Shown in pieces: positions 1 through 64,000 of a stretch of 64,000 bases of DNA (positions within the stretch are counted from its first letter, which is position 1; each line of letters begins with the position of its first letter). Origin of the DNA: Jiella pacifica. GTDB lineage: Bacteria; Pseudomonadota; Alphaproteobacteria; Rhizobiales; Rhizobiaceae. Location of the stretch: NCBI RefSeq assembly GCF_010500815.1, contig NZ_JAAAMG010000007.1:1-64000 (forward strand), read 5' to 3'. A model generated the notes under the pieces. That model was not told where the DNA came from, searched no databases, and saw only the letters and a program-made list of their open reading frames with translations. Position numbers and translations under genes: made by a program.

Positions 1-102
1 GGGGGACACCTCAAACCGGGCCGCCGCCCCACGCCGCGTCTGGCCGGCTGCAACATCGCGAACGATCCTAAGCCGCAAGTCCGATGAAACCGGTTTTCCC
101 AT
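1..102 (-). CDS. IS630-family transposase, N-terminal 34 residues (partial)
   Basis: This is the start of a transposase gene that runs off the left edge of the window. The visible peptide begins MGKPVSSDLRLRIV and continues with RRGAAARFEVSP, which is the typical N-terminal helix-turn-helix of IS630-family transposases (a pattern like S-x-DLRxRIV followed by A-A-x-RF-x-VS). A good ribosome binding site (minus-strand GGGAGG, 112-117) sits 9 nt before this ATG. An in-frame ATG at 111 is directly adjacent to the GGAGG and is too close to it. The catalytic DDE domain is outside the window, so activity cannot be judged. The gene lies on the element that interrupts the neighbouring integrase gene. 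Confidence 0.7.
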   Translation of the reverse strand, partial: MGKPVSSDLRLRIVRDVAAGQTRRGAAARFEVSP

Positions 103-186
103 GGTGCGCATCCTCCCACGCTCCAGGGAATCAGAATACGCTTCCAAACGAAACTATGCGATTCAGACTTCTTACCGGACGCTCTA
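1..186 (-). mobile_element. IS630-family insertion sequence, right-hand part, cut by window edge
   Basis: The first 102 bases encode, on the minus strand, the N-terminal helix-turn-helix of an IS630-type transposase. The integrase frame to the right stops resembling an integrase at a TA dinucleotide (185-186). IS630 elements insert at TA, so the element end is placed there. The other end, the second inverted repeat and the TA duplication lie outside the window. The exact boundary is inferred. Confidence 0.6.
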
Positions 187-388
187 GCTCTCGAGCCTTG
201 GCGAGCGATATCCCGTCACGGGCATACCTACCGAGATAGACGGTCTCCCGCCTGCCATTCAGTCGATAGTCGAGCCTGAACGAGATGGCGCCCGACGGTG
301 CGACGCGCACATACATGCCGTCACGATCAGATACCTTGTACATTTTGGCTTTTGGTTTCAGGCACTTAAGTGCTGCATCGGTCAACAT
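131..388 (-). pseudogene. Tyrosine recombinase (P4-type integrase) N-terminal fragment, interrupted by an IS
   Basis: The open frame encodes 85 residues. The first about 67 match the Arm DNA-binding domain (DUF4102 type) of P4-like integrases: LTDAALKCLKPKAK, then DRDGMYVRVAPSG, FRLDYRLNGRRETVYLGRY and ISLAKAREL. Past position 187 the peptide becomes unrelated and ends at 131, where the IS630 element begins. The core-binding and catalytic (RHRY) domains are absent here. The start has a strong ribosome binding site (AAGGAGG, about 393-399). The gene lies 293 nt downstream of guaA in the same direction, the usual layout of islands integrated at the guaA 3' end. A remnant of the distal integrase could lie beyond the IS, outside the window. 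Confidence 0.75.
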
Positions 389-406
389 TTCGGGCCTCCT
401 TGCGGA

Positions 407-517
407 AAAGTACCGTCACGCGGCTTTTAGAGGCCAATGGAGTCGAAAACGCTTATATTTCAGCGTATTAGTTCGAAAAAAGTACCGTCATTGCCTCGTT
501 TGACCTGACGGTACTTT
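407..517. repeat. Three copies of AAAGTACCGTCA (two direct, one inverted) upstream of the integrase
   Basis: The 12-mer AAAGTACCGTCA occurs at 407-418 and 479-490, and its exact complement TGACGGTACTTT at 506-517. The last two form a perfect 12-bp inverted repeat with a 15-nt loop, and the inverted copy is followed by CGTTTTC. The first copy lies just upstream of the integrase ribosome binding site. They could be integrase arm-type binding sites or an operator. The 479-517 hairpin could also act as a terminator. The repeats are seen directly; the role is inferred. Confidence 0.6.
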
Positions 518-653
518 CGTTTTCCCGGTTGATCAATGGGGGCGAGGCCCGTTAGCGAGGCCGACGAACGCGATCTATGCCCACCGATAGATGTCGATAG
601 GCATAGGAGGAATTTATTTTTATTTTCAGTGTCTTAGATCGTATTTCAGCGTA
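456..653 (+). repeat. Two direct copies of TATTTCAGCGTA flanking the guaA-integrase spacer
   Basis: TATTTCAGCGTA occurs at 456-467 and 642-653. A looser copy (TATTTTCAGTGTC) lies near 620-632. These AT-rich repeats stand out from the GC-rich surroundings. In tyrosine-recombinase islands such repeats next to the att core are often arm-type sites, which is the inference here. Confidence 0.45.
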
Positions 654-681
654 AATTCGGCGGCGTTCGGATGGGCCTGAA

Positions 682-702
682 TCATTCCCACTCGATCGTT
701 CC
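682..702 (-). other. Candidate attachment site (attL) at the guaA 3' end
   Basis: The last codons of guaA (peptide ending GTIEWE) followed by an integrase gene in the same orientation match the known arrangement of genomic islands that integrate at the 3' end of guaA. The core is placed by this analogy only. The partner repeat (attR) would lie at the far end of the island, outside the window. Confidence 0.4.
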
Positions 703-2238
703 CGGAGGCTTCGATGTGACGTCGTAGACGACACGATTGATGCCTTTGACTTCGTTGATGATGCGGGTCGCAGCTTGGCCGAGGAAGTCCATGTCGAAGG
801 GGTAGAAGTCGGCTGTCATGCCGTCGACCGAGGTGACGGCGCGCAGCGCGCAGACGAATTCGTAGGTGCGCCCGTCGCCCATCACTCCGACCGTCTGGAC
901 GGGGAGAAGCACGGCGAAGGCCTGCCAGATCGCGTCGTAGAGCCCGGCCTTGCGGATCTCGTCGAGATAGATCGCATCGGCCTCGCGCAGGATGCGGAGC
1001 TTCTCGCGGGTGATCCCGCCCGGGCAGCGGATGGCGAGGCCCGGCCCCGGGAAGGGCTGCCGACCGATGAAATGCTCCGGCAGGCCGAGCTCCTTGCCGA
1101 GGATGCGGACCTCGTCCTTGAAGAGCTCGCGCAAGGGTTCGACGAGCTGCATGTTCATCCGCTCGGGCAGGCCGCCGACATTGTGGTGGGACTTGATCGT
1201 CACCGACGGGCCTCCGGTGAAGGAGACGCTCTCGATCACGTCCGGATAGAGCGTGCCCTGGGCGAGGAAATCCGCCCCGCCCAGCTTCTTCGCTTCGGCC
1301 TCGAAGGTCTCGACGAACAGCCGGCCGATGGTCTTGCGCTTGACCTCGGGGTCCAGCTCGCCCTCCAGCGCGTCCAGGAACAGATGCTGCGCTTCGACGT
1401 GGACAAGGGGGATGTTGTAATGGTCGCGGAACATCGTCACGACTTCCTCGGCCTCGTTCATCCTGAGGAGACCGTGGTCGACGAAGATGCAGGTCAGCTG
1501 GTCGCCGATCGCCTCGTGGATGAGGACTGCGGCCACCGAGGAATCGACGCCGCCCGAGAGGCCGCAGATCACCTTGCCGTCGCCGACCTTCCTGCGGATT
1601 TCCTCGACCGCCTGTTCGCGGAAGGCGGCCATGGTCCAGTCGCCGGACAGCCCGGCGACGCGGTGGACGAAATTCGACAGGAGCCTCGCCCCGTCCGGCG
1701 TGTGGACCACCTCGGGGTGGAACATGATGCCGTACATGCGCCGCGCCTCGTCGCCGAAGACGGCGTAGGGCGCGCCGGGCGAGCGGGCGAAGATCTGAAA
1801 GCCCTCCGGCATGTCGATCACCCGGTCGCCATGGCTCATCCAGACCTGATGACGGGTGCCCTCCGGCCAGATCCCCTCGAACAGCGAGCAGTTCTTCTCG
1901 ATCTCGAGAAAGGCCCGGCCATATTCGCGATGAGCCGACGGCTCGGCCCGACCGCCGAGCTGGACGCACATGGTCATCTGGCCATAGCAGATGCCGAGAA
2001 TCGGGATGCCGGCTTCGAAGATCGCCTGCGGCGCACGCGGCGCGCCGATGTCGCCGGTGGAAGCGGGCGAGCCGGAAAGGATCACCGCCTTCGGCTTCAG
2101 GCGATGGAAGCCTTCTTCCGCCGACTGGAAGGGCACGATTTCCGAATAGACCCCGGCCTCGCGCACGCGCCTTGCGATCAGCTGCGTGACCTGGGAGCCG
2201 AAGTCGATGATGAGGACGGTGTCGGGATGGGCTGTCAT
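682..2238 (-). CDS. guaA: GMP synthase (glutamine-hydrolysing)
   Basis: Converts XMP to GMP using glutamine and ATP, the last step of de novo guanine nucleotide synthesis, in the cytoplasm. The 518 residues are full length. The N-terminal class I glutamine amidotransferase domain has the nucleophile in GICYGQM (Cys84) and the His-Glu pair in MFHPEVV (His174, Glu176). The ATP-pyrophosphatase domain carries the P-loop SGGVDSS (228-234), and the C-terminal dimerisation domain ends in GTIEWE. It is transcribed toward the integrase remnant, and its 3' end is the probable integration target of the neighbouring island; the reading frame is intact. A long open frame on the opposite strand is a GC-rich shadow. 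Confidence 0.97.
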
Positions 2239-2424
2239 GGCGAGGCTTTAGGCAAGAGTGGCGCGATTGTCCAGAAGGCGGGGTGTCCAGAAGGCGCGGC
2301 GCATTCGCCGAGGCCGAATGCCGACCTCTAGCCAACCACTCATACGGGCGGCGAAGGCGGGGAACGCAGTGGCAGGCATCTCATTGAGTCGCCACGGCAC
2401 TTCCGCCGCCACGGAACCACGACC

Positions 2425-2913
2425 ATGAGCGTCACCAATCTCGAAGAACTCTTCCTGCATACCCTGAAAGACGTCTACTACGCCGAAAAACAGATCGTCA
2501 AAGCCCTGCCGAAGATGGCCAAGAAGGCCGGCTCGGAAGAGCTGAAGGCAGCTTTCGAACAGCATCTGACCGAATCGAAGGAACATGTCACCCGCCTCGA
2601 AAGCGTCTTCGAGGCGATCGGCAAGAAGCCGTCGGCCGTCAAATGCGACGCCATCGTCGGCATCCTGCACGAGGCGACGGAACTGATGGACGAGGTCGAG
2701 GATCCCGAAACCCTCGACGCCGCGATGCTCGCCGCCGCCCAGGCGGTCGAACACTACGAGATCGCCCGCTACGGCACCCTCGCCGCCTGGGCCGGCATTC
2801 TCGGCCACAAGGATGCGGTCAAGACTCTCGAAGCCACCCTCGGCGAGGAGAAGGCCACCGACGACAAGCTGTCGAAGCTCGGCAAGAGCAGCGTCAACAA
2901 GAAGGCGGCATAA
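2425..2913 (+). CDS. Ferritin-like DUF892 (YciE/YciF) family protein
   Basis: A 162-residue all-helical protein that starts NLEELFLHTLKDVYYAEKQ, the signature opening of the DUF892/YciE-YciF family. Two four-helix-bundle repeats carry the conserved acidic and His residues (Glu-x-x-Tyr-Ala-Glu near 16-22, EQHLTES near 45-51, HYEIARY near 110-116). Family members bind a di-metal centre and are linked to stress responses, but the physiological role is poorly defined. It stands alone between guaA and the cco genes. The lysine-rich tail (KSSVNKKAA) is usual for the family. A GC-rich inverted repeat follows at 2936. Confidence 0.85.
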   Translation: MSVTNLEELFLHTLKDVYYAEKQIVKALPKMAKKAGSEELKAAFEQHLTESKEHVTRLESVFEAIGKKPSAVKCDAIVGILHEATELMDEVEDPETLDAAMLAAAQAVEHYEIARYGTLAAWAGILGHKDAVKTLEATLGEEKATDDKLSKLGKSSVNKKAA

Positions 2914-2935
2914 TCGCCGACCGAAGGACGGTCAG

Positions 2936-2957
2936 CGCCCGGGTCTCGACCCGGGCG
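2936..2957 (+). terminator. Perfect 10-bp inverted repeat after the DUF892 gene
   Basis: CGCCCGGGTC, a 2-nt spacer and GACCCGGGCG form a near-palindrome 23 nt after the stop codon. There is no T-tract, so it may be a transcript 3' stem or a palindromic site rather than a classic terminator. Confidence 0.35.
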
Positions 2958-3227
2958 TCGGCTTGTCCGGCCTTCTGGCCAGGACACATGCGCGGGTCGT
3001 GGCAAGGCGTTACAATCGTGGCGCCGAGCCTGGCAGAGATCGCGAAGAATGCCAGTTGTGGCGACGCCGCGGTGAAACGTTGGATGCGTCTTCTATTGCA
3101 GTAGTCAAAGGGGGACGCCCACTTCTGGCTGAAGCGCCGCGTGAGTGGTTATCCCGACGGCAGAGGGCGGCCGATCAACGAGCCCGATGGGGCGTCCGCG
3201 CCGGGCACTATCATCCAGGGCCGGATG
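2958..3227. other. Intergenic stretch with no supported gene
   Basis: Short open frames exist on the plus strand, but they lack a start context, and none forms a recognisable protein. The stretch separates the end of the DUF892 gene from the end of ccoS (convergent) and may hold decayed sequence. No tRNA or repeat was seen. Confidence 0.4.
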
Positions 3228-3395
3228 TTAGTCCTTTGCCTCCTTGATTCGGGCACCCTCCTCGTCCTGCAACGCCCGCCAGGCGGCGCCGTCGACGTCC
3301 TCGTACTGGCCGCTCTTCAGCGCCCAGAAGAAGGCGCCGAGGCCGAGAAGTCCCAGGAAGAGGGCGATCGGGACGAGAAAGACGAGTGCGGTCAT
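3228..3395 (-). CDS. ccoS: cbb3-type cytochrome oxidase assembly protein CcoS (FixS)
   Basis: A 55-residue inner-membrane protein that begins MTALVFLVPIALFLGLLGLG, a single transmembrane segment, followed by FFWALKSGQYEDVDG. The W-x-x-x-x-GQYEDxDG stretch is the diagnostic CcoS/FixS motif. It takes part in cofactor insertion into cbb3 oxidase. The start codon overlaps the ccoI stop (ATGA), so it is the last gene of the ccoGHIS operon. Confidence 0.92.
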   Translation of the reverse strand: MTALVFLVPIALFLGLLGLGAFFWALKSGQYEDVDGAAWRALQDEEGARIKEAKD

Positions 3396-5782
3396 GCCGG
3401 AATCTCCAGCCGCTCGGCTCGTCGCGCCGGCTCGGCGCCAGAGGCAGGAACCGTCTCCCGTCTACGAAAGTCCCGCGCCTTGGCCTTGGTCGCTCGCCCT
3501 CGCTGCGTCAGGCGCAGGCTGTTTGCGACGACGACGATCGATGAGGCCGACATGGCGATCGCCGCAACCAGCGGCGTGACGAGGCCGGCCATCGCCAGCG
3601 GAACGGCGATGGCGTTGTAAAGAATGGCGAGGGCGAAGTTGCTCCTGACCAGGGATTTCGCCCGCCTGGCGATGTCGAAGGCGAAAGGCACGGCCTCCAG
3701 GCTCTCGCGGGTGAAGACGAAGTCGGCGGCCAGCCGGCCGGCGTCACAGGCCGAGGCCGGCGCCATCGAGACGTTGCCGGCCGCAAGGCTCGGCGCGTCG
3801 TTCAGCCCGTCGCCGACCATCAGCACGACATGCCCCTCCGCCTGAAGGGTGCGGATGCGGGCGATCTTGTCGGCCGGGCTCTGACGAAAGGCGGCGTCCT
3901 CGATGCCGAGCATGCCGGCAAGCCGCCGCACCGGCGCCTCGCCGTCGCCGGACAGAAGCTCGACGGAAAGCCCCGCCGGACGAAGCGCCGCAAGCGCCGG
4001 CGCCGCTCCCTGGCGAACGACCTCGTCGAGGCTGAAGGTCGTGATCGGAGCGCCCTCGAAGGCAAAGGCGACACTGCCTTTCTCACCGCCCGCACGCTCT
4101 TCCTCAATGCCATTGCCGCCCCCCCCATCGTGACCAAGCCGGTCGGGTGCAGCGATTTCGGCCACCCAGCCGGGCCGGCCGAGGCGGGCACGCCGCCCGG
4201 CGATCATTGCCTCGACGCCGGAGCCGGCGACCTCGCGCACGGCCTCCAGATCGGGCTCCGCGACGGCTTCGAGCCCGGCCCGTATGGCCCGCGAGGCCGG
4301 ATGGTGGGACCGCGCGGCGAGCGCCCGTGCCGCGGCACTCTCTTCGATGGAGAGGATGTCGGTCCGCGCGAGACGCGGCGTGCCGGTGGTCAGGGTCCCG
4401 GTCTTGTCGAACAGGACGGTGTCGATCTCGGCCAGCCGCTCCAGCGCCGACCCGTCCTTCATCAGGATGCCGGCCTGAAACAGCCGAGAGGCGCCGACGA
4501 CGTGGACGACCGGCACGGCGAGCCCAAGGGCGCATGGGCAAGTGACGATGAGGACGGCGATGGCGACGGTGACGGCCTGGTACCAGTCGCCGTCGGTGGC
4601 CACGAGCCAGCCGAGAAACGCCGCTGCGGCAAGAAGATGGACGGCCGGCGCATAGAGCCGCGCCATGCGGTCGGCGATGCGGACATAGGCGCCGCGGCCC
4701 TGCTCGGCCGCCTCCATCATCGCCGTCATCTCGGCCAGAAACGAGTCCTTGGCGCCGCTGAGCGCCTCGACGTCGAGCGGGCCGGTGAGGTTGAGGACGC
4801 CGGCTTCGACACGCAGGCCCGGGCCGGCCGGAACCGGCTCGCTCTCGCCGGTGACGAGGGAGCGGTCGAGGTCGCTCGCGCCGGAAAGAACCCGCGCGTC
4901 GACTGGCATGCGCTCGCCCGCCGGCACTCTCAGAAGCATGCCCGGCCGGACCTCGTCGATCGGAACGAGGACCATCTCGCCGGCGACGATCCGCGTCGCT
5001 CCCTTGGCGGCAAGCCGGGCGATACCGAGAACGGCGCTGCGGGCCCGCTCGCGCATCAACTGGTCGAGATAGCGCCCGACGAGCAGAAAGAAGGTCAGCG
5101 TCACCGCCGCGTCGAAATAGGCCTCCGCGCCGCCGGAAAGGCTCTCGTAGAGGCTGAGGCCGAGGGAAAGCAGCAGCGCCAGCGAGATCGGCACGTCCAT
5201 GTTGAGCCGCCCTGCCCTGAGGGCGACGAAGGCCGAGCGGAAGAACACCTGGCCGGAAAAAGCCACGGCCGGCACGGCGATCAGCGCGGAGATCAGATGA
5301 AAAAGATCGCGCGTCGCCTCGTCCGCCCCGGACCAGACGGAGACCGACAGGAGCATGACGTTCGCCGCCGCGAAGCCGGCGATGCCGAGCGCCAGCAAGA
5401 GCTTGCCGGATTCTCGCTCGCGCGCCAGCTGGTCGAGGTCGCCGAGATCGACAGGGGTGGCCGGATAGCCGAGACGCTCCAGCGTCTCGACGAGCCGAAG
5501 CGGCGTGGTGCCGGACGGGGCGTTTTCGGGGGCGAGGATGACGGTCAGGCGGCGGAGCGTCAGGTTGACCCGTGCCGAGACGACGCCCGGCAGCGGCCGC
5601 AGCGCGTCCTCGATGGCGGCGATGCAGGCCCCGCAGTGGATGGCCGGAACCGAGAAGACGTAGGTGACCGTGCCGTCGACACCGAGGCGCCCGGCGTGTT
5701 TCAATTCCTCGCCCCGAAGGTCGACGGCCTTTACGCGCTCCTCGTTCTGGGCAAGCTCAAGGACCGGACTGCAGCAGGTCAT
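3392..5782 (-). CDS. ccoI: Copper-translocating P-type ATPase CcoI (FixI), cbb3 oxidase maturation
   Basis: Exports copper to the periplasmic face for delivery to cbb3 oxidase. The 796-residue protein has an N-terminal cysteine pair (MTCCSP) and a heavy-metal-associated domain with CGAC (50-53). Next come the actuator loop TGES (311-314), the intramembrane metal site CPC (415-417), the phosphorylation motif DKTGTLTTG (459-467) and the hinge GDGLNDAP. Eight transmembrane segments are expected, with hydrophobic stretches near 128-180, 195-240 and 380-415 and two at the C-terminus. It sits between ccoH and ccoS in a four-gene operon, which favours the CcoI (CopA2) role over CopA1-type detoxification. 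Confidence 0.93.
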   Translation of the reverse strand: MTCCSPVLELAQNEERVKAVDLRGEELKHAGRLGVDGTVTYVFSVPAIHCGACIAAIEDALRPLPGVVSARVNLTLRRLTVILAPENAPSGTTPLRLVETLERLGYPATPVDLGDLDQLARERESGKLLLALGIAGFAAANVMLLSVSVWSGADEATRDLFHLISALIAVPAVAFSGQVFFRSAFVALRAGRLNMDVPISLALLLSLGLSLYESLSGGAEAYFDAAVTLTFFLLVGRYLDQLMRERARSAVLGIARLAAKGATRIVAGEMVLVPIDEVRPGMLLRVPAGERMPVDARVLSGASDLDRSLVTGESEPVPAGPGLRVEAGVLNLTGPLDVEALSGAKDSFLAEMTAMMEAAEQGRGAYVRIADRMARLYAPAVHLLAAAAFLGWLVATDGDWYQAVTVAIAVLIVTCPCALGLAVPVVHVVGASRLFQAGILMKDGSALERLAEIDTVLFDKTGTLTTGTPRLARTDILSIEESAAARALAARSHHPASRAIRAGLEAVAEPDLEAVREVAGSGVEAMIAGRRARLGRPGWVAEIAAPDRLGHDGGGGNGIEEERAGGEKGSVAFAFEGAPITTFSLDEVVRQGAAPALAALRPAGLSVELLSGDGEAPVRRLAGMLGIEDAAFRQSPADKIARIRTLQAEGHVVLMVGDGLNDAPSLAAGNVSMAPASACDAGRLAADFVFTRESLEAVPFAFDIARRAKSLVRSNFALAILYNAIAVPLAMAGLVTPLVAAIAMSASSIVVVANSLRLTQRGRATKAKARDFRRRETVPASGAEPARRAERLEIPA

Positions 5783-5794
5783 CGAGGGCCTCCC

Positions 5795-6277
5795 TCAGCG
5801 CACGCTGAAACGCACGGCGCGGTGCCAGGGGCTCAGCCCCGGCTTTTCCACGATGAGCCGCGCCTCCCAGCGGCCGGAGGTCAGCGCGGTCTCGCCCACA
5901 TAGCCGCCCTCCCCGGTGGATTGAAGCGTCAGCGTGCGGTCGAAATTGGCATTGACCGGGTGGCCGATGGTGACCGTGACCTTCGCCCCCGTCACCGGCA
6001 GTCGCTCTGCGTCGATCAGCCGCATGCGAAAGCGGCCGCCCTCGTAGGCGGTCTGCGCGTTCCAGCCGCGGGAAAGCTCCTGCTCGCGCTTCAAGGTGTC
6101 GGCGTCGAATGTCTGGCTGGCGACGTAGCTGTTCGGCACCACGAGCCCGCTCCAGGTCGAACTGGCGAAATAGGCCATGGTGAGGTTCACCGAGATGATC
6201 GTGCCGAAGAAGGCGACCATGACGAGGGCCATGTGACGGCCGGTGAATTCGCGGGGAGCGGAGGACTTCATGCTCAT
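5795..6277 (-). CDS. ccoH: cbb3 oxidase accessory protein CcoH (FixH)
   Basis: A 160-residue protein with one N-terminal transmembrane segment (about residues 15-37, MALVMVAFFGTIISVNLTMA) followed by a periplasmic immunoglobulin-like FixH domain with PNSYVASQTF and GHPVNANFDRTL. FixH is needed for stable assembly of cbb3 oxidase. The chosen ATG (CAT at 6275-6277) overlaps the ccoG stop by 4 nt. The same frame stays open far upstream through ccoG, but that is a shadow. The gap to ccoI is 12 nt. Confidence 0.92.
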   Translation of the reverse strand: MSMKSSAPREFTGRHMALVMVAFFGTIISVNLTMAYFASSTWSGLVVPNSYVASQTFDADTLKREQELSRGWNAQTAYEGGRFRMRLIDAERLPVTGAKVTVTIGHPVNANFDRTLTLQSTGEGGYVGETALTSGRWEARLIVEKPGLSPWHRAVRFSVR

Positions 6278-7839
6278 CTGGCTTTCTCCGGCGCTTCGAA
6301 GGCGGCCTCGTAGGCGGCGCTCTCGGAGCTGCTCATGTCGTTGAGGACGAAGCGGAAATCCGTCGTGCCGGGTTGGACCTCGTCCTTCGGCTGGACGACG
6401 AAGAGCTTCAGGGTCCTGAGGCGATCCGGATCGACCGAGACGGCGAAGCTGCGCCCTTCCGGCTGATTCAGCTCGTCGGAGAACATGGCCGCGCCGGGCA
6501 GTCCTTCGAGCTTCAACACGAATTCGCGCGGCTCGGGGATCATGTTCAGCAGCTTGACGGTATAGCCGTTGCGGATCGAGCCGTCGCTGAGTTGCACATA
6601 GACTGGGTTGCGATCCCGTTGAACGTTGAGCTCGAGGCGCTCTCGGGCGTTCAGCATGACCAGCATGCCGAGGCCGATCGCCACCCACAGGCCGGTGTAG
6701 ATCAGCGTGCGTGGCCGCAGGAAGACGCGCCAGTCGAAATGCCGGACGGCAGAGATGAAACGGCCGTCGGCGCCGCGCACACGCTCGGGCTCGATCGCGC
6801 CGCTCACGGGGTTCGTCGCCAGCGCCATGTTGGCGTCGTAGTCCTTCAGCGTCGCATAGGCGATCAGGCCGCGCTCGCGCCCAAGCCTGTCCATCACTCC
6901 GTCGCAGGCGTCGATGCACAGGGCGCAGGTGATGCAGGCCATCTGCTGGCCCTCGCGGATGTCGATGCCCATCGGGCAGACCGCGACGCAGGCGTTGCAG
7001 TCGACGCAGTCGCCGACGGCGAGCCCGGCGGCCTTTGCCTTCTTGGCGCCGTGACTGCGCGGCTCGCCGCGCCAGTCGTTGTAGGTGACGACGAGCGATT
7101 CCTCGTCGAGCATCGCCGCCTGGATGCGCGGCCACGGGCACATGTAGATGCAGACCTGCTCGCGCATCAAACCGCCGAAGACGTAGGTCGTGGCGGTCAG
7201 GATGGCGACGGTGGAATAGGCGACGAAGGGGGCGTCGCCTTCGAGAAAGTTCTGCAGGAGCGTCGGCGCGTCGGCGAAGTAGAAGATCCAGGCGCCGCCG
7301 GTAGCGACCGCGATGACGATCCACACGACGTGCTTCATCGCGCGCTTGCGAAGCTTGTCGAAGCTCCAGGGCGCCTTGTCGAGCTTGATCCGGGCGTTGC
7401 GGTCGCCCTCGAAGAACCGCTCGACGACGAGGAAGAGATCGGTCCAGACGGTCTGCGGGCAGGTATAGCCGCACCAGGCCCTGCCTACGACGGAGGTGAC
7501 GAGGAACAGGCCGACGCCGGCCATGACGAGAAGCCCGGCGACGAAGATGAACTCCTGCGGCCAGATCTCGATGAAGAAGAAGTAGAAGCGGCGGTGGGCG
7601 AGATCGATCAGCACCGCCTGGTCCGGCGCGAACGGGCCCCGGTCCCAACGCAGCCAGGGGGTGACGTAGTAGATGCCGAGGGTGACGGCCATGACGATCC
7701 ATTTCAGCCGCCGAAAATTCCCCTCGGCGCGCTTCGGATGGATCTTCTCGCGCTTGGCATAGAGCGGCTGGCTCTGCTGGCGCGCCGGCGCATTGACCGG
7801 CTCGACGTCGTATTGGTTGATCTCTGGGCCTTGCAGCAT
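6274..7839 (-). CDS. ccoG: cbb3 oxidase maturation ferredoxin-like protein CcoG (FixG)
   Basis: A membrane-bound polyferredoxin thought to act in copper reduction for cbb3 oxidase. The protein has about five transmembrane segments, a conserved WCGYTCPQTVW motif, a second one in YMCPWPRIQ, two 4Fe-4S clusters in CVDCNACVAVCP and CITCALCIDACD, and a C-terminal immunoglobulin-like IG_FixG domain. The start at 7839 (MLQGPEIN) is preferred over an upstream in-frame ATG at 7878. The FixK-type box at 7916-7929 predicts transcription from near 7880, leaving about 40 nt of leader, and the upstream ATG has no ribosome binding site. The structural genes ccoNOQP are not in this window. Confidence 0.93.
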   Translation of the reverse strand: MLQGPEINQYDVEPVNAPARQQSQPLYAKREKIHPKRAEGNFRRLKWIVMAVTLGIYYVTPWLRWDRGPFAPDQAVLIDLAHRRFYFFFIEIWPQEFIFVAGLLVMAGVGLFLVTSVVGRAWCGYTCPQTVWTDLFLVVERFFEGDRNARIKLDKAPWSFDKLRKRAMKHVVWIVIAVATGGAWIFYFADAPTLLQNFLEGDAPFVAYSTVAILTATTYVFGGLMREQVCIYMCPWPRIQAAMLDEESLVVTYNDWRGEPRSHGAKKAKAAGLAVGDCVDCNACVAVCPMGIDIREGQQMACITCALCIDACDGVMDRLGRERGLIAYATLKDYDANMALATNPVSGAIEPERVRGADGRFISAVRHFDWRVFLRPRTLIYTGLWVAIGLGMLVMLNARERLELNVQRDRNPVYVQLSDGSIRNGYTVKLLNMIPEPREFVLKLEGLPGAAMFSDELNQPEGRSFAVSVDPDRLRTLKLFVVQPKDEVQPGTTDFRFVLNDMSSSESAAYEAAFEAPEKAR

Positions 7840-7915
7840 CGAACGATTCCCGCTTGGCCGCCACTTTCGGGGGGCCATGGTGCCGTTCGTCTACCGGTGC
7901 CGTTCGCCGGTGTCC

Positions 7916-7929
7916 TTGATCTCGGTCAA
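7916..7929 (-). promoter_or_regulatory. FixK/FNR-type box upstream of ccoG
   Basis: TTGATCTCGGTCAA matches TTGA-N6-TCAA, the half-site arrangement of FixK/FNR regulators. It lies 77 nt before the chosen ccoG start. If the site is at the usual -41.5, transcription would start near 7881. Low-oxygen induction of ccoGHIS through FixK is established in rhizobia; here it is inferred from the motif. Confidence 0.7.
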
Positions 7930-8048
7930 GACGGCGCGGCCGAGCCGCCATTCGCCAGATTGCGACCGATGCCGCATATGCCGTAGACCAAAGGCATTCC
8001 GGGCGGCGCAAGACGCCCGCTCCTTCGCCATCCGACGGGGACCCGACC

Positions 8049-8675
8049 GTGACCAAGCGCGAGAAAAGAATGATCCGCGCCAGGATCGCCGCGCCTGACC
8101 TGACGGCGGCAGCCGCCGCCTTTTCGGCCGCCGTCTCGCGCGGCGACTTCGCCGCCGCCGCAACGGCCCTCGACCCCCTTCTCGCGGCGGATCCGGGCAA
8201 CGCCGTGCTGCATTACAACCGCGCCCTCGCCCTGCGGCTGTCCGGCCGGCCGAAGGACGGGCTGGCGGCGGCAATCCATGCCCGCACGCTCGATCCGGCA
8301 AATGCCAAGGCGCTGTTCGAGGTCTCTGCCTGCGGCCTCGAAGCCGGTGAAGCGCAGACATCCCTGGATGCCGGCACCGCCTATCTCGAGAAGCACCCAG
8401 GCGACGGCGACGCGGCGTTGAACGCGGCGCGCGCGGCGCTGCTCCTCGATCGTCCGATGGAGGCTCTCGCCTTTCTGGATCAGGTCGCGGAGAGGGAGCT
8501 TGCGGATGAGCACCGCCTCTGCCGGGGCGAGGCGCTGCGCGATCTCGGCCGGTTCGACGCGGCGGAAGCGGCCTGGGCCGAGCTTCCCGCTGCCCTCGGC
8601 GGGATCGTCCTCTCCCTGCGCTCCAAGGGGGCGCGGGGAAGGCTGGCGCTCACTCCTGGGCGGTCTTCGCCCTGA
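8049..8675 (+). CDS. Tetratricopeptide (TPR)-repeat protein
   Basis: A protein of about 208 residues with alanine-rich helical repeats. A TPR unit with the pattern NAVLHYNRALALRLSGRPKDG is followed by HARTLDPANAKALFEVSACG, then by GDGDAALNAARAALLLDRP and LCRGEALRDLGRFDAAEAA. There is no signal peptide, so it is probably a cytoplasmic scaffold; the partner is unknown. It starts at GTG 8049; ATG at 8070 is an alternative. Its last 26 nt overlap the end of the convergent gene at 8650, so one of the two 3' ends may be longer than in vivo. Confidence 0.65.
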   Translation: MTKREKRMIRARIAAPDLTAAAAAFSAAVSRGDFAAAATALDPLLAADPGNAVLHYNRALALRLSGRPKDGLAAAIHARTLDPANAKALFEVSACGLEAGEAQTSLDAGTAYLEKHPGDGDAALNAARAALLLDRPMEALAFLDQVAERELADEHRLCRGEALRDLGRFDAAEAAWAELPAALGGIVLSLRSKGARGRLALTPGRSSP

Positions 8676-9354
8676 AGCGCTTGCGATAGACCCCGGGATC
8701 GGCGTCGAGCGCGTCCTGCAATTCCAGGCTCTCGGCGAGTTCCGCCGCGTCCATCTCGCGGCATGAGATCGCCAGCGCCGTCCGGCGGACGAGCACGCCT
8801 TGCGCCACCGGCGTTCCGGCCGCAAGCACGCCTGCGAACGCCGGATCGACCCACAGCGCCGGAAAATGCACGAAGCCGCCGGCAAAGTCGTCGACCAGTC
8901 CGGTCAGCGTGCGGAACGGCAGGTCGAAGCGGTTGTGCGGATGGGAAAACAGCATCGACCAGCCCTCCGGCAGCCGCATCGTCCAGCCATTGGTGAACTT
9001 GACGGCGAAGCGATCGGGATCGACGCCGGGAAAGCCGGTCAACTGCTCGGGCAGATGCACGCCGACCGGCGAGCGCGTCAGCCGCGCCAGAGGATGGGCT
9101 GGCAGGCCGCTGTCCCATTCGAAGACGCCGTCCGTCACCTTCAGATCGGCGATCAGCGGGAAGACGATCCCCGCCCCCATCGCGTCGACGAAGGGCGGGC
9201 ACTGCTTGACGGTGCGCACCGCGCCGCCGCCGAGAAGCTCCGAGACGGCGCTTTTCGGCATCGTCTTCAGCCAGTCCGGCAAGGCGCCCATGGCGGGCTT
9301 GGGCTCGGGGAGCCTGCCCTTCCAGCCGGGCAGGCAGCGAAATTCGATGGTCAT
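8650..9354 (-). CDS. Hypothetical protein of about 234 residues (MTIEFRCLPG...)
   Basis: The function is not recognised. The protein starts MTIEFRCLPGWKGRLPEPKP and contains DWLKTMPKS, CPPFVDAMGAGIVFPL, a lysine-free beta-rich middle with WSMLFSHPHNRFDLPF, and a C-terminal helix ending YRKRFRAKTAQE. It has no signal peptide or transmembrane segment. The arrangement resembles DUF6065-type proteins in my memory, but that is not checked. ATG at 9354 was chosen over an upstream in-frame codon at 9390 because the conserved-looking sequence starts there. It is convergent with the TPR gene. Confidence 0.6.
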   Translation of the reverse strand: MTIEFRCLPGWKGRLPEPKPAMGALPDWLKTMPKSAVSELLGGGAVRTVKQCPPFVDAMGAGIVFPLIADLKVTDGVFEWDSGLPAHPLARLTRSPVGVHLPEQLTGFPGVDPDRFAVKFTNGWTMRLPEGWSMLFSHPHNRFDLPFRTLTGLVDDFAGGFVHFPALWVDPAFAGVLAAGTPVAQGVLVRRTALAISCREMDAAELAESLELQDALDADPGVYRKRFRAKTAQE

Positions 9355-9436
9355 GGGTTCGACTGTGGCGAATGCCGCGACGCCGGGCAAGGACGGAGGG
9401 CGGCGCGCCCGATGAGGCGCCGCCGGTGCTAGGGGA

Positions 9437-10315
9437 TCAGGCGTCGGCGCGGTTCTGCCTTTCCGCCCGGACCCGTCCGCTCGCCCAGACGAGCGCGGCG
9501 ATCACCGTGACGACGATGAAGATCACGCCGATGGCGTTGATCATCGGCGACAGGCCGAAGCGCATGCGGCTGGCGATCTCGGTGACCAGCGTATAGTCCG
9601 GCCCGATGGCGAAGAAGGTCGTCGGAAAATTCTCGATCGACTGGAGGAAGGCGAGAACCGAGGCCATGCCGATGGTCGGGGCCAGAAACGGCAGGGTCAC
9701 GCGCCGGAAGGTGAAGAAGGGCGTCGCGCCGAGATCGGCCGCCGCCTCGTCGAGGCTGCGGTCCTGCCGGGCGAGACGGGCCATGAACATCAACAGGCAG
9801 TAGGAGGCGATGAAGGCCGTCTGCGCCATCATCGCGGTGAACAGTCCCGCATCGACGCCGAAGGCGTCGCGCCAGAACATCATCGTCGTCACGCCGAGAA
9901 CGATGCCCGGAATCATGATCGGCGCGACCAGGATGGTGTAGAGGATGCCGTTCGCCCGGCTTTCGAGCCGGGTGAGAAGCAGCGCGCCGGCAAGGCCGAG
10001 CGGGATGGCGATGGCGATGACGCCGCAGGCGATCAGGAGCGAGTTGAACAGCCCCGTCATCATCCGCGCATCCTCGAAGATCGCGGCGAACCACTTCAGC
10101 GTGAAGCCCTGCCAGATGGTGATCGAGGGCGAGGGATAGGCGTTGAAGGCGGCGGCGACCATGATCGCGATCGGGGCGAAGAGGACGAAGAAGAACAGGC
10201 CGAGATAGACCCTCAGCAGCGTGTCGCCGATGCCGCGGCCATAGCCGCGCTCGGCCGGGACGGAGGAAGCCGCGGACCGATCCATCGCGGCGGGCCTTCC
10301 GATCGTCGTGCTCAT
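9437..10315 (-). CDS. ABC transporter permease, polyamine/2-AEP type (PotC-like)
   Basis: An inner-membrane permease of 292 residues with six predicted transmembrane segments and the MetI-type cytoplasmic EAA loop, seen as LDEAAADLGATPFFTFRRVTLP. It pairs with the upstream permease (4-nt ATGA overlap), the ATPase at 11577 and the binding protein at 13801. Sequence class alone suggests spermidine/putrescine-like substrates. The PHO-box-like control in front of the operon and the adjacent phn genes suggest a phosphorus compound such as a phosphonate or phosphodiester. The substrate is therefore open. Confidence 0.85.
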   Translation of the reverse strand: MSTTIGRPAAMDRSAASSVPAERGYGRGIGDTLLRVYLGLFFFVLFAPIAIMVAAAFNAYPSPSITIWQGFTLKWFAAIFEDARMMTGLFNSLLIACGVIAIAIPLGLAGALLLTRLESRANGILYTILVAPIMIPGIVLGVTTMMFWRDAFGVDAGLFTAMMAQTAFIASYCLLMFMARLARQDRSLDEAAADLGATPFFTFRRVTLPFLAPTIGMASVLAFLQSIENFPTTFFAIGPDYTLVTEIASRMRFGLSPMINAIGVIFIVVTVIAALVWASGRVRAERQNRADA

Positions 10316-11574
10316 TTGGCGATCTCCCGGATCGAGACGCGGAAGGCCGACAGCACCATCAGGATGAAGACGATGCAGCTGGCGAGCAGCATCAGCGAAT
10401 AGGCCGAGCCCTGGTTCCAGTCCCCGGTGTCGAAGAAGCGGCGATAGATGACCTGGCTGAACCAGTCCGGATGCAGCCCGCGGCCGACGAGCTCCGGCAC
10501 GGTGATGACGCCGGCCGACAGCATGAAGACGACGATCGCCCCCATGGCGATGCCGGGCTTGGCGTGAGGCAGAACGACCCGGTAATGCACCCGCCACACC
10601 GAAGCGCCAAGATCGCGCGCCGCCTCGACCTGGCTGCGGTCGAGGGTGCCGAGCGTGTTCATCAGCGGAAACATCATGAACAGGATGTAGGCGTAGGCCA
10701 TCACCAGAAAGACCGAATTGTTCGACGCCACCCATTGCGGCGGATCGCTGCCGACGACCCCCAAGGCCTGCAGCCCCGAGTTCAGGACGCCTTCGCGGGC
10801 CAGAATCATCACCCAGGCATAGACGCGCAGAAGCTCGTTGATCGAATAGGGGACGACGAGGAGGAGCAGGATCGCGCCCGCCCCGAGCGCGCCCTTCAGG
10901 TTCGAGGCGAAATAGGCGACCGGATAACAGACGACGAAGGCGATCACCGTCACCAAGGTGGCATAGAGGATCGTCTTGACGAAGATCTTCAGGTGCAGCG
11001 GCTCGATCGACGTGTAGTTCTGAAACGAATAGCGTGGCGCGTTGGCCGCGGCCTCGATCAGCACCGCCTGTTTCTCCTTGAGGGCTGCCATCTGCCCCTG
11101 CGCGGCGTCGCGCCTCGCCGTCAGCCCCTCGAGCTCCTCGGCGAGGCTTTCGGCGGTCTCTGCGCCGCCGGAGCCCCGACCGAAGGAGGGAAACAGCGGC
11201 GACGGAGGCGACGCCGCACCGCCGTCGGCCCGGTTGCCGGCGGAGGGGACGCTCATCCCCGGCACCATGAAGCCGCCTCCCCCTCCTCCGGAACTGGCGC
11301 CGGCGCCGGCAGGGTCCGACGAGGGCGGCTCGCTCAGTTCGGCCAGTTCCTTCTCACGCGCCACAAGATCGTAATCCAGCGTCGCGATGTCCCGCGACAG
11401 GCGGTTGATGGCGTTTTCGGTCTGGCTGAGTTCGTCGTTGCGGTCGACATGGACGAGGGAGCGCTCCCCCATGGTGAGCAGCGGGGCGGCGATCATGCCG
11501 CCGATCCAGACGGTGACGAGGAGGACGATCACCGTCGTCAGCGGCCCGCCATAGGTGCGAAGCAGCGCGCCCAC
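10312..11574 (-). CDS. ABC transporter permease (PotB-like) with a long periplasmic insertion
   Basis: A permease of 420 residues, about 120 longer than usual for PotB-type proteins. The first transmembrane segment (about 12-34) is followed by a roughly 140-residue periplasmic insertion. The insertion consists of a coiled coil (NDELSQTENAINRLSRDIAT, 46-80), a Gly/Ser/Pro-rich linker (about 81-140, with six consecutive glycines) and a second coiled coil (about 141-178). The other five membrane segments then follow, with the EAA loop VEAARDLGASVWRVHYRVVLP. The gene overlaps the next permease by 4 nt and follows the ATPase by 2 nt. The insertion may contact the binding protein; that role is inferred. 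Confidence 0.85.
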   Translation of the reverse strand: MGALLRTYGGPLTTVIVLLVTVWIGGMIAAPLLTMGERSLVHVDRNDELSQTENAINRLSRDIATLDYDLVAREKELAELSEPPSSDPAGAGASSGGGGGGFMVPGMSVPSAGNRADGGAASPPSPLFPSFGRGSGGAETAESLAEELEGLTARRDAAQGQMAALKEKQAVLIEAAANAPRYSFQNYTSIEPLHLKIFVKTILYATLVTVIAFVVCYPVAYFASNLKGALGAGAILLLLVVPYSINELLRVYAWVMILAREGVLNSGLQALGVVGSDPPQWVASNNSVFLVMAYAYILFMMFPLMNTLGTLDRSQVEAARDLGASVWRVHYRVVLPHAKPGIAMGAIVVFMLSAGVITVPELVGRGLHPDWFSQVIYRRFFDTGDWNQGSAYSLMLLASCIVFILMVLSAFRVSIREIAK

Positions 11575-11576
11575 GA

Positions 11577-12680
11577 TCAGTGCTCCACTGCCGCGGCGAC
11601 GGGTCTTTCCGCCACCGGCATGACGATCGCGTCTTCCGGCCGAAAGCCGATCACCGTCGGCCCCGTGGCGGGATGGACACTGCCGTCATTGGCGAGGTGC
11701 AGGACGATGCGGCGGCCAGTGGCGTCGCGGGTGACGAGGTTGAGATAGGGGCCTTCGAGTTCCCGGCCCTCGACGCGCGCGGTCAGGCGGTTGACGCAAG
11801 TGCCGTCGCCATCGACGAGGCCGGTGCGTTCTGGGCGAACCATCAGCACGGCCTGATCGCCGAGGACGACGTCCGGCGTGCGCCGGCCGGTGAAGGTGCC
11901 GCCCGGACCGTCGATCCTGGCGAACTCCTTTTCGACCGACGTCACCTTGCCGGTGAAAACGTTCTGCTCGCCGACGAAGCCCGCGACGAAGGCCGTCGCC
12001 GGAGCGTCGTAGACGGCGGTGGGGGTGCCGACCTGCTCGATCCGCCCCTTGTTCATCACCGAGATCCGGTCGGACATGGTGAGCGCTTCGCCCTGGTCGT
12101 GGGTGATGTAGATGAAGGTGACGCCGGTCCGCTTCTGCAGGGAGCGCAACTCGCTGCGCATGTGCTGCCGCAGCTTCAGATCGAGCGCGGAGAGCGGCTC
12201 GTCGAGGCAGAGGACGGCGGGTTCGACCGCCAGCGCCCTCGCCACGGCGACGCGCTGGCGCTGGCCGCCGGACAACTGGTCCGGCCTTTTGTCGGCATGG
12301 GCCTCCAGCGCGACGAGGGCCAGCAGTTCGTCGGCCCGGCCGTTACGCTCGCGCTTCGAAATGCCCCGCGCCTCGAGGCCGAAGGCGACGTTCTCGCGCA
12401 CGCTCATGCGGGGAAACAGCGCCAGGCTCTGGAAGATCATCGCCGTCGGCCGGCGATTGGCCGGCAGATGGTCGACAGCTTCACCTCCGATGAGGACATG
12501 GCCGGCGCTCGGCCGCTGGAACCCGGAGAGGATCCGCAACAGCGTGGTCTTGCCGCAGCCGGAGGGACCGAGGATCGAGTGGAACTCGCCGGCCGGAATC
12601 ACGAGATCGGTGGGGTGAACGGCGGTGAAGCCATCGAAGACCATGGTGACGCCGGCGAGCTCGACGCTCTTTCCATCCAT
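11577..12680 (-). CDS. ABC transporter ATP-binding protein (PotA-like)
   Basis: A 367-residue ATPase of the polyamine/iron/phosphonate importer class. It has Walker A GPSGCGKTT, the Q-loop in FQSLALFP, signature LSGGQRQRV, Walker B VLCLDEPLSALD and switch His in ITHDQGEAL. A C-terminal TOBE-type regulatory domain follows (about 240-350, with MVRPERTGLV and GFRPEDAIVMP). It energises the two permeases that follow it. It lies downstream of the acyltransferase gene (61-nt gap) in the same leftward operon. Confidence 0.9.
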   Translation of the reverse strand: MDGKSVELAGVTMVFDGFTAVHPTDLVIPAGEFHSILGPSGCGKTTLLRILSGFQRPSAGHVLIGGEAVDHLPANRRPTAMIFQSLALFPRMSVRENVAFGLEARGISKRERNGRADELLALVALEAHADKRPDQLSGGQRQRVAVARALAVEPAVLCLDEPLSALDLKLRQHMRSELRSLQKRTGVTFIYITHDQGEALTMSDRISVMNKGRIEQVGTPTAVYDAPATAFVAGFVGEQNVFTGKVTSVEKEFARIDGPGGTFTGRRTPDVVLGDQAVLMVRPERTGLVDGDGTCVNRLTARVEGRELEGPYLNLVTRDATGRRIVLHLANDGSVHPATGPTVIGFRPEDAIVMPVAERPVAAAVEH

Positions 12681-12741
12681 GCCGATAATTCCCTCGCCTT
12701 GCTTCGACGCGCCACGATCGGCCCGTCCTCCCCGGCGATCG

Positions 12742-13638
12742 TCAGATCGCCGGCATTGCCTCGCTCTCGCCCGCCTCGTCCTCGAAGATGCCGGCGAAGA
12801 AGTCCGGCTCGTCCGGCACGCCCCGTTCGCCGAGCGAGAACACCTGGCGACGCAGCCACTGTGTCAGCGCGACGGCATCCTGAAAACCGGCAATCACGCC
12901 GGGCTCGATCGGCTTGCCCACCGTCAGGGCGATCCGCCCGTCGATCATCCGCGCCGCTTCATGGAATAGCAGAGCATAGCGCAGCGATTGCGACATGTGG
13001 CTGGCGATCTGGAACAGCCGCGAATTCTGCCCCGGCAGGTGCACCGGCAGCACGGTCGCGCCGGAACGCATGATCAGCCGTGCCGACAGCGGACCCCAGT
13101 CGAGCTCGACGGCGCGGCGGGCGAGCGGCCGCGGCGTCGTCATCACCGCGCCGGCCGGAAACACCATCAGACAGCCGCCGCCCTTCAGATGGGCCAGCGC
13201 TTCGGCACGGGCCTTGATGTTGGCCCGTTCGGCCTCTCTCGTCCCGGAAAAGTCGATCGAAAACAGCTTCTCGGCCAATTCCGGCACACGGGCCAGCGCC
13301 GAATGGGCAATGATCTTCACGTCGCCGCGCAGCTGCCCGAGCAAGCAGCCGAGAGCGATGCCGTCCATCGCCCCATAGGGATGGTTGGCGACCACGGCGA
13401 GCGGCCCCGTCCGCGGGATCTGCGACGTGCCGTGGACGGCGAGCCGGATGTTCATGCGCGCGATCGCCTCGGCGAAGAAGTCGCCGCTCGCCGGATCCCC
13501 CAGGAACTCCCGGTAGAGCCTTTCGAGCCGGGCGCGGCCGCTCGCCGCCTCGAGTGCGAGGCACAAGGGCCGCATCAGGCGATGATCGATCGTCGCGGCA
13601 TAGGACATTCGAACAGCCGGTCGAGGCATCGTCCTCAT
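12742..13638 (-). CDS. Lysophospholipid acyltransferase-family protein (PlsC-like)
   Basis: About 298 residues with the acyltransferase motif NHPYGAMDG (His-x5-Asp type active site) and the substrate-binding block FPAGAV. The spacing and NHPxGxxDG wording resemble the hemolysin/OlsA-like branch rather than classic PlsC. It would acylate a lysolipid at the inner membrane, and the lipid is unknown. It is embedded between the binding-protein and ATPase genes of the ABC operon, so it is probably co-transcribed under the PHO-box-like array at 15005. Membrane-lipid remodelling during phosphate limitation is a plausible role but unproven. ATG 13638 was chosen; the frame opens at a TTG at 13680. Confidence 0.75.
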   Translation of the reverse strand: MRTMPRPAVRMSYAATIDHRLMRPLCLALEAASGRARLERLYREFLGDPASGDFFAEAIARMNIRLAVHGTSQIPRTGPLAVVANHPYGAMDGIALGCLLGQLRGDVKIIAHSALARVPELAEKLFSIDFSGTREAERANIKARAEALAHLKGGGCLMVFPAGAVMTTPRPLARRAVELDWGPLSARLIMRSGATVLPVHLPGQNSRLFQIASHMSQSLRYALLFHEAARMIDGRIALTVGKPIEPGVIAGFQDAVALTQWLRRQVFSLGERGVPDEPDFFAGIFEDEAGESEAMPAI

Positions 13639-13800
13639 CCGGTCTTCGTCGTGGTTCTGGATCGGTTTCAGGTCGTCCAAGTCTCGTCACCTTCCCGAAC
13701 GAGCCGCCCGAACGGCTCCGGATCGAGTGGCGGCGCGCGAGGCCATCAGGCTCGCACGCCGCGGATCTGCCATGGCCGTCTCGTCCGGCCGTCGCCCTTC

Positions 13801-14949
13801 TCAGGAGGCGTTGGTGATGCGCTCGGCATATTCCTGCTGGCCGGCCGCAAAGAACGGCGCGTCCGCCTGCCACCACCAGAGATTGGCGAGGTTTTCGGAG
13901 GTGTAGACTTCCTGGAACTGCTTGGCGTAGGTCTCGCCGGCATGCTGCGCGGCGCCGTCGACGCAGGAGTTGTAGCCGGTGTTGGCGCTCATGATGCCGG
14001 CCATGGCCGGGTCGAGCATGGCGTTGACGAAGGCATAGGCCTGCTCGAGGTTCTCGGCGCCGGAGGGGATCGCCATGGAATCCATCCAGGTCATGCCGCC
14101 CTCTTTCGGCATGCGATACTTCAGCTTTTCGTTGTCGCGGTTGAGCAGGAGGCCGGTCGAATCCCAGGTCTGACCGACGACGGCGCCCGACTGCTGGAAG
14201 GCGTTGAGCGCTTCCGTCGCATTGTTCCAGAACGCGCCGAAGTTCTGCTTGTGCTCGACGATGAAGGCCGCGATCTTGTCGAAGACGCGGCGCATGTCCT
14301 CTTCGCTCTTGTAGACGTCGAGCATCCGGTTCGACTGGAGCTCACCCATGGCGTCGAGATAGAGACCGGTGCCGATCAGGACGGACTTCTGCCGGAAGGC
14401 TGCCTTGTTCGCGGCGCGCGGGTCCCAGAGCATGCCGTAGGAGACGTCGGCATCGGTGGCATCGTCGAAGACGGACGCGTCGTAGGTGATCGCCTCGGTG
14501 CCCCAGTTGAAGGGGATGGCGACGCGCTTGCCGTTCTGCACCGCGCCCAGCTGGATGGAGTCGCGGTACATCGACTGGATGACGTTGCCGACCTTCGCCT
14601 TCTCCTCGTCGATCGGCTGCAGCAGGAACTGGTCGCCGTCCTGGTAGTTGGCGATGTTGGTCACCGACGGGAAGATGACGTCGAACCCCTTGCCGCCGGA
14701 GGCCTTGAGCTTCTGGGTCGCCTCGTCGTTCGAGCCGTAGGTCGACAGGTTGAGCTTGATGCCCGTGTCCTTCTCGAACTTCGAAATCATGTTCGGCTGG
14801 ACGTAGTCGCCCCAGGTGAAGACGTTGACGGTGCCCGAGCTCTGGCCGAAGCCCGGGCGCGTCAGCACGGCGGGAGCGGCAAGAAGCGTGGCTGAGGCCG
14901 CGCCGGCCTTCAAGATCGAGCGGCGCGAAATCGGAGTGACGAAGGTCAT
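13801..14949 (-). CDS. Periplasmic solute-binding protein, PotD-like, Tat-exported
   Basis: A 382-residue binding protein with a twin-arginine signal (SRRSILKAGAASATLLAAPAV). The mature part begins VNVFTWGDYVQPNM, which is the PotD/PotF-type opening. It contains GFDVIFPSVTN, PFNWGTEAITYD and GQTWDSTGLLLNRD. It supplies the substrate to the permeases encoded downstream. It is the first gene of the leftward operon, has a ribosome binding site (GGGAGC) before the ATG, and is divergent from the PHP gene. The family binds polyamines, iron or 2-aminoethylphosphonate. The PHO-type promoter favours a phosphorus-containing ligand. Confidence 0.87.
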   Translation of the reverse strand: MTFVTPISRRSILKAGAASATLLAAPAVLTRPGFGQSSGTVNVFTWGDYVQPNMISKFEKDTGIKLNLSTYGSNDEATQKLKASGGKGFDVIFPSVTNIANYQDGDQFLLQPIDEEKAKVGNVIQSMYRDSIQLGAVQNGKRVAIPFNWGTEAITYDASVFDDATDADVSYGMLWDPRAANKAAFRQKSVLIGTGLYLDAMGELQSNRMLDVYKSEEDMRRVFDKIAAFIVEHKQNFGAFWNNATEALNAFQQSGAVVGQTWDSTGLLLNRDNEKLKYRMPKEGGMTWMDSMAIPSGAENLEQAYAFVNAMLDPAMAGIMSANTGYNSCVDGAAQHAGETYAKQFQEVYTSENLANLWWWQADAPFFAAGQQEYAERITNAS

Positions 14950-15004
14950 GGAAAGCTCCCATCCGTTGAAATTGCGGATCTGCCGGCGCCTTGTAGACGT
15001 CTCG

Positions 15005-15046
15005 GATGACGTTTCGTTATCGTGCCGATGACGGCAAGGTGACGGT
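15005..15046 (-). promoter_or_regulatory. PHO-box-like array upstream of the PotD-like gene
   Basis: On the minus strand CGTCA occurs at 15044-15040, 15033-15029 and 15011-15007, spaced exactly 11 and 22 nt. PhoB boxes are direct 7-bp repeats (TGTCA-type core) with an 11-nt period, so this looks like four units with one degenerate. It lies 56-95 nt upstream of the start codon. The repeats are seen; PhoB binding is inferred. Confidence 0.55.
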
Positions 15047-15056
15047 GGAAAACACT

Positions 15057-15074
15057 GTGTCACAGCCCCGTCAT
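15057..15074 (+). promoter_or_regulatory. Candidate PHO box reading toward the PHP gene
   Basis: TGTCA (15058-15062) and CGTCA (15069-15073) are direct repeats with the 11-nt period of PHO boxes. The site overlaps the first possible ATG of the PHP gene (15073), which argues for a downstream start. It may serve the divergent promoter region as a whole. Confidence 0.4.
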
Positions 15075-15120
15075 GGTTCAAGCCGAAGAATTGCGGCCGA
15101 TGATCAACGGGGATGACGAC

Positions 15121-16032
15121 ATGGACGGGCGCGAAGTCTTTTCGGCCGGGGGACGGTTCCTTCGCGGCAACGTCCATACCCACTCGACGCGGTCCGACGG
15201 GGCGAGATCGCCCGGCGACGTCTGTGCCCACTATCGTGACATGGGCTACGACTTCCTGTGCCTGTCGGACCATTTCCTGGCGAAGTTCGACTTCCCGATC
15301 ACCGACACGAACGACTATCGCGGCGACGACTTCATGACGATCCTCGGCGCCGAGATCCACGCCCCGCAGAACAGCCAGGGCGAGATCTGGCACGTGCTGG
15401 CCTGCGGCCTGCCGGCCGATTTCGACCCGCCCTTCCCCGACGAGCGGATGGAAGCGCTGGCGGCGAGGGCCCGCGATGCCGGCGCCTTCGTCGGCATTGC
15501 CCATCCGCAATGGTCGTCGCTGACCATCGAGGACGGGCGGGCGCTGGCAGACGTCGCCCATGCGGTGGAGATCTGGAACACCGGCTGCGCGCTCGAAACC
15601 GGTCGCGGCGACGGCACGGCGCTGCTCGACCAGCTTCTCAACGAGGGCCACCGGCACCTGTCCGGCTACGCCACCGACGACGCGCATCTGAAGATACCCG
15701 ACTCGGGCGGCGGCTGGATGATGGTGAAAGCGGAGCGCAACGAGCCCCGGGCGCTTCTTTCGGCGATGAAGGCCGGGCTCTATTATTCCAGCCAGGGGCC
15801 GGCGATCGCGGCGATCCAGACGGTCGGGGACACCCTCACCATCCGCACCTCACCGGCCCGCATGATCTCCCTCGTCGGCCGGGGCAGCCGCGCCGAGACG
15901 GCCTTTTCCGACGACGGCTCCCTGACCTCCGCAGAGCTTTCCCTGCAGCGGTTTGTCGGCGACTGGTGCCGGCTGATCGTCAGCGACGGCGAAGGCCGGC
16001 ACGCCTGGTCGAACCCGATCTTCCCGGGCTGA
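15121..16032 (+). CDS. PHP-domain metallo-phosphoesterase (CehA/McbA-like)
   Basis: About 303 residues with PHP-domain metal ligands: VHTHSTRSDG (HxH near the N-terminus), LCLSDHFL (DH), an EIH in ILGAEIHAP, the His in GIAHPQW and the DDAH near the C-terminus. Such enzymes hydrolyse phosphoesters with a two- or three-metal site. The gene is divergent from a PHO-controlled ABC operon and 48 nt from the end of phnF, so it probably releases phosphate from an imported ester or acts late in phosphonate breakdown. A PHP enzyme from Eggerthella hydrolyses the cyclic ribosyl phosphate made by C-P lyase, and this window lacks phnP. ATG 15121 has the best ribosome binding site (GGGGATG); 15073 and 15100 are alternatives. 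Confidence 0.75.
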   Translation: MDGREVFSAGGRFLRGNVHTHSTRSDGARSPGDVCAHYRDMGYDFLCLSDHFLAKFDFPITDTNDYRGDDFMTILGAEIHAPQNSQGEIWHVLACGLPADFDPPFPDERMEALAARARDAGAFVGIAHPQWSSLTIEDGRALADVAHAVEIWNTGCALETGRGDGTALLDQLLNEGHRHLSGYATDDAHLKIPDSGGGWMMVKAERNEPRALLSAMKAGLYYSSQGPAIAAIQTVGDTLTIRTSPARMISLVGRGSRAETAFSDDGSLTSAELSLQRFVGDWCRLIVSDGEGRHAWSNPIFPG

Positions 16033-16080
16033 GCCTGTTCTTCCTTGGCTGCGGACGATCACGCAGCCTGCGGCGGCCGG

Positions 16081-16830
16081 TCAGTCCGCCGCGGGCCCGG
16101 CCGTGTGGTCGAAGAGGAGCTCGAACCGGCTGCCGAGGAAACGCGAGCGGGCGTATTGGACCGGTTCGCCCGTCGCCGCCGCGGTGAGGCTCGTCGTCTG
16201 GATCAGCGGCGTCGCCAACGGGCAATGCAGCCGTTCGGCGTCCCGCGCCTCGGCGGCGATCGCCGAGACCCGCGTCCAGAGCCGCCGGCAGCCGGCCAGG
16301 CCGAGAGCTTCAAGCGCCCGGGAGATCGAACCGAGTTCGGCGAAGGCGGCGACGATGCCCGGCACCCGCGCCTCCTCGAACCACAGCGTCGAGACGATCA
16401 CCGGCGCCCCGTCGGCGACGCGCAGGAGATCGAGGCGTGCCAGCGGCGCGGCGATGCCGCAACCGAGCAGGCCGGCGATCTCGGTCGACGCGGGCTCCCT
16501 CGTGGCCCCGACCATCGATCCGCCCGGCTCGCGGGAGGCGGCGCCGATATTTTCCGAAAAGCGGCTGCGCGGCCCAACGGGATAGGCGATGCGCCCCGGG
16601 CGCGGCGCAACGAAGGTGCCGCGGCCCCGCGCGGCCGTGAGCAACCCTTCTTCGCCGAGCGCGGCGATCGCCCGGCGCACGGTATGGCGGTTGACCGCGA
16701 AGCGCTCGGCCAGCCGCATCTCGCTCGGCAGCGCGTCGACAAGACGCCCCTCGGCGATGTCGGCGCGCAAGCTGTCGGCGATCTGCCGCCAGCGCGCGAT
16801 GCCCGCGCTCTCGTGGGTCGTCACCTGCAT
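16081..16830 (-). CDS. phnF: Phosphonate-metabolism GntR/HutC-type regulator PhnF
   Basis: A 249-residue regulator with an N-terminal winged helix-turn-helix (ALPSEMRLAERFAVNRHTVR, then LGEEGLLTAARGRGTFV) and a C-terminal UTRA ligand-binding domain (RLDLLRVADGAPVIV, QTTSLTAAATGEPVQY, RFLGSRFELLF). It is divergent from phnG and convergent with the PHP gene. Its likely operator is the inverted repeat TTGTCTA-N6-TAGACAA at 16942-16961. PhnF proteins are typically repressors of phn genes released by a pathway ligand; the ligand here is not known. Confidence 0.9.
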   Translation of the reverse strand: MQVTTHESAGIARWRQIADSLRADIAEGRLVDALPSEMRLAERFAVNRHTVRRAIAALGEEGLLTAARGRGTFVAPRPGRIAYPVGPRSRFSENIGAASREPGGSMVGATREPASTEIAGLLGCGIAAPLARLDLLRVADGAPVIVSTLWFEEARVPGIVAAFAELGSISRALEALGLAGCRRLWTRVSAIAAEARDAERLHCPLATPLIQTTSLTAAATGEPVQYARSRFLGSRFELLFDHTAGPAAD

Positions 16831-16894
16831 TCCCTCCGCTCGCCGCTTGCTGAGCCGCCGTCGCCGCGCGGCTCCCCTCGAATGACCGAGGCAC

Positions 16895-16912
16895 CCGTCA
16901 TTTCCATGTCAC
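16895..16912 (+). promoter_or_regulatory. PHO box upstream of phnG
   Basis: CCGTCATTTCCATGTCAC fits the 18-bp PHO consensus (CTGTCAT, 4-nt spacer, CTGTCAC) at 12 of 18 positions, with the two GTCA cores exactly 11 nt apart. It lies 76 nt before the phnG start. It implies PhoB activation under phosphate limitation. Confidence 0.7.
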
Positions 16913-16941
16913 GAAAATCATGCTAGATGGGTCTTATATAG

Positions 16942-16961
16942 TTGTCTACACAAATAGACAA
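16942..16961. promoter_or_regulatory. Candidate PhnF operator
   Basis: TTGTCTA, six bases and TAGACAA form a perfect 7-bp inverted repeat between the PHO box and the phnG start. GntR/HutC regulators bind such short palindromes, and phnF is divergently encoded next to it. AT-rich TATATAG just before it could be the -10 of the phn promoter. Confidence 0.65.
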
Positions 16962-16987
16962 TTAAATGAACGACGGATGGCAGCGAC

Positions 16988-17461
16988 ATGTCGGAAGCTT
17001 CGCGCAACTCCACTCCAGATCCCCAGGCAGCCCGCCGCCGCGCTGTTTCGGCCTTTGCGCAGGCGGATGCCGGCTTTCTCGATGCGGCGTGGCAAAGACT
17101 CGGCGCGGGCCGAAGGGTCGGCGCGTTGCGCGGCCCCGAAAGCGGCCTCGTGATGGTGCGCGGCCGGGCGGGCGGCGGCGGCGCGCCGTTCAATCTCGGC
17201 GAGGCAAGCGTGACGCGGGCGAGCGTCACCCTCGACGACGGCGCCGTCGGCCACGCGATGGTGCTCGGCCGGGACGGGACTCGCGCCCACTTTGCCGCCG
17301 TCTTCGACGCACTCTGGCAAGACGAGACGATGCGGGAAACCGTCGAGCGGGAGATCGTCGCCGTGATCGAGGCCGCGCTGGCGGAGACCGACGCGAAGCG
17401 ACGTTCCGAGACCGAGGCAACGAAGGTCGACTTCTTCACCATGATGCGCGGAGAAGACTGA
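16988..17461 (+). CDS. phnG: C-P lyase subunit PhnG
   Basis: A 157-residue subunit of the carbon-phosphorus lyase core complex (PhnG2H2I2J2), which transfers the phosphonate to ATP. Recognisable family stretches are FNLGEASVTRASV and GRDGTRAHFAAVFDALWQD. It is the first gene of the rightward phn operon, directly downstream of the PHO box and PhnF-type operator. Its stop (TGA) overlaps the phnH start by 1 nt. The length is usual for the family (about 150). Confidence 0.92.
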   Translation: MSEASRNSTPDPQAARRRAVSAFAQADAGFLDAAWQRLGAGRRVGALRGPESGLVMVRGRAGGGGAPFNLGEASVTRASVTLDDGAVGHAMVLGRDGTRAHFAAVFDALWQDETMRETVEREIVAVIEAALAETDAKRRSETEATKVDFFTMMRGED

Positions 17462-18069
17462 TGGTCGGAACATCCACGCCTGACCTCTCCCGCCTTGCCG
17501 TCGCCGGTGGCTTCGCCGATCCGGTGTTCGACGCCCAGGCGGTGTTTTCGGCGATCCTCAAAGCCCTGTCGCGGCCCGGAACGATCCTCGACACCGGCGC
17601 GCGCGCCGCTCCACCAGCGCCGCTCTCGCCGGCCCAGGCTGCTGCTCTCCTCGCCCTCTGCGACGCCGATACGCCCGTTCACGTTCCAGCCGCGGGCGAA
17701 ACGCTGGGCGCCTGGCTCGGCTTCCAGACCGGCGCCCGGCTCAGCGAGGCGGCCGATGCACGGTTTGCGGTCGTCGGCCGGTTCGACGGCGCCTGCCTCA
17801 AAACCTTTCCGCTCGGCACCCTCAGCTTTCCCGACCGCTCGGCGACGCTGCTGGTCGAGGTCGCCTCCTTCGGATCGGGCGAGGCGTTGCGGCTGTCCGG
17901 CCCGGGGATATCCGGGGTGACGACCATTCGCGTCGACGGCCTCGGCGACGGTTTCGTCGCAGCCCGGCGGGCGAACCGCGCGCTGTTTCCCTGCGGTCTA
18001 GATCTCGTCCTGACCTGCGGGAGAGAGATCCTCGGCCTGCCACGCTCCACCATCGTCGAGGAGGCGTGA
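17461..18069 (+). CDS. phnH: C-P lyase subunit PhnH
   Basis: A 202-residue protein of the C-P lyase core, structurally a degenerate PLP-fold homologue needed for complex assembly. Family-typical features are GFADPVFDAQAVFSAILKAL near the N-terminus, LSRPGTI, and the C-terminal NRALFPCGLDLVLTCG followed by LPRSTIVEEA. The start overlaps the phnG stop (TGATG), and 1 nt separates its stop from the phnI ATG, which indicates translational coupling. Confidence 0.93.
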   Translation: MVGTSTPDLSRLAVAGGFADPVFDAQAVFSAILKALSRPGTILDTGARAAPPAPLSPAQAAALLALCDADTPVHVPAAGETLGAWLGFQTGARLSEAADARFAVVGRFDGACLKTFPLGTLSFPDRSATLLVEVASFGSGEALRLSGPGISGVTTIRVDGLGDGFVAARRANRALFPCGLDLVLTCGREILGLPRSTIVEEA

Positions 18070-18070
18070 G

Positions 18071-19210
18071 ATGTATGTCGCGGTGAAGGGTGGCGAAGCC
18101 GCCATCGCCAATGCCCACCGGCTGCTTGCCGACCGGCGGCGCGGCGACCGATCCGTTCCGGCGCTGACGCTCGAGCAGATCGCCGGCCAGCTTGCGCTGG
18201 CAGTCGACCGGGTCATGGCGGAAGGCTCGCTCTACGATCCCGAACTCGCCGCCATGGCGGTCCGCCAGTCGCGCGGCGACCTGATCGAGGCGATCTTCCT
18301 GATCCGCGCCTATCGCACGACCCTCCCCCGCTTCGCCGCCTCCTCGCCGATCGATACCGGCAGGATGCTGATCGAGCGGCGGATTTCGGCGACCTACAAG
18401 GACCTGCCAGGCGGCCAGTTGCTCGGCCCGACCTTCGACTACACCCATCGGCTGATCGAGCCGGACATGGCCGGGGACGGCCTGGTCGCGGAGCCGGTCC
18501 GGCGCGATCCGGGCGAAGCCGGTCCGGCGCCCCGGGTGATGGACATTCTTGGCGACGAAGCGCTGATCGAGGGCGACGGCGCCGATGACGGCGTCGAACC
18601 GACCGATCTCACCCGCTCGCCGCTGGCCTTCCCGGCCCCGCGCGATCTTCGGCTCCAGGCGCTTGCCCGCGGCGACGAAGGCTTCCTGCTCGGCCTCGGC
18701 TATTCCACCCAGCGCGGCTTCGGCCGCACCCACCCCTTCGTCGGCGAAATCCGCATCGGCGAGGTCGAGGTCGAGGTCGATCTGCCGGAATTCGGTTTTC
18801 CCGTTGTGATCGGCCGGGTGCGCGTCACCGAATGCCAGATGGTCTCGCAATTTTTCGGGTCGAAATCACAGCCGCCGCAGTTCACCCGCGGCTACGGCCT
18901 GGTCTTCGGGCAGATGGAGCGCAAGGCGATGGCGATGAGCCTGGTCGACCGGGCCCTGCGCGCCGACGAGTTCGACGAGGAGCGCCGGGCGCCGGCACAG
19001 GACGAGGAATTCGTCCTCGCTCATTGTGACAACGTCCAGGCGACCGGCTTCGTCGAGCACCTGAAGCTGCCGCACTACGTCGACTTCCAGGCGGAACTCG
19101 GCCTGTTGCGGACTATGCAGCGCGAACACGTCGCAAGGTCGACCGATGGAACCTCGCCATGCGGTGCCGGCCAGCCCGTAGGCGAAGGTGGCGAGGACGT
19201 AGACGAATGA
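18071..19210 (+). CDS. phnI: C-P lyase subunit PhnI
   Basis: A 379-residue subunit with nucleosidase activity that couples ATP to the phosphonate to give the triphosphoribosyl phosphonate. Family motifs: MYVAVKGGEAAIANAH at the start, DLIEAIFLIRAYRTTLPR, QLLGPTFDYTHRL, GYSTQRGFGRTHPFVGEIR and LPHYVDFQAELGLLR near the C-terminus. The last about 27 residues (after MQREHVARS) are rich in Gly and Glu and look unconserved. The antisense small ORF at 19225 begins beyond its stop. Confidence 0.94.
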   Translation: MYVAVKGGEAAIANAHRLLADRRRGDRSVPALTLEQIAGQLALAVDRVMAEGSLYDPELAAMAVRQSRGDLIEAIFLIRAYRTTLPRFAASSPIDTGRMLIERRISATYKDLPGGQLLGPTFDYTHRLIEPDMAGDGLVAEPVRRDPGEAGPAPRVMDILGDEALIEGDGADDGVEPTDLTRSPLAFPAPRDLRLQALARGDEGFLLGLGYSTQRGFGRTHPFVGEIRIGEVEVEVDLPEFGFPVVIGRVRVTECQMVSQFFGSKSQPPQFTRGYGLVFGQMERKAMAMSLVDRALRADEFDEERRAPAQDEEFVLAHCDNVQATGFVEHLKLPHYVDFQAELGLLRTMQREHVARSTDGTSPCGAGQPVGEGGEDVDE

Positions 19211-19224
19211 GCCAGCCGTCGTGC

Positions 19225-19395
19225 TCACTCGGGCCTGCCGGCGTCGCCCTCTCCTTCGTCCTTCGGCACACGCGGGCGCCCCGATATGCCGCGCCCGAAC
19301 TCGCCGGTAACCGGATCGCGATAAATCAGGAAAAACCAGCCAAGGGCGAGACCGAAGAGAATTGCAAAGAGTTCGCCGAGCGCCATCCAGGCCAT
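19225..19395 (-). CDS. Possible small membrane protein (56 residues) antisense in the phn cluster
   Basis: The frame encodes MAWMALGELFAILFGLALGW, continues FFLIYRDPVTGEFGRG and ends KDEGEGDAGRPE. One transmembrane helix (about 5-25) is followed by a charged tail, a sensible small-protein layout. It fills most of the 241-nt gap between phnI and phnJ on the opposite strand. A weak ribosome binding site (AGGCGAG) precedes the ATG. No family is recognised. It could be a chance frame, since GC-rich DNA gives many. Confidence 0.4.
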   Translation of the reverse strand: MAWMALGELFAILFGLALGWFFLIYRDPVTGEFGRGISGRPRVPKDEGEGDAGRPE

Positions 19396-19451
19396 GCAAC
19401 TCGCCTTTCCCTGTCTTTACCGGCCCATCCAACACTTGGGGGATCAAGCCG

Positions 19452-20330
19452 ATGACTGCGCTGCCCAGCTACAACTTCGCCTATCTCGACGAGCAGACCA
19501 AGCGGATGATTCGTCGCGCCATCCTGAAGGCGGTGGCGATCCCCGGCTACCAGGTGCCGTTTGCCTCGCGCGAGATGCCGATGCCCTATGGCTGGGGCAC
19601 CGGCGGCGTGCAGGTGACGGCGGCGATCATCGGGCCGGACGACGTCCTGAAGGTCATCGACCAGGGTTCCGACGACACCACCAACGCCGTCTCGATCCGG
19701 GCCTTCTTCGCCCGCGTCGCCAATGTCGCGGTCACCACCAAGACCCGCGAGGCGACGATCATCCAGACCCGCCACCGCATTCCCGAAGCACCTTTGTCGG
19801 CAGGCCAGACGCTGGTCTACCAGGTGCCGATCCCCGAGCCCCTGCGCTTCCTCGAGCCGCGCGAGACCGAGACGCGAATCATGCATGCGCTGGAAGAATA
19901 CGGGCTGATGCACGTCAAGCTCTACGAAGACATCGCCCAGCATGGTCACATCGCCACCACCTACGCCTATCCGGTGAAGATCGAGGGGCGCTATGTGATG
20001 GACCCGTCGCCGATCCCGAAATTCGACAATCCGAAGATGGACGACTGCCCGGCGCTGCAGCTCTTCGGCGCCGGACGGGAGCAGCGGATCTACGCCATTC
20101 CGCCCTTCACCAAGGTCGCCAGCCTCGATTTCGAGGACCATCCCTTCAGCGTCCAGACATTCTCCCAGCCCTGCGGGCTCTGCGGCGCGACGGACGTCTA
20201 TCTGGACGAGATCGTCACCGACGACCGCGGCGGCCGGCTCTATGCCTGCTCCGATACGGACTATTGCGAGGAGCGGCGGGCGGCCGGGCATGTGGGGGCG
20301 GAAGACGTAGCTGGACTTGCTGCGCAATGA
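19452..20330 (+). CDS. phnJ: C-P lyase catalytic subunit PhnJ (radical SAM)
   Basis: A 292-residue radical-SAM enzyme that breaks the C-P bond of the ribosyl phosphonate, giving ribose cyclic phosphate and the hydrocarbon. The unusual C-terminal cluster motif is present: PCGLCGATDVYLDEIV (CxxC), then YACSDTDYCEERR, which supplies the third cluster Cys and the catalytic Cys of the Cx2Cx21Cx5C pattern. The N-terminus has FAYLDEQTKRMIRRAILKAV and EMPMPYGWGTGG. ATG 19452 was chosen because the frame upstream is non-conserved. A toxin-antitoxin pair follows on the opposite strand before phnK. Confidence 0.95.
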   Translation: MTALPSYNFAYLDEQTKRMIRRAILKAVAIPGYQVPFASREMPMPYGWGTGGVQVTAAIIGPDDVLKVIDQGSDDTTNAVSIRAFFARVANVAVTTKTREATIIQTRHRIPEAPLSAGQTLVYQVPIPEPLRFLEPRETETRIMHALEEYGLMHVKLYEDIAQHGHIATTYAYPVKIEGRYVMDPSPIPKFDNPKMDDCPALQLFGAGREQRIYAIPPFTKVASLDFEDHPFSVQTFSQPCGLCGATDVYLDEIVTDDRGGRLYACSDTDYCEERRAAGHVGAEDVAGLAAQ

Positions 20331-20382
20331 TCGGATCGGCAACGAGCCATGCGGCAAACGCCTTCGTGCGACCGCGGCCGGC

Positions 20383-20718
20383 TCACTCGGCCGCGTCGGC
20401 CGGCGCAGCCTCGCGCAGGATCGCGTTGATCCGCTCCTCCCAGTCGTCGCCCGCCTTGCGAAAACGTTCGATGACATCGCGGTCGATGCGCACAATGGCA
20501 CGCTCTTCGGGAACGAAATCGAAGGGCCGTTTGAGAGGCGCCAGACGGTCGCCATCCTCGATCGGCGGATTGTCTGGATCCTGGAGCGCATCCGCCGTGA
20601 TTGCAGCGTCTTCATCCGGCGTCATGGCTTCCCGTGCTCGCCGCGTCTTCTCTCGTACATGCGCCCAGTCTTCAGCGGTCGCTTCCGTCTTCACGAACAC
20701 GTTCCGTGTAACGATCAT
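20383..20718 (-). CDS. brnA: BrnA-family antitoxin
   Basis: A 111-residue antitoxin with a C-terminal ribbon-helix-helix domain of the BrnA (DUF4415) type: PFDFVPEERAIVRIDRDVIE followed by RFRKAGDDWEERINAILREA. BrnA neutralises BrnT and represses the operon. The N-terminus overlaps the end of brnT by 47 nt, so both are co-translated in the usual brnT-brnA order. The pair lies antisense to the phn operon, between phnJ and phnK. Codon use is less GC-biased than in the phn genes, consistent with transfer. Confidence 0.8.
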   Translation of the reverse strand: MIVTRNVFVKTEATAEDWAHVREKTRRAREAMTPDEDAAITADALQDPDNPPIEDGDRLAPLKRPFDFVPEERAIVRIDRDVIERFRKAGDDWEERINAILREAAPADAAE

Positions 20719-20983
20719 GGATGTCGACCTCTCTCTGATTGGCCTTACGAAACGAGATCACCCGAACTCGGCCACCACGTTCCGTATAGACGAGAACATG
20801 GTGGCGTTCGCCGATGATGCCAATGGCGATCTTGCGCACCTCGCCATAGTTGCGTCGCTCATCGCGGAAGATGGCAGCCGTGGCAAAATCGAACCGAAGG
20901 ACGTCAGCAAAGGGTGGACGCCCGGCCGCGACATTCGCTTCGGCTTTTGCCGGATCCCACTCGAAGCTGACCTCACCACTCAT
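20672..20983 (-). CDS. brnT: BrnT-family ribonuclease toxin
   Basis: A protein of about 103 residues with the BrnT signature: SFEWDPAKAEANVAAGRPPF at the start, then FDFATAAIFRDERRNYGE, VRKIAIGIIGERHHVLVYTE, and RVRVISFRKANQREVDIHD at the end. BrnT toxins are RelE-like mRNA-cleaving enzymes, and the SxRxAxxxE-type C-terminal block is present as SFRKANQREV. ATG 20983 (MSGEVSF) was chosen; a GTG at 21019 would add 12 atypical residues. Transcription runs opposite to phn, starting about 62 nt from phnK. Confidence 0.82.
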   Translation of the reverse strand: MSGEVSFEWDPAKAEANVAAGRPPFADVLRFDFATAAIFRDERRNYGEVRKIAIGIIGERHHVLVYTERGGRVRVISFRKANQREVDIHDRYTERVREDGSDR

Positions 20984-21045
20984 GACGCGACGATAGCTCA
21001 GGTTGTATTCTGGTGCCACACGTCCGACCGAGGGCCTGCAAACCC

Positions 21046-21822
21046 ATGACCGACCTTCCCCTCCTCTCCGCCCGATCCCTCACCCGCCTCTACGGCAGCC
21101 ACGTCGGCTGCGAGGACGTCTCCTTCGACCTTTATACCGGTGAGATCCTCGCCATCGTCGGCGAATCCGGCTCGGGCAAGTCGACCCTCCTCGAATGCCT
21201 CTCCTGCCGCATGCCGCTGACGAGCGGTGCGGTCTCCTACCGGATGCGCGACGGCGAAATGCGCGGCCTCGCCACCCTGACCGAGGCCGAACGGCGCTTC
21301 CTGATGCGCACCGACTGGGGATTCGTCCACCAGAACCCGGCCGACGGCCTCAGGATGCGCGTGTCGGCCGGCGCCAATATCGGCGAGCGGATGATGGCCG
21401 TCGGCAACCGCCACTATGGCCATATCCGCGAAACGGCGAATGACTGGCTCTCCCGCGTCGAGATCCCAGGCGCACGCATCGACGACCGGCCGACGGCCTT
21501 TTCCGGCGGCATGCGTCAGCGCCTGCAGATCGCCCGCAATCTCGTCACCGCGCCGCGCCTCGTCTTCATGGACGAGCCGACCGGCGGCCTCGACGTCTCG
21601 GTTCAGGCGCGTCTCCTCGACCTCCTCCGCGGCCTCGTCGGCGAGATGGGACTGTCGGCGATCGTCGTCACCCACGATCTGGCCGTCGCGCGGCTCTTGT
21701 CCCACCGCATCATGGTGATGAAACAGGGCCACGTCATCGAACACGGCCTCACCGACCGGGTGCTCGACGACCCGCAACATGCCTATACCCAGCTTCTCGT
21801 CGCCTCGATCCTGGAGGTCTGA
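21046..21822 (+). CDS. phnK: C-P lyase ABC-type ATPase PhnK
   Basis: A 258-residue ATPase of the dipeptide-importer-like class that binds the C-P lyase core rather than a membrane permease. Walker [10 protein letters not shown], signature [12 protein letters not shown], Walker [18 protein letters not shown] and the H-loop [12 protein letters not shown] are all present. ATG 21046 ([12 protein letters not shown]) was chosen. It is separated from phnJ by the brnTA insertion, so its expression probably depends on read-through from phnJ or a local promoter. Confidence 0.93.
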
Positions 21823-21825
21823 GCC

Positions 21826-22554
21826 ATGCGCGACCACTCACCAAAGACGCGGCTCGTCCTCGAAGACGTCGCCAAGAGCTTCACCAACCATCTGCGCGGC
21901 GGCATCCACCTGCCGGTCGTCCGCAACGTGTCCTTCGCGGTCGATGCCGGCGAAGTGGTCGTCCTCGGCGGACCGTCCGGGGTGGGCAAGTCGTCGATCC
22001 TCAGGATGATCTATGGCAATTACGGCGTCGAAGCCGGCCATATCCTCATGCGTGGGGCGGCGGGCGATCCCTTCGCCGACCTCGCGACGGCGAGCCCGCG
22101 CGAGGTCGGCGCGCTGCGGCGAACCGTCGTCGGCTATGTCAGCCAGTTCCTCAGGGCGATCCCGCGTGTCTCGGCCCTCGACGTCGTCGCCGAGCCGCTG
22201 TTCGCCCGCGGCGTCGAACCTGCCACCGCTCGGGAAAGCGCAGCGGTTCTCCTCGAACGTCTGAACCTGCCCGCCGCCCTCTACGACCTTCCCCCGGCGA
22301 CCTTTTCCGGCGGCGAGAAGCAGAGGGTCAACATCGCCCGCGGCTTCCTGACCGATCACCCGATCCTCCTCCTCGACGAGCCGACCGCCTCGCTGGACAA
22401 CGCCAATCGCGACGTCGTCTGCGAGCTGATCGCGGAGAAGCGCCAGCGGGGCGTGGCGATCCTCGGCATCTTCCACGACGAGGAAGTTCGCGGGCGCGTC
22501 GCCAGCCGCATCGTCGACGTCTCCGGATTTTCCGCGCGAGAAAAGGCCGCCTGA
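21826..22554 (+). CDS. phnL: C-P lyase ABC-type ATPase PhnL
   Basis: A 242-residue ABC ATPase required for C-P lyase function, with Walker [11 protein letters not shown], signature [14 protein letters not shown], Walker [18 protein letters not shown] and the H-loop IFHDEEVR. No permease partner is expected; PhnK and PhnL act on the C-P lyase core. It starts 3 nt after phnK and overlaps the downstream acetyltransferase by 1 nt (TGATG). Confidence 0.94.
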
Positions 22555-23168
22555 TGCCGAAATATTCCGAGACGCCGCTGATCCACCAGACCGCCGAGGT
22601 CGAAGCCTGCCATCTCGGCCGCTACACCGAGATCGCCGAGCGCTGCCGCATTTCCGAGACCCGGCTCGGCGACTACTCCTACGTCATGCAGGACTGCGGC
22701 ATCTGGGCGAGCGAGATCGGCAAGTTCGTCAACGTCGCCGCCGCCGTGCGCATCAACGCCACCAACCATCCGACCTGGCGCGCGACGCTGCATCACTTCA
22801 CCTACCGGGCCGGCGACTATTTCGACGGCGAGGAGAACGAGGCCGAGTTCTTCGACTGGCGGCGGGCCCATTCGGTGCGCATCGGCCACGACGTGTGGAT
22901 CGGCCACGGCGCCACGATCCTGCCGGGCGTCACGATCGGAAACGGCGCCGTCGTGGGGGCCGGAGCGGTCGTTTCGAAGGACGTCGCGCCCTACACGATC
23001 GTCGGCGGCGTACCGGCGAAGCCTATCCGGCGGCGGTTTTCCGAAGAGGTCGCGGCGGGCATGGAACGGCTCGCATGGTGGGACTGGCCGCATGCCGCCC
23101 TGCACGCGGCGCTCGAGGACTTCCGTACGCTCGACGGCGAGGCGTTTCTCGCCAAGCATGCCTCGTAA
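22554..23168 (+). CDS. Hexapeptide-repeat acetyltransferase of the phosphonate-metabolism family
   Basis: A 204-residue left-handed beta-helix transferase. Hexapeptide repeats are visible as [19 protein letters not shown] and [19 protein letters not shown], followed by [18 protein letters not shown]. This corresponds to the xenobiotic/chloramphenicol acetyltransferase-like protein often found in C-P lyase clusters of alphaproteobacteria. The acyl acceptor is not known; by analogy with PhnO it may acetylate an aminophosphonate or a C-P lyase intermediate. It overlaps phnL and ends before the PHO box of phnC. Confidence 0.85.
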
Positions 23169-23215
23169 GCCGCTTTGATCACTATCGATTCAATCGTCAT
23201 CGAAGCATCGTAAAG

Positions 23216-23233
23216 CCGTCATCCAACTCTCAT
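23216..23233 (+). promoter_or_regulatory. PHO box upstream of phnC
   Basis: CCGTCATCCAACTCTCAT matches the PHO consensus at about 12 of 18 positions, with two TCA-containing cores 11 nt apart. A further CGTCAT lies at 23195-23200. It is 57 nt before the phnC start, so phnCDEMN probably has its own PhoB-dependent promoter. Confidence 0.55.
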
Positions 23234-23289
23234 GGAAGGTCTCTAAAGCTCTGGTGACGCGACAGCGCGACACCCATCAGGAGCAACCG

Positions 23290-24159
23290 ATGACGGCGAT
23301 CGCAGTCGAAAACCTTTGCAAGCGTTTCGGCAAGAAACAGGCCTTGGCCGGGGTCGATCTGACCATCGGCAAAGGCGAGATGGTGGCGCTGATCGGAGCA
23401 TCCGGCTCCGGCAAGTCGACGCTGATACGCCATATCGCCGGCCTGGAGCGCGGCGATGCCGGCTCGCTCATCGAGATCCTCGGCGAGGTCCAGCAGAAGG
23501 ACGGTCGGTACGGCCCCAAGATGCGCGAGTTGCGGGGCAACATCGGCGTCATCTTCCAGCAGTTCAATCTGGTCGCCCGGCTGCCGGTGATCACCAACGT
23601 CCTCTGCGGGATCCTCGGCCGCATCTCGCCCTGGCGCGGAACCTTCGGCTTCTTCACCCGAGCCGAAAGGATAGCGGCCATCGAGGCGCTCGGCCGGGTC
23701 GGCATTCCCGAGGTCGCCTGGCAGCGCGCCTCGACGCTCTCCGGCGGGCAGCAGCAGCGCGCGGCGATCGCCAGGACGCTCGTGCAGCGCTCGAAGATCC
23801 TGCTCGCCGACGAGCCGATCGCCTCGCTCGATCCGGCCTCGGCGCGCCGGGTGATGGACGTCCTCGCCGACATCAACCGGAGCGAGGGCATGACCGTCCT
23901 CGTCTCGCTGCATCAGGTCGAATACGCCCGTGTCTATTGCGACAGGACGGTCGCCCTCCGCGACGGAAAGGTCGTCTATGACGGCCCGTCCGACGCCCTG
24001 TCCGACAGCTTCCTGACCGAACTCTACGGCGCCGCCTACGAAGAGCTGGTGCTGCCGCAAAAGCTGCCGGTGAAAGGCGAGGCTCGACCGACCGGCACGC
24101 GTGAGCCCGTCGATCGCCCGGTCGTCGGCGCCAGAAAAAAGACCCTTCAGCCGGCCTGA
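23290..24159 (+). CDS. phnC: Phosphonate ABC importer ATP-binding protein PhnC
   Basis: A 289-residue ATPase that energises phosphonate uptake through PhnE. Walker [11 protein letters not shown]-loop IFQQFNLV, signature [15 protein letters not shown], Walker [17 protein letters not shown] and switch His SLHQVEYAR are present. The insert [13 protein letters not shown] is PhnC-typical. ATG 23290 ([11 protein letters not shown]) has an AGGAG ribosome binding site; an upstream in-frame ATG at 23254 lacks one. The C-terminus carries a basic, Pro-rich tail. It is first in the phnCDEMN operon. Confidence 0.92.
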
Positions 24160-24219
24160 CAACCGTCTGGACGCCCGGCCGACGATCCCCGAGACCACCA
24201 ACAGGGAAACCAAGAACCC

Positions 24220-25230
24220 ATGAAGCTCATCTCGAAAATGCTCTCTGCGGCGACGATCGCCCTGTCGCTCGGCGGCACGGCCGTGGCGCAGGAGAGCGAG
24301 ACCATCAATTTCGGCATCATCTCCACCGAGAGCCAGCAGAATCTGCGTCCGAAGTGGGAGCCGTTCCTGAAGGACATGGAAGAGCAGACCGGCCTCACCG
24401 TGAAGCCGTTCTTCGCCTCCGACTATGCCGGCGTCATTGAAGGCATGCGCTTCGGTAAGGTCCAGCTCGCCTGGTACGGCAACAAGTCTGCGATGGAAGC
24501 GGTCGATCGCGCCGACGGCCAGATCTTCGCCCAGACCGTCGCCCTCGACGGCAGCCCCGGCTACTGGTCGCTGATCCTCGCCCCGGCGGATTCCAAGCTG
24601 ACCTCGCTCGACGACCTCCTGAAATGCGACAAGACGCTGAACTTCGGCCTCGGCGATCCGAACTCGACCTCGGGCTATCTCGTGCCGATGACCTTCGTCT
24701 TCGCCCAGAACGGCATCGACCCGAAGGAATGCTTCAAGACGGTGACCAACGCCAACCACGAGACCAACGCCATGGCGGTGGCCATGGGCCAGGTCGACGC
24801 GGCCTCGAACAACACCGAGAACCTCGCGCTGATCGAAAAGAACCAGCCGGAAGCCTTCAAGAAGATCAAGATCATCTGGAAATCGCCGCTGATCCCGTCC
24901 GATCCGCTGGTGATCTCCAAGAAGGTCGACGACGCCACCCGCGAGAAGATCGAGACCTTCGTCCTCAACTACGGCACCGACAAGTCGCAGGGTGATGCCG
25001 CCAAGGAGAAGGAGGTCCTCGCCGGCCTCGAATGGGCGCCGTTCAAGAAGTCCAGCGACGACCAGCTGCTGCCGATCCGCGTGATGGAAGTGTCGAAGAA
25101 GATCGGCCAGCTGCAGGCCGACGACAAGATGGACGCCGCCGCCAAGAAGGCCGAGATCGAAAAGCTTGAGGCCGAGAAGGCCGAGTACCAGAAGAAGATC
25201 GAGGCCAACGAGAAGAAGTCCGGCGCCTGA
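24220..25230 (+). CDS. phnD: Phosphonate-binding periplasmic protein PhnD
   Basis: A 336-residue binding protein with an N-terminal signal peptide (MLSAATIALSLGGTAVAQ, cleavage likely after AVAQ). It contains NFGIISTESQQNLRPKWEPF, FFASDYAGVIEGMRFGKVQL and the SGYLVPMTFVFAQ loop that lines the phosphonate pocket. After about residue 295 a Lys/Glu-rich helical tail follows (DKMDAAAKKAEIEKLEAEKA), which looks like a short coiled coil. It sits between phnC and phnE. Confidence 0.93.
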   Translation: MKLISKMLSAATIALSLGGTAVAQESETINFGIISTESQQNLRPKWEPFLKDMEEQTGLTVKPFFASDYAGVIEGMRFGKVQLAWYGNKSAMEAVDRADGQIFAQTVALDGSPGYWSLILAPADSKLTSLDDLLKCDKTLNFGLGDPNSTSGYLVPMTFVFAQNGIDPKECFKTVTNANHETNAMAVAMGQVDAASNNTENLALIEKNQPEAFKKIKIIWKSPLIPSDPLVISKKVDDATREKIETFVLNYGTDKSQGDAAKEKEVLAGLEWAPFKKSSDDQLLPIRVMEVSKKIGQLQADDKMDAAAKKAEIEKLEAEKAEYQKKIEANEKKSGA

Positions 25231-25348
25231 TCTGAACCCGAAGACGGTCGCTCGCCCCCATCTCCGGGCGGGCCGTACCTCGCGGCTGGCCGCCGAACCG
25301 GTGGCCGGCCGTTTTGATGCGATGCCTTCCTGCCGAGCGGAGCCCTCG

Positions 25349-26191
25349 ATGTCGACGACGAGCGAACCCCTTCCCGCCGCCTCACCATCCCGTGGGCAAC
25401 AGGCGATGCCAGGCATCAATGCCGGCCGCGACTGGTCGCGCTCGTTCTGGAACCTCGTCATCCTCGCCGGCGTGATCGCGGCCCTCGCCATCAGCTGGGG
25501 CCCGGCGGAGATGGGGCGCTGGACGTTCCTCTTCACCGATTCCGCCAACATGGCGGAATACGCCTCCGGCTTTCTCCATCCCGACTTCACCGACTGGCGC
25601 TACTATGTCCAGGAGATGATCGTCACGGTCGAGATCGCCGTCTGGGGCACCTTCCTGTCGCTGATCGTCTCGATCCCTTTCGGCATCCTGTGCGCCCACA
25701 ACATGGTGCCATGGTGGGTGCTCCACCCTTGCCGGCGACTGATGGACGTCTTCCGGGCGATTCACGAGGTGGTCTGGGCGGTGCTCTTCGTCGTCGCCGT
25801 CGGCCTCGGCCCCTTCGCCGGCGTCATGGCGCTGTTCATCCACAACACCGGCATCATGGCGAAGCTGTTTTCCGAGGCGGTGGAATCGATCGATCCGCGG
25901 CCGGTCGAGGGCATACGCTCCACCGGAGCGACACGCATTCAGGAGGTCGTCTTCGGGGTCATCCCCCAAGTGCTGCCGCTCTGGGTGTCCTACACCCTCT
26001 ACCGTCTCGAGACGAACGTGCGCACGGCGACGATTCTCGGCGTCATCGGCGCCGGCGGCATCGGCCAGGTGATGTTCGAATCGATCCGCGGCTTCTATTA
26101 TCCGCAGTCGTCGGCGATTCTCATCATCGTCGTCGTCACCGTCGTCCTCACCGACCTTCTCTCCCAGCAGCTTCGCAAGTTCGTCACCTGA
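25349..26191 (+). CDS. phnE: Phosphonate ABC importer permease PhnE
   Basis: A 280-residue inner-membrane permease. Predicted membrane segments lie near 33-50, 87-112, 133-160, 222-245 and 250-272. The EAA-type loop is EGIRSTGATRIQEVVFGVIP, and the C-terminal half has ATILGVIGAGGIGQVM, which is diagnostic of PhnE. ATG 25349 (MSTTSEPLP) was chosen from several in-frame codons because homologues start near the first membrane segment. Only one PhnE is present; some relatives have two. Confidence 0.92.
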   Translation: MSTTSEPLPAASPSRGQQAMPGINAGRDWSRSFWNLVILAGVIAALAISWGPAEMGRWTFLFTDSANMAEYASGFLHPDFTDWRYYVQEMIVTVEIAVWGTFLSLIVSIPFGILCAHNMVPWWVLHPCRRLMDVFRAIHEVVWAVLFVVAVGLGPFAGVMALFIHNTGIMAKLFSEAVESIDPRPVEGIRSTGATRIQEVVFGVIPQVLPLWVSYTLYRLETNVRTATILGVIGAGGIGQVMFESIRGFYYPQSSAILIIVVVTVVLTDLLSQQLRKFVT

Positions 26192-26251
26192 CGCGCCGCC
26201 AAGCTCCGCAGTGACGGGATCGCCCGTCCGCACTGCCCGAAAGAGCCTCCA

Positions 26252-27391
26252 ATGCCCGCCGAAACGATTCTCACGAACGCCCGCATCGTCCTTCTGGACG
26301 AAGTGATCAGCGGCCATCTGGTCATTCGCGACGGCAGGATCGCGGAGATCGGCGAAGGCGCGGCAAGCGGCGAGGACATGGAGGGCGACGTCCTCATCCC
26401 GGGTCTCGTCGAGCTCCATACCGACCATATCGAGACCCACTTCATGCCGCGGCCGAAGGTCTTCTGGGACATGTTCGCCGCGCTCCAGGCCCATGACGCG
26501 CAGATCGCCGCTTCCGGCATCACCACCGTCTTCGACGCGATCCGCGTCGGCACCGACGAGGATGCGACGCTGACCGTCGACACGATGGAGAAGCTCTCGA
26601 ACGTCATCGCCGAGGCCGCTTCGAACGACGACACCCGGGCCGAACACTTCATCCATCTCAGGTGCGAGGTCTCGGCGCCCGATGCGGTCGCAGGCTTCGA
26701 GCGGCTGTCGAAGAACCCGCGCGTGCGCCTCGCCTCGCTGATGGACCACGCGCCCGGCCAGCGCCAGTTCGTCAGCCTGGAGACCTACCGGATCTATTAC
26801 CAGAAGAAGAAGGCGCTTTCGGACGAGGCCTTCGAGAGCTTCACCCAGCGACGCATCGCCGAGTCCGAGCTGAACAGCGACCGCTCGCGCCGGGCGATCG
26901 CCGCCGGGGCGCGGGAGCGCGGTATCGCGCTCGCCTCCCACGACGACGCGACGGAGGCCCATGTCGCGGAGGCGCTCGAACTCGGCACGCAGATCGCCGA
27001 GTTCCCGACTACGATCGAGGCGGCCAGGGCGTCGCATGGCGCCGGCCTCGGCGTCCTGATGGGCGCGCCCAACATCGTGCGCGGCGGCTCCCATTCCGGC
27101 AACGTCGCCGCCCACGATCTTCTGGCCGCCGGCCAGCTCGACATCCTGTCCTCCGACTACATCCCCTTTTCGATGTTGCAGGCGGCGTTTCTCCTGGCGC
27201 GAGAGGGGACGCTCGACCTGCCGGCCGCCATTCGCCTCGTCACGGCCAATCCGGCGAGGGCGGCCGGCCTTGCCGATCGCGGCGAAATCGCCCTCGGCAA
27301 GCGCGCCGACCTCGTGCGCATCCGCGAGCCGCGGCCGAACCGCCCGCCGCTCGTCGCCAGCGTCCATCGGGCCGGCCGCCGTGTCGCCTGA
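26252..27391 (+). CDS. phnM: Alpha-D-ribose 1-methylphosphonate 5-triphosphate diphosphatase PhnM
   Basis: A 379-residue amidohydrolase-superfamily enzyme that removes pyrophosphate from the C-P lyase intermediate. Metal ligands are seen in VELHTDHIETH (HxD-type), the EVSAPDAV region, ASHDDATEAHV and SSDYIPFSM. The sequence LIPGLVELHTDHIETHFMPR is diagnostic. It follows phnE by 60 nt, and its 3' end overlaps phnN by 11 nt. Confidence 0.94.
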   Translation: MPAETILTNARIVLLDEVISGHLVIRDGRIAEIGEGAASGEDMEGDVLIPGLVELHTDHIETHFMPRPKVFWDMFAALQAHDAQIAASGITTVFDAIRVGTDEDATLTVDTMEKLSNVIAEAASNDDTRAEHFIHLRCEVSAPDAVAGFERLSKNPRVRLASLMDHAPGQRQFVSLETYRIYYQKKKALSDEAFESFTQRRIAESELNSDRSRRAIAAGARERGIALASHDDATEAHVAEALELGTQIAEFPTTIEAARASHGAGLGVLMGAPNIVRGGSHSGNVAAHDLLAAGQLDILSSDYIPFSMLQAAFLLAREGTLDLPAAIRLVTANPARAAGLADRGEIALGKRADLVRIREPRPNRPPLVASVHRAGRRVA

Positions 27392-27974
27392 AGAGCGAAG
27401 CGCCGACATTCGCGGCGCCTTCGTTGCCGTCGTGGGGCCGTCAGGCGCCGGCAAGGACACGCTCATCCGCCTCGCCGCCCGCCATTTCGCCGGCGACGAG
27501 CGCTTCCACTTCGCCCGGCGGTTCGTCACCCGCAAGGCCGATCCCGACGCCGAGGATCACGCCGAACTCGACGAGACGGAGTTCGAGCGCCGCCGCGAGG
27601 CGGAGGGCTTTGCCCTCGCCTGGCGCGCCCATGGCCTCGGCTACGGCCTCGATTGCAGCCTTCTCGCCAGGATCGCCGACGGCCAGACGGTGATCGCCAA
27701 CATCTCGCGGCGCCAGATCGCCGAGGCGGCGGCGGTCTTCCCGCGGCTCGCCGTCGCCCATGTGACGGTTCCCCGGCCGCTGCTGGTCGAACGCATCATC
27801 CGACGCGGCCGCGAAGACCGGGCAGGCGCTATCGCCCGCGTCGAGCGCGAAGCGCCGCTGGACCTGCCGTCAATGGTCTGGCGGGTGGCTGAGATCGACA
27901 ACTCCGGCCCGGTCGAACAGGGCGTGGCGCGGTTCATCGGCTTTCTGGAAAGCTGCGGGACGAGCAGCGCCTGA
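27381..27974 (+). CDS. phnN: Ribose 1,5-bisphosphokinase PhnN
   Basis: A 197-residue kinase of the guanylate-kinase-like fold. It makes phosphoribosyl pyrophosphate from ribose 1,5-bisphosphate, closing the C-P lyase pathway after the cyclic phosphodiesterase step. The P-loop is VGPSGAGKDT, and RFVTRKADPD and GQTVIANISRRQI are family-typical. The start is taken as GTG 27381, which overlaps the phnM stop; an ORF start further upstream is a shadow of phnM. No phnP is found after it, although PhnP acts between PhnJ and PhnN. Confidence 0.88.
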   Translation: MSPEERSADIRGAFVAVVGPSGAGKDTLIRLAARHFAGDERFHFARRFVTRKADPDAEDHAELDETEFERRREAEGFALAWRAHGLGYGLDCSLLARIADGQTVIANISRRQIAEAAAVFPRLAVAHVTVPRPLLVERIIRRGREDRAGAIARVEREAPLDLPSMVWRVAEIDNSGPVEQGVARFIGFLESCGTSSA

Positions 27975-27986
27975 TCGCGCATCTGT

Positions 27987-28007
27987 TTGGAATTCCTCCA
28001 ATTCCAA
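27987..28007. promoter_or_regulatory. Perfect 8-bp inverted repeat (candidate iron-responsive operator)
   Basis: TTGGAATT-CCTCC-AATTCCAA lies 132 nt before the imelysin start and 15 nt before a TTGACA -35-like hexamer. Its TTC/GAA arms resemble Irr (ICE) sites, but the spacing differs from the ICE consensus, so the regulator is open. Confidence 0.45.
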
Positions 28008-28022
28008 TCTTTGCTTGCGCGG

Positions 28023-28051
28023 TTGACAGATAAACTTGACCATCATAGCCA
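28023..28051 (+). promoter_or_regulatory. Candidate promoter of the imelysin operon
   Basis: TTGACA (28023-28028) is followed after 17 nt by TAGCCA (28046-28051), a weak -10. It lies about 90 nt before the imelysin start, downstream of the inverted repeat. Consensus matching only. Confidence 0.35.
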
Positions 28052-28138
28052 AGATTGGGCAAACGATCCGCACACGCCAAGCTCAACTTGCCGCACCGTT
28101 CACTGGGTGTTTCCACGCCCGGGAGGAGACCTGTCGTC

Positions 28139-29422
28139 ATGAATTCTTCCGCCCGCTCCGCAACCTTCACCCTCGTAGCCGCCGTCGCGGTGCTTTCGAG
28201 CGGGGTCGCGCTGGCCGAGGCGCCGGCCCCGAAGGCCGTGCTCGAAAACTACGCCGACATCGCGCTCGCCGGCTACGAGGACGCTCTTGCCAAGGCCAAG
28301 GAACTCGACGCGGCCACCGACGCCCTGATCGAGAAGCCGAGCGAAGCGAACTTGCAGGCCGCCCGGGACGCCTGGCGCGCCTCCCGCCCGGCCTATCAGC
28401 AGACCGAGGCCTTCCGCTTCGGCAACCCGATCGTCGACGATTGGGAAGGCCGGGTGAACGCCTGGCCGCTCGACGAGGGCCTGATCGACTATGTCGACGA
28501 CAGCTACGGCGCCGAGTCCGACCAGAACTCTCTCTACACCGCCAATGTGATCGCCAACCAGACGATCACCGTCAACGGCGAGAAGGTCGACGTCTCGACG
28601 ATCACGCCTGAGCTCTTGCAGGACAAGCTGCAGGAGGCCGGCGGCATCGAGGCGAACGTCGCCACCGGCTACCATGCCGTCGAATTCCTGCTCTGGGGCC
28701 AGGATCTCCACGGCACCGATGCCGGCGCCGGCGAGCGCCCCTACACCGACTATGCGACGGGCGAGGACTGCACCGGCGGCCATTGCGATCGCCGCGGCCA
28801 GTATCTCGATGCCGCAACCGACCTTCTCGTCTCCGACCTCGAAGAGATGGTCGGCAACTGGAAGGACGACGGCGCCGCTCGCAAGGCGCTGCTGGACGAT
28901 CCCACGAAGGGCCTTTCGGCGATCCTCACCGGCATGGGCTCGCTCTCCTATGGCGAACTCGCCGGCGAGCGGATGAAGCTCGGCCTCCTGCTGCACGATC
29001 CGGAGGAGGAGCACGACTGCTTCTCCGACAACACCCACGTGTCGCATCTGAACGACGTTCTCGGCATCCGCAACGTCTATACCGGCAAGTACGAGCGGGT
29101 GGACGGCAAGACGGTCGAAGGCCCGGCGATCGCAGATCTCGTCGCCGCCAAGGCGCCGGAGATCGACAAGGAGATCCGCGCCGATCTCGACGACAGCGTC
29201 GAGAAGTTCGAAGCGATCGCGAAAGCCGCCGAGAACGGCGAAGCCTACGACCAGCAGATCGGCGAAGGCAACGACGAGGGCAATGCCCGCGTCCAGGCCG
29301 GCATCGACGCGCTGATCACCCAGACGAGGGCGATCGAGCGGGCCGTCGCCGCCCTCGATCTCGGCGGCGTGACCATCGAGGGTTCGGATTCGCTGGACAA
29401 TACCCAGGCGGTCTTCCAGTAA
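28139..29422 (+). CDS. Imelysin-family (IrpA-like) periplasmic iron-uptake protein
   Basis: A 427-residue secreted protein with a signal peptide (about 1-26). Imelysin (M75) features are GYHAVEFLLWGQDLHGTDAG, the GxHxxE motif and the paired helical repeats (RDAWRASRPAYQQTEAFRFG). Two short Cys-containing stretches (EDCTGGHCDRRG, EEEHDCFSD) are typical of IrpA. The family is tied to iron uptake in cyanobacteria and Pseudomonas; no peptidase activity is proven. It is first in an operon with a di-heme oxidoreductase, a second imelysin and a DUF1513 protein. ATG 28139 was chosen for the signal peptide; the frame is open upstream. Confidence 0.87.
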   Translation: MNSSARSATFTLVAAVAVLSSGVALAEAPAPKAVLENYADIALAGYEDALAKAKELDAATDALIEKPSEANLQAARDAWRASRPAYQQTEAFRFGNPIVDDWEGRVNAWPLDEGLIDYVDDSYGAESDQNSLYTANVIANQTITVNGEKVDVSTITPELLQDKLQEAGGIEANVATGYHAVEFLLWGQDLHGTDAGAGERPYTDYATGEDCTGGHCDRRGQYLDAATDLLVSDLEEMVGNWKDDGAARKALLDDPTKGLSAILTGMGSLSYGELAGERMKLGLLLHDPEEEHDCFSDNTHVSHLNDVLGIRNVYTGKYERVDGKTVEGPAIADLVAAKAPEIDKEIRADLDDSVEKFEAIAKAAENGEAYDQQIGEGNDEGNARVQAGIDALITQTRAIERAVAALDLGGVTIEGSDSLDNTQAVFQ

Positions 29423-29466
29423 GGCGCGAGAGGGGCTGGCTCCAAACGGTCGGGTGACAGAATTGC

Positions 29467-29489
29467 AAAGGGCCGTCCGCGGCCCTTTT
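29467..29489 (+). terminator. Rho-independent terminator or attenuator after the imelysin gene
   Basis: AAAGGGCC pairs with GGCCCTTT around a 6-nt loop, followed by a short T run. It lies between the imelysin and di-heme genes, so it may lower expression of the downstream genes rather than end the operon. Confidence 0.6.
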
Positions 29490-29536
29490 CGCCATTTGCG
29501 GTCATGGCACCGCGACTACGGATGGGGACGCAAGAC

Positions 29537-31066
29537 ATGCGTTTCGCCACGAAAGTGACGCTTCTGGCCGGCATGGTCCTTCTGCCGGCTGCAATTCCGA
29601 TTTCCGCCAGCTACGGCATCGACCGGCCCCTCCGGCAGGATCTCTCCAAGAAAGATCTCACCCGCGTCCGCGCCGTCACCAAGCCGACGACGGATTTTTC
29701 CGAACCGGAGAAATTCGAGGCGATGCAGGCCGGCGGCGCGACCTCGACCAAGCTGGTCAACCGTGATTCCTTCAGCCATGTCTCGGCCAACCAGACCTTC
29801 GAGGGCGAGGACCGCTTCAAGCTCGGCAACGCCCTCTTCCGCAAGCTCTGGGTCTCCTCCCCCTCCTCCACCGAGGCCTCGGACGGGCTCGGGCCGCTGT
29901 TCAACTCCCGCTCCTGCCAGTCCTGCCACCTGAAGGACGGGCGCGGCCATCCGCCGGAGCATGGCGAGCCGGCGGTCTCGATGTTCCTGCGGCTGTCGGT
30001 GCCGCCGAAGACCGAAGAGGAACGCCAGAAGCTCGCCACCCACGAATCGACGCGCATTCCCGAGCCGGCCTATGGCGGCCAGTTGCAGAACTTCGCCGTG
30101 CCCGGCCTGAAGCCCGAGGGCAAGATGGCGATCGCCTATCGTGAGGAACCCGTCACCCTCGCCGACGGCACCGTGGTGAGCCTCCGCCACCCGACCTATT
30201 CGGTCGAGGATCTCGCCTACGGCCCGATGCAAGAGGACGTGATGCTGTCGCCGCGGGTCGCGCCGCCGATGATCGGCCTCGGCCTCGTCGAGCAGATCGA
30301 GCCGGCGGACATTCTCGCCCGAGCCGACCCCAACGACGCAGATGGCGACGGCATCTCCGGCAAGGCCTCGATGGCGCGCGATCCGGACACCGGCGAACTC
30401 GTCCTCGGCCGCTTCGGCTGGAAGGCGACGACCCCCTCGATCAAGGTGCAGAGCGCCGAAGCCTTTGCCGGTGACATCGGTATCTCGACGCCGCTCGTCA
30501 CCGACGCGTTCGGAGAGTGCTCGATCGCCCAGACCGTCTGCCGCGACGCACCCTCCGGCGTACAGGAGCGGCTCGGCGAGGTCGAGGCGCCGGATCCGAT
30601 CCTCGGCCTCGTCACCTTCTATTCGCAGAATCTCGCCGTGCCGGCCCGCCGCGACGTCGGCGACCGGCAAGTCCTGCGCGGCAAGAAGCTGTTCTACGAC
30701 GCCGGCTGCACCGCATGCCACACGCCGAAATTCGTCACCTCGAAGGACGCCCCGGACAAGGCCCAGCGCTTCCAGCTGATCTGGCCCTATTCGGATTTCC
30801 TTCTCCACGACATGGGCGAGGGCCTCGCCGACCACCGCCCCGTGGGAGACGCGTCGGGCAGCGAATGGCGCACCCAGCCGCTGTGGGGTATCGGCCTCAC
30901 CGAGACGGTGAACGGCCACACCCTGTTCCTGCATGACGGACGGGCGCGTAGTCTCGCGGAAGCCATCCTGTGGCATGGCGGCGAGGCCAAGGCGTCGCGC
31001 GACGCCTATGCCGCGATGGACTCCGCCGATCGCGCCGCGCTGCACCGTTTTCTGGAGTCCTTATGA
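29537..31066 (+). CDS. Di-heme oxidoreductase-family (DHOR) periplasmic cytochrome
   Basis: About 509 residues with a signal peptide and two heme-c sites: SCQSCHLKDG near residue 125 and CTACHTPKF near 395. A possible calcium loop (NDADGDGISG) and FGWKATTPSIKVQ are present. The family, once called thiol oxidoreductase, is often linked to imelysin genes and may oxidise or reduce iron during uptake. The chosen start is ATG 29537 (MRFATK), with GGGGA before it. The end overlaps the second imelysin gene by 4 nt (ATGA). Confidence 0.85.
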   Translation: MRFATKVTLLAGMVLLPAAIPISASYGIDRPLRQDLSKKDLTRVRAVTKPTTDFSEPEKFEAMQAGGATSTKLVNRDSFSHVSANQTFEGEDRFKLGNALFRKLWVSSPSSTEASDGLGPLFNSRSCQSCHLKDGRGHPPEHGEPAVSMFLRLSVPPKTEEERQKLATHESTRIPEPAYGGQLQNFAVPGLKPEGKMAIAYREEPVTLADGTVVSLRHPTYSVEDLAYGPMQEDVMLSPRVAPPMIGLGLVEQIEPADILARADPNDADGDGISGKASMARDPDTGELVLGRFGWKATTPSIKVQSAEAFAGDIGISTPLVTDAFGECSIAQTVCRDAPSGVQERLGEVEAPDPILGLVTFYSQNLAVPARRDVGDRQVLRGKKLFYDAGCTACHTPKFVTSKDAPDKAQRFQLIWPYSDFLLHDMGEGLADHRPVGDASGSEWRTQPLWGIGLTETVNGHTLFLHDGRARSLAEAILWHGGEAKASRDAYAAMDSADRAALHRFLESL

Positions 31067-32235
31067 GCTTCGCCCTGATCTCCCGCCCGGCCGAGACGCA
31101 TCCCCGACCGGCGCGTCGCCGGCTGCTCGCAGCCGCCTTCGCAGCCGTCTTCGCGCTGCCGCTTTCGCCCTTGTCTGCCCTCGCCCAGGAAGACGGCCCG
31201 CCCGAGATCACCAAGGCAACGCGGGAGCAGAAGCTCGACGTCGTCTGGAACACCATCGACGGTGCCATTCGCCCCGGCTACGCCGCCTTTGCCGACGCCG
31301 CCGACGAGGCGAATTCGGCAATGGGCGATCTCTGCACGCTGCCGGCCGGCGAAAATCTCGAAGGCGCGCGCGAAGCCTTCGCCGATCTCGTCCGCGCCTG
31401 GTCGCGGATCGAGTTCGTGCAGTTCGGGCCGGTGATGGAGGACAATCGCGGCGCACGCATCCTGTTCTTCCCTGATCGGCGCGGCATCGGCCTCCGGCAG
31501 GTCCAGGCGATCTTGGCCGACAAGGACGAGAGTGCCACGACGCAGGCCGGCCTTGCCGAAAAGTCCGTCGCCGTGCAGGGGCTCGGCGCCCTCGAATACG
31601 TGCTTCACGGAACCGGCGCCGACGCGCTGGCGACGAAGGACGGCGACTTCCGCTGCCGCTTCGGCAAGGCGATCACCGCCAATCTCACCAAGCTCGGCGA
31701 CGCGATCACCGCGGACTGGACCAAGGATGCCGGCGGCATCGCCGAGCGGATGACGAATCCGAAGGCCAGCGATCCCGCCTATCGCACCGCCGACGATTCG
31801 CTGAAGGAGATCGTCGGCGTCTTCATCAACGGTTTCGAGGCGATCCGCGATCTCAGACTCAATCCCGGGATGGGCGAAAGCGAGAAGGCTGCGAAGCCGA
31901 AGCTCTTCCTGTTCTACAGATCCGAACTCGCCCTCGCATCACTCCGGGCGAACTTCGCCGGGATGAAGGATCTCTTCACCGTGTCGAACGTCGGCTCGCT
32001 CTTGCCCGAGACGCACGCCTATCTGAAGGATTCGATCCTCTTCGAATTCGAGAATGCCGACATGGCGCTCGGCAAGCTCTCGCCGCCGCTGACAGAGGTG
32101 GTCGGCGATACGTCGAAGCGCCAGAATCTGACCTATCTCCTGATCGTCACCGACAGCCTCCAGAGCCAGTTCGCCGGCCAGCTCTCGCCGCTGCTCGGCC
32201 TGTCGGCCGGTTTCTCCGCGCTCGACGGCGACTGA
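31063..32235 (+). CDS. Second imelysin-family periplasmic protein
   Basis: A 390-residue secreted protein with a basic N-terminus and signal peptide (ARRRLLAAAFAAVFALPLSP, cleaved after ALAQ). Imelysin repeats with RIEFVQFGPVMEDNRGAR, VQGLGALEYVLHG and LREFA-like helices are visible. The GxHxxE motif of the first imelysin is replaced by GALEYVLHG, so metal binding may differ. The start overlaps the DHOR stop by 4 nt. The gene is followed 28 nt later by the DUF1513 gene. Confidence 0.85.
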   Translation: MSFALISRPAETHPRPARRRLLAAAFAAVFALPLSPLSALAQEDGPPEITKATREQKLDVVWNTIDGAIRPGYAAFADAADEANSAMGDLCTLPAGENLEGAREAFADLVRAWSRIEFVQFGPVMEDNRGARILFFPDRRGIGLRQVQAILADKDESATTQAGLAEKSVAVQGLGALEYVLHGTGADALATKDGDFRCRFGKAITANLTKLGDAITADWTKDAGGIAERMTNPKASDPAYRTADDSLKEIVGVFINGFEAIRDLRLNPGMGESEKAAKPKLFLFYRSELALASLRANFAGMKDLFTVSNVGSLLPETHAYLKDSILFEFENADMALGKLSPPLTEVVGDTSKRQNLTYLLIVTDSLQSQFAGQLSPLLGLSAGFSALDGD

Positions 32236-32263
32236 GCGAGAGCTCCAAGAAAGGAAGCGGACG

Positions 32264-33388
32264 ATGCGCCTCTTTCCCGGAACGAAGGTCGCGCGCGGCG
32301 CCTTCCTCGACCGTCGCAGCTTCCTGATCGGTGCGGGCGCGGCCTTCGCCGCCGGCCTGTCGCCGCGGGGGGCAGAGGCCTTCGATCGGGCCGATGCGCT
32401 CTTCGGCGCCTCGTGCCTTCGCCCCGACGGCAGCTTCGGCTGCGCCGTCTTCACCGACCGCGGCGAGATCGTCTCGGCGGTCGCCCTGCCCGATCGCGGC
32501 CACGACGTCGCCTTCGACAAAGTCTCCGGCCGTGCCGTCGTTTTCGCCCGGCGCCCGCGCACCTTCGCGATCGTCTTCGATCCGACCTCCGGCGAGACCA
32601 TCAAGACGCTGACCTCGCCCGAAGGCCGGCACTTCTTCGGCCACGGCTTCTTCTCGCCGGACGGGCGGCTGATGTATGCGACCGAGCACGACTACGACGC
32701 CGCCAGGGGTCTCGTCGCCGTCTACGACGTCGAGGCCGGCTATGCCCGCATCGGCGAGTTCGATGCCCACGGCATGGACACCCACGAAGCGCTGTTGATG
32801 CCGGACGGCGAGACCATCGTCATCGCCAATGGTGGCATCGAGACCCATCCGGACTATGGCAGGCAGATGCTCAACCTGCCTACCATGGAGCCCTCGATCG
32901 TCTTCCTCGATCGGAAAACCGGCGAGTTGATCGACAAGCAGCTGCTGCCGCAAGACCTCCACAAGCTGTCGCTGCATCACATCGCCATCGACGCGGGGAA
33001 CCGGGTCTGGTTCGGCGGCCAGTATCAGGGCGCGGCGTCCGACGCCCCGCCGCTCGTCGGCTTCGCCGAGGCCGGCAAGCCATTGGCGCTGACCGAACTC
33101 GCCCCGACCGACCTCGCCTCTCTGGCGAACTACATCGGCTCCGTCGCGGCCAGCCGCGACGGCGAGCGCATCGCCGTCTCCTCGCCCGTCGGCGGCACCG
33201 TGATGATCCTCGAGGCGAAGACCGGCAACGTCCTCGAGCGCATCGGCCTCACCGACGGCTGCGGCCTCGCCCCGGATGGCTCAGGCTTCCTCGCCACCTC
33301 CGGCACGGGCGCCGTCCTGCGCCTGGAAGAAGACGACGACACGGCGATGGCCGACCTCGAATGGGATAACCATATCCTGGCGCTCTGA
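32264..33388 (+). CDS. DUF1513 (beta-propeller-like) protein, Tat-exported
   Basis: A 374-residue protein with a twin-arginine signal (LDRRSFLIGAGAAFAAGLSP) and repeated beta-propeller-like blades: RHFFGHGFFSPDGRLMYATE, YDVEAGYARIGEFDAHGMD, TIVIANGGIETHPDYGRQML and SLHHIAIDAGNRVWFGGQ. The DUF1513 family has no assigned activity but recurs in imelysin/DHOR operons, so a role in periplasmic iron handling is inferred. Last gene of the operon. Confidence 0.85.
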   Translation: MRLFPGTKVARGAFLDRRSFLIGAGAAFAAGLSPRGAEAFDRADALFGASCLRPDGSFGCAVFTDRGEIVSAVALPDRGHDVAFDKVSGRAVVFARRPRTFAIVFDPTSGETIKTLTSPEGRHFFGHGFFSPDGRLMYATEHDYDAARGLVAVYDVEAGYARIGEFDAHGMDTHEALLMPDGETIVIANGGIETHPDYGRQMLNLPTMEPSIVFLDRKTGELIDKQLLPQDLHKLSLHHIAIDAGNRVWFGGQYQGAASDAPPLVGFAEAGKPLALTELAPTDLASLANYIGSVAASRDGERIAVSSPVGGTVMILEAKTGNVLERIGLTDGCGLAPDGSGFLATSGTGAVLRLEEDDDTAMADLEWDNHILAL

Positions 33389-33584
33389 CGAGCGGCCGGC
33401 ATGGTCCGGCTTCCCGCCGGCCGGCAGGCTGCCGGAAGGGTGCCATCGCATCGCGATGAGAACGCCCTGACCGCACGTCCCAATTCGTTACCAGGCCGTT
33501 AACCACTGTCCCATTCTGGGGCGGAGCACTCCCATTCGTGCCATTCTGGCCCGCAATAGCCTGGCACGAAACCTGCTACTCCTC

Positions 33585-33612
33585 CGAAGAGTTAAGAAAT
33601 CGTTACTCTTCG
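33585..33612. promoter_or_regulatory. Imperfect inverted repeat just upstream of the ribosome binding site of the next gene
   Basis: CGAAGAGTTA (33585-33594) and TTACTCTTCG (33603-33612) pair at 9 of 10 positions around an 8-nt loop. The purine-rich ribosome binding site (AAAGAGAG, 33613-33620) and ATG 33625 follow immediately. It could be an operator or a 5'-UTR hairpin. Confidence 0.45.
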
Positions 33613-33624
33613 AAAGAGAGATCT

Positions 33625-34374
33625 ATGGCCCGCCAGAGCCTCTTCGCCGTGACGACGATCCTCGCGGTCGCCGCGACGAGCGTGCCTTTCACCATCGAAC
33701 GCGCCGGCGCGGAAGATGCCGGCCGGCAATTCGCGCAAAGCGATGCCGGCCAGCAGCGCTACCTGCGCGACGGCGGCGCCGTCCGCCTGCCATCGGAGCG
33801 CCGTTCGGGCGAACATCGCGGCGACCCGCTGAGGGCAGGCGACGTCCGCGCGGTCAACGGGATCGACCGCCTGACCGGCGGCGCCTCGACCGCCGATACG
33901 CTGCAGGAGTTCGACGAGGACAATCTCAACACCGCGCCGGACATCTATTCGACGAGCGAGCGGGAAGAGTTTCTCGAAGACGGCGGCAGCATCGATACCT
34001 CCGTTACCTATCGCGACGACGCGCCGGTGATCTATCGCGGCGGCATCCGGACCCTGCGCGGGCCCGCCGCCGGCCATTGGCGCCACGTCGTCGTCCAACC
34101 GGTGGACATCAGCAACCGCGGCTCCGTCAGCTTCCTCACCTCCGATGTCGGATACGAGCGCGGCAACCGGGGCTCCTATCGGCCCGGGCTGAACGCGCGG
34201 ACCGGCAGCGTGCGGACCCTGTCGGGCCCGAAGATCATCGACGTCGAGGCCGAGCGGCTCGACCGGCGGCCGATGCCGACCTCGGGGATCGAGACGATCT
34301 GGACCGGCGGCGCTAAGATCATCCGCATTGCCAGAGACTACCGGCGCGGCGACGAGGCCGCCTCACTGAAATAA
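33625..34374 (+). CDS. Secreted hypothetical protein, 249 residues
   Basis: No family is recognised. A signal peptide is likely (MARQSLFAVTTILAVAATSV, cleavage near AGAED). The mature protein is acidic and rich in Arg, Gly and Asp, with repeats of the type RDGGAVRLPSER, EDGGSIDTSVTYRDD and GGIRTLRGPAAGHW, and a C-terminal KIIRIARDYRRGDEA. No Cys and no transmembrane segment besides the signal. The hairpin at 33585 precedes the ribosome binding site. It stands alone between the DUF1513 gene and the convergent MBL gene. Confidence 0.7.
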   Translation: MARQSLFAVTTILAVAATSVPFTIERAGAEDAGRQFAQSDAGQQRYLRDGGAVRLPSERRSGEHRGDPLRAGDVRAVNGIDRLTGGASTADTLQEFDEDNLNTAPDIYSTSEREEFLEDGGSIDTSVTYRDDAPVIYRGGIRTLRGPAAGHWRHVVVQPVDISNRGSVSFLTSDVGYERGNRGSYRPGLNARTGSVRTLSGPKIIDVEAERLDRRPMPTSGIETIWTGGAKIIRIARDYRRGDEAASLK

Positions 34375-34446
34375 CAGGACTACCGACCGGCCGATGACGC
34401 ACGGCGACGCCCTCGCCGCGGACTTCGCCGGCCCGGCAGCCGCGCA

Positions 34447-35088
34447 TCAGAGCAGGAACGGATTGGTCCGCCGCTCGTCGCCGATGCGGCTTCCCGGCCC
34501 ATGGCCACAGAGGAAGCCGACGTCGTCCCCGAGCGGCAGCACCTTTTCCTTGATCGACCTGAGAAGCGTCGCATGGTCGCCGCCCGGCAAGTCCGTGCGG
34601 CCGATCGAGCCAGCGAACAGCACGTCGCCGAGATGGGCGAACTTCGCCGCGCGATGGAAGAAGATCACATGCCCCGGTGCATGGCCGGGCGTGTGGAAAA
34701 CCTCGAAGGAATGGCTGCCGAAGGAAAGCGTCTCGCCCTCCTCCAGCCAGCGGTCGGGCGTGCAGTTTTTCATGCCGCCGCCGAGGCCGAACATCTTCGA
34801 CTGCTCCTCGATCGAGCAAAGCAGCATCTGGTCGTCCTCGTGCGGGCCGACGATGGGAACGCCGGTCAGCGCCTTGAGGTCCATCGCCCCGCCGGCATGG
34901 TCGAGATGGCCATGGGTGAGCCAGATCTCCTTCAGCGCGATCCCGAGTACCTTCAACGCGGCAAAGACCTGATCGGCATCGCCGCCGGGATCGATCACCA
35001 CCCCGACCTTGTCGTCGGCGTCGAACAGGATGCAGCAATTCTGCTGGAACGGGGTGACCGGGACGATCTGGGCGCTGAGTTGGGTCAT
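34447..35088 (-). CDS. MBL-fold metallo-hydrolase (glyoxalase II-like)
   Basis: A 213-residue metallo-beta-lactamase-fold hydrolase with the metal motif THGHLDHAGG, a further ligand in HTPGHAPGHVIF, LGDVLFAGSIGRTDLPGGD and a C-terminal GHGPGSRIGDER. It is most like YcbL/glyoxalase II-type hydrolases acting on thioesters. ATG 35088 (MTQLSAQIVP) has the ribosome binding site AAAGGA; upstream in-frame ATGs at 35106 and 35151 are less likely. Confidence 0.85.
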   Translation of the reverse strand: MTQLSAQIVPVTPFQQNCCILFDADDKVGVVIDPGGDADQVFAALKVLGIALKEIWLTHGHLDHAGGAMDLKALTGVPIVGPHEDDQMLLCSIEEQSKMFGLGGGMKNCTPDRWLEEGETLSFGSHSFEVFHTPGHAPGHVIFFHRAAKFAHLGDVLFAGSIGRTDLPGGDHATLLRSIKEKVLPLGDDVGFLCGHGPGSRIGDERRTNPFLL

Positions 35089-35187
35089 CGGCGTCCTTTC
35101 ACTCATGGGCGGATGATTTTCATCGCGCGACGCGTTTACCGAAATGCACACCCTTGCATAATGCTCAAGAGGTGCTCGCGAGGCCGC

Positions 35188-36426
35188 CTAGCCTCCCCGG
35201 GTCTCGGCGTCCGCCACAGCAGATCTTATCATTGGCCGCAATACATTGATGAATGCGTTGACGCGTTCTCGAAGCCACTCGAACGCTGCAGAACGAGCCT
35301 CTGCCTGTTCCAGAGGCCCGGTCGCCAATGAATCGATAATCCGCGGCCGGTGGTACCGGTCTTGCTCCCTCCGGACGTGACCGCCAAGCTCTGTTTCGAC
35401 GGCCTGCCAGTTCTCGACCACTGCAAACATAGCCGCTTCACCGGGTGTATCGCGCTGCGCCGAGAGAAAAATGCCCACCTCCGATTTCCTGATGTCGCGG
35501 TAGACTGTCAACCAACAGCTCCCGCCAGGTGCGGGTAGAGAAAACGCCAGATAGCCCAAGCGAGCCGGATTTGGGATTGGCTGCTCGGGATCATCAAGCT
35601 TCAACCCCGTGAGAAACTCTTTCCAGAATTGTTGCTGTGCCGTCCCGAGGGCAAGGCGTTCGGGATCGATCTCCGCTCCGTCTGCCTCGGCCCCGATCTC
35701 GTTGAGTTTGTAACCATCGGGTAGTGAGACGACCTCACGGGTGAGATTTACCGTGCGGGCCAAGAGCCGCGGAACGACCAAGCGAGCGCCATCCGGCATT
35801 CTGTAGATCGGCAACTCGACCAAGCCGAGTGAGAAGTGAAGACCAGCGTAGCGTTGAATATATTCGGTGATCGCTTCGACGCCTTCACGAATTCCATCGC
35901 CGACGATCAGCAGGAGAAACCGGCCGTTCCGGAGGTTTCGAGTCAGCGAATCGTTGAAGGTCACCTCATCGACATCCTGTGACACCTTTTGAACCAGCGC
36001 GAAGAGCGAGTTGCCTTGCAATCCCAGCCGCTTGTTTACCTCACGCTGCATATCGGAAGAGGACCAACGACTTAGCTCCTTGGCATAGTCGAGAATCTGC
36101 CCGACGACTTCTCTTCGGCCTTCCGGGTTTCGCCAAAGTTTGCATTCCACGATCACCGGCAGCCCGGAGGGGGTGACCATCAAATTATCAATAGCGCCGG
36201 CAGGGGTGTAAAGTTCGCGACAAATTGGCACCGGGCCCTCGAAGGTCGCATCGATCTCCGAAATTGGCAGGCACTCGGGAAATTGGTGTACCAGAGCCTG
36301 TATGTCCGCTTCGCTGACGGCGCCGATGCGTTCAACGAGGGAGATCGGTTCCAGCGTCGCTGCCTTCGAAGCACCTTGGCCGAGGAAAACAGGGCTGCGT
36401 TGCTGCCGCGTCAAAATAGACTCCAA
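35188..36426 (-). CDS. PD-(D/E)XK nuclease-like protein of unknown role
   Basis: A 412-residue protein. Residues about 77-115 carry a nuclease-like core: GAIDNLMVTPSGLPVIVECK followed by LWRNPEGRREVVGQILDYAK. The Asp and the Glu-x-Lys fit the PD-(D/E)XK arrangement. The rest is unassigned, with QQFWKEFLTGL near residue 280 and a C-terminal helical stretch of DUF4268 flavour. GC is lower and codon use is more relaxed than in neighbouring genes, which suggests transfer. No methylase or partner gene is adjacent. A defence or repair role is possible but unsupported. Confidence 0.6.
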   Translation of the reverse strand: MESILTRQQRSPVFLGQGASKAATLEPISLVERIGAVSEADIQALVHQFPECLPISEIDATFEGPVPICRELYTPAGAIDNLMVTPSGLPVIVECKLWRNPEGRREVVGQILDYAKELSRWSSSDMQREVNKRLGLQGNSLFALVQKVSQDVDEVTFNDSLTRNLRNGRFLLLIVGDGIREGVEAITEYIQRYAGLHFSLGLVELPIYRMPDGARLVVPRLLARTVNLTREVVSLPDGYKLNEIGAEADGAEIDPERLALGTAQQQFWKEFLTGLKLDDPEQPIPNPARLGYLAFSLPAPGGSCWLTVYRDIRKSEVGIFLSAQRDTPGEAAMFAVVENWQAVETELGGHVRREQDRYHRPRIIDSLATGPLEQAEARSAAFEWLRERVNAFINVLRPMIRSAVADAETRGG

Positions 36427-36569
36427 TATGCAGAAGTGACGGCCATCACTAAGCGGCCACAGCCTTGAATATCAGCTATTTAGAGTTGCCGAAAGAGAGT
36501 TGCGGGTTGCTTTCGAAGCTTCCGCGTCAATCGTCCCAAGGCACATCGTTGCCGCACCGAAGGCCGGGC

Positions 36570-37241
36570 TTATTTCACCCCGAACCAGATCAGGTGCCGC
36601 GCCCCTCGCTTGCCGCGGTGGGCCTTGACGCGGATCTCTTCCACCGCGAAGCCGCCGCGCCTGAACCTTGCGGCGAAGCGCTCGTCGGGCCCTTGCGACC
36701 AGACTGCAAGGACGCCGCCGGACTTCAGCGCCCGGCGCGCCTCGCCGAGCCCTTTGCCCGTATAGAGCGCGTCATTGGCATCGCTGGTCAGCCCCTCCGG
36801 CCCGTTGTCGACGTCGAGCAGGATTGCGTCGAAGCGTGATGTCGCCTCGCCGATGACCGCCGCGACGTCGCGGACGACGATCTCGACACGCGGATCGTCG
36901 AGGCTGCCGGCATGGAGGTGCGCCATCGGCCCGCGGGCCCATTCCACCACGGCGGGCACCAGCTCGACGACGACGATGCGGGCGTCAGCGGGAGCGACGG
37001 CGAGAAGCGCGCGCAGGGTAAAACCCATGCCGAGGCCGCCGACGAGGATGGTCGGCGACGGGCGCCCGGCGATCTTCTCGACCGAGAGCTTCGCCAGCGC
37101 CTCTTCCGAGCCCGACAGCCGGCTGTTCATCAGCTCGATCCGCCCCAGCATGATCGAATACTCAGTGCCGCGGCGCATCAGCTTCATATCGCCGCTGGCG
37201 CCGGGGATCTGCGTCGTCGCGAGGTGTTCCCAGGGGATCAT
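36570..37241 (-). CDS. Spermidine-synthase-like methyltransferase-fold protein
   Basis: A 223-residue Rossmann-fold protein with the SAM-binding-like loop PTILVGGLGMGFTLRALLAV, acidic ARIVVVELVPAVVEWARG and RFDAILLDVDNGPEGLTSD. It resembles spermidine-synthase-like proteins that lack the tetramerisation domain. Substrate unknown. The frame opens at TTG 37247; ATG 37241 is chosen. Confidence 0.8.
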   Translation of the reverse strand: MIPWEHLATTQIPGASGDMKLMRRGTEYSIMLGRIELMNSRLSGSEEALAKLSVEKIAGRPSPTILVGGLGMGFTLRALLAVAPADARIVVVELVPAVVEWARGPMAHLHAGSLDDPRVEIVVRDVAAVIGEATSRFDAILLDVDNGPEGLTSDANDALYTGKGLGEARRALKSGGVLAVWSQGPDERFAARFRRGGFAVEEIRVKAHRGKRGARHLIWFGVK

Positions 37242-37565
37242 CGGCAAAGGTCTTCGTCATTGGAGGATCGCATCGGCCGCTCGGCCACATTGCAAGCCGC
37301 CCTCTTGTCATCGAAACGGCTGCACTGCCAAGGGGTGCGGTGTCGATTCGCCCGCCCGCCCATCCCGCCGGCCGATCCCGGCGAGGTCCCTGACATTCTG
37401 TCACGATTGCAGTTGCCGCCCGCCGCAAAGCGCCATAGAGCTCGCGCCGGGCGTGCACTTTCATCAAGCAGTCTGCTAGCCAGAGCCTTCGGCCGATCCG
37501 GCGCCCGGATTGGCTGCGGCGACCAGCGTCGCCGGCCACTGGCACGCAGGAAATCGAGCCGAACG
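37242..37565. other. Intergenic region with no supported gene
   Basis: A 324-nt divergent region between the spermidine-synthase-like gene and the DMT transporter. No RNA gene, repeat or clear operator was seen; open frames here are unsupported GC-rich shadows. Promoters for both genes should lie here. Confidence 0.4.
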
Positions 37566-38492
37566 ATGACCGCCCGCATCCATTCCGCCGCCCCGCTCGT
37601 CGGCACCGTCACCCTCGGCGTCGTCCTGATGCTGATCGGCGACTTCATGTTCGCGCTGAACGACGCCATGGGCAAATGGCTGGTCGCCAGCTTCTCGGTC
37701 GGGCAGATCCTGCTCATCCGTTCGCTGGGGGCGTTTCTGATCCTCGGGCCGCTGCTCGTGCGCCAGGGCAAGGCCGCCCTGTTCAAGGCCGAGCGGCCGT
37801 GGCTCCAGGCGGCTCGCACAGCATGCGCCACGGCCGATACCGGCCTGTTCTACGCCGCCGTCGCGACCATGCCACTTGCCGACGTCATGACCTTCTACAT
37901 GGCCGGGCCGATCTACGTCGCGGCGATCTCCCACGTCTTTCTCGGCGAAAAGGTCGGCTGGCGGCGCTGGCTGGCGATCATCGTCGGCTTCGCCGGCGTG
38001 GTCGTCGCGCTGCAGCCCTCCTCGGCCTCCCTCTCTCTCGCCTCGCTCTTCGCCTTCTTCGGCAGCATCACCTTCGCCATGACGCTGATCCTCGCCCGGA
38101 CGCTGCGCAAGACCAGCGACGCGACCCTGGTCGGCTGGCAGACGCTCGCCGCTCTCGTCGCCGGGGCCGTCATGACGTTGGCTACGACATGGGTGACGCC
38201 TTCGGCCCTCGATCTCGGCGCCCTGCTGCTGCTCGGCATCGTCTCCTGTTCGGCCCACATGCTGATCACCCGCGCCCTGAAGCTCGCCCCCGCCTCGACG
38301 CTGGCGCCGCTGCAATACACGCTGCTGCTGTGGGCCGCGGTGTTCGGCTTCGTCTTTTTCGGCAATCTGCCGACGCCGCAGGTGCTCGTCGGCGCGGTGA
38401 TCATCATCGTCGCCGGCCTCTTCCTGATCCATCGCCAGAAAGTGGTCGACGACGGCGTTCCGCCGAAGACCGTGCCGCGCACACTGCATTGA
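37566..38492 (+). CDS. EamA/DMT-family transporter
   Basis: A 308-residue inner-membrane protein with about ten transmembrane segments in two EamA repeats (GDFMFALNDAMGKWLVASF in the first, GIVSCSAHMLITRALKLAPA in the second). The family exports metabolites or drugs; the substrate is not readable from sequence. ATG 37566 (MTARIHSAAP) was chosen. A hairpin terminator follows at 38571. Confidence 0.85.
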   Translation: MTARIHSAAPLVGTVTLGVVLMLIGDFMFALNDAMGKWLVASFSVGQILLIRSLGAFLILGPLLVRQGKAALFKAERPWLQAARTACATADTGLFYAAVATMPLADVMTFYMAGPIYVAAISHVFLGEKVGWRRWLAIIVGFAGVVVALQPSSASLSLASLFAFFGSITFAMTLILARTLRKTSDATLVGWQTLAALVAGAVMTLATTWVTPSALDLGALLLLGIVSCSAHMLITRALKLAPASTLAPLQYTLLLWAAVFGFVFFGNLPTPQVLVGAVIIIVAGLFLIHRQKVVDDGVPPKTVPRTLH

Positions 38493-38570
38493 GGTGCCGC
38501 GCGGCCGGCGGTATGCTTCGTCGGCGTCCGCGTCAGGGGCGTCGCAGGCGGGAAGATACCGGGAATGAGA

Positions 38571-38608
38571 ACGGGCCCCCGCCGATCCGGCAGAAGCCCG
38601 TCGTTTTT
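38571..38608 (+). terminator. Rho-independent terminator after the DMT gene
   Basis: ACGGGC (38571-38576) pairs with GCCCGT (38596-38601), followed by CG and five T residues (38604-38608). It lies between the convergent DMT and ilvE genes. Confidence 0.55.
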
Positions 38609-38631
38609 CTTCGAATTGCAATCGGCCTTGC

Positions 38632-39522
38632 TTATTCCGCCGCCGCACGCTTTGGCATCACCTCGTCGGCATAGTCGTCGACCAGACGCTTGGAGATCGC
38701 CCCCGGCGTGAACCGCCAGTCGGCGATCTCCGAGACCGGGGTCACCTCGGCGGCGGTGCCGGTGAGGAAGCACTCGGAAAAGCCCGACAGCTCCTCCGGC
38801 ATGATCGCCCGCTCGACCACTTCGATGCCGCGGCGTTTCGCAAGGTCGATGACCGTGCGCCGGGTGATGCCGTCGAGGAAGCAGTCGGCCGTCGGCGTGT
38901 GGATGACGCCGTCCTTGACGAAGAAGACGTTGGCGCCGGTCGCCTCGGCCACCCGGCCGCGCCAGTCGAGCATGAGGGCGTCGGCGTAACCCTTCGCCTC
39001 GGCCGCATGCTTGGAGATGGTGCAGATCATGTAGAGGCCGGCCGCCTTCGACTTCGACGGCGCGGTCATCGGGTCCGGCCGGCGATATTGCGCGAGATCG
39101 AGCCGGATGCCCTTCATCTTCTGCTCGGGGTCGAAATAGCTCGGCCACTGCCAGCTGGCGATGGCGACGTTGATGCGATTGTTCTGGGCGGAAACGCCCA
39201 TCATCTCCGAGCCGCGCCAGGCGATCGGCCTGACATAGGCGTCGGAAAGGCCCTGGCGGGACAACAGCTCGTTCGTCGCCGCGTCGATCTCGTCGGCGGT
39301 GTAAGGCACCTTGAAGCCGAGGATCCGCCCCGATTCGATCAGCCGATCGGTGTGGGCGCGCAGCTTGAAGACCTCGCCGCCATAGGCGCGCTCGCCTTCG
39401 AAGACGGCGCTCGCATAGTGCAGACCGTGCGTCAGGACGTGGATCTTGGCGTCCTTCCAGGCGACGAACTCGCCGTTGAACCAGATTTCGCCATCGAGTT
39501 GATCGAATGGAACCGCGCTCAT
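38632..39522 (-). CDS. ilvE: Branched-chain amino acid aminotransferase
   Basis: Interconverts branched-chain 2-oxo acids and leucine, isoleucine and valine with glutamate, using PLP. The 296-residue class IV aminotransferase has LTHGLHYASAVFEGERAY, YVRPIAWRGSEMMGV, the PLP lysine region SKAAGLYMICTISKHAAEAK, ADALMLDWRGRVAEATGANV and a C-terminal EVTPVSEIADW. It is divergent from the MarR regulator. Confidence 0.93.
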   Translation of the reverse strand: MSAVPFDQLDGEIWFNGEFVAWKDAKIHVLTHGLHYASAVFEGERAYGGEVFKLRAHTDRLIESGRILGFKVPYTADEIDAATNELLSRQGLSDAYVRPIAWRGSEMMGVSAQNNRINVAIASWQWPSYFDPEQKMKGIRLDLAQYRRPDPMTAPSKSKAAGLYMICTISKHAAEAKGYADALMLDWRGRVAEATGANVFFVKDGVIHTPTADCFLDGITRRTVIDLAKRRGIEVVERAIMPEELSGFSECFLTGTAAEVTPVSEIADWRFTPGAISKRLVDDYADEVMPKRAAAE

Positions 39523-39714
39523 GGTGTTTCCAGCGCCACTAGCCGGGCGCTCTCCCTAGATTGCCGTTGGACGTGGCATCACACTGCGGGCAGAATTGAC
39601 GCGGACGCAATGCGAAAGGACGGCGATTGATGATATCTGCTCGGTGCCGCGAAGCGGTATCGCGCGGTTTCCACATCCAGAATGCCGGTGTAACAATAAA
39701 CGAAAATTACGTCA

Positions 39715-40281
39715 ATGGTGCTGACCTATCTTATGGACATTCCGGCCGTTCGAAGCGAGGCGGCACGCGAAGGCGAGCGCGCCATCGTGCGTGATCCGCT
39801 GCCGACGCAGGGCCTGCTCGACTTCCGCGTCATCGAGCTGTTCTTCTTCGCCTATCGGGAATTCACCGCGGATGCCGATTCGATCCTCGAGCGTTACGGC
39901 TTCGGCCGGGCGCATCACCGGGTCCTGCATTTCGTCAACCGCGATCCGGGCCTGACCATCGCCGAACTCCTGGAGATCCTGCAGATCACCAAGCAATCGC
40001 TGTCGCGGGTCTTGCGTCAGCTGATCGACGAGGATTTCATCTGCCAGCTTCCCGGCGACGAAGACCGGCGCCAGCGCCGGCTGTATCCGACGAAGAAGGG
40101 GCGCGCGCTGGCGGTCGAACTCTCCGAGGCGCAGGCCCGCCGCATCGACGCCTCGCTCGCCAAGACCACGGACGAGGACATGCGGCCGATCGCCTCCTTC
40201 CTGAAGGCCATGGCATCCGATCGCGCCTCCGCCCGCGACTGGTTCGAGCGCAAGGACATCACGTGGAAAGATCCGGAATGA
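39715..40281 (+). CDS. MarR-family regulator (PetP-like)
   Basis: A 188-residue regulator with a winged helix-turn-helix: FGRAHHRVLHFVNRDPGLTI, then ELLEILQITKQSLSRVLRQL and the wing PGDEDRRQRRLYPTKKG. It is translationally coupled (ATGA) to the response regulator. This MarR plus OmpR-type pair matches the PetP/PetR arrangement of alphaproteobacteria, and the divergent ilvE is a common neighbour. ATG 39733 is an alternative start. Confidence 0.85.
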   Translation: MVLTYLMDIPAVRSEAAREGERAIVRDPLPTQGLLDFRVIELFFFAYREFTADADSILERYGFGRAHHRVLHFVNRDPGLTIAELLEILQITKQSLSRVLRQLIDEDFICQLPGDEDRRQRRLYPTKKGRALAVELSEAQARRIDASLAKTTDEDMRPIASFLKAMASDRASARDWFERKDITWKDPE

Positions 40282-41015
40282 CCGAGCTCGAGCCCGAGAC
40301 CGAAAGCATCGCAGAGATCGTCCCGAACGGCATCGGCGACGACGCCCCGCACATTCTCATCGTCGACGACGACCGGCGTATCCGCTCGCTGCTCTCCCGC
40401 TTCCTCGCCGAAAAGCGCTTCCGCGTCTCGGTCGCCGCAGACGCCGCCGAGGCGCGGCGGATCCTTTCCGGCCTCGACTTCGATCTGGTCGTCGTCGACG
40501 TGATGATGCCGGGCGAGAACGGCATCGACCTCGTCCGCTCGATCCGCAAGACCCGCGACGCGCCGATCCTGATGCTGACCGCCCGCTCGGAGACCGAACA
40601 CCGGATCGAGGGGCTGGAGGCCGGCGCCGACGACTATCTGCCCAAGCCCTTCGACCCGCGCGAACTCCTGCTGCGGATCAACAACATCCTGAAACGCGGC
40701 GGCCCGCAGCCGGTGACGAAGCTCGAACACGTCCGCTTCGGGCCCTTCACCTTCTCGCTTTCCAAGCGCGAACTGAAGCGCGGCGCGGAGATCATCCGCC
40801 TGACCGAACGCGAACAGGAAATCATGGCGCAGTTCGCCGCCAAGGCCGGGGAAACCATCCCGCGGCTGGAGCTCCTCGGGGAGGAGAGCGAGGTGGGCGA
40901 GCGCACCGTCGACGTCCAGATCAACCGGCTGCGGCGCAAGATCGAGCAGGACCCGACCAACCCGATGTGGCTGCAGACGGTGCGCGGCATCGGTTATCGG
41001 CTGAACATCGATTGA
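40278..41015 (+). CDS. OmpR-family response regulator (PetR-like)
   Basis: A 245-residue response regulator. The receiver domain has ILIVDDDRRIRSLL (acidic pocket), VVVDVMMPGENGIDLV with the phospho-acceptor Asp, and DYLPKPFDPRELLLR. The C-terminal winged helix DNA-binding domain has FSKRELKRG-like SKRELKRGAEIIRLTERE, TVDVQINRLRRKIE and QTVRGIGYRLN. It overlaps the MarR gene by 4 nt. Its probable sensor kinase is at 42005, separated by a toxin-antitoxin pair. Confidence 0.92.
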   Translation: MTELEPETESIAEIVPNGIGDDAPHILIVDDDRRIRSLLSRFLAEKRFRVSVAADAAEARRILSGLDFDLVVVDVMMPGENGIDLVRSIRKTRDAPILMLTARSETEHRIEGLEAGADDYLPKPFDPRELLLRINNILKRGGPQPVTKLEHVRFGPFTFSLSKRELKRGAEIIRLTEREQEIMAQFAAKAGETIPRLELLGEESEVGERTVDVQINRLRRKIEQDPTNPMWLQTVRGIGYRLNID

Positions 41016-41140
41016 AGGGGCGGCGTCGGCGGCGGGTCATGCTTCGAAGTCGAAATCGTCGTCGAGATCTGGTTGCCGTTTGGACCGATCGCCAATTCGG
41101 AATATGTTAGTGATATCGGCATCGACGGAGAGTGAGGATC

Positions 41141-41530
41141 ATGACGGATACCGATCATCACTCCAGCGGCCGCAGCTGGAGCAGTGACGAAACCCGGCAG
41201 TTGAGACGAGCTGCCGAGCACTTGGCAGCTCGTACGGGTGCCGAAGCAGTCGTATTGTTCGGCAGCCGGGCTCGCGGCGACAACGCTCAAGACAGCGATT
41301 GGGACCTTTGCGTGATCCTTCCCGACGACGTAGAACCGGGACGGTACAACGCCGTGAATCTGTGGCTCGAGGCTTCGAACTTCGGGCTCCCCATCCAGGT
41401 TTTCCCGATCCGCCGATCAGCCTTTATCGAGCGATCGTCGGACATCAACAGCTTGAGCCACGATGTCCTGAGAGACGGTCTTCCAATCGTCGGACGCTTG
41501 GAAGGCGCTTATCGAATCGAGGCGGCGTGA
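41141..41530 (+). CDS. MNT-domain nucleotidyltransferase antitoxin
   Basis: A 129-residue minimal nucleotidyltransferase with the motif VVLFGSRARGDNAQDSDWDL (GSxxxG and SDxDL). In MNT-HEPN pairs this protein neutralises the HEPN partner, often by attaching AMP to it. The start is ATG 41141, with GTGAGG before it. It overlaps the HEPN gene by 4 nt (GTGA). The pair interrupts the two-component gene order, and its codon use is less GC-rich than the flanking genes. Confidence 0.83.
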   Translation: MTDTDHHSSGRSWSSDETRQLRRAAEHLAARTGAEAVVLFGSRARGDNAQDSDWDLCVILPDDVEPGRYNAVNLWLEASNFGLPIQVFPIRRSAFIERSSDINSLSHDVLRDGLPIVGRLEGAYRIEAA

Positions 41531-41940
41531 ACGCAAAGGAATGGATCAGGAAAGCGGACGGGGACCTCGACGCAGTTCGCAGGTCGCTCGTCCCAGACCC
41601 GGACATCAACGAAGAGGTTGCAGCCTACCATATCCAGCAGGCAGCGGAAAAACTCCTGAAGGCGGCCTTGGTCCACCATGGAATCGCCTATCCTCGCGGA
41701 TCCGGTGGTCATGATCTCCGGTTGTGCGCGAAACTCCTTCCGGTCAACTTTGAGCTTCGCCATGAAGCTGGCATTCTCGTGCCATTTTCTCCGTGGGGCA
41801 CGGCCTTCCGATATCCTGACGATGATCCGGCAACAGCTGCGCCGCTGCCGACAAGGTCCGAACTCGAGTCTGCGTCGATCGCTGTCGGCAATTTCCGTGA
41901 CAGATTGGTCAACCTGATCGACCCGGCTCAGGAATCATAG
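41527..41940 (+). CDS. HEPN-domain toxin (MNT-HEPN pair)
   Basis: A 137-residue all-helical HEPN protein. It starts VNAKEWIRKADGDLDAVRRS and has the family core AAYHIQQAAEKLLKAALVHH. An R-x4-H arrangement (RGSGGH) followed by DLRLCAKLL is where HEPN ribonucleases carry their active site. It starts at GTG 41527, which overlaps the antitoxin stop. The predicted role is RNA cleavage when released from the antitoxin. It is followed 65 nt later by the sensor kinase. Confidence 0.82.
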   Translation: MNAKEWIRKADGDLDAVRRSLVPDPDINEEVAAYHIQQAAEKLLKAALVHHGIAYPRGSGGHDLRLCAKLLPVNFELRHEAGILVPFSPWGTAFRYPDDDPATAAPLPTRSELESASIAVGNFRDRLVNLIDPAQES

Positions 41941-42004
41941 CCGCGGACTGAGATTTGGGACGTTCGAGCCAAGGCTCGCCTTTCACCGTTTGGCGTTTCC
42001 CCCC

Positions 42005-43492
42005 ATGACCCTGATCGACCGCCTCTTTCGAACGCGCCACCGACGCTCCGGGGCGCCCAGCCTGCGCGAGATGCGCCGGCGGCTGCCGGCGGAGCGCATC
42101 GCCCGCATGTTCGAGGCGCTGGTCAGCCGCCGGCCGCGTCGGATCGATCCCTGGCAGGGGCCGCTCCGGCCGATTCCCCGGATCATCCGGCGCTTCCTGC
42201 CGAAGGGGCTCTATGCCCGCTCGCTGATCATCATCATCGCGCCGATGGTGCTGCTTCAGTGCGTCGTCACCGTCGTCTTCATGGAACGGCACTGGGCGAT
42301 GGTCACCGAGCGTCTGTCCCAGGCCGTGGTGCAGGACATCGGGGCGGTGGTCGACCTGATCGAACGCAACCGGACGGACGGCAACTTCGACGAGATCCTC
42401 GACGTCGCCCAGCGCCGGCTCGACCTCAACGTCTCGCTGCTGCCGCAGGGCGAGCTTCCGCCGCCGGCGCCGAAGCCGTTCTTCAACATCCTCGACGGGA
42501 TCCTCTCCGACGAACTGACGAAGCAGATCGGACGGCCGTTCTGGATCGACACGGTCGGCAATTCCAAGATCGTCGAAATCCGAATCCGCCTCGACGAGGG
42601 AATTCTCCGCGTCTTCGCGCCGCGCAATTCCGCCTATGCGTCGAATACCCACATCTTTCTGATCTGGATGGTCGGCACCTCGCTGGTACTGCTGCTGATC
42701 GCCGTCCTGTTCCTGCGCAACCAGATCCGGCCGATCCAGGCGCTCGCCGCCGCGGCGGACGATTTCGGCCGGGGCAAGCCGATGCCGCCGGAGTTCCGGC
42801 CGCGGGGTGCGTCCGAAGTGCGCCAGGCCTCCGTCGCCTTCATCCAGATGCGCGACCGCATCGAGCGCCAGATCGAACAGCGCACGCGCATGCTGAACGG
42901 CGTCAGCCACGACCTGCGCACCGTCCTCACCCGCTTTCGCCTGCAACTGGCGCTTCTCGGCGAGGGCGAGGATCAGGACGCGCTGAACTCCGACATCGAC
43001 GAGATGCAGCGCATGCTCGAAGGCTATCTCGCCTTCGCCAAGGGTGAGGCCGGCGAGGACGTCGGCGAGATCGACCTCGAACCTTTGCTGGAGCGTTATC
43101 AGGCCGAGGCTGAACTGAAGGGCAAGTCCCTCACCTACGAGATCAACGGCGATTCCCGTGTCACCGTCAGGCCGGACGCCTTCACCCGGATGATCTCCAA
43201 CCTCGTCGCCAACGCCATCCGCCACAGCGATGCGGTGCGGGCGACCGTCAGCCACGATTCCCGCTGGCTCTCCATCGCCATCGAGGACGACGGTCCGGGG
43301 ATCGACCCGGAGCAGCGCGAGGCGGTGTTCAAGCCCTTCGTCCGGCTCGACACGGCGCGCAATCTCGACGCCGGCGGTACCGGCCTCGGCCTCGCCATCG
43401 CCCGGGACATCGCCCGGGCCCATGGCGGCGACATCCTGTTGTCGGACAGCGCCCTCGGCGGCCTCAGGGCGCTCATCCGTATCCCGGCGTGA
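42005..43492 (+). CDS. Sensor histidine kinase
   Basis: A 495-residue inner-membrane kinase. It has a cytoplasmic basic N-terminus (about 1-73), a membrane segment (about 75-98) and a periplasmic sensor domain (about 99-215). A second membrane segment (LIWMVGTSLVLLLIAVLFL) is followed by a HAMP-like linker and the phosphorylatable His in MLNGVSHDLRTVLTRF. The ATPase domain has NLVANAIRHS, EDDGPGIDPEQ and GTGLGLAIARDIARAH. It is the likely partner of the OmpR-type regulator at 40278, from which the MNT-HEPN pair separates it. The frame opens at TTG 41990; ATG 42005 was chosen. Confidence 0.92.
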   Translation: MTLIDRLFRTRHRRSGAPSLREMRRRLPAERIARMFEALVSRRPRRIDPWQGPLRPIPRIIRRFLPKGLYARSLIIIIAPMVLLQCVVTVVFMERHWAMVTERLSQAVVQDIGAVVDLIERNRTDGNFDEILDVAQRRLDLNVSLLPQGELPPPAPKPFFNILDGILSDELTKQIGRPFWIDTVGNSKIVEIRIRLDEGILRVFAPRNSAYASNTHIFLIWMVGTSLVLLLIAVLFLRNQIRPIQALAAAADDFGRGKPMPPEFRPRGASEVRQASVAFIQMRDRIERQIEQRTRMLNGVSHDLRTVLTRFRLQLALLGEGEDQDALNSDIDEMQRMLEGYLAFAKGEAGEDVGEIDLEPLLERYQAEAELKGKSLTYEINGDSRVTVRPDAFTRMISNLVANAIRHSDAVRATVSHDSRWLSIAIEDDGPGIDPEQREAVFKPFVRLDTARNLDAGGTGLGLAIARDIARAHGGDILLSDSALGGLRALIRIPA

Positions 43493-43543
43493 GAGGCAAA
43501 CCAGCAAACGGGCGGCGACGGAGCCAGCTGGCGCACCAATCCT

Positions 43544-44500
43544 TCACACCACCCGCCGCACCGGTTCGCCCGCGACGAACCTGTCGATGCTCTCGACGAC
43601 CTGGCGCCAGACCTCGCCTTGCGCGTCGTTGCTGGCCCAGGCGACATGCGGAGTGACGATGACGTTCGGGCGGCCGAGAACCTTCAGCAGCGGATTGTCC
43701 GGGGCGGGCGGTTCCTTGGTGAGGACGTCGAAGCCGAAGCCGGCGATCAGCCCCGCCTCCAGCGCCTGGACGAGATCCGCCTCGTCGACGAGACCGCCGC
43801 GCGAGGTGTTGATGATCAGGGGCTTCTTCTTCATCAGCCGGAACTCCGGCATGGCGATCGCCCCCTTCGTGTGCGGCGTCAGGGGCGCGTGGAGGGTGAT
43901 GACGTCGGCGGTCTCGATCACCTCCTCGAAGGGCGTGTAGAGCGGCCCCATCCCCGAAACGCCCTTGTGGGCGGCAAACATCACCTCCATGCCGAAGGCT
44001 CTCGCCCGCCTCGCCACACCCTGACCGATGACGCCCTCGCCGATGATGCCGATCCGGCGGCCGGCAAGATCGAAGATCGGGTGGTTGAAGAAGCAGAACT
44101 GCCCGGCCTTCTGCCAGGCTCCGTCGATCACGTCCTGCCTGTAGCCGGGGAGCGAGCGCGAGAGGGCGAGGATCAGCGCCATCGCGTGATCCGGCACGGT
44201 GTTTTCGGCGTAGCCGCGCACGTTGGAAACCGGAATGCCCCGCTCGCGGCAGGCCTCGACGTCGATCACGTCGTAGCCCGTCGCCGCGACGGTGACGAAT
44301 TTCAGATCGGGCAGCTTTTCCAGGACGTCGCGACGGATCGGCACCTTGTTGGTCACCGCGATCGTCGCGCCGGCAAGCCGCTCGACCACCTCCTCGGGCC
44401 CAGTCGCGGCATATTCGACCCACTCGTGCTCGGCCGACGGCTTGTTCAGCGCAATGTCGGGGCCGATGGTCTGGCGGTCGAGAAAGACGATCTTGGTCAT
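43544..44500 (-). CDS. D-2-hydroxyacid dehydrogenase
   Basis: A 318-residue NAD-dependent oxidoreductase. The Rossmann loop is RIGIIGEGVIGQGVA, in place of the usual GxGxxG with a Glu. Catalytic residues lie in NTSRGGLVDEADL (Arg) and VTPHVAWASNDAQG (His), with the Glu near FGFDVLTKEPPAP. It resembles glycerate/hydroxypyruvate-type dehydrogenases; the substrate is not certain. Convergent with the sensor kinase. Confidence 0.88.
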   Translation of the reverse strand: MTKIVFLDRQTIGPDIALNKPSAEHEWVEYAATGPEEVVERLAGATIAVTNKVPIRRDVLEKLPDLKFVTVAATGYDVIDVEACRERGIPVSNVRGYAENTVPDHAMALILALSRSLPGYRQDVIDGAWQKAGQFCFFNHPIFDLAGRRIGIIGEGVIGQGVARRARAFGMEVMFAAHKGVSGMGPLYTPFEEVIETADVITLHAPLTPHTKGAIAMPEFRLMKKKPLIINTSRGGLVDEADLVQALEAGLIAGFGFDVLTKEPPAPDNPLLKVLGRPNVIVTPHVAWASNDAQGEVWRQVVESIDRFVAGEPVRRVV

Positions 44501-44663
44501 GCGGCGCGTCCTCCGGTCTCATGGATGCTGTCAGGCTCCGTAGTGCCGGATCACTCGAAGCCTGTCTATCGCAAGAGCACGAGGCGGTGCCGGGACAAGG
44601 ATGGCGTTTAGCTCAGTGTTCACGAATTTCGAGGACAGTCTCTGAGAGGGAGCGAGGGCGGAG

Positions 44664-45350
44664 ATGACGCAGAGGAGGGAACGAGCCGGGCAAGACGCGA
44701 GCGCCCCCGTGCCGGTCGCTCCGGCATCGCGCCCCATGCCCGCCCGGCGGATCATCAGCCCACGCGGCGCCCGCTTCGTCGGTCTCTTCATGCTGTCGGC
44801 TTTTGCCTTTCCGCCCGGAGCAGTCCCTGCTCTTCCGCGCAGCGCCAGCGTCGAAGCAACGGCGGGGGGCGTCCATGTGGCGCTCCTCGGTGCTGGACCC
44901 GGCTGCCTCCACAAGGCCGGCAACGGTATTCTCGTCACCATCGGCGATCATCGGATCGTCGTTTCGCCGGAGGGGATCCGGTTCGACGGAGCCGAGACTC
45001 GTCTCGCCGGCCTTCGCAACGTCGTCGTCGATGCCAGCGGCTGGGGGCTCAACGTCGCGGCCGATGGCAGGACGGTCGTCGCAATCGACCAGCTCAGCGC
45101 CCTCGAGGAAGCCGCGGCGAGGGGAAACACCTTTGCGATGAACGATCTTGCGGTCCGACTTGCCACCGGCGACGGCCTTGTCCGCGACCTCGACCGAGCC
45201 GAAAGCCTTTACCGGCGGGCAGCCGAAGCCGGATTGGCACTCGCCGCAAGCAACCTCGCAGCGCTGCGTAGGACCGGTGTCGGCCAGCCGGGCGTGGCAT
45301 CGCCCGGTTCCATGCCGCCGTCTTCGCCGATCGACAGCGACGGGCAATAG
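44664..45350 (+). CDS. Sel1-repeat-like hypothetical protein
   Basis: A 228-residue protein. A basic N-terminus leads into a possible membrane or signal stretch (FVGLFMLSAFAFPPGAVPAL). A beta-rich middle follows, and the C-terminal half carries Sel1/TPR-like repeats: EEAAARGNTFAMNDLAVRLA and DRAESLYRRAAEAGLALAAS. Function unknown. Confidence 0.65.
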   Translation: MTQRRERAGQDASAPVPVAPASRPMPARRIISPRGARFVGLFMLSAFAFPPGAVPALPRSASVEATAGGVHVALLGAGPGCLHKAGNGILVTIGDHRIVVSPEGIRFDGAETRLAGLRNVVVDASGWGLNVAADGRTVVAIDQLSALEEAAARGNTFAMNDLAVRLATGDGLVRDLDRAESLYRRAAEAGLALAASNLAALRRTGVGQPGVASPGSMPPSSPIDSDGQ

Positions 45351-45352
45351 AA

Positions 45353-45379
45353 AAGGCCCCGCAGCGGGTGCGGGGCCTT
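45353..45379 (-). terminator. Rho-independent terminator of the csbD-like gene
   Basis: AAGGCCCCGCA and TGCGGGGCCTT form an 11-bp stem with a 5-nt loop. On the minus strand it is followed by TTTT-type sequence, so it best serves the leftward CsbD gene; it may also help stop the Sel1 gene. Confidence 0.75.
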
Positions 45380-45418
45380 GAATGTGCCTTCGCGCGACGT
45401 CGCCGCGCTTGGCCGCGC

Positions 45419-45619
45419 CTACTGGCGGCCTTTGACCCAGTCGTCGATCTGGCGCTCGGCCTCTTCCTTCTCGATGCCGTACTGCTCCTGCAGACGGCCG
45501 GCGAGGATGTCCTTGTTGCCGTCGATCCTGTCCATGTCGTCGTCGGTCAGCTTGCCCCACTGCTGTTTGGCGGAGCCCTTGTACTGCTTCCACTGGCCCT
45601 GGATCTGATCCCAATTCAT
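45419..45619 (-). CDS. CsbD-family stress-response protein
   Basis: A 66-residue acidic protein that begins MNWDQIQGQWKQYKGSAKQQ and continues WGKLTDDDMDRIDGNKDILA, the CsbD signature. It ends DDWVKGRQ. The family is general-stress induced and of unknown biochemical role. The start at 45619 has AAAGGAGA before it; the frame is open upstream but that part is not conserved. Confidence 0.92.
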   Translation of the reverse strand: MNWDQIQGQWKQYKGSAKQQWGKLTDDDMDRIDGNKDILAGRLQEQYGIEKEEAERQIDDWVKGRQ

Positions 45620-45740
45620 CGCGTCGTCTCCTTTGTCTTTCGAGAGGTGACATTCGCAGGACAAACGCGGCGATCACGGGAGTGTTCCGTGAAATCTCGG
45701 CAACCGGAACAGCCCGCGGCAATGCCGCTCGATGAGCCGG

Positions 45741-46529
45741 TCAGACTGTCTTCAGCATCCCACCGTCGACGAAATAGGTGGAGCCGACAGAGTAGCTGGC
45801 CTTGTCCGAGCACAGGAAGACGAAGAAATGCGCCATCTCCTCGGGCGAGGCGAAGCGCTTGATGTCGGCGTATTCCTCCGCGACGCCCTGAAGATGGCCT
45901 TCCCAGTCGCCGCCGGTATCGGCGGTCAGCTGCTTGGCGGTCTTCATCCAGTCGGGCGTCAGCACCAAGCCGGGATTGACGCAGTTGACCCGGATGCCCT
46001 CGCCGATCACCTCGGTCGCGAGGTTCTTGGAAAACATCATCAGCGCCGCCTTGGTGACGTTGTAGATCGGCTCGTAGGACAAGGGCTGGACGGCGCAGAT
46101 CGAGGCGTTGTTGAGGATCACCCCGCCGCCCTTCGCCCGCATCTGCGGCACGAGCCCGCGAGACAGCCGCACCGCCGCCATGACGTGGAGATCCCAATAG
46201 GCCTGCCACTTCTCGTCCGGCGCCTGCATGATCGTCTCGTTGGAGCCGGTGCCGGCATTGTTGATCAGAATGTCCGCGCCGCCGAACTCACCCGCCGCGG
46301 CGATCACCGCGTCCGTGCCGGCAAGGGTCGCAACGTCCGCCGCGACGCCGAGAGCACGGACGCCATGAGCGGCGGCGATCCGGGCGGCCTCCGCTTCGGC
46401 CCGCTCCTTGCCCCGCGCGGCGAGAACGACGTCGGCACCTTCCGCGGCCAAGCCTTCGGCCACTGCCAGCCCGATGCCGACCGAGCCGCCGGTGACGACC
46501 GCGACCTTGCCCTTCAATCCGAGATCCAT
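45741..46529 (-). CDS. Short-chain dehydrogenase/reductase
   Basis: A 262-residue SDR oxidoreductase with the NAD(P) motif VVTGGSVGIGLAVAEGLA, NNAGTGSNETI, the catalytic Ser-Tyr-Lys in ASICAVQPLSYEPIYNVTK, NPGLVLTPDW and a C-terminal SVGSTYFVDGGM. The substrate is not known. ATG 46529 has a GGAGG site; longer in-frame starts upstream (46652) are not preferred. Confidence 0.9.
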   Translation of the reverse strand: MDLGLKGKVAVVTGGSVGIGLAVAEGLAAEGADVVLAARGKERAEAEAARIAAAHGVRALGVAADVATLAGTDAVIAAAGEFGGADILINNAGTGSNETIMQAPDEKWQAYWDLHVMAAVRLSRGLVPQMRAKGGGVILNNASICAVQPLSYEPIYNVTKAALMMFSKNLATEVIGEGIRVNCVNPGLVLTPDWMKTAKQLTADTGGDWEGHLQGVAEEYADIKRFASPEEMAHFFVFLCSDKASYSVGSTYFVDGGMLKTV

Positions 46530-46682
46530 GATGCGTTTCCTCCGCGCGTTTTTTTTCGAAATCGTCGAGGACCGGGAAGGTATCCGATTCGGCGGAGCGG
46601 CGAACTCTCCCGCCAAGGGCTCGATCAAGGAAGTGGAGCGGCTCGCGTTCACTCCCGTGAACCCGCCGCCACTGAGGCCGCC

Positions 46683-47696
46683 CTACTCCGCCTCGTCCTC
46701 GTAGCCGACGAGATGCAGCGGTTTTGCCCGCATCTGGCGCAGCTCGCACCAGCGCAGCAGCGCCTCCTCCCGGCCATGCGTCACCCAGACCTCCCGCGGC
46801 GCCAGTTCGTCCAGCGTCTCGGTCAGTTCGTCCCAGTCGCAATGGTCGGAGATGATAAGCGGCAGCTCGACGCCGCGCTGGCGGGCCCTCTGACGCACCC
46901 GCATCCAGCCGGAAGCAAAGCTCGCCACCGGATCGGGGAAGCGCCGCGCCCATTTGTCGGCAAAGGCCGAGGGCGGCCCGACGATCACCGCGCCGGAAAA
47001 ATCGCCCTTCTTCCCACCCTCGACGGTCGCCGGTTTGAGGACGCCGAGATCGATCCCTTGGCTCTGATAGTAGTCGCAGAGCTTCTTCAGGGCGCCGTGG
47101 ATGTAGATCGGCTCGTCGTAGCCCGCATCCCGCAGGTGCTTGATGACCCGCTGCGCCTTGCCCAGCGCATAGGCGCCGACGAGATGCGCCCGCTCGGGAA
47201 AGTGCCTCAGCGAATCGAGCAGCTTGCCGATCTCTGCGACCGTATCGGGATGGCGGAACACCGGCAGCGCGAAGGTCGCCTCGGTGATGAAGACATCGCA
47301 GGGGACCGGTTCGAAGGAGAGGCATGTCGGGTCGGCGCGGCGCTTGTAGTCGCCTGAGGCGACGATGCGCGTGCCCTTCCAATCCACGGCGATCTGGGCC
47401 GAGCCGAGGACGTGGCCCGCCGGGTGGAACGACACCGTGACGTCGCCGATCCGGATTTTCTCGCCGAGTTCGGCCACCTGCCGTTCGGCGCAAAACTCCT
47501 CCCCGTAGCGCAGCGCCATGATGTCGAGCGTCTGACCCGTCGCCATCACCCTGGCGTTGCCGGGCCGCGCGTGGTCGGCATGGCCATGGGTGACGAGGGC
47601 CCGCTCGACCGGGCGAACGGGATCGATGTAGAAATCGCCGGGCGGGCAGTAGAGGCCCTCGGGCATCGGGCGCAGCAGGTCTTCGGGTCTGATCAT
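46683..47696 (-). CDS. Ligase-associated DNA exonuclease (MBL fold)
   Basis: A 337-residue metallo-beta-lactamase/beta-CASP protein of the ligase-associated exonuclease family. Metal ligands lie in VTHGHADHARPGN, FHPAGHVLGSAQI and ASGDYKRRAD, with VTHGREEALLRW at the C-terminus and SDHCDWDELTETLDELA. Its usual neighbours, an ATP-dependent DNA ligase and an Lhr-like helicase, are not adjacent here. It is predicted to act in DNA repair. Confidence 0.85.
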   Translation of the reverse strand: MIRPEDLLRPMPEGLYCPPGDFYIDPVRPVERALVTHGHADHARPGNARVMATGQTLDIMALRYGEEFCAERQVAELGEKIRIGDVTVSFHPAGHVLGSAQIAVDWKGTRIVASGDYKRRADPTCLSFEPVPCDVFITEATFALPVFRHPDTVAEIGKLLDSLRHFPERAHLVGAYALGKAQRVIKHLRDAGYDEPIYIHGALKKLCDYYQSQGIDLGVLKPATVEGGKKGDFSGAVIVGPPSAFADKWARRFPDPVASFASGWMRVRQRARQRGVELPLIISDHCDWDELTETLDELAPREVWVTHGREEALLRWCELRQMRAKPLHLVGYEDEAE

Positions 47697-47831
47697 GCGG
47701 CAAAGCTAGTGCGGCTTGCGCCATCCGATAGGCCGATTTGCAAGCCTGCCCATAGGCTCGCGCACTTCCCCTCGCGGCTCCGGCGCGCTAGCGTCTCGAT
47801 CTTGCAGTGCAACATCGCTTGGGATACGCCC

Positions 47832-48506
47832 ATGAGCCGATCCGCCGAAGCCAACGAAAGCGCCGAGACGACCGCGCGGCGGCGCTCCCGCTTCGGCGAT
47901 TGGAGCGCGACGGCGACCCATCACACGCCGGCCGAGGATGCCCAGGCGATTTTGACGGGCGTCCTCCTCGCCGCGCTCGGCCTGTCGATTCTCGCCCATC
48001 TGGAGTTCCTGACGGGCGGCGTCGCCGGGCTGGCGCTGATCGTCTCCTACGTCTTCGGCATCAATGTCGGCCTCGCCTTCTTCCTGATCAACATCCCGTT
48101 CTATGCGCTGGCCATCGGCCGGATGGGCCGCGCCTTCACGATCAAGACCTTCATCGCGATCGCGCTTCTGTCCCTGGTCTCCTACTGGCTGCCGCTGGTC
48201 TTTTCGATCGCCTATATCGACCCGCTTGCCGGCGCCGTCATCGGCGGGCTGCTCATCGGCTTTGCCTTGCTCGCGCTGTTTCGTCACCGAGCAAGCCTCG
48301 GCGGGGCGGGGATCCTGGCGATCTATCTGCAAGACCGCTTCGGTTTCCGGGCCGGTCTCGTGCAGCTCGCCTTCGACATGGCGATCCTCGTCATCGCGCT
48401 CTTCGTCGTCGATCTTTCGGCGGTGATCTTCTCGCTGGTCGGCGCGCTGGTGCTCAACGGCTTCCTCGCCATCAACCACCGGCCGGACCGCTACATCGCG
48501 ACGTGA
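47832..48506 (+). CDS. YitT-family membrane protein
   Basis: A 224-residue inner-membrane protein with five to six predicted transmembrane segments, including GVLLAALGLSILAHLEFLTG, GGVAGLALIVSYVFGINVGL and AFFLINIPFYALAIGRMG. It resembles the YitT/DUF161 family, whose function is not established. The start ATG 47832 is divergent from the exonuclease gene. Confidence 0.85.
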   Translation: MSRSAEANESAETTARRRSRFGDWSATATHHTPAEDAQAILTGVLLAALGLSILAHLEFLTGGVAGLALIVSYVFGINVGLAFFLINIPFYALAIGRMGRAFTIKTFIAIALLSLVSYWLPLVFSIAYIDPLAGAVIGGLLIGFALLALFRHRASLGGAGILAIYLQDRFGFRAGLVQLAFDMAILVIALFVVDLSAVIFSLVGALVLNGFLAINHRPDRYIAT

Positions 48507-48513
48507 CGTCTCG

Positions 48514-50214
48514 CTATTCGGCCGCCTGCTTGCGGGCGTCGAACTCGCCGACGATCATCTCGCGCTCGCGCGGCAGATAGGATGGCCTCTCGGCCGGCGT
48601 CTGCGAGTATTCCGCCTCGAGCCGGACGACCTCCTTCAGCATCTCTTCGCGCAGCCGGCACTGCATCGTCCAGCCCGTCGAAGGATCCTCCGCCGCGGCC
48701 ATGAAACGGACGACCATTCCCGCACCGTCCTGGCCGATCACCTGGACCTTGGCCTGGTCCTTGTCCGTGACGTCCTCGGCCTGATCGACGAATGCCTCGA
48801 AAGCGGCCCTGAGCTTGTCGACGTCTGCCCGGTGATCGAGCTTCAGCTCGACCGTCTTGGTCAGCTTGGCGTCCTGCTTGGTCCAGTTCTCGAATGGCGT
48901 CGAGACGAATTCGCTGACCGGCACGATCAGCCGGCGATTGTCCCAGGATCTCAGCTGCACATAGGTGAAGTTGATCTTCTCGACGTAGCACCACTGGTCG
49001 TCGAACAGCACCGCGTCGCCGATGCGGGCCGTCTTGGCCAGCGCGATCTGCAGGCTGGCCATGATGTTGGCGAGGATCGAGCGGGCGGCGAAGGCAAGGA
49101 TCAGACCGATGACGCCGGCCGAGGCAAGCAGCGAGAAGCCGAGGGTCTGGAAGGCGTTGATCTGGATGAGGACCAGCGCCGTTCCGAGGAGGAAGGCGAT
49201 GACGATCGTCACCCGCCGGGCCGCCGAAATGTTGGTGTAGAGATCGCGCTCCGTCGCCGCGCCCGATTCGGTCAGTTGGTCCATGTTCTGCCGCACCACC
49301 CGGTCGAGGATGGCATCGACGACCCTCACCGCGACCAGCGCCAGAGCGATGACGAAAAGCGCCGACTGCAGCGGCCCGAGGAACATGTTGACGGCCCCGG
49401 AGAAGGTGAAGAGCATGGTCTTCACCAGCGAGAACGTGCCGACGCAGACCATCAGGGCGAATGGCACCTTGATCATGTCGATGATCCGCGTGCCGATCCG
49501 CGTCGGCTGGTTCGCCTGCACCATGCCGAGGCCGCGATAGGCGAGCGCCGCCGCCAGGATCGCGCCGATCAGGATCAGCGGCAGGGCGATCACCTCCCAC
49601 ACGGCGAGGGTCCAGAAGGCCCGCTGTTGCAGGAACTCCGGCAGGGCGCGCTCGAACCCGGTCGGCCCGTAAGTCGCATGCATGGCCAGGATGTTGTCGA
49701 CCGTCTGGCTGGGAAACACCCAGACGGGATCCTCGCCCTCCGGCTTGACCCGGGCGATGCGGATCGAGACGGGACGGCTGTCGAGTTCGAGGATCGTCAG
49801 GCGGATGGCCCGGCGGGGCTCGCCGGCCATGGGATTCTTGCTGGAGGCGTTGGCCAGCATCGCGTCCGGTCGGTCCGGCAGGCTGCCCCAGTCGAGCCAC
49901 ATCGCCCGTTCCATCACCTCGTAGAGCCGTTTGGCGAGAACCGGCCCCATCTTCGGCTGGATGTCCGGATCAACGTTGGAGAGATCGAGTGTGTAGGCGG
50001 CGGTGTTCCAGTCCTCGCCCCGGGCGGCGAAGATGAAGGTTTCCATCATCGACTGTGGCGTCTCAAGATCGACGTAGCCGCTGGCCGGTTCGAGCCCGGA
50101 ATGAATGGCATCGACCTTGAAATAGCGGCCCGAGGCGGAATCCTGAGCAAGGGCTGGGCACCCGAGCGACAGAAGGATTGCCAGATGAAGAAGTATCGCC
50201 GGCCAAGTTCTCAC
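48514..50214 (-). CDS. Mechanosensitive ion channel of the MscS family, with extended N-terminus
   Basis: A 566-residue protein. It has a signal peptide (about 1-23), a periplasmic domain of about 180 residues, five or so membrane segments (about 208-375) and an MscS pore/beta domain: GFSLLASAGVIGLILAFAAR, ILANIMASLQIALAKTARIG and RLIVPVSEFVSTPFENWTKQ. It is expected to release solutes during hypo-osmotic shock. It belongs to the larger MscS subgroup. Convergent with the YitT gene, 7 nt away. Confidence 0.88.
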   Translation of the reverse strand: MRTWPAILLHLAILLSLGCPALAQDSASGRYFKVDAIHSGLEPASGYVDLETPQSMMETFIFAARGEDWNTAAYTLDLSNVDPDIQPKMGPVLAKRLYEVMERAMWLDWGSLPDRPDAMLANASSKNPMAGEPRRAIRLTILELDSRPVSIRIARVKPEGEDPVWVFPSQTVDNILAMHATYGPTGFERALPEFLQQRAFWTLAVWEVIALPLILIGAILAAALAYRGLGMVQANQPTRIGTRIIDMIKVPFALMVCVGTFSLVKTMLFTFSGAVNMFLGPLQSALFVIALALVAVRVVDAILDRVVRQNMDQLTESGAATERDLYTNISAARRVTIVIAFLLGTALVLIQINAFQTLGFSLLASAGVIGLILAFAARSILANIMASLQIALAKTARIGDAVLFDDQWCYVEKINFTYVQLRSWDNRRLIVPVSEFVSTPFENWTKQDAKLTKTVELKLDHRADVDKLRAAFEAFVDQAEDVTDKDQAKVQVIGQDGAGMVVRFMAAAEDPSTGWTMQCRLREEMLKEVVRLEAEYSQTPAERPSYLPREREMIVGEFDARKQAAE

Positions 50215-50527
50215 GTGATCGCGCTGCCTTTTCTATCCGGTTGAGCCGCAACACCGGACATAGAACTCGGACAGGCAAGGAACAGCGCGGAATGCGGTTG
50301 CGGAAAATCTCTATCCGCAGTCGTCTACGTTCAGAGCGGCGAATTTTCGGTCCGATGCGTTTCGTTCAGGCGCTCGGCATGGAGGGACGAGGTGTCTCGA
50401 ACCGTCTGCCGCAGAGGCTCATGACGAAACGCCATCGCCGGCTCGTTGCGGTCGAGGCTCGGCCGGCACCGCCAACCGATCGCGTCGGTTGCCGCAGCGC
50501 CGCGCCGGCTGCGCGGCGCGGAACGCC
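50215..50527. other. Intergenic region with a GC-rich hairpin
   Basis: The stretch holds no supported gene. GCGCCGCGC (50497-50505) and GCGCGGCGC (50511-50519) form a 9-bp stem downstream of the UxaA gene. It lacks a T-tract on the minus strand, so a terminator role is uncertain. The other end carries the promoter of the MscS gene. Confidence 0.4.
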
Positions 50528-52057
50528 TCACATCGTCGCACCGATCTGCCAGGGCACGAATTCGACCGTGCCGAAGCCCTGGGCCTCGCTCTTGGTCTGT
50601 TCGCCCGAGGCGACGCGCAGCACCATCGCGAAGATCTCCTGGCCCTTTTCCTCCAGCGTCGCGCCGCCGAGGATGGCGCCGCAGTCGACGTCCATGTCGG
50701 GCTCCATCCGCTGCCAGAGATCGGGATTGGAGGCGATCTTGATGCAGGGGACCGGCATGTAGCCGGAGACGCTGCCGCGCCCGGTCGTAAAGGTGATCAG
50801 GTTCGCCCCCGAGGCGATCTGGCCGGTGACAGAGCACGGGTCGTAGCCGGGGCTGTCCATGAAGGCGAAGCCGGGGCTGTCGATTGGCTCGCCATATTTG
50901 TAGACGCCGGAGAGCGGCGCGTGGCCTGCTTTGGCGACGGCCCCAAGGCTCTTTTCCAGGATGGTGGTCAGCCCGCCGCGCTTGTTGCCGGGGGACGGAT
51001 TGTTGTCCATCTCGCCGTGATTGCGGGCGGTATAGTCCTCCCACCACTCGATCAGGTCGATCAGCTTGCGCCCGGTCGGCTCGTCGACAGCGCGCCGGGT
51101 GAGCAGGTGCTCGGCGCCGTAGATTTCCGATGTTTCGGAGAGGATGGAAATGCCGCCATGGCGCACCAGAAGATCCGAGGCGACGCCGAGCGCCGGATTG
51201 GCGGTGATGCCGGAATAGCCGTCGGAGCCGCCGCATTGCATGCCCATGACGAGTTTCGACGCCGGCGCCTCGGCGCGCACCGCCTTGTTGGCCTCGACGG
51301 CAAGCTCCTGAAGCGCGCCGAGCGCGCTGTCGATCGTCGCCTTCGTCCCGCCGCTTCCCTGAATGGTCATGTAGCGGAACCGCGCGCTGTCCTTCAGCAC
51401 GTCCCGGCCGACGAGATCGGCGACCTGCATCACCTCGCAGCCGAGCCCGAGCATCAGGATGGCGCCGAAATTCGGGTTGTGGCCGTAGCCCGCGAGGGTG
51501 CGGAACAGAGTCTCGTAGCCCTCCCCCTTGCCCGACATGCCGCAGCCGGACCCATGGACGATCGGCACGACCCCGTCGACATTGGGGAAATTGTCGAGAA
51601 GGCAGCGCCTTGCTGCCTCTTCGGCGACGAAGCGGGCGACCGAGCCGGAGCAGTTCACCGTGGTGAGAATGCCGATATAGTTGCGCGTCCCCACCCGGCC
51701 GGACGCACGGTGGAAGCCCTGGAACGTCGCCTCGCCCGGCGCAGGCGGCAGCGGCTCTACGCCCATGCCGAACGCATAGTCTTGCTTGTGCGTGCCCATG
51801 CCGAGATTGTGGACGTGCACATGGGCGCCGGGCGCGATCTCCGTTGTCGCCGCGCCGATGATCTGGCCGTATTTGACCACCGGTTCGCCGACGCCGATCC
51901 GGCGAAGGGCGAGCTTGTGCCCGGCCGGGATCCGCTCGATCGTCGCCATACCCTCGGCGAATTGGAAGCCTTCGGGGACGTCTTTGATGGCGACGGCGAC
52001 GTCGTCGCGCTCGTTGAGCTTCAGGGTCGTTACGGTCATGCTCGTCTCGCCGTTCAT
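50528..52057 (-). CDS. UxaA-family altronate dehydratase
   Basis: A 509-residue hydro-lyase of the UxaA/GarD type. The N-terminal SAF-like domain (about 1-100) has GAHVHVHNLGMGTHKQDYAF. The catalytic part has GTRNYIGILTTVNCSGSVA, HGSGCGMSGKGEGYETLFRT, GLGCEVMQV and MGMQCGGSDGYSGITANPAL. These enzymes dehydrate sugar acids. It is co-transcribed with an alcohol dehydrogenase (4-nt overlap) and an RbsABC-type transporter, so the substrate is probably a sugar acid or aldose derivative. An ATG at 52039 is an alternative start. Confidence 0.88.
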   Translation of the reverse strand: MNGETSMTVTTLKLNERDDVAVAIKDVPEGFQFAEGMATIERIPAGHKLALRRIGVGEPVVKYGQIIGAATTEIAPGAHVHVHNLGMGTHKQDYAFGMGVEPLPPAPGEATFQGFHRASGRVGTRNYIGILTTVNCSGSVARFVAEEAARRCLLDNFPNVDGVVPIVHGSGCGMSGKGEGYETLFRTLAGYGHNPNFGAILMLGLGCEVMQVADLVGRDVLKDSARFRYMTIQGSGGTKATIDSALGALQELAVEANKAVRAEAPASKLVMGMQCGGSDGYSGITANPALGVASDLLVRHGGISILSETSEIYGAEHLLTRRAVDEPTGRKLIDLIEWWEDYTARNHGEMDNNPSPGNKRGGLTTILEKSLGAVAKAGHAPLSGVYKYGEPIDSPGFAFMDSPGYDPCSVTGQIASGANLITFTTGRGSVSGYMPVPCIKIASNPDLWQRMEPDMDVDCGAILGGATLEEKGQEIFAMVLRVASGEQTKSEAQGFGTVEFVPWQIGATM

Positions 52058-53067
52058 GGGGTGACGAGCACTTTGACCACGGCTTCCCTGTCTTCGACAA
52101 GCTGCGGAAAACGAAGGGGAAGATCGGCGAGGGCGACGGTCTCCGACGCGATGGCGTCCGTCGGGATGTCGCCGGCCCGGATCGCGGCCATCACCGCCTC
52201 GAAATCCGCCTTCAAGGCGTTGCGCGAGCCGATGATCCGCATCTCGCGCTTGTGGAACTCGCTGTCGGTGAAGCGGATGTCGTCCTTGACGACGCTGACG
52301 AGGACGGTGGACCCACCATGGGCGACCAGGGGGAAGCCCGCTTCGATCGCCTTGGCGTTGCCGGTCGCGTCGAAAACGACGTCGAAGCCTTCCGCCCTAG
52401 AGCCGGTCAGGAGATCGCCGTCGCCGACGAGATGGACGTCGGCAAAGCCGAAGAGATCGCGGACGAGATCGAGCCGCTTTCGACTCTGGTCGAGGAGATG
52501 AACCTTTGCGCCGGCGAGCCGCGCGAACAAGGCGGTGCCGATGCCGATCGGCCCGGCGCCGGTGACGAGGACGACGTCGCCTTCTCCCGTCCCCGATCGC
52601 GCGACCGCATGGGCGCCGATGGCGAGGAATTCCACCATCGCCGCCTGGGACGGCGCCAGCCCGTCCGCGAAATAGAGGTTGTCCCGGGGTACGGCGATCC
52701 GCTTGCACATGCCGCCGTCGCGGTGAACGCCGAGGACCTCGATCGCCGCGCAGCAGTTGGGCTTGCCGCGCCGGCAGGCCCGACACTTACCGCAGGAGAG
52801 ATAGGGATTGATGACCACCAGCCGGCCCGCATCCGGCCCCGCCGCGATGTGGCCGGAGAGTTCGTGGCCGATCACCCGGGGATAGGCGAGAAACGGATGC
52901 TTGCCCTCGAAGATGTGGTAGTCGGTGCCGCAGATGCCGATCGCGGCAATGTCGACCAGCACCCAGCCCTCCGGCGCCGTGTCAGGCAGCGGGCGGGACT
53001 GCAGCACGAAGGAGCCCGGCTCGACACAGAGGCCGCAGTCCATCATCGGCGTTTCGGATCCCGTCAT
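52054..53067 (-). CDS. Zinc-dependent alcohol (polyol/sugar) dehydrogenase
   Basis: A 337-residue medium-chain dehydrogenase. The catalytic zinc ligands lie in GICGTDYHIF and VIGHELSGHI. Structural zinc cysteines are in CGKCRACRRGKPNC, and the NAD motif is VTGAGPIGIGTALFA. It resembles L-idonate/threonine-type dehydrogenases acting on sugar alcohols or acids. It lies between the UxaA and ABC ATPase genes with 4-nt overlaps on both sides, so it is part of one operon. Confidence 0.87.
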   Translation of the reverse strand: MTGSETPMMDCGLCVEPGSFVLQSRPLPDTAPEGWVLVDIAAIGICGTDYHIFEGKHPFLAYPRVIGHELSGHIAAGPDAGRLVVINPYLSCGKCRACRRGKPNCCAAIEVLGVHRDGGMCKRIAVPRDNLYFADGLAPSQAAMVEFLAIGAHAVARSGTGEGDVVLVTGAGPIGIGTALFARLAGAKVHLLDQSRKRLDLVRDLFGFADVHLVGDGDLLTGSRAEGFDVVFDATGNAKAIEAGFPLVAHGGSTVLVSVVKDDIRFTDSEFHKREMRIIGSRNALKADFEAVMAAIRAGDIPTDAIASETVALADLPLRFPQLVEDREAVVKVLVTP

Positions 53068-53840
53068 TGCGCCGCCTTCAGATTGCGAGCCGACCAGTCC
53101 ATCGGCAATTCGCCTTTGACGATAAGGCTGAGGACGTCGTCCTTCGACACCTCGTCGATGTGATGGGAGCCGACGAGCCGGCCCTTGTTCATGACGACGA
53201 CGCGGTCGCAGAGATCGAAGACGTCGTGGATGTCGTGGCTGACGAGGAAGATCCCGATCCCCGCCGAGCGCAATTCCTTGATGAGACCCGCCACCATCGC
53301 CGTCTCGGAGGGCCCGAGCGCGGCGGTCGGCTCGTCCATGATCAGCACCTTGGTGTCGAAGTAGATCGCCCGCGCGATCGCGATCACCTGCCGCTGGCCG
53401 CCGGACAGGCTCGACACCGGGTCGTGCAGGTTCTTGAAGTTGGGATTGAGCCGGGCGAGCACTTCCCGCGCGGCCTTCAGCATCGCCTTGTCGTCGAGAT
53501 TGCCGAAGCGCGTCTTCAGTTCCCGCCCGAGAAAGAGGTTGGCGGGAGCGTCGAGATGGTCGGCCAGCGCCAGGGTCTGATAGATCGTCTCGACCCCCAT
53601 GTCGCGGGCATCGTTCGGCTCGGAAAAATGCACCGCCTCGCCCCTGATGCGGATCTCCCCGCCGCTCGGCGCCATGGCGCCCGACAGGATCCGCATGAGG
53701 CAGGACTTGCCGGCGCCGTTATGGCCGAGCAGCCCAACGACCTCGCCCTCGCGAAGATCGACCGACACGTGGTCGACGGCGCGAATGCCGCCGAAATGCT
53801 TCTCGATGTCGATCATCTCGACCAACGGCGTCTGAGACAT
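53064..53840 (-). CDS. Sugar ABC transporter ATP-binding protein (single ABC domain)
   Basis: A 258-residue ATPase with Walker [10 protein letters not shown], signature [16 protein letters not shown], Walker [17 protein letters not shown] and H-loop [11 protein letters not shown]. Unlike classic RbsA it has one ABC domain only, the arrangement seen in FrcA-type sugar importers. Walker A ends in GKSC rather than GKST; the Cys replaces the usual Ser/Thr after Lys-Ser. It works with the permease and binding protein upstream. Confidence 0.88.
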
Positions 53841-53931
53841 GGGTTTCGCCTGCGTTCAGTCTTTTGGTGGCGCTGGGACAGGCAAATCCGCCCCGGCTGC
53901 CGATCAGTAGCGACCCGCCCTTGGCGGCCAA

Positions 53932-54873
53932 TTAGTAGAGGACGTTCTTGGCCTCGTCGGAGTCGATGTTCTCCTTGTCGACCAGCACCACACCGGTGTT
54001 GATGAAGTCCTCGACGGTCTTGCCGGCGAGAAGGTCGATGACGGTCTTAACGCCCTTCTCGCCCATGGCGAAGGAGCCCTGCACCGCCGTCGCCTCGAGA
54101 ACGCCGTCGCGGACGAACTGCTGCAGGTCGGCATTGCCGTCGAAGCCGAGCGCCGTCAGCTGCCCGGCCTTGCCGGCCTGGACGATGGCACGGCCCATGC
54201 CGACGGCGGTCGGCTCGTTGGCGCCGAAGATGCCGACGAGATCGGGATTGGCCGAGAGGACATCGGTCGTCTGGTTCAGCGCCGTCGCCATCTGGCTCTG
54301 GGAGTAAAGCGGGCCGACGATCTCGAGCTTCGAGTTCTTCTTCAGATAGTCGGTGAAGCAACCCACCCGGCCGATCTCCGAACCGACGCCCGCGACATAG
54401 GACATGATCGCGACCTTGCCGGTCTCGCCGGCGTCCTTGATCATGCGCTTGGCGACCTCCTCGCCGGCGGCGCAGTTGTCCGTCGAGAGGAACGCCTGGT
54501 AGGTGCCCTTGGCACCGTCGGCGAGCATGCTGTCGATGATGACGACCGGAATGCCGTTCTCGTTCGCCCGCTTGACCACCGGCACCAGCGCATCGGGATC
54601 GGACGGTGCCAGGACGATGCCCGCGACGCCGCGATTGATGGCGTTCTCGACGAGATTGACCTCGTCGGCGATGGCGCTCTCGGCGGCCGGCCCGTCGAAG
54701 CTCATCGTGTGCTCGGACTGGCCCTCGATGGCGGCCTGGGCGCCCTTGTTGACGTTCTGCCAGAAGTTCGAGTTGGTCGTCTTGACGATCACCGCGATCT
54801 CGCCGGCCTGGGCGGCTCCCGCCGCGGCGAAAGCGATGGCGGACGCCATCAGGGTCCTTTTCAACATTGTCAT
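53932..54873 (-). CDS. Sugar ABC transporter periplasmic binding protein (RbsB-like)
   Basis: A 313-residue binding protein with a signal peptide (SAIAFAAAGAAQAGE). It has the RbsB/XylF pattern: FWQNVNKGAQAAIEGQSEHT, INRGVAGIVLAPSDPDALVP, VVIIDSMLADGAKG and GIFGANEPTAVGMGRAI. The ligand is probably a pentose or hexose; the exact sugar is unknown. The order permease, binding protein and ATPase is leftward from the GntR-controlled promoter. Confidence 0.9.
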   Translation of the reverse strand: MTMLKRTLMASAIAFAAAGAAQAGEIAVIVKTTNSNFWQNVNKGAQAAIEGQSEHTMSFDGPAAESAIADEVNLVENAINRGVAGIVLAPSDPDALVPVVKRANENGIPVVIIDSMLADGAKGTYQAFLSTDNCAAGEEVAKRMIKDAGETGKVAIMSYVAGVGSEIGRVGCFTDYLKKNSKLEIVGPLYSQSQMATALNQTTDVLSANPDLVGIFGANEPTAVGMGRAIVQAGKAGQLTALGFDGNADLQQFVRDGVLEATAVQGSFAMGEKGVKTVIDLLAGKTVEDFINTGVVLVDKENIDSDEAKNVLY

Positions 54874-54918
54874 TTCATTCCTCCTCTGTTGCTTTACCCC
54901 GGCGCTACCGGCCGGGCT

Positions 54919-55944
54919 TCACGGGCGATTGCGGATCTGGTCGATCCAGACCGCGCCGATGACGACCAGACCGATGACGATCTGCTGAATGAAGGCGGAG
55001 ACGCCCGACATGTTGAGGCCGTTGCGCAAGATCCCGATGATGAAGGCGCCGATCATCGTGCCCGAGATCGTGCCAACCCCGCCCGACAGCGACGCCCCGC
55101 CGATCACCGCCGCGGCGATGGCGTCGAGCTCGTACATCACGCCCTCGCTCGGCTGCGCCGTGACGAGGCGGGACATCAGGACGTTGCCGGCAAGGCCGGC
55201 CAGCGCGCCGGAGATCGTATAGGCATAGAGCTTGGTGCGGTCGACGCGCACGCCGGAAAGGCGCGAGGCTTCCTCGTTGGAGCCGGTCGCGAAAATGTGC
55301 CGGCCGATCTGGCGGCGATGCAGGAGATAGGCGCCGGCGATCGCCACGATCAGAAGCAGGATCGCCGGATAGGGGATGCCGGGGAAGATCACCTTGGGAA
55401 ACCCGTTCGGCCGCATCTCGACCATCCGGAACAGCGCACCGTTGCCGAGGATGCCGAAGGCGTTGCCGAGGCCGGAGATCGGCACCGCGCCGGTGATCTG
55501 CAAAGCGAGGCCGCGGGCGATCAGCATCATGCCCAGCGTCGCGACGAAGGGCGGAATCCGCAGCCTGGTGATGACGAGGCCGTTGAACGCCCCGCAGGCG
55601 GCGCCGGCCAGGATGCCGCATCCCATGGCCGGGACGACGGGCAACCCTGCCTTCACCGCCAGGGCCGAGACGACCCCGGACAGGGCCAGCACCGAGCCGA
55701 CGGAGAGATCGATCCCGCCGGTGATGATGACCATCGTCATGCCGATCCCGAGCAGCCCGATGACCGATGTCTGCAAAAGGATGGTCAGGCCGTTGTTGAC
55801 CGAGAAGAAGGCCTGGCTCGACAGGGCGAAGCCGACGACGAGCAAGAGCAGCGTCATCAGCGCCGACAGGCGATGAATGGACGCCCCTCCCGGCAGGAGG
55901 CTGGCGGCGTCGAAAGACTTGTAGGACTTGGTCGCGTCCGACAT
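54919..55944 (-). CDS. Sugar ABC transporter permease (RbsC-like)
   Basis: A 341-residue inner-membrane permease with about ten predicted membrane segments. Family stretches are GIGMTMVIITGGIDLSVGSV, PPFVATLGMMLIARGLALQI and AVIGGASLSGGVGTISGTMI. ATG 55944 has a GGGGAGG ribosome binding site. It is the first gene of the leftward sugar operon, just downstream of the AT-rich operator. Confidence 0.92.
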   Translation of the reverse strand: MSDATKSYKSFDAASLLPGGASIHRLSALMTLLLLVVGFALSSQAFFSVNNGLTILLQTSVIGLLGIGMTMVIITGGIDLSVGSVLALSGVVSALAVKAGLPVVPAMGCGILAGAACGAFNGLVITRLRIPPFVATLGMMLIARGLALQITGAVPISGLGNAFGILGNGALFRMVEMRPNGFPKVIFPGIPYPAILLLIVAIAGAYLLHRRQIGRHIFATGSNEEASRLSGVRVDRTKLYAYTISGALAGLAGNVLMSRLVTAQPSEGVMYELDAIAAAVIGGASLSGGVGTISGTMIGAFIIGILRNGLNMSGVSAFIQQIVIGLVVIGAVWIDQIRNRP

Positions 55945-55964
55945 GTGCCTCCCCACAATCGGAT

Positions 55965-56024
55965 TTGAATTATTAAAGACCGTACACCGCAGCTTGCCTC
56001 TGTCAATGGTTTTTAATAATTCAA
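55965..56024. promoter_or_regulatory. Pair of 13-bp inverted repeats (candidate GntR operator)
   Basis: TTGAATTATTAAA (55965-55977) and its exact complement TTTAATAATTCAA (56012-56024) flank the divergent promoter region between the permease and the GntR regulator. The AT-rich arms stand out from the GC-rich DNA. Binding by the divergent GntR protein is inferred. Confidence 0.7.
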
Positions 56025-56086
56025 TACGAAATACCGGACTGAACCAACACGGCATCCGCCCATTCGCGGACAGGAACCCAACAACG

Positions 56087-56989
56087 ATGGCGCGCAGCGA
56101 CACCCGTTTCCGGGAAGCCTACAATCGCCTCCTGGACTATTGCGCCACGCTTGACCCGAACGCGGCCATTCCCGCCGAAAGCAGGCTCGGCGAAATCGCC
56201 AATGTCAGCCGCACGGTGGTGCGCCGCTGTCTGTCGCGGATGGAGGACAAGGGGCTGATCACCTGGGACGGGCGCGAGAAGCGCCTGCTCCGGGCGCCGA
56301 CCGATCGGGATAGGATCGTCCTGCCCGATCAGGCCGGAACCTCGGAGAATCTGGAACAGCGCTTTCTCGAATGGATCCTGAAATTCGACGTTCCGGCGAA
56401 CATGACCCTCTCGGTGGCCGAACTGTCGCGCAATTTCGGCGTGCCCCAGCATGAGTTGAAGGAGTTTCTCGCCGGGCTGAGCCGCTTCGGTCTCGTCACC
56501 CGCCGCAAGCAGGGCGGCTGGATGCTGCTCGGCTTCACCAAGAGCTTTGCGGTCGAACTTTCCGATTTTCGCACCGTCCTCGAACTCAACGCCATCAGCC
56601 ATGCGGTCGAAGCACCGGTGGACCATCCGTTCTGGACGAGGCTGGAGGAATCGCGAGCCGCCCATCTGGCGCTCTTGGAGCGGATCGACACCGATTTCCA
56701 CGAATTTTCCAAGCTCGACGAAGCCTTCCACATGGCGATCAATTCGGTCGTCAAGAACCGCTTCGTCGCCGAATTCCAGAAGGTCATCTCGTTGATCTTC
56801 CACTATCATTATCTGTGGGACAAGACCGACGAGAAGAAGCGCAACGGCGCCGCCATCGACGAGCATCTGGCGATCATCGACGCGCTGGAGGCCCGCGACG
56901 AGGCCGCCGCCCTGGCGGCCACCCGGCGGCATCTGAAGACCTCGAAGACGACGCTGCTGTCGTCCCTACGCTACCACGACCTCGTCTAG
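56087..56989 (+). CDS. GntR-family regulator of the sugar operon
   Basis: A 300-residue regulator with an N-terminal winged helix-turn-helix: LDPNAAIPAESRLGEIANVS, RTVVRRCLSRMEDKGLITWD. A second DNA-binding-like segment follows (about 90-150, NMTLSVAELSRNFGVPQHEL). The C-terminal half (about 155-300) is of FCD type, with LDEAFHMAINSVVKNRFVAE and EHLAIIDALEARDEAAALAA. The gene is divergent from the permease gene. Its 3' end overlaps the convergent aldo-keto reductase by 24 nt. ATG 56087 was chosen; the frame opens upstream at a non-ATG codon. Confidence 0.85.
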   Translation: MARSDTRFREAYNRLLDYCATLDPNAAIPAESRLGEIANVSRTVVRRCLSRMEDKGLITWDGREKRLLRAPTDRDRIVLPDQAGTSENLEQRFLEWILKFDVPANMTLSVAELSRNFGVPQHELKEFLAGLSRFGLVTRRKQGGWMLLGFTKSFAVELSDFRTVLELNAISHAVEAPVDHPFWTRLEESRAAHLALLERIDTDFHEFSKLDEAFHMAINSVVKNRFVAEFQKVISLIFHYHYLWDKTDEKKRNGAAIDEHLAIIDALEARDEAAALAATRRHLKTSKTTLLSSLRYHDLV

Positions 56990-57943
56990 CCACCGCTCCG
57001 CCTCGGGCGAAAGCTGCGTGGCGAGGGCATCGAGATTGCGGGCGAGAATCGACGGCTCCGCCGTTCCGAGCAGGATGGCCGCCGCCGCCTCGTGGCGAGA
57101 CGCGAAATGCAGCGCCGCCGTCGCCAGCGGCAGGCCATGGCGCCCGGCATCCGCCTGCAGCGCCGCGACCTTCTCCATCACCTCTAGCGGCGCCGGCCCA
57201 TAGTCGTAGGTGGCGCCCGCGACGGGGCCGGTCGCCAGGATGCCGGAGTTGAAGACGCCGCCGAGGACGAGGCTCGTCCTCGCGGCGAGGCAACGCGGCA
57301 CCAGCTCGCGCTCCCCCGAACGGTCGAGCAGCGTCAGCCGCCCGGCGAGGAGGATGACGTCGATCGGGCCGTGGTCCATCACGTCGAGGCACACTTGGCA
57401 TTCGTTGACGCCCAGACCGAAGGCGCCGATCCGCCCGCGCTCCTTCAGCCGCACCAGCCGCTCGTAGCCCGAGGCGAAGAACGCCTCCTGGTGGCGAGCA
57501 TTCTCCGCGCCATGGGTGTATTCGCCGAGATCGTGGACATAGACGATATCGGCGTGGGTGACGCCGAGGCGCTCGAAACTCTGCTCGAGGCTTTCCTCGA
57601 TTCCGTCGCCGGAATAGTCGTAGCGGACGTCGTTCTGCGCCGGGTTGATGAAGCCATCTGCCTGAAGGATCGGCGCGGCGGCGGGCGAGAGAACCCGCCC
57701 GACCTTCGTCGAAAGCGTATAGCCCGTCCGCCCTATGAGGAACCGCCCGAGCCGCATCTCCGAGAGGCCGCGCCCGTAATGCGGCGCCGTGTCGAAATAG
57801 GTGATGCCGGCGTCCCACGCCGCCTGCAGCACGGCCGCCGCGGCCTCGTCCGGGGTCTCCCGATAGAGATTGCCGATGCTGGCACATCCGAACGCGACCT
57901 TCGAGACCCTGACACCGGTTCGGCCGATCTCCGTCTTCCGCAT
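56966..57943 (-). CDS. Aldo-keto reductase (aldose dehydrogenase-like)
   Basis: A 325-residue TIM-barrel oxidoreductase. The motifs are CASIGNLY, AGITYFDTAPHYG (catalytic Asp and Tyr) and the catalytic Lys in STKVGRVLS, with HDLGEYTHG holding the active-site His. It resembles D-threo-aldose 1-dehydrogenase-type proteins that oxidise L-fucose-like sugars. The start is ATG 57943, preceded by GGGGAGAGGAG; a further upstream frame (58012) is not conserved. An AT-rich motif related to the GntR operator lies upstream at 58078-58098. Confidence 0.88.
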   Translation of the reverse strand: MRKTEIGRTGVRVSKVAFGCASIGNLYRETPDEAAAAVLQAAWDAGITYFDTAPHYGRGLSEMRLGRFLIGRTGYTLSTKVGRVLSPAAAPILQADGFINPAQNDVRYDYSGDGIEESLEQSFERLGVTHADIVYVHDLGEYTHGAENARHQEAFFASGYERLVRLKERGRIGAFGLGVNECQVCLDVMDHGPIDVILLAGRLTLLDRSGERELVPRCLAARTSLVLGGVFNSGILATGPVAGATYDYGPAPLEVMEKVAALQADAGRHGLPLATAALHFASRHEAAAAILLGTAEPSILARNLDALATQLSPEAERWLDEVVVA

Positions 57944-58247
57944 GCCGTCTCCTCTCCCCAAACGCGCCGACTTTTGCGGCATCGCCCGCCCCCGCTTCCG
58001 GCAGCGCCGCATGTCGACGTCGTCTGCCGATGAGCGCGTCCCACCAACCTCCGGTGCCGGGTGCCGGCCGGAATACGTTTATTATTATTAAGTACGAAGA
58101 TCCCCCGCAAGCCTCGGCTCGCGATCGGCGGCGCCCTGGCATCTCCGGCATCCGGTGAGGCGCCCGCCCGCAGACTGGGTTGAAGCGCCGACCGCTGCCG
58201 TGCCGCCCGGTGTTCACGATCCCCCGGCCGTCGTGTAAGCCAAGCGC
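57944..58247. other. Intergenic region upstream of the aldo-keto reductase and rsmI
   Basis: The stretch contains the AT-rich TTTATTATTATTAAGTACGA (58078-58097). It shares ATTATTAA with the operator of the sugar operon and is the likely control site of the aldo-keto reductase gene. No gene was seen. The rsmI promoter should also lie here. Confidence 0.45.
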
Positions 58248-59141
58248 ATGGACCATCCCGCTGCTGCCTCGACCTTCACGCTCCTCGGCCAGACCCGCAC
58301 GGCATCCCGGCCGGAGCCGGCGCTCTATCTCGTCGCGACGCCGATCGGCAATCTGTCCGACATCACCATCCGGGCGCTGGAAATCATCGCCGGGGCAGAC
58401 CGCCTCGCTTGCGAGGACACGCGGGTGACCGGCAAGCTTTTGCAGCGCTTTGCCATCGAGCGGCGGATGACGCCCTATCACGAGCACAATGCGGAAGAGG
58501 CCGGCCCGGCGCTGATCGAGGCGGTGCTGGCCGGCGGATCCGTGGCGCTCTGTTCCGACGCCGGCACGCCGCTGGTCTCCGATCCCGGCTACCGGCTGGT
58601 GGGACAAGCCCATGAGGCCGGGATCAAGGTGGTGCCGATCCCCGGCGCCTCGGCGGTGACGACGGCGCTCGTCGCCTCCGGCCTGCCGTCCGACGCCTTC
58701 TTCTTCGCCGGCTTCCTGCCCCAGAAGGAAAAGGCCCGGGCCGAGCGGCTGGCCGAGCTCGTGCGAATTCCCGGCACGCTGATCCTCTTCGAGGCGCCGC
58801 ACCGGATAGCCGCCAGCCTCGCGGCGATGGCCGAGGCGTTTCCCGAGCGGGACGCCGCCGTCTGCCGCGAACTGACGAAGATGCACGAGACGATCTATCG
58901 CGGCGCCCTGCCGGCGCTGGCGGCACGGTTCGCAGAGATGGCCGAAGTACGCGGCGAGATCGTCGTCTGCATCGCCCCGCCGCCGGCGGATGCAGTGGCG
59001 GACGAGGCCGATGCCGACCAGATCCTCGCCGGGCTGCTCGGCGAGATGAAGCCGGCCAAGGCGGCTCAGGAGGCGGCAAGGCTCACCGGGCTGCCGCGGC
59101 GCGATCTCTACCAGCGCGCCCTGGACATGAAGGGAAAATGA
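58248..59141 (+). CDS. rsmI: 16S rRNA (cytidine(1402)-2'-O)-methyltransferase RsmI
   Basis: A 297-residue SAM-dependent methyltransferase of the tetrapyrrole-methylase fold that modifies 16S rRNA. The family block is [20 protein letters not shown], then [29 protein letters not shown] and [20 protein letters not shown]. The C-terminal part has REIVVCIAP-like [13 protein letters not shown]. It overlaps yraN by 4 nt (ATGA), a conserved pairing. Confidence 0.94.
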
Positions 59142-59536
59142 GCCGGTCTCCGCAGAAACCGGGAGCAGCGGCAACCCAGGCCAAACGCCGCCATCTCGGC
59201 CGCGGCCATCGCGGCGAATGGCTCGCCGCCTGGGCGCTGAGGCTGAAGGGCTACCGGATCCTCGCCCGCCAGTACCGCACCAAGCTCGGCGAGATCGACA
59301 TCGTCGCCCGGCGCGGCGATCTCGTCGCTATCGTCGAGGTGAAGGCCCGGCCGACGCTTCTCGCGGCAATGGACGCCGTCGGCCCCTACGCCCAGCGACG
59401 GATCGAAGGCGCAGCCGACCTCTGGCTGTCGAAGCAGAAGGACCATGCAAGGCTGTCCATCCGCTTCGACATCGTCGCCGTCCTGCCGCGGCGCTGGCCG
59501 GTGCATGTGAAGGATGCGTGGCGGGGGCGGTCGTAG
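59138..59536 (+). CDS. YraN-family endonuclease-like protein (UPF0102)
   Basis: A 132-residue protein with the YraN block: [52 protein letters not shown]. The D-x-n-E-x-K arrangement ([14 protein letters not shown]) matches the Holliday-junction-resolvase-like fold. Its role is unproven. It is coupled to rsmI. Confidence 0.92.
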
Positions 59537-59642
59537 GGCGGAGGGCATTTGCGTGACGCGGTGTACTCGTCGACGTCGACGCCCTTCGCGTCGCCGCCTC
59601 ACCACTGGCCGAGTTCGCACTCCCCGCAGGTCGCACCAAGCA

Positions 59643-59701
59643 CCCCTCTTCCTTCGAGGCTCCGCCGGTCCGCGACCGGCTCCGCACCTCAGGATGAGGG
59701 G
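59643..59701. repeat. REP-like imperfect palindrome abutting the cobJ stop
   Basis: CCCCTCTTCCTTCGAGG at the left pairs with CACCTCAGGATGAGGGG at the right, with an inner CCGGTC-CGC-GACCGG stem. The pattern with CCTTCGAGG and CCTCAGGATGAGG is common as an intergenic repeat in Hyphomicrobiales genomes. It lies next to the cobJ stop (59702), so it may stabilise or end that transcript. Confidence 0.65.
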
Positions 59702-61579
59702 TTACTTCAAGGCTGTCGCGCCGGGATAGCCGCCGACGATCCCCGTCCCGTCCTTGCGGGCATAGCCGCGCGGCGTATAGGCCCAGCGCTTCCCATCCCC
59801 CGTCGCGACGACGCGGGTGTTGGACGAGCCGACGATCACCACCGTCAGCATGTCGACCTCGTCGACGACGAGCTTCTCCAGCGGCACGATGCGCACGCTC
59901 TCGCCGTCGCGGCCGAGATTGGTGGCGAGGATCACCGGCGTGTCGGCCGGCCGGTGTTCCAGAAGCACGTCACGGGCATAGGCGAGCTGGGTACGGCGCT
60001 TCTTCGAGACGGGATTGTAGAAGGCGATGACGAAATCGCCCTCCGCCGCCGCCTTCACCCGGCGCTGGATGTCCTCCCAAGGGGTGAGCAAGTCCGACAG
60101 CGAAATGGTGCAGAAGTCGTGGCCGAGTGGCGCGCCGGCCCGGGCGGCCGCGCCCTGCAGGGCCGAGATGCCGGGCGAATTGACGATTTCGATGCGCTTG
60201 GCGGCATCCGTGACGTCGCCCTTGTCGAGAAGCTCGAAGACCAGCGTCGCCATGGCGTAGATGCCGGCATCGCCGGAGCAGACGAGGGCGACGGTTCGCC
60301 CCTCGCCCGAGAGTTCCATGGCGTGGCGCACCCGCGCCTCTTCCTTGCCGAGGTCGAAGTCGTGGCGGGTCTTGTTCTCGGCCAGCGGGCCAAGGAGATC
60401 GAGATAGAGCGAGTAGCCGACGAGATCGGTGGAAGCAGCGACCATGCGGTTCACCTCCGGAGAGCGCCAGGCCTCGCTGCCCGGCCCGATGCCGACGACG
60501 AAGAGCGTGCCCCGCGCCCGGCCGATGGACTCGGCGTCGACGGGTTCGGGCGCCTCGCCCAGAGCGGCCGTGACACGCCTCGACTTGCGCTTGGCGAGAC
60601 GCAGCCGCCCCGCCGCGCCGACGCCAGCCAGCGCTGCGCCTTCGGCGACGCCGTGGCAGCCGACCTCGGCGAAGACGACGTCGGAGGGGTTCTCGAGCCG
60701 CGGCGCTTCCTCTTCCAGCAGCGCGGCGGAAAAGAACCGCGCCGGCACGCCGAAATGTGCCGCGACCGCATGCACCGCCGCCTCGTCGGCCTTGACGTCG
60801 AGGCTGGCGACGGCGGCGAGCGCAATCGGGCTGACACCGGCTTCGGCGAGCACATTTTCGGCGAGCGCGATCGCCTCGTCAGCGGGCGCGCCGCGCTCGG
60901 CGCCGAGGCCGAGGACGAGGGTCTTCGGCCGGTAGATAAGTTCGCTCGGCTCAGGGGTCCGGGCCTCCACCGAGACCGTCAGCCGCACCGTCTCCGCAGC
61001 GGATGCGCCGTCCGCGACAAACGGGATCGCCGAGGCTTCGAGCCAGGGTGCCGAACCATCCAGTCGCGCCGCCGCGCCGGCGACGAGCGCCGCCATGGCG
61101 GCCTTGGCGTCGGACGGGTTCTCCAGCGCATAGCCCGCCGGCGGCGCATCGAGAGCGACGCCAAATTTCACATCCCCCGCCGTCGTCACCGCCGCGAGGC
61201 CGCCCGTCGCCGCGGCGATCTGCCGGGCGAGGTCGTTGGCGCCGTGATGGCCGCCGATGAGCGGCACGACGGCCGAGCCATCTTCGGCGACGGCGACGAC
61301 CGGCGGCTCGGAATATTTGTCTGAAAGGAGCGGCGCCAGGATGCGGATCAACGCGCCGCTCGCCATGATGGCGACGATCGGGCGGCCCTCGGTGAAGAAT
61401 TGGCGCAGGCCTTCACCGACGCCGAGCGTCGCACCTCGGGACGATTCCTCCGGCGCCCCCGGCGCACCGGCCCGTGTCCCCAGCCCGATGGCCTGGCCGG
61501 AAATCGCCGCGGCGATCCGCTCGGCAAGCGGCCGCGCGACCTCGGTGAGGTGGATGACGGCGGGTCTGTCGTTCGGCAC
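59702..61579 (-). CDS. cobJ: CbiG-CobJ fusion: cobalt-precorrin-type hydrolase fused to precorrin-3B C17-methyltransferase
   Basis: A 625-residue fusion. The N-terminal half (about 1-360) is CbiG-like, with IMASGALIRILAPLLSDKYS and VVAVAEDGSAVVPLIGGHHG, then VVFAEVGCHGVAEGAALAG. The C-terminal half (about 380-620) is CobJ, with GTLFVVGIGPGSEAWRSPEV, GRTVALVCSGDAGIYAMATL and FVIAFYNPVSKKRRTQLA. The product converts precorrin-3B to precorrin-4 in the corrin ring pathway. The start is taken as GTG 61579, 5 nt after the cobI stop; no good ATG is in frame near it. Confidence 0.87.
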   Translation of the reverse strand: MPNDRPAVIHLTEVARPLAERIAAAISGQAIGLGTRAGAPGAPEESSRGATLGVGEGLRQFFTEGRPIVAIMASGALIRILAPLLSDKYSEPPVVAVAEDGSAVVPLIGGHHGANDLARQIAAATGGLAAVTTAGDVKFGVALDAPPAGYALENPSDAKAAMAALVAGAAARLDGSAPWLEASAIPFVADGASAAETVRLTVSVEARTPEPSELIYRPKTLVLGLGAERGAPADEAIALAENVLAEAGVSPIALAAVASLDVKADEAAVHAVAAHFGVPARFFSAALLEEEAPRLENPSDVVFAEVGCHGVAEGAALAGVGAAGRLRLAKRKSRRVTAALGEAPEPVDAESIGRARGTLFVVGIGPGSEAWRSPEVNRMVAASTDLVGYSLYLDLLGPLAENKTRHDFDLGKEEARVRHAMELSGEGRTVALVCSGDAGIYAMATLVFELLDKGDVTDAAKRIEIVNSPGISALQGAAARAGAPLGHDFCTISLSDLLTPWEDIQRRVKAAAEGDFVIAFYNPVSKKRRTQLAYARDVLLEHRPADTPVILATNLGRDGESVRIVPLEKLVVDEVDMLTVVIVGSSNTRVVATGDGKRWAYTPRGYARKDGTGIVGGYPGATALK

Positions 61580-61584
61580 GGCGT

Positions 61585-62355
61585 TCAGGCCTGATCTGTC
61601 GCGTTCGAGGAAGGGAAGGAGGGCATCCGGGCCGCATCGCGGGCATAGCGCCCTGCGATCGCCGGCTCGTTGCCGCGATAGCCGAGGATCATCGAGAAAT
61701 ACGGCGCCGCGCCCGAAACCGCCGCAAGCGGCAGGACGCGTTCCTCGGCAAGCGTCACGCGCTCGCAATAGACGGCGCGATCCAGGAATCCGAGCCGCTC
61801 GATCAGCAACCGCACCCGGTCGAAATGCCGGCCGAGCTTCATGATGACGAAGGCCTCGGCGCCCTGCAGCTTCGCGGCGAGGGCTTCGTCGTCGAGCGGC
61901 CCCGGAATAACGGTGAGGACGTCGTTGCGCGCCGCCAGTGGCCGGAGCGCCCGCGCCGCCGACGCCATGGGCGATGCGACGCCGGGGACGATCTCGACCG
62001 GGTGGCGCTCGGCGAGACGCTCGAACAGATACATGAAGGAGCCGTAGAAGAACGGATCGCCCTCGCAGAGGACGGCGACGTCCTCGTCCCGATCGAGCCT
62101 TGCAGCGATCGCCTCGGCCGCCCGGTCGTAGACCTCGGTCGCCGGAAAGCGCTCGACGCGCATCGGCACGACGATCGGGATCTCGTCCTGGTCCCCGGTG
62201 AGGAAGCCGGCGACGATGGCGCGGGCGAAGCTCGTGCCGTGGTCGGGCGCCGGATAGGCGACGACCGGAGAGGCCTTCAGGATCCGCAGCGCCTTCAGCG
62301 TCAACAGCTCCGGATCACCCGGGCCGACGCCGAGGCCGTAGAGAGTGCCGCTCAT
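61585..62355 (-). CDS. cobI: Precorrin-2 C20-methyltransferase CobI
   Basis: A 256-residue SAM-dependent methyltransferase that methylates C20 of precorrin-2. It begins [20 protein letters not shown] and contains DRDEDVAVLCEGDPFFYGSF, VPGVASPMASAARAL, GAEAFVIMKLGRHFDRVR and SMILGYRGNEPA, typical of CobI/CbiL. It overlaps cobL by 4 nt (ATGA) and precedes the cbiG-cobJ fusion. Confidence 0.94.
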   Translation of the reverse strand: MSGTLYGLGVGPGDPELLTLKALRILKASPVVAYPAPDHGTSFARAIVAGFLTGDQDEIPIVVPMRVERFPATEVYDRAAEAIAARLDRDEDVAVLCEGDPFFYGSFMYLFERLAERHPVEIVPGVASPMASAARALRPLAARNDVLTVIPGPLDDEALAAKLQGAEAFVIMKLGRHFDRVRLLIERLGFLDRAVYCERVTLAEERVLPLAAVSGAAPYFSMILGYRGNEPAIAGRYARDAARMPSFPSSNATDQA

Positions 62356-63665
62356 CCGGCCTGTCCCGGGCTCGCCTGGGGCCTCGGATGGGGTTTCGAC
62401 AGGTGCCAATGGACAACGGGCATCGCCGGCTTGAAGCCGCGGAACGGCCCGACCGTTTCGGCCCGGTCGATGGCGATGCGCATCAGCTCGCCGCCGAGCC
62501 GGCCGTGAAGGTCGATCAGGATCGCCTCCGATTCCAGCGTCACCGCATGGGCGACCATGCGTCCGCCCGGCTTCAGCGCGTTCCACGCCTCCTCGAAGAC
62601 GCCATCCGACAAGCCGCCGCCGATGAAAATCGCGTCGGGGACCTCGAGCCCGGCATAGGCCTCAGGCGCCTGCCCCTCGACGAGCAGAAGTTCCGGCACG
62701 CCGAGCGTCGCGGCGTTTTCGGCGATCATCGCGCAACGCTCGGGCTTCGGCTCGATGGCGACGGCCCGGGCGCGCGGCGCGGCCCGCAGCCATTCGACGG
62801 CGATCGAGCCGGCGCCGGCGCCGACGTCCCACAGAAGCGCGCCCGGCATCGGCTCGAGCGCGGCGATCGCCAGGGCCCTGAGCGTGCGCTTGGTCATCTT
62901 GCCGTCGTGGACGAAGGCGTCGTCCGGCAGGCCGGCGACGATCGGACGCGGCGTCGCGGCCCGCCCGGCGACGCATTCGACGGCGACGAGATTAAGGTCG
63001 GCCCCGTCCTCAATGTCGTAGCCGGCCGCCAGGGTCTCGCGGATGGTCTCGCGCTCGCCGCCGAGATGTTCGAGCACCACCAGCCGGCTCTGGCCGAAGC
63101 CGCGGCTGGTGAGAAGCCGGGCGATCTCGCGGGGGGAGCCGGCGTTCTCGGAGAGGATCAGCAGCCGCTCGGCCGGAAAGAGGTGCCGCGACAGCTGATC
63201 GACTGGCCGGCCGTGGACGGTGAGGCAGGCGGTCATCTGGATCGGCCAGCCGAGCTTGGCGGCGGCAAGCGAGAAGGCCGACGGCGCCGGCAGCACCCGC
63301 ATCTCGCCAGGCCCGACATGGCGCGCGAGCGTCGCCCCGACACCGAACCACATGGGATCGCCGGTGGCGAGCACGACGGTCGGCGTGCCGGCGCGCGCGC
63401 GCAGCCGGTCGAGCGCGGCGGTGAAAGGCTTGTCCCACAGGATCGTCTCGGCCCGAGTCTCGCCGAGCATGGCAAGATGCCGTTCGCCGCCGAAGATCGT
63501 CCCGGCCCGGTCGATGGCGTCGAGCGCCTCGCCGGTCAGCGATGAAAGGCCGCCATCGCCGATGCCGACGACCGTCAGCCAGGGGCGGTCAGCCTCCGGG
63601 CGAGGCCGCTCGTCGCTGCCCGTCTGGTCTTTGCCGGCAAGCCAGGGGCGGACAGGATCGCTCAT
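62352..63665 (-). CDS. cobL: Precorrin-6Y C5,15-methyltransferase (decarboxylating) CobL
   Basis: A 437-residue fusion of CbiE and CbiT domains. The N-terminal tetrapyrrole-methylase part has [51 protein letters not shown] and [14 protein letters not shown]. The C-terminal CbiT part has [39 protein letters not shown] and [20 protein letters not shown]. It methylates precorrin-6Y twice and decarboxylates it. Overlaps cobH and cobI by 4 nt each. Confidence 0.94.
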
Positions 63666-64000
63666 GGCTCCTTCGTCCCGATGGCGAGCGCGTTGACGGC
63701 CGCGGCCGCCAGCGCCGAGCCGCCGCGGCGGCCGGACAAGGTGACGAACGGAACGCCGCGGGAATCGGCGAGGAGCGCGGCCTTCGATTCGGCGGCGCCG
63801 ACGAAGCCGACGGGCATGCCGACGATCAGCGCCGGCCGCGGCGCGCCTTCATCCAGGCGTTCGAGCAGGCGGAACAGAGCGGTCGGCGCATTGCCGATGG
63901 CGACCACCGCCCCTTCCAGCAGATCGTCGCTCCAGAGATCCACCTGGGCGGCCGAGCGGGTGGTGGCGTTCTTCTCGGCGATGCGCCGGGTGCGCGGGTC
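63662..64000 (-). CDS. cobH: Precorrin-8X methylmutase CobH, C-terminal part (cut by window edge)
   Basis: The last about 112 residues of CobH, which migrates a methyl group from C11 to C12 to form hydrogenobyrinate. Visible motifs are [39 protein letters not shown] and [20 protein letters not shown], with the [13 protein letters not shown] block diagnostic. The N-terminal half, including the catalytic His, lies beyond 64000. The frame is open to the edge. It is first in the visible cob operon. Confidence 0.9.

Follow-up and report, generated by a model that had tools for sequence, protein, structure and literature searches.

An ABC importer operon and a divergent hydrolase gene adjoining the C-P lyase cluster of Jiella pacifica may form a phosphate-starvation module for uptake and unmasking, through which an organophosphorus ester would be imported, cut by a PHP enzyme and handed to C-P lyase; we assign this reading a probability of roughly 55%. 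The locus lies in the window, that is, the whole 64,000-nucleotide stretch analysed (GCF_010500815.1, NZ_JAAAMG010000007.1, positions 1–64,000), to which all coordinates refer. The evidence, all of it from sequence, comprises the genes themselves, PHO boxes, a recurrent pairing of importer and hydrolase, replacement of the hydrolase by PMH-like enzymes and a changed binding site; what is imported, how it is cleaved, where in the cell this happens and whether PhoB regulates the module are inferred. In the proposed scheme, PhoB would act on both flanks of the divergent spacer, and a Tat-exported, PotD-fold solute-binding protein (SBP) would bind an anionic organophosphorus ester, putatively a phosphonate monoester or phosphodiester, and pass it to a PotABC-type permease. 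The PHP/CehA-type metallohydrolase, presumably cytoplasmic, would then cleave the P-O-C ester to a phosphonate (or phosphomonoester), from which the adjacent C-P lyase would free phosphate.

The minus-strand operon consists of genes for the SBP, an acyltransferase, an ATPase, two permeases and a conserved protein (c34), with the PHP gene divergent on the plus strand (Table 1). Profile matches agree with the gene content, order and strands given in an earlier note on this DNA, and with its placement of a C-P lyase cluster next to the importer and PHP genes; both permeases, however, lie outside the interval 11577–16032 to which that note had assigned the module, and c34 had been overlooked. PhnJ, phn_thr and phnC, D, E, M and N were identified by model matches, and phnG, H, I, K and L by position and by cross-hits in annotated or related loci. 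Permease 1 carries a long additional segment close to its N-terminus, and the Tat signal of the SBP matches the Pfam TAT model at 19.6 bits, under the cut-off of 22.7. In 9 of 15 importer loci the c34 gene comes after permease 2, either immediately or separated by a single gene; its product has no Pfam or NCBIfam match, and its best E-values against PDB are 0.6 and worse. Predicted structures of the SBP and c34 have mean pLDDT of 38 and 50, respectively.

Table 1. Features of the importer, hydrolase and C-P lyase region (window coordinates).
Feature	Position	Strand	Remarks
c34	8650..9354	-	conserved protein, last gene of importer operon
ABC permease 2, PotC/PotI-like	9437..10315	-	PF00528; PotC model 133 bits, cut-off 326
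ABC permease 1, PotB/PotH-like	10312..11574	-	PF00528; PotB model 135 bits, cut-off 348
ABC ATPase	11577..12680	-	top model PhnT2, 342 bits, below cut-off 457.7; PotA 340, cut-off 482
Acyltransferase	12742..13680	-	PF01553 and PF19576; motif NHPYGAMD (HX5D)
SBP, PotD-fold	13801..14949	-	Tat-type signal; RQKS replaces polyamine acidic site
PHO-box-like repeats, importer operon	15007..15045	-	best match 15028-15045, 11/14
PHO-box-like repeat, PHP gene	15057..15074	+	11/14
PHP/CehA-type metallohydrolase	15121..16032	+	ORF opens 15073; NF038032 103 bits, cut-off 80
PhnF regulator	16081..16830	-	TIGR02325 242 bits, cut-off 156.8
phnG, H, I, J, K, L, hexapeptide transferase phn_thr, phnC, D, E, M, N	16966..27974	+	C-P lyase pathway

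The PHO box consensus comprises two TGTCAT-type repeats in an 11-nt register, and by this consensus the locus has a PHO-regulon box upstream. The CGTCA repeats at 11- and 22-nt spacing reported for the shared promoter are present on the minus strand (15007, 15029 and 15040), and a YGTCA pair with 11-nt spacing was found in addition on the plus strand (15058 and 15069). Sampling of 3192 stretches of 171 nt across the window gave five with as many same-strand pairs at spacings of 11, 22 or 33, all of which overlap the SBP-PHP spacer. Across the window, seven PHO-box matches of at least 11/14 were observed against 2.05 expected from shuffles; six of the seven fall between 15028 and 23233, and PHO-like boxes in the phn region are located at 16895 and 23216. 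The importer-strand box recurs in two relatives, an Aurantimonas and a Jiella (12/14 and 13/14), at an unchanged distance from the SBP start and within a spacer that has otherwise diverged. In other importer loci (designated L), boxes 5′ of the SBP gene had P≤0.01 in L170, L192 and L193 and P from 0.045 to 0.11 in L169, L190, L191, L183, L089 and L174, and none was found there in L171, L172 and L189. The importer is thus probably under phosphate-starvation control, as the earlier note had proposed, with the boxes on both spacer strands and their conservation in the two relatives pointing to PhoB. Translation of PHP probably starts at ATG 15121 rather than ATG 15073, because the latter overlaps the plus-strand box; PHP homologues also begin to align near ATG 15121.

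In gene kinds (SBP, ATPase and two permeases) and in sequence family the importer corresponds to PotABCD and PotFGHI, and its nearest named relatives are Pot systems and solved PotD/PotF-type proteins, so an ordinary polyamine importer lying beside phn genes by chance has to be considered. It differs from these systems, however, in that none of its proteins reaches a Pot cut-off (PotA, B, C, D and F models), its promoter carries PHO boxes and its partner resembles an ester hydrolase. Moreover, the acidic site of PotD (DDARE), with the polyamine-binding residues D168 and E171, is replaced by RQKS in all 12 orthologous SBPs, as read from a distant alignment. The window SBP retains tryptophans at the positions of PotD W229 and W255, together with the aspartate that follows W255. 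The loss of the acidic residues supports a ligand other than a polyamine, as had been suspected; the polyamine reading is very improbable.

An alternative is that the importer is a further 2-aminoethylphosphonate (2-AEP) system with an unrelated role for PHP. It would share with AepXVW, AepSTU and PhnSTUV the proposed role of ABC import of a phosphonate, its ATPase resembles PhnT2, which is its best model, and phnX lies near one orthologous importer (L169). Yet the ATPase misses the PhnT2 cut-off, the PhnV and PhnU scores are also below theirs (74 versus 358.7 and 59 versus 283 bits), and free 2-AEP requires no ester hydrolase, while such a gene adjoins the importer in most genomes that carry it (see below); we regard this alternative as unlikely. 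PMC8316502 describes aepXVW as typically adjoining phnWX or phnWAY.

An SBP-only search of 199 genomes of the order found the orthologous importer in 12. PHP adjoins it in two of the 12 genomes (our own and G118), and the acyltransferase is present in 3 of 15 importer loci. In five further genomes from three families (G013, G098, G070, G106 and G172), a PMH/PehA-like enzyme adjoins the importer. Altogether, 7 of the 12 genomes have PHP or PehA next to the importer, compared with 1 of 40 control regions at analyst-chosen coordinates, two in each of 20 genomes of the order (P~4e-5); without our own genome the comparison is 6/11 versus 1/40 (P~2e-4), and the single control match, a PehA in L216, has 29% identity. 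L062, L063 and L089 were recovered via the PHP gene and are hence outside the 7/12 count. Three loci of one family have an MBL-fold enzyme plus two HAD enzymes in the place of the hydrolase, in L193 an MBL-fold gene is located two genes downstream, and in L189 no nameable enzyme adjoins the importer.

PMH/PehA enzymes belong to the alkaline-phosphatase superfamily, whose fold differs from that of PHP, and they are best known through promiscuous activity in vitro. The occurrence of a PMH-like enzyme in the place of PHP beside orthologous importers is thus an apparent non-homologous replacement. The formylglycine motif C-x-P-x-R is kept in all five PehA-like proteins (L169, L170, L190, L191 and L192); the four scanned (L169, L170, L190 and L192) score 552–569 bits, under the equivalog cut-off of 900 for NF045661. 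The L169 protein scores 438 and 434 bits against the solved phosphonate monoester hydrolases 2w8s and 2vqr, and 662 bits against 4uph, which is titled a sulfatase. Characterised PMH enzymes act on phosphonate monoesters and phosphodiesters, as cited in PMC5649143. Because PMH-like enzymes take its place, the likelier role of PHP is ester cleavage that yields a phosphonate or phosphomonoester, and not direct release of phosphate; we have revised the earlier proposal of phosphate release to this effect. Since the same importer has either a PHP or a PMH-like partner, uptake of phosphorus esters followed by their cleavage inside the cell is the probable function of the pair.

The window hydrolase passes the cut-off of the CehA/McbA family and belongs there by score; against the Pfam PHP model it reaches 20.7 bits, under the cut-off of 26.4. 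H35, H37, H67, E94, H107, H144, D202, D203 and H205 are invariant in sets of 22 and 26 sequences, so that the PHP-type metal ligands appear to be kept, the metal-binding subset being assigned by analogy. The named CehA/McbA members are carbaryl hydrolases, whereas the window subfamily, which occurs in Proteobacteria, Streptomyces and a haloarchaeon, is linked to phosphonate genes; we know of no substrate or activity for this PHP family.

Phosphonate markers were found near PHP relatives in 12 of 69 named loci versus none of 40 controls (P=0.0035), with marker queries drawn partly from PHP loci L142, L122, L145 and L084; omission of the query donor L122 leaves 11/68 (P=0.006). In L070, L093 and L122 the marker is a LysR gene only (family score 204, cut-off 341), and without such loci the count is 9/69 (P=0.025). 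Among the unnamed loci, some duplicate named ones (L195 with L066 and L200 with L080), so the two sets were kept apart. With the queries used, 57 of the 69 had no phosphonate marker and 49 no importer. The arrangements include phnX-psrA-importer-PHP, phnA-psrA-importer-PHP and importer-PHP-phn_thr next to phnNM and LKJI, and in L178 PHP, a Dpp-type importer and phnHIJKLM are all on the same strand, so PHP relatives adjoin several importer types. The importer SBP of L144 has as its best model the YnjB-like NF008633 (90.5 bits, cut-off 203). By genome, PHP and PhnJ co-occur in the order at no more than chance (19/34 versus 80/165, P=0.46), and they lie within 25 kb of each other in 6 of the 19 genomes carrying both (2/12 by family, P=0.008); in a class sample the co-occurrence is weak (6/12 versus 59/373, P=0.007; 5/11 without our own genome, P=0.02). 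That PHP family members recur next to phosphonate genes and importers favours the organophosphorus role suggested previously.

The same linkage bears on two further explanations. PHP might be a cyclic phosphate hydrolase like PhnPP, which is named in PMC8774927 and which Ghodge et al. 2013 are said to have described as a PHP enzyme, standing in for PhnP in the C-P lyase pathway: a PhnP search of our own genome reaches 28 bits against a cut-off of 272, and PHP immediately follows phnM in L084 and L130. However, none of the 65 tested genomes with PhnJ has PhnP (E 1e-20), whether they carry PHP (24) or lack it (41), so that the absence of PhnP is uninformative on PHP; furthermore, of the 99 genomes in the order that have PhnJ only 19 have PHP, which also occurs in phnX, psrA and phnA loci with no C-P lyase gene within the stretch examined. 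This explanation is improbable. Less so, though still rather unlikely, is import of a phosphodiester that has no C-P bond, such as a glycerophosphodiester or a lipid head group, from which PHP would yield a phosphomonoester to be finished by ordinary phosphatases, with C-P lyase adjoining through the common PHO regulon. In its favour, the PHP genes of L101, L113, L201 and L202 come after those for a Ugp-like importer and a HAD-type hydrolase (the L113 SBP reaching no more than 60 bits with UgpB, against a cut-off of 411), the family with MBL and HAD enzymes has them next to phoR-pstS, and PMH enzymes cleave phosphodiesters too (PMC5649143). Against it, PHP is linked to phnX, psrA, phnA and C-P lyase genes, whose names assign them to phosphonate use, and phnX is next to the PehA-bearing L169 importer. 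A broader form of the ester-cleavage reading, in which the PHP subfamily would be a so far unrecognised phosphonate-ester hydrolase of the cytoplasm, acting on phosphonate monoesters or phosphodiesters, serving several unrelated ABC importers and exchangeable for PMH-like enzymes, is put forward tentatively, at somewhat less than even odds.

The second gene of the operon does encode an acyltransferase, for which the previous name of lysophospholipid acyltransferase is too specific: its top-scoring NCBIfam models are OlsF (119 bits, cut-off 620) and GlsA (74 bits, cut-off 260), and it is far below both equivalog cut-offs. The genome additionally has OlsB-like and OlsA-like genes, named by eye. 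The three importer loci with the acyltransferase (the window, L062 and L063) are all from Aurantimonadaceae, and at E 1e-8 and 40% coverage it is missing in the other 12 of 15; a fixed importer part was accordingly rejected. Among 41 of the 58 other homologue matches, surveyed over 14–20 kb around each, a homologue directly adjoins a related partner in two regions from two other families: in L248 it precedes a Pot-type importer on the same strand (ATPase 54%, permeases 31–32% identical) and has an internal stop, and in L249 it precedes a PehA-like enzyme (59%) on the same strand. In L262 and L263, a distant Pot-type importer lies ~2 kb from the homologue on the opposite strand, and in L275 phnMN and phnCDE lie 4–9 kb away. 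Clustering of the homologues' neighbours did not recover the L248, L249, L262, L263 and L275 pairings. The pairings in L248 and L249, which would also suit a phosphodiester lacking a C-P bond, lend slight support to the suggestion that the acyltransferase reworks membrane lipid, against which stands its absence from most importer loci; a lipid link is possible.

Among the matches listed from open-licence literature, none links a PHP/CehA enzyme to phosphonate use, and none pairs PMH with an importer like the PotABC-type one here. In marine dissolved organic matter, ester bonds attach alkylphosphonates to polysaccharides, and enzymes that would free them have only been postulated, as alkaline-phosphatase-like or PEH (PMC5649143). 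A PHO-box importer with a PHP or PMH-like partner provides concrete gene candidates for freeing ester-linked phosphonates. If the broader reading of the PHP subfamily is right, it would constitute an import-then-cut route to phosphonates bound as esters in lipids and dissolved organic matter, and PMH enzymes would gain a natural, physiological setting.

A search with the PotD-fold solute-binding protein (SBP) alone (E at most 1e-85) recovered the importer in 12 of 199 genomes of the order, and the enzyme encoded beside it was found to vary. In Jiella pacifica itself, the gene of a CehA-type metallohydrolase (PHP) is divergent from the importer, and in G118 a PHP gene directly follows permease 2 on the same strand. 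Enzymes similar to solved phosphonate monoester hydrolases (PehA-like), which keep the C-x-P-x-R motif and score below the PehA equivalog cut-off, are divergent from the importer in G013, G070 and G106, and also in G098, where an MscS gene intervenes and phnX follows the PehA-like gene; in G172 the PehA-like gene comes after permease 2, and a PHP gene is present on another contig. Three genomes of one family (G146, G173 and G195) carry a divergent MBL-fold enzyme plus two HAD enzymes, with phoR-pstS downstream, G077 has an MBL-fold gene two genes downstream of the importer, and no hydrolase was named beside the importer of G166. PHP or PehA-like genes stand beside the importer in 7 of the 12 genomes (6 of 11 without J. 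pacifica; 4 of 7 families other than its own), as against 1 of 40 control regions. The use of one slot beside one importer family by two unrelated hydrolases is the best indication that the imported compound is an ester.

Genes and spacer repeats of the J. pacifica module and its flank
Feature	Position	Strand	Remark
Permease 2	9437-10315	-	importer operon
Permease 1	10312-11574	-	importer operon
ATPase	11577-12680	-	importer operon
Acyltransferase	12742-13680	-	importer operon, after SBP
SBP	13801-14949	-	importer operon
c34	8650-9354	-	conserved; no Pfam or NCBIfam match
CGTCA	15007, 15029, 15040	-	SBP-PHP spacer
YGTCA	15058, 15069	+	SBP-PHP spacer
PHP gene	15073-16032 (ORF)	+	divergent from SBP
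phnF		-	3' of PHP gene, before phn genes
phn genes	16966-27974	+	after phnF
Imelysin-like gene, then three more genes	28139-33388	+	first: NF047655, 112 bits, below cut-off 850; other three: no NCBIfam match at E 1e-25

The gene order of the module, acyltransferase and phn genes included, is retained in one Aurantimonas (L062) and one Jiella (L063) locus. These genera supply the closest named PHP homologues among the matches listed (85 and 78%, respectively), from which the genome was assigned to Aurantimonadaceae. The 199 genomes of the order include 15 with a homologue of c34, the gene 3' of the permeases; at the 11 places inspected widely, six had the importer and five did not. In one family (L171, L172 and L174), an AHSA1-domain protein is encoded between permease 2 and c34, and phoR and pstS follow the locus. 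Close to the N-terminus, permease 1 of the window contains a long additional stretch rich in Gly/Ser and Glu; in L169 and L170 this permease, as called, is shorter, at about 345 aa.

PHO control, suggested previously from the repeats, gained support from boxes on both strands of the SBP-PHP spacer that are kept in L062 and L063. The spacer's count of in-register repeat pairs is unequalled elsewhere among the sampled stretches of the window. Seven PHO-box matches (at least 11/14 to CTGTCATNNNNCTGTCAT) were found in the window, with 2.05 expected from shuffles, and six of the seven lie within 15028-23233. L062 and L063 retain the repeats within a spacer that has otherwise diverged; their importer-strand boxes match at 12/14 and 13/14, at unchanged distance to the SBP start. 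From these motifs, we infer that PhoB controls both arms of the spacer.

The SBP can be aligned to PotD over its length, and the DDAREV position of PotD reads RQKSVL. RQKS is found in all 12 importer orthologues aligned (a set without L172, L174 and L191), and two relatives at 39-42% identity have RGHS or RDHS there. The replacement of the acidic residues of PotD by RQKS fits an anionic ligand, the pocket position being placed by distant alignment.

Among the 199 genomes of the order, 34 have a member of the PHP family, as do 12 of 385 in a class sample; a scan of named genomes confirmed at least 495 stretches, of which 80 were kept. The His, Asp and Glu positions expected for the metal site are invariant in the aligned sequences. 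PHP is accompanied by Pot-type importers (window, L062, L063, L089 and L183), Dpp-type importers (for example, L077, L079, L094, L122, L142, L143 and L178), Ugp-like importers, some of them with an added HAD hydrolase (L101, L112, L113, L180, L201 and L202) or an importer with a YnjB-like SBP (L144). With identity floors applied to 69 named loci of at least 8 kb, a phosphonate marker was present at 12 of 69 loci versus 0 of 40 control regions, and an importer at 20 of 69 versus 1 of 40. A LysR gene was the sole marker in 3 of the 12, leaving 9 of 69 (P 0.025). Markers also occurred in 4 of 6 loci on plasmids, query donors in two cases, and in 6 of 22 loci of a further set (two by LysR alone), whose organisms are partly shared with the 69. 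By parsimony on a tree that comprised 107 distinct PHP sequences, importer type required 20 changes (mean 33 with shuffled labels) and phosphonate context 12, so these pairings apparently have more than one origin. Neither importer nor marker accompanies many other PHP genes, such as those of the Aestuariivirga group and a Streptomyces plasmid. On a Rhizobium leguminosarum plasmid (L145), a phnF-importer-PHP set adjoins phosphonate biosynthesis genes (phosphoenolpyruvate mutase, cytidylyltransferase and asparagine-synthase-like), and in L124 and L138 the gene immediately 3' of PHP encodes a PehA-like protein with a CGASR motif (32% identity).

PhnJ is present in 19 of 34 PHP genomes versus 80 of 165 other genomes of the order, so there is no genome-level enrichment. 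Proximity was seen in 6 of the 19 genomes having both (under 25 kb; about 1.2% per genome expected): J. pacifica at 4 kb, and five of one family, including Afifella, at 9-21 kb, that is, 2 of 12 families. E. coli-type PhnP (E 1e-20) was absent from all 65 PhnJ-bearing alphaproteobacterial genomes tested.

The embedded acyltransferase, which the earlier note had made part of the module, is confined among the 15 importer loci to the three of Aurantimonadaceae. Its best models are OlsF and GlsA, both below cut-off. Homologues (30-42% identity) occur in 55 of 199 genomes of the order, J. pacifica included, and at 2 of 41 places viewed with wide flanks one directly adjoins a related partner, so the pairing is recurrent but rare. 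In L248 (5926-10206, minus strand) a homologue with an internal stop precedes a Pot-type ATPase and two permeases, with no SBP found by the queries used; in L249 (7216-9891, minus strand) another homologue directly precedes the gene of a PehA-like enzyme, which scores 534 bits against a cut-off of 900, and an aminotransferase-class-IV gene follows. The J. pacifica genome encodes three further PF01553 proteins, one about 19 kb away on the same contig, and one OlsB-like gene. A possible role of the acyltransferase in forming a phosphorus-free aminolipid, or in handling a lipid-derived product, would fit the promoter.

Assignment of the module to organophosphorus compounds under PHO control is given a probability of about 0.85. 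PMC5649143 cites characterised PEH enzymes as active on phosphonate monoesters and phosphodiesters, and treats the identity of the enzymes freeing ester-linked phosphonates from marine organic matter as a postulate. That PHP cleaves an ester is somewhat better than an even bet; a phosphonate monoester as main substrate is a tentative choice, slightly short of even odds. In the likeliest mechanism, a phosphonate monoester or phosphodiester would be imported under PHO control and cleaved in the cytoplasm by the PHP enzyme, and the freed phosphonate would pass to C-P lyase.
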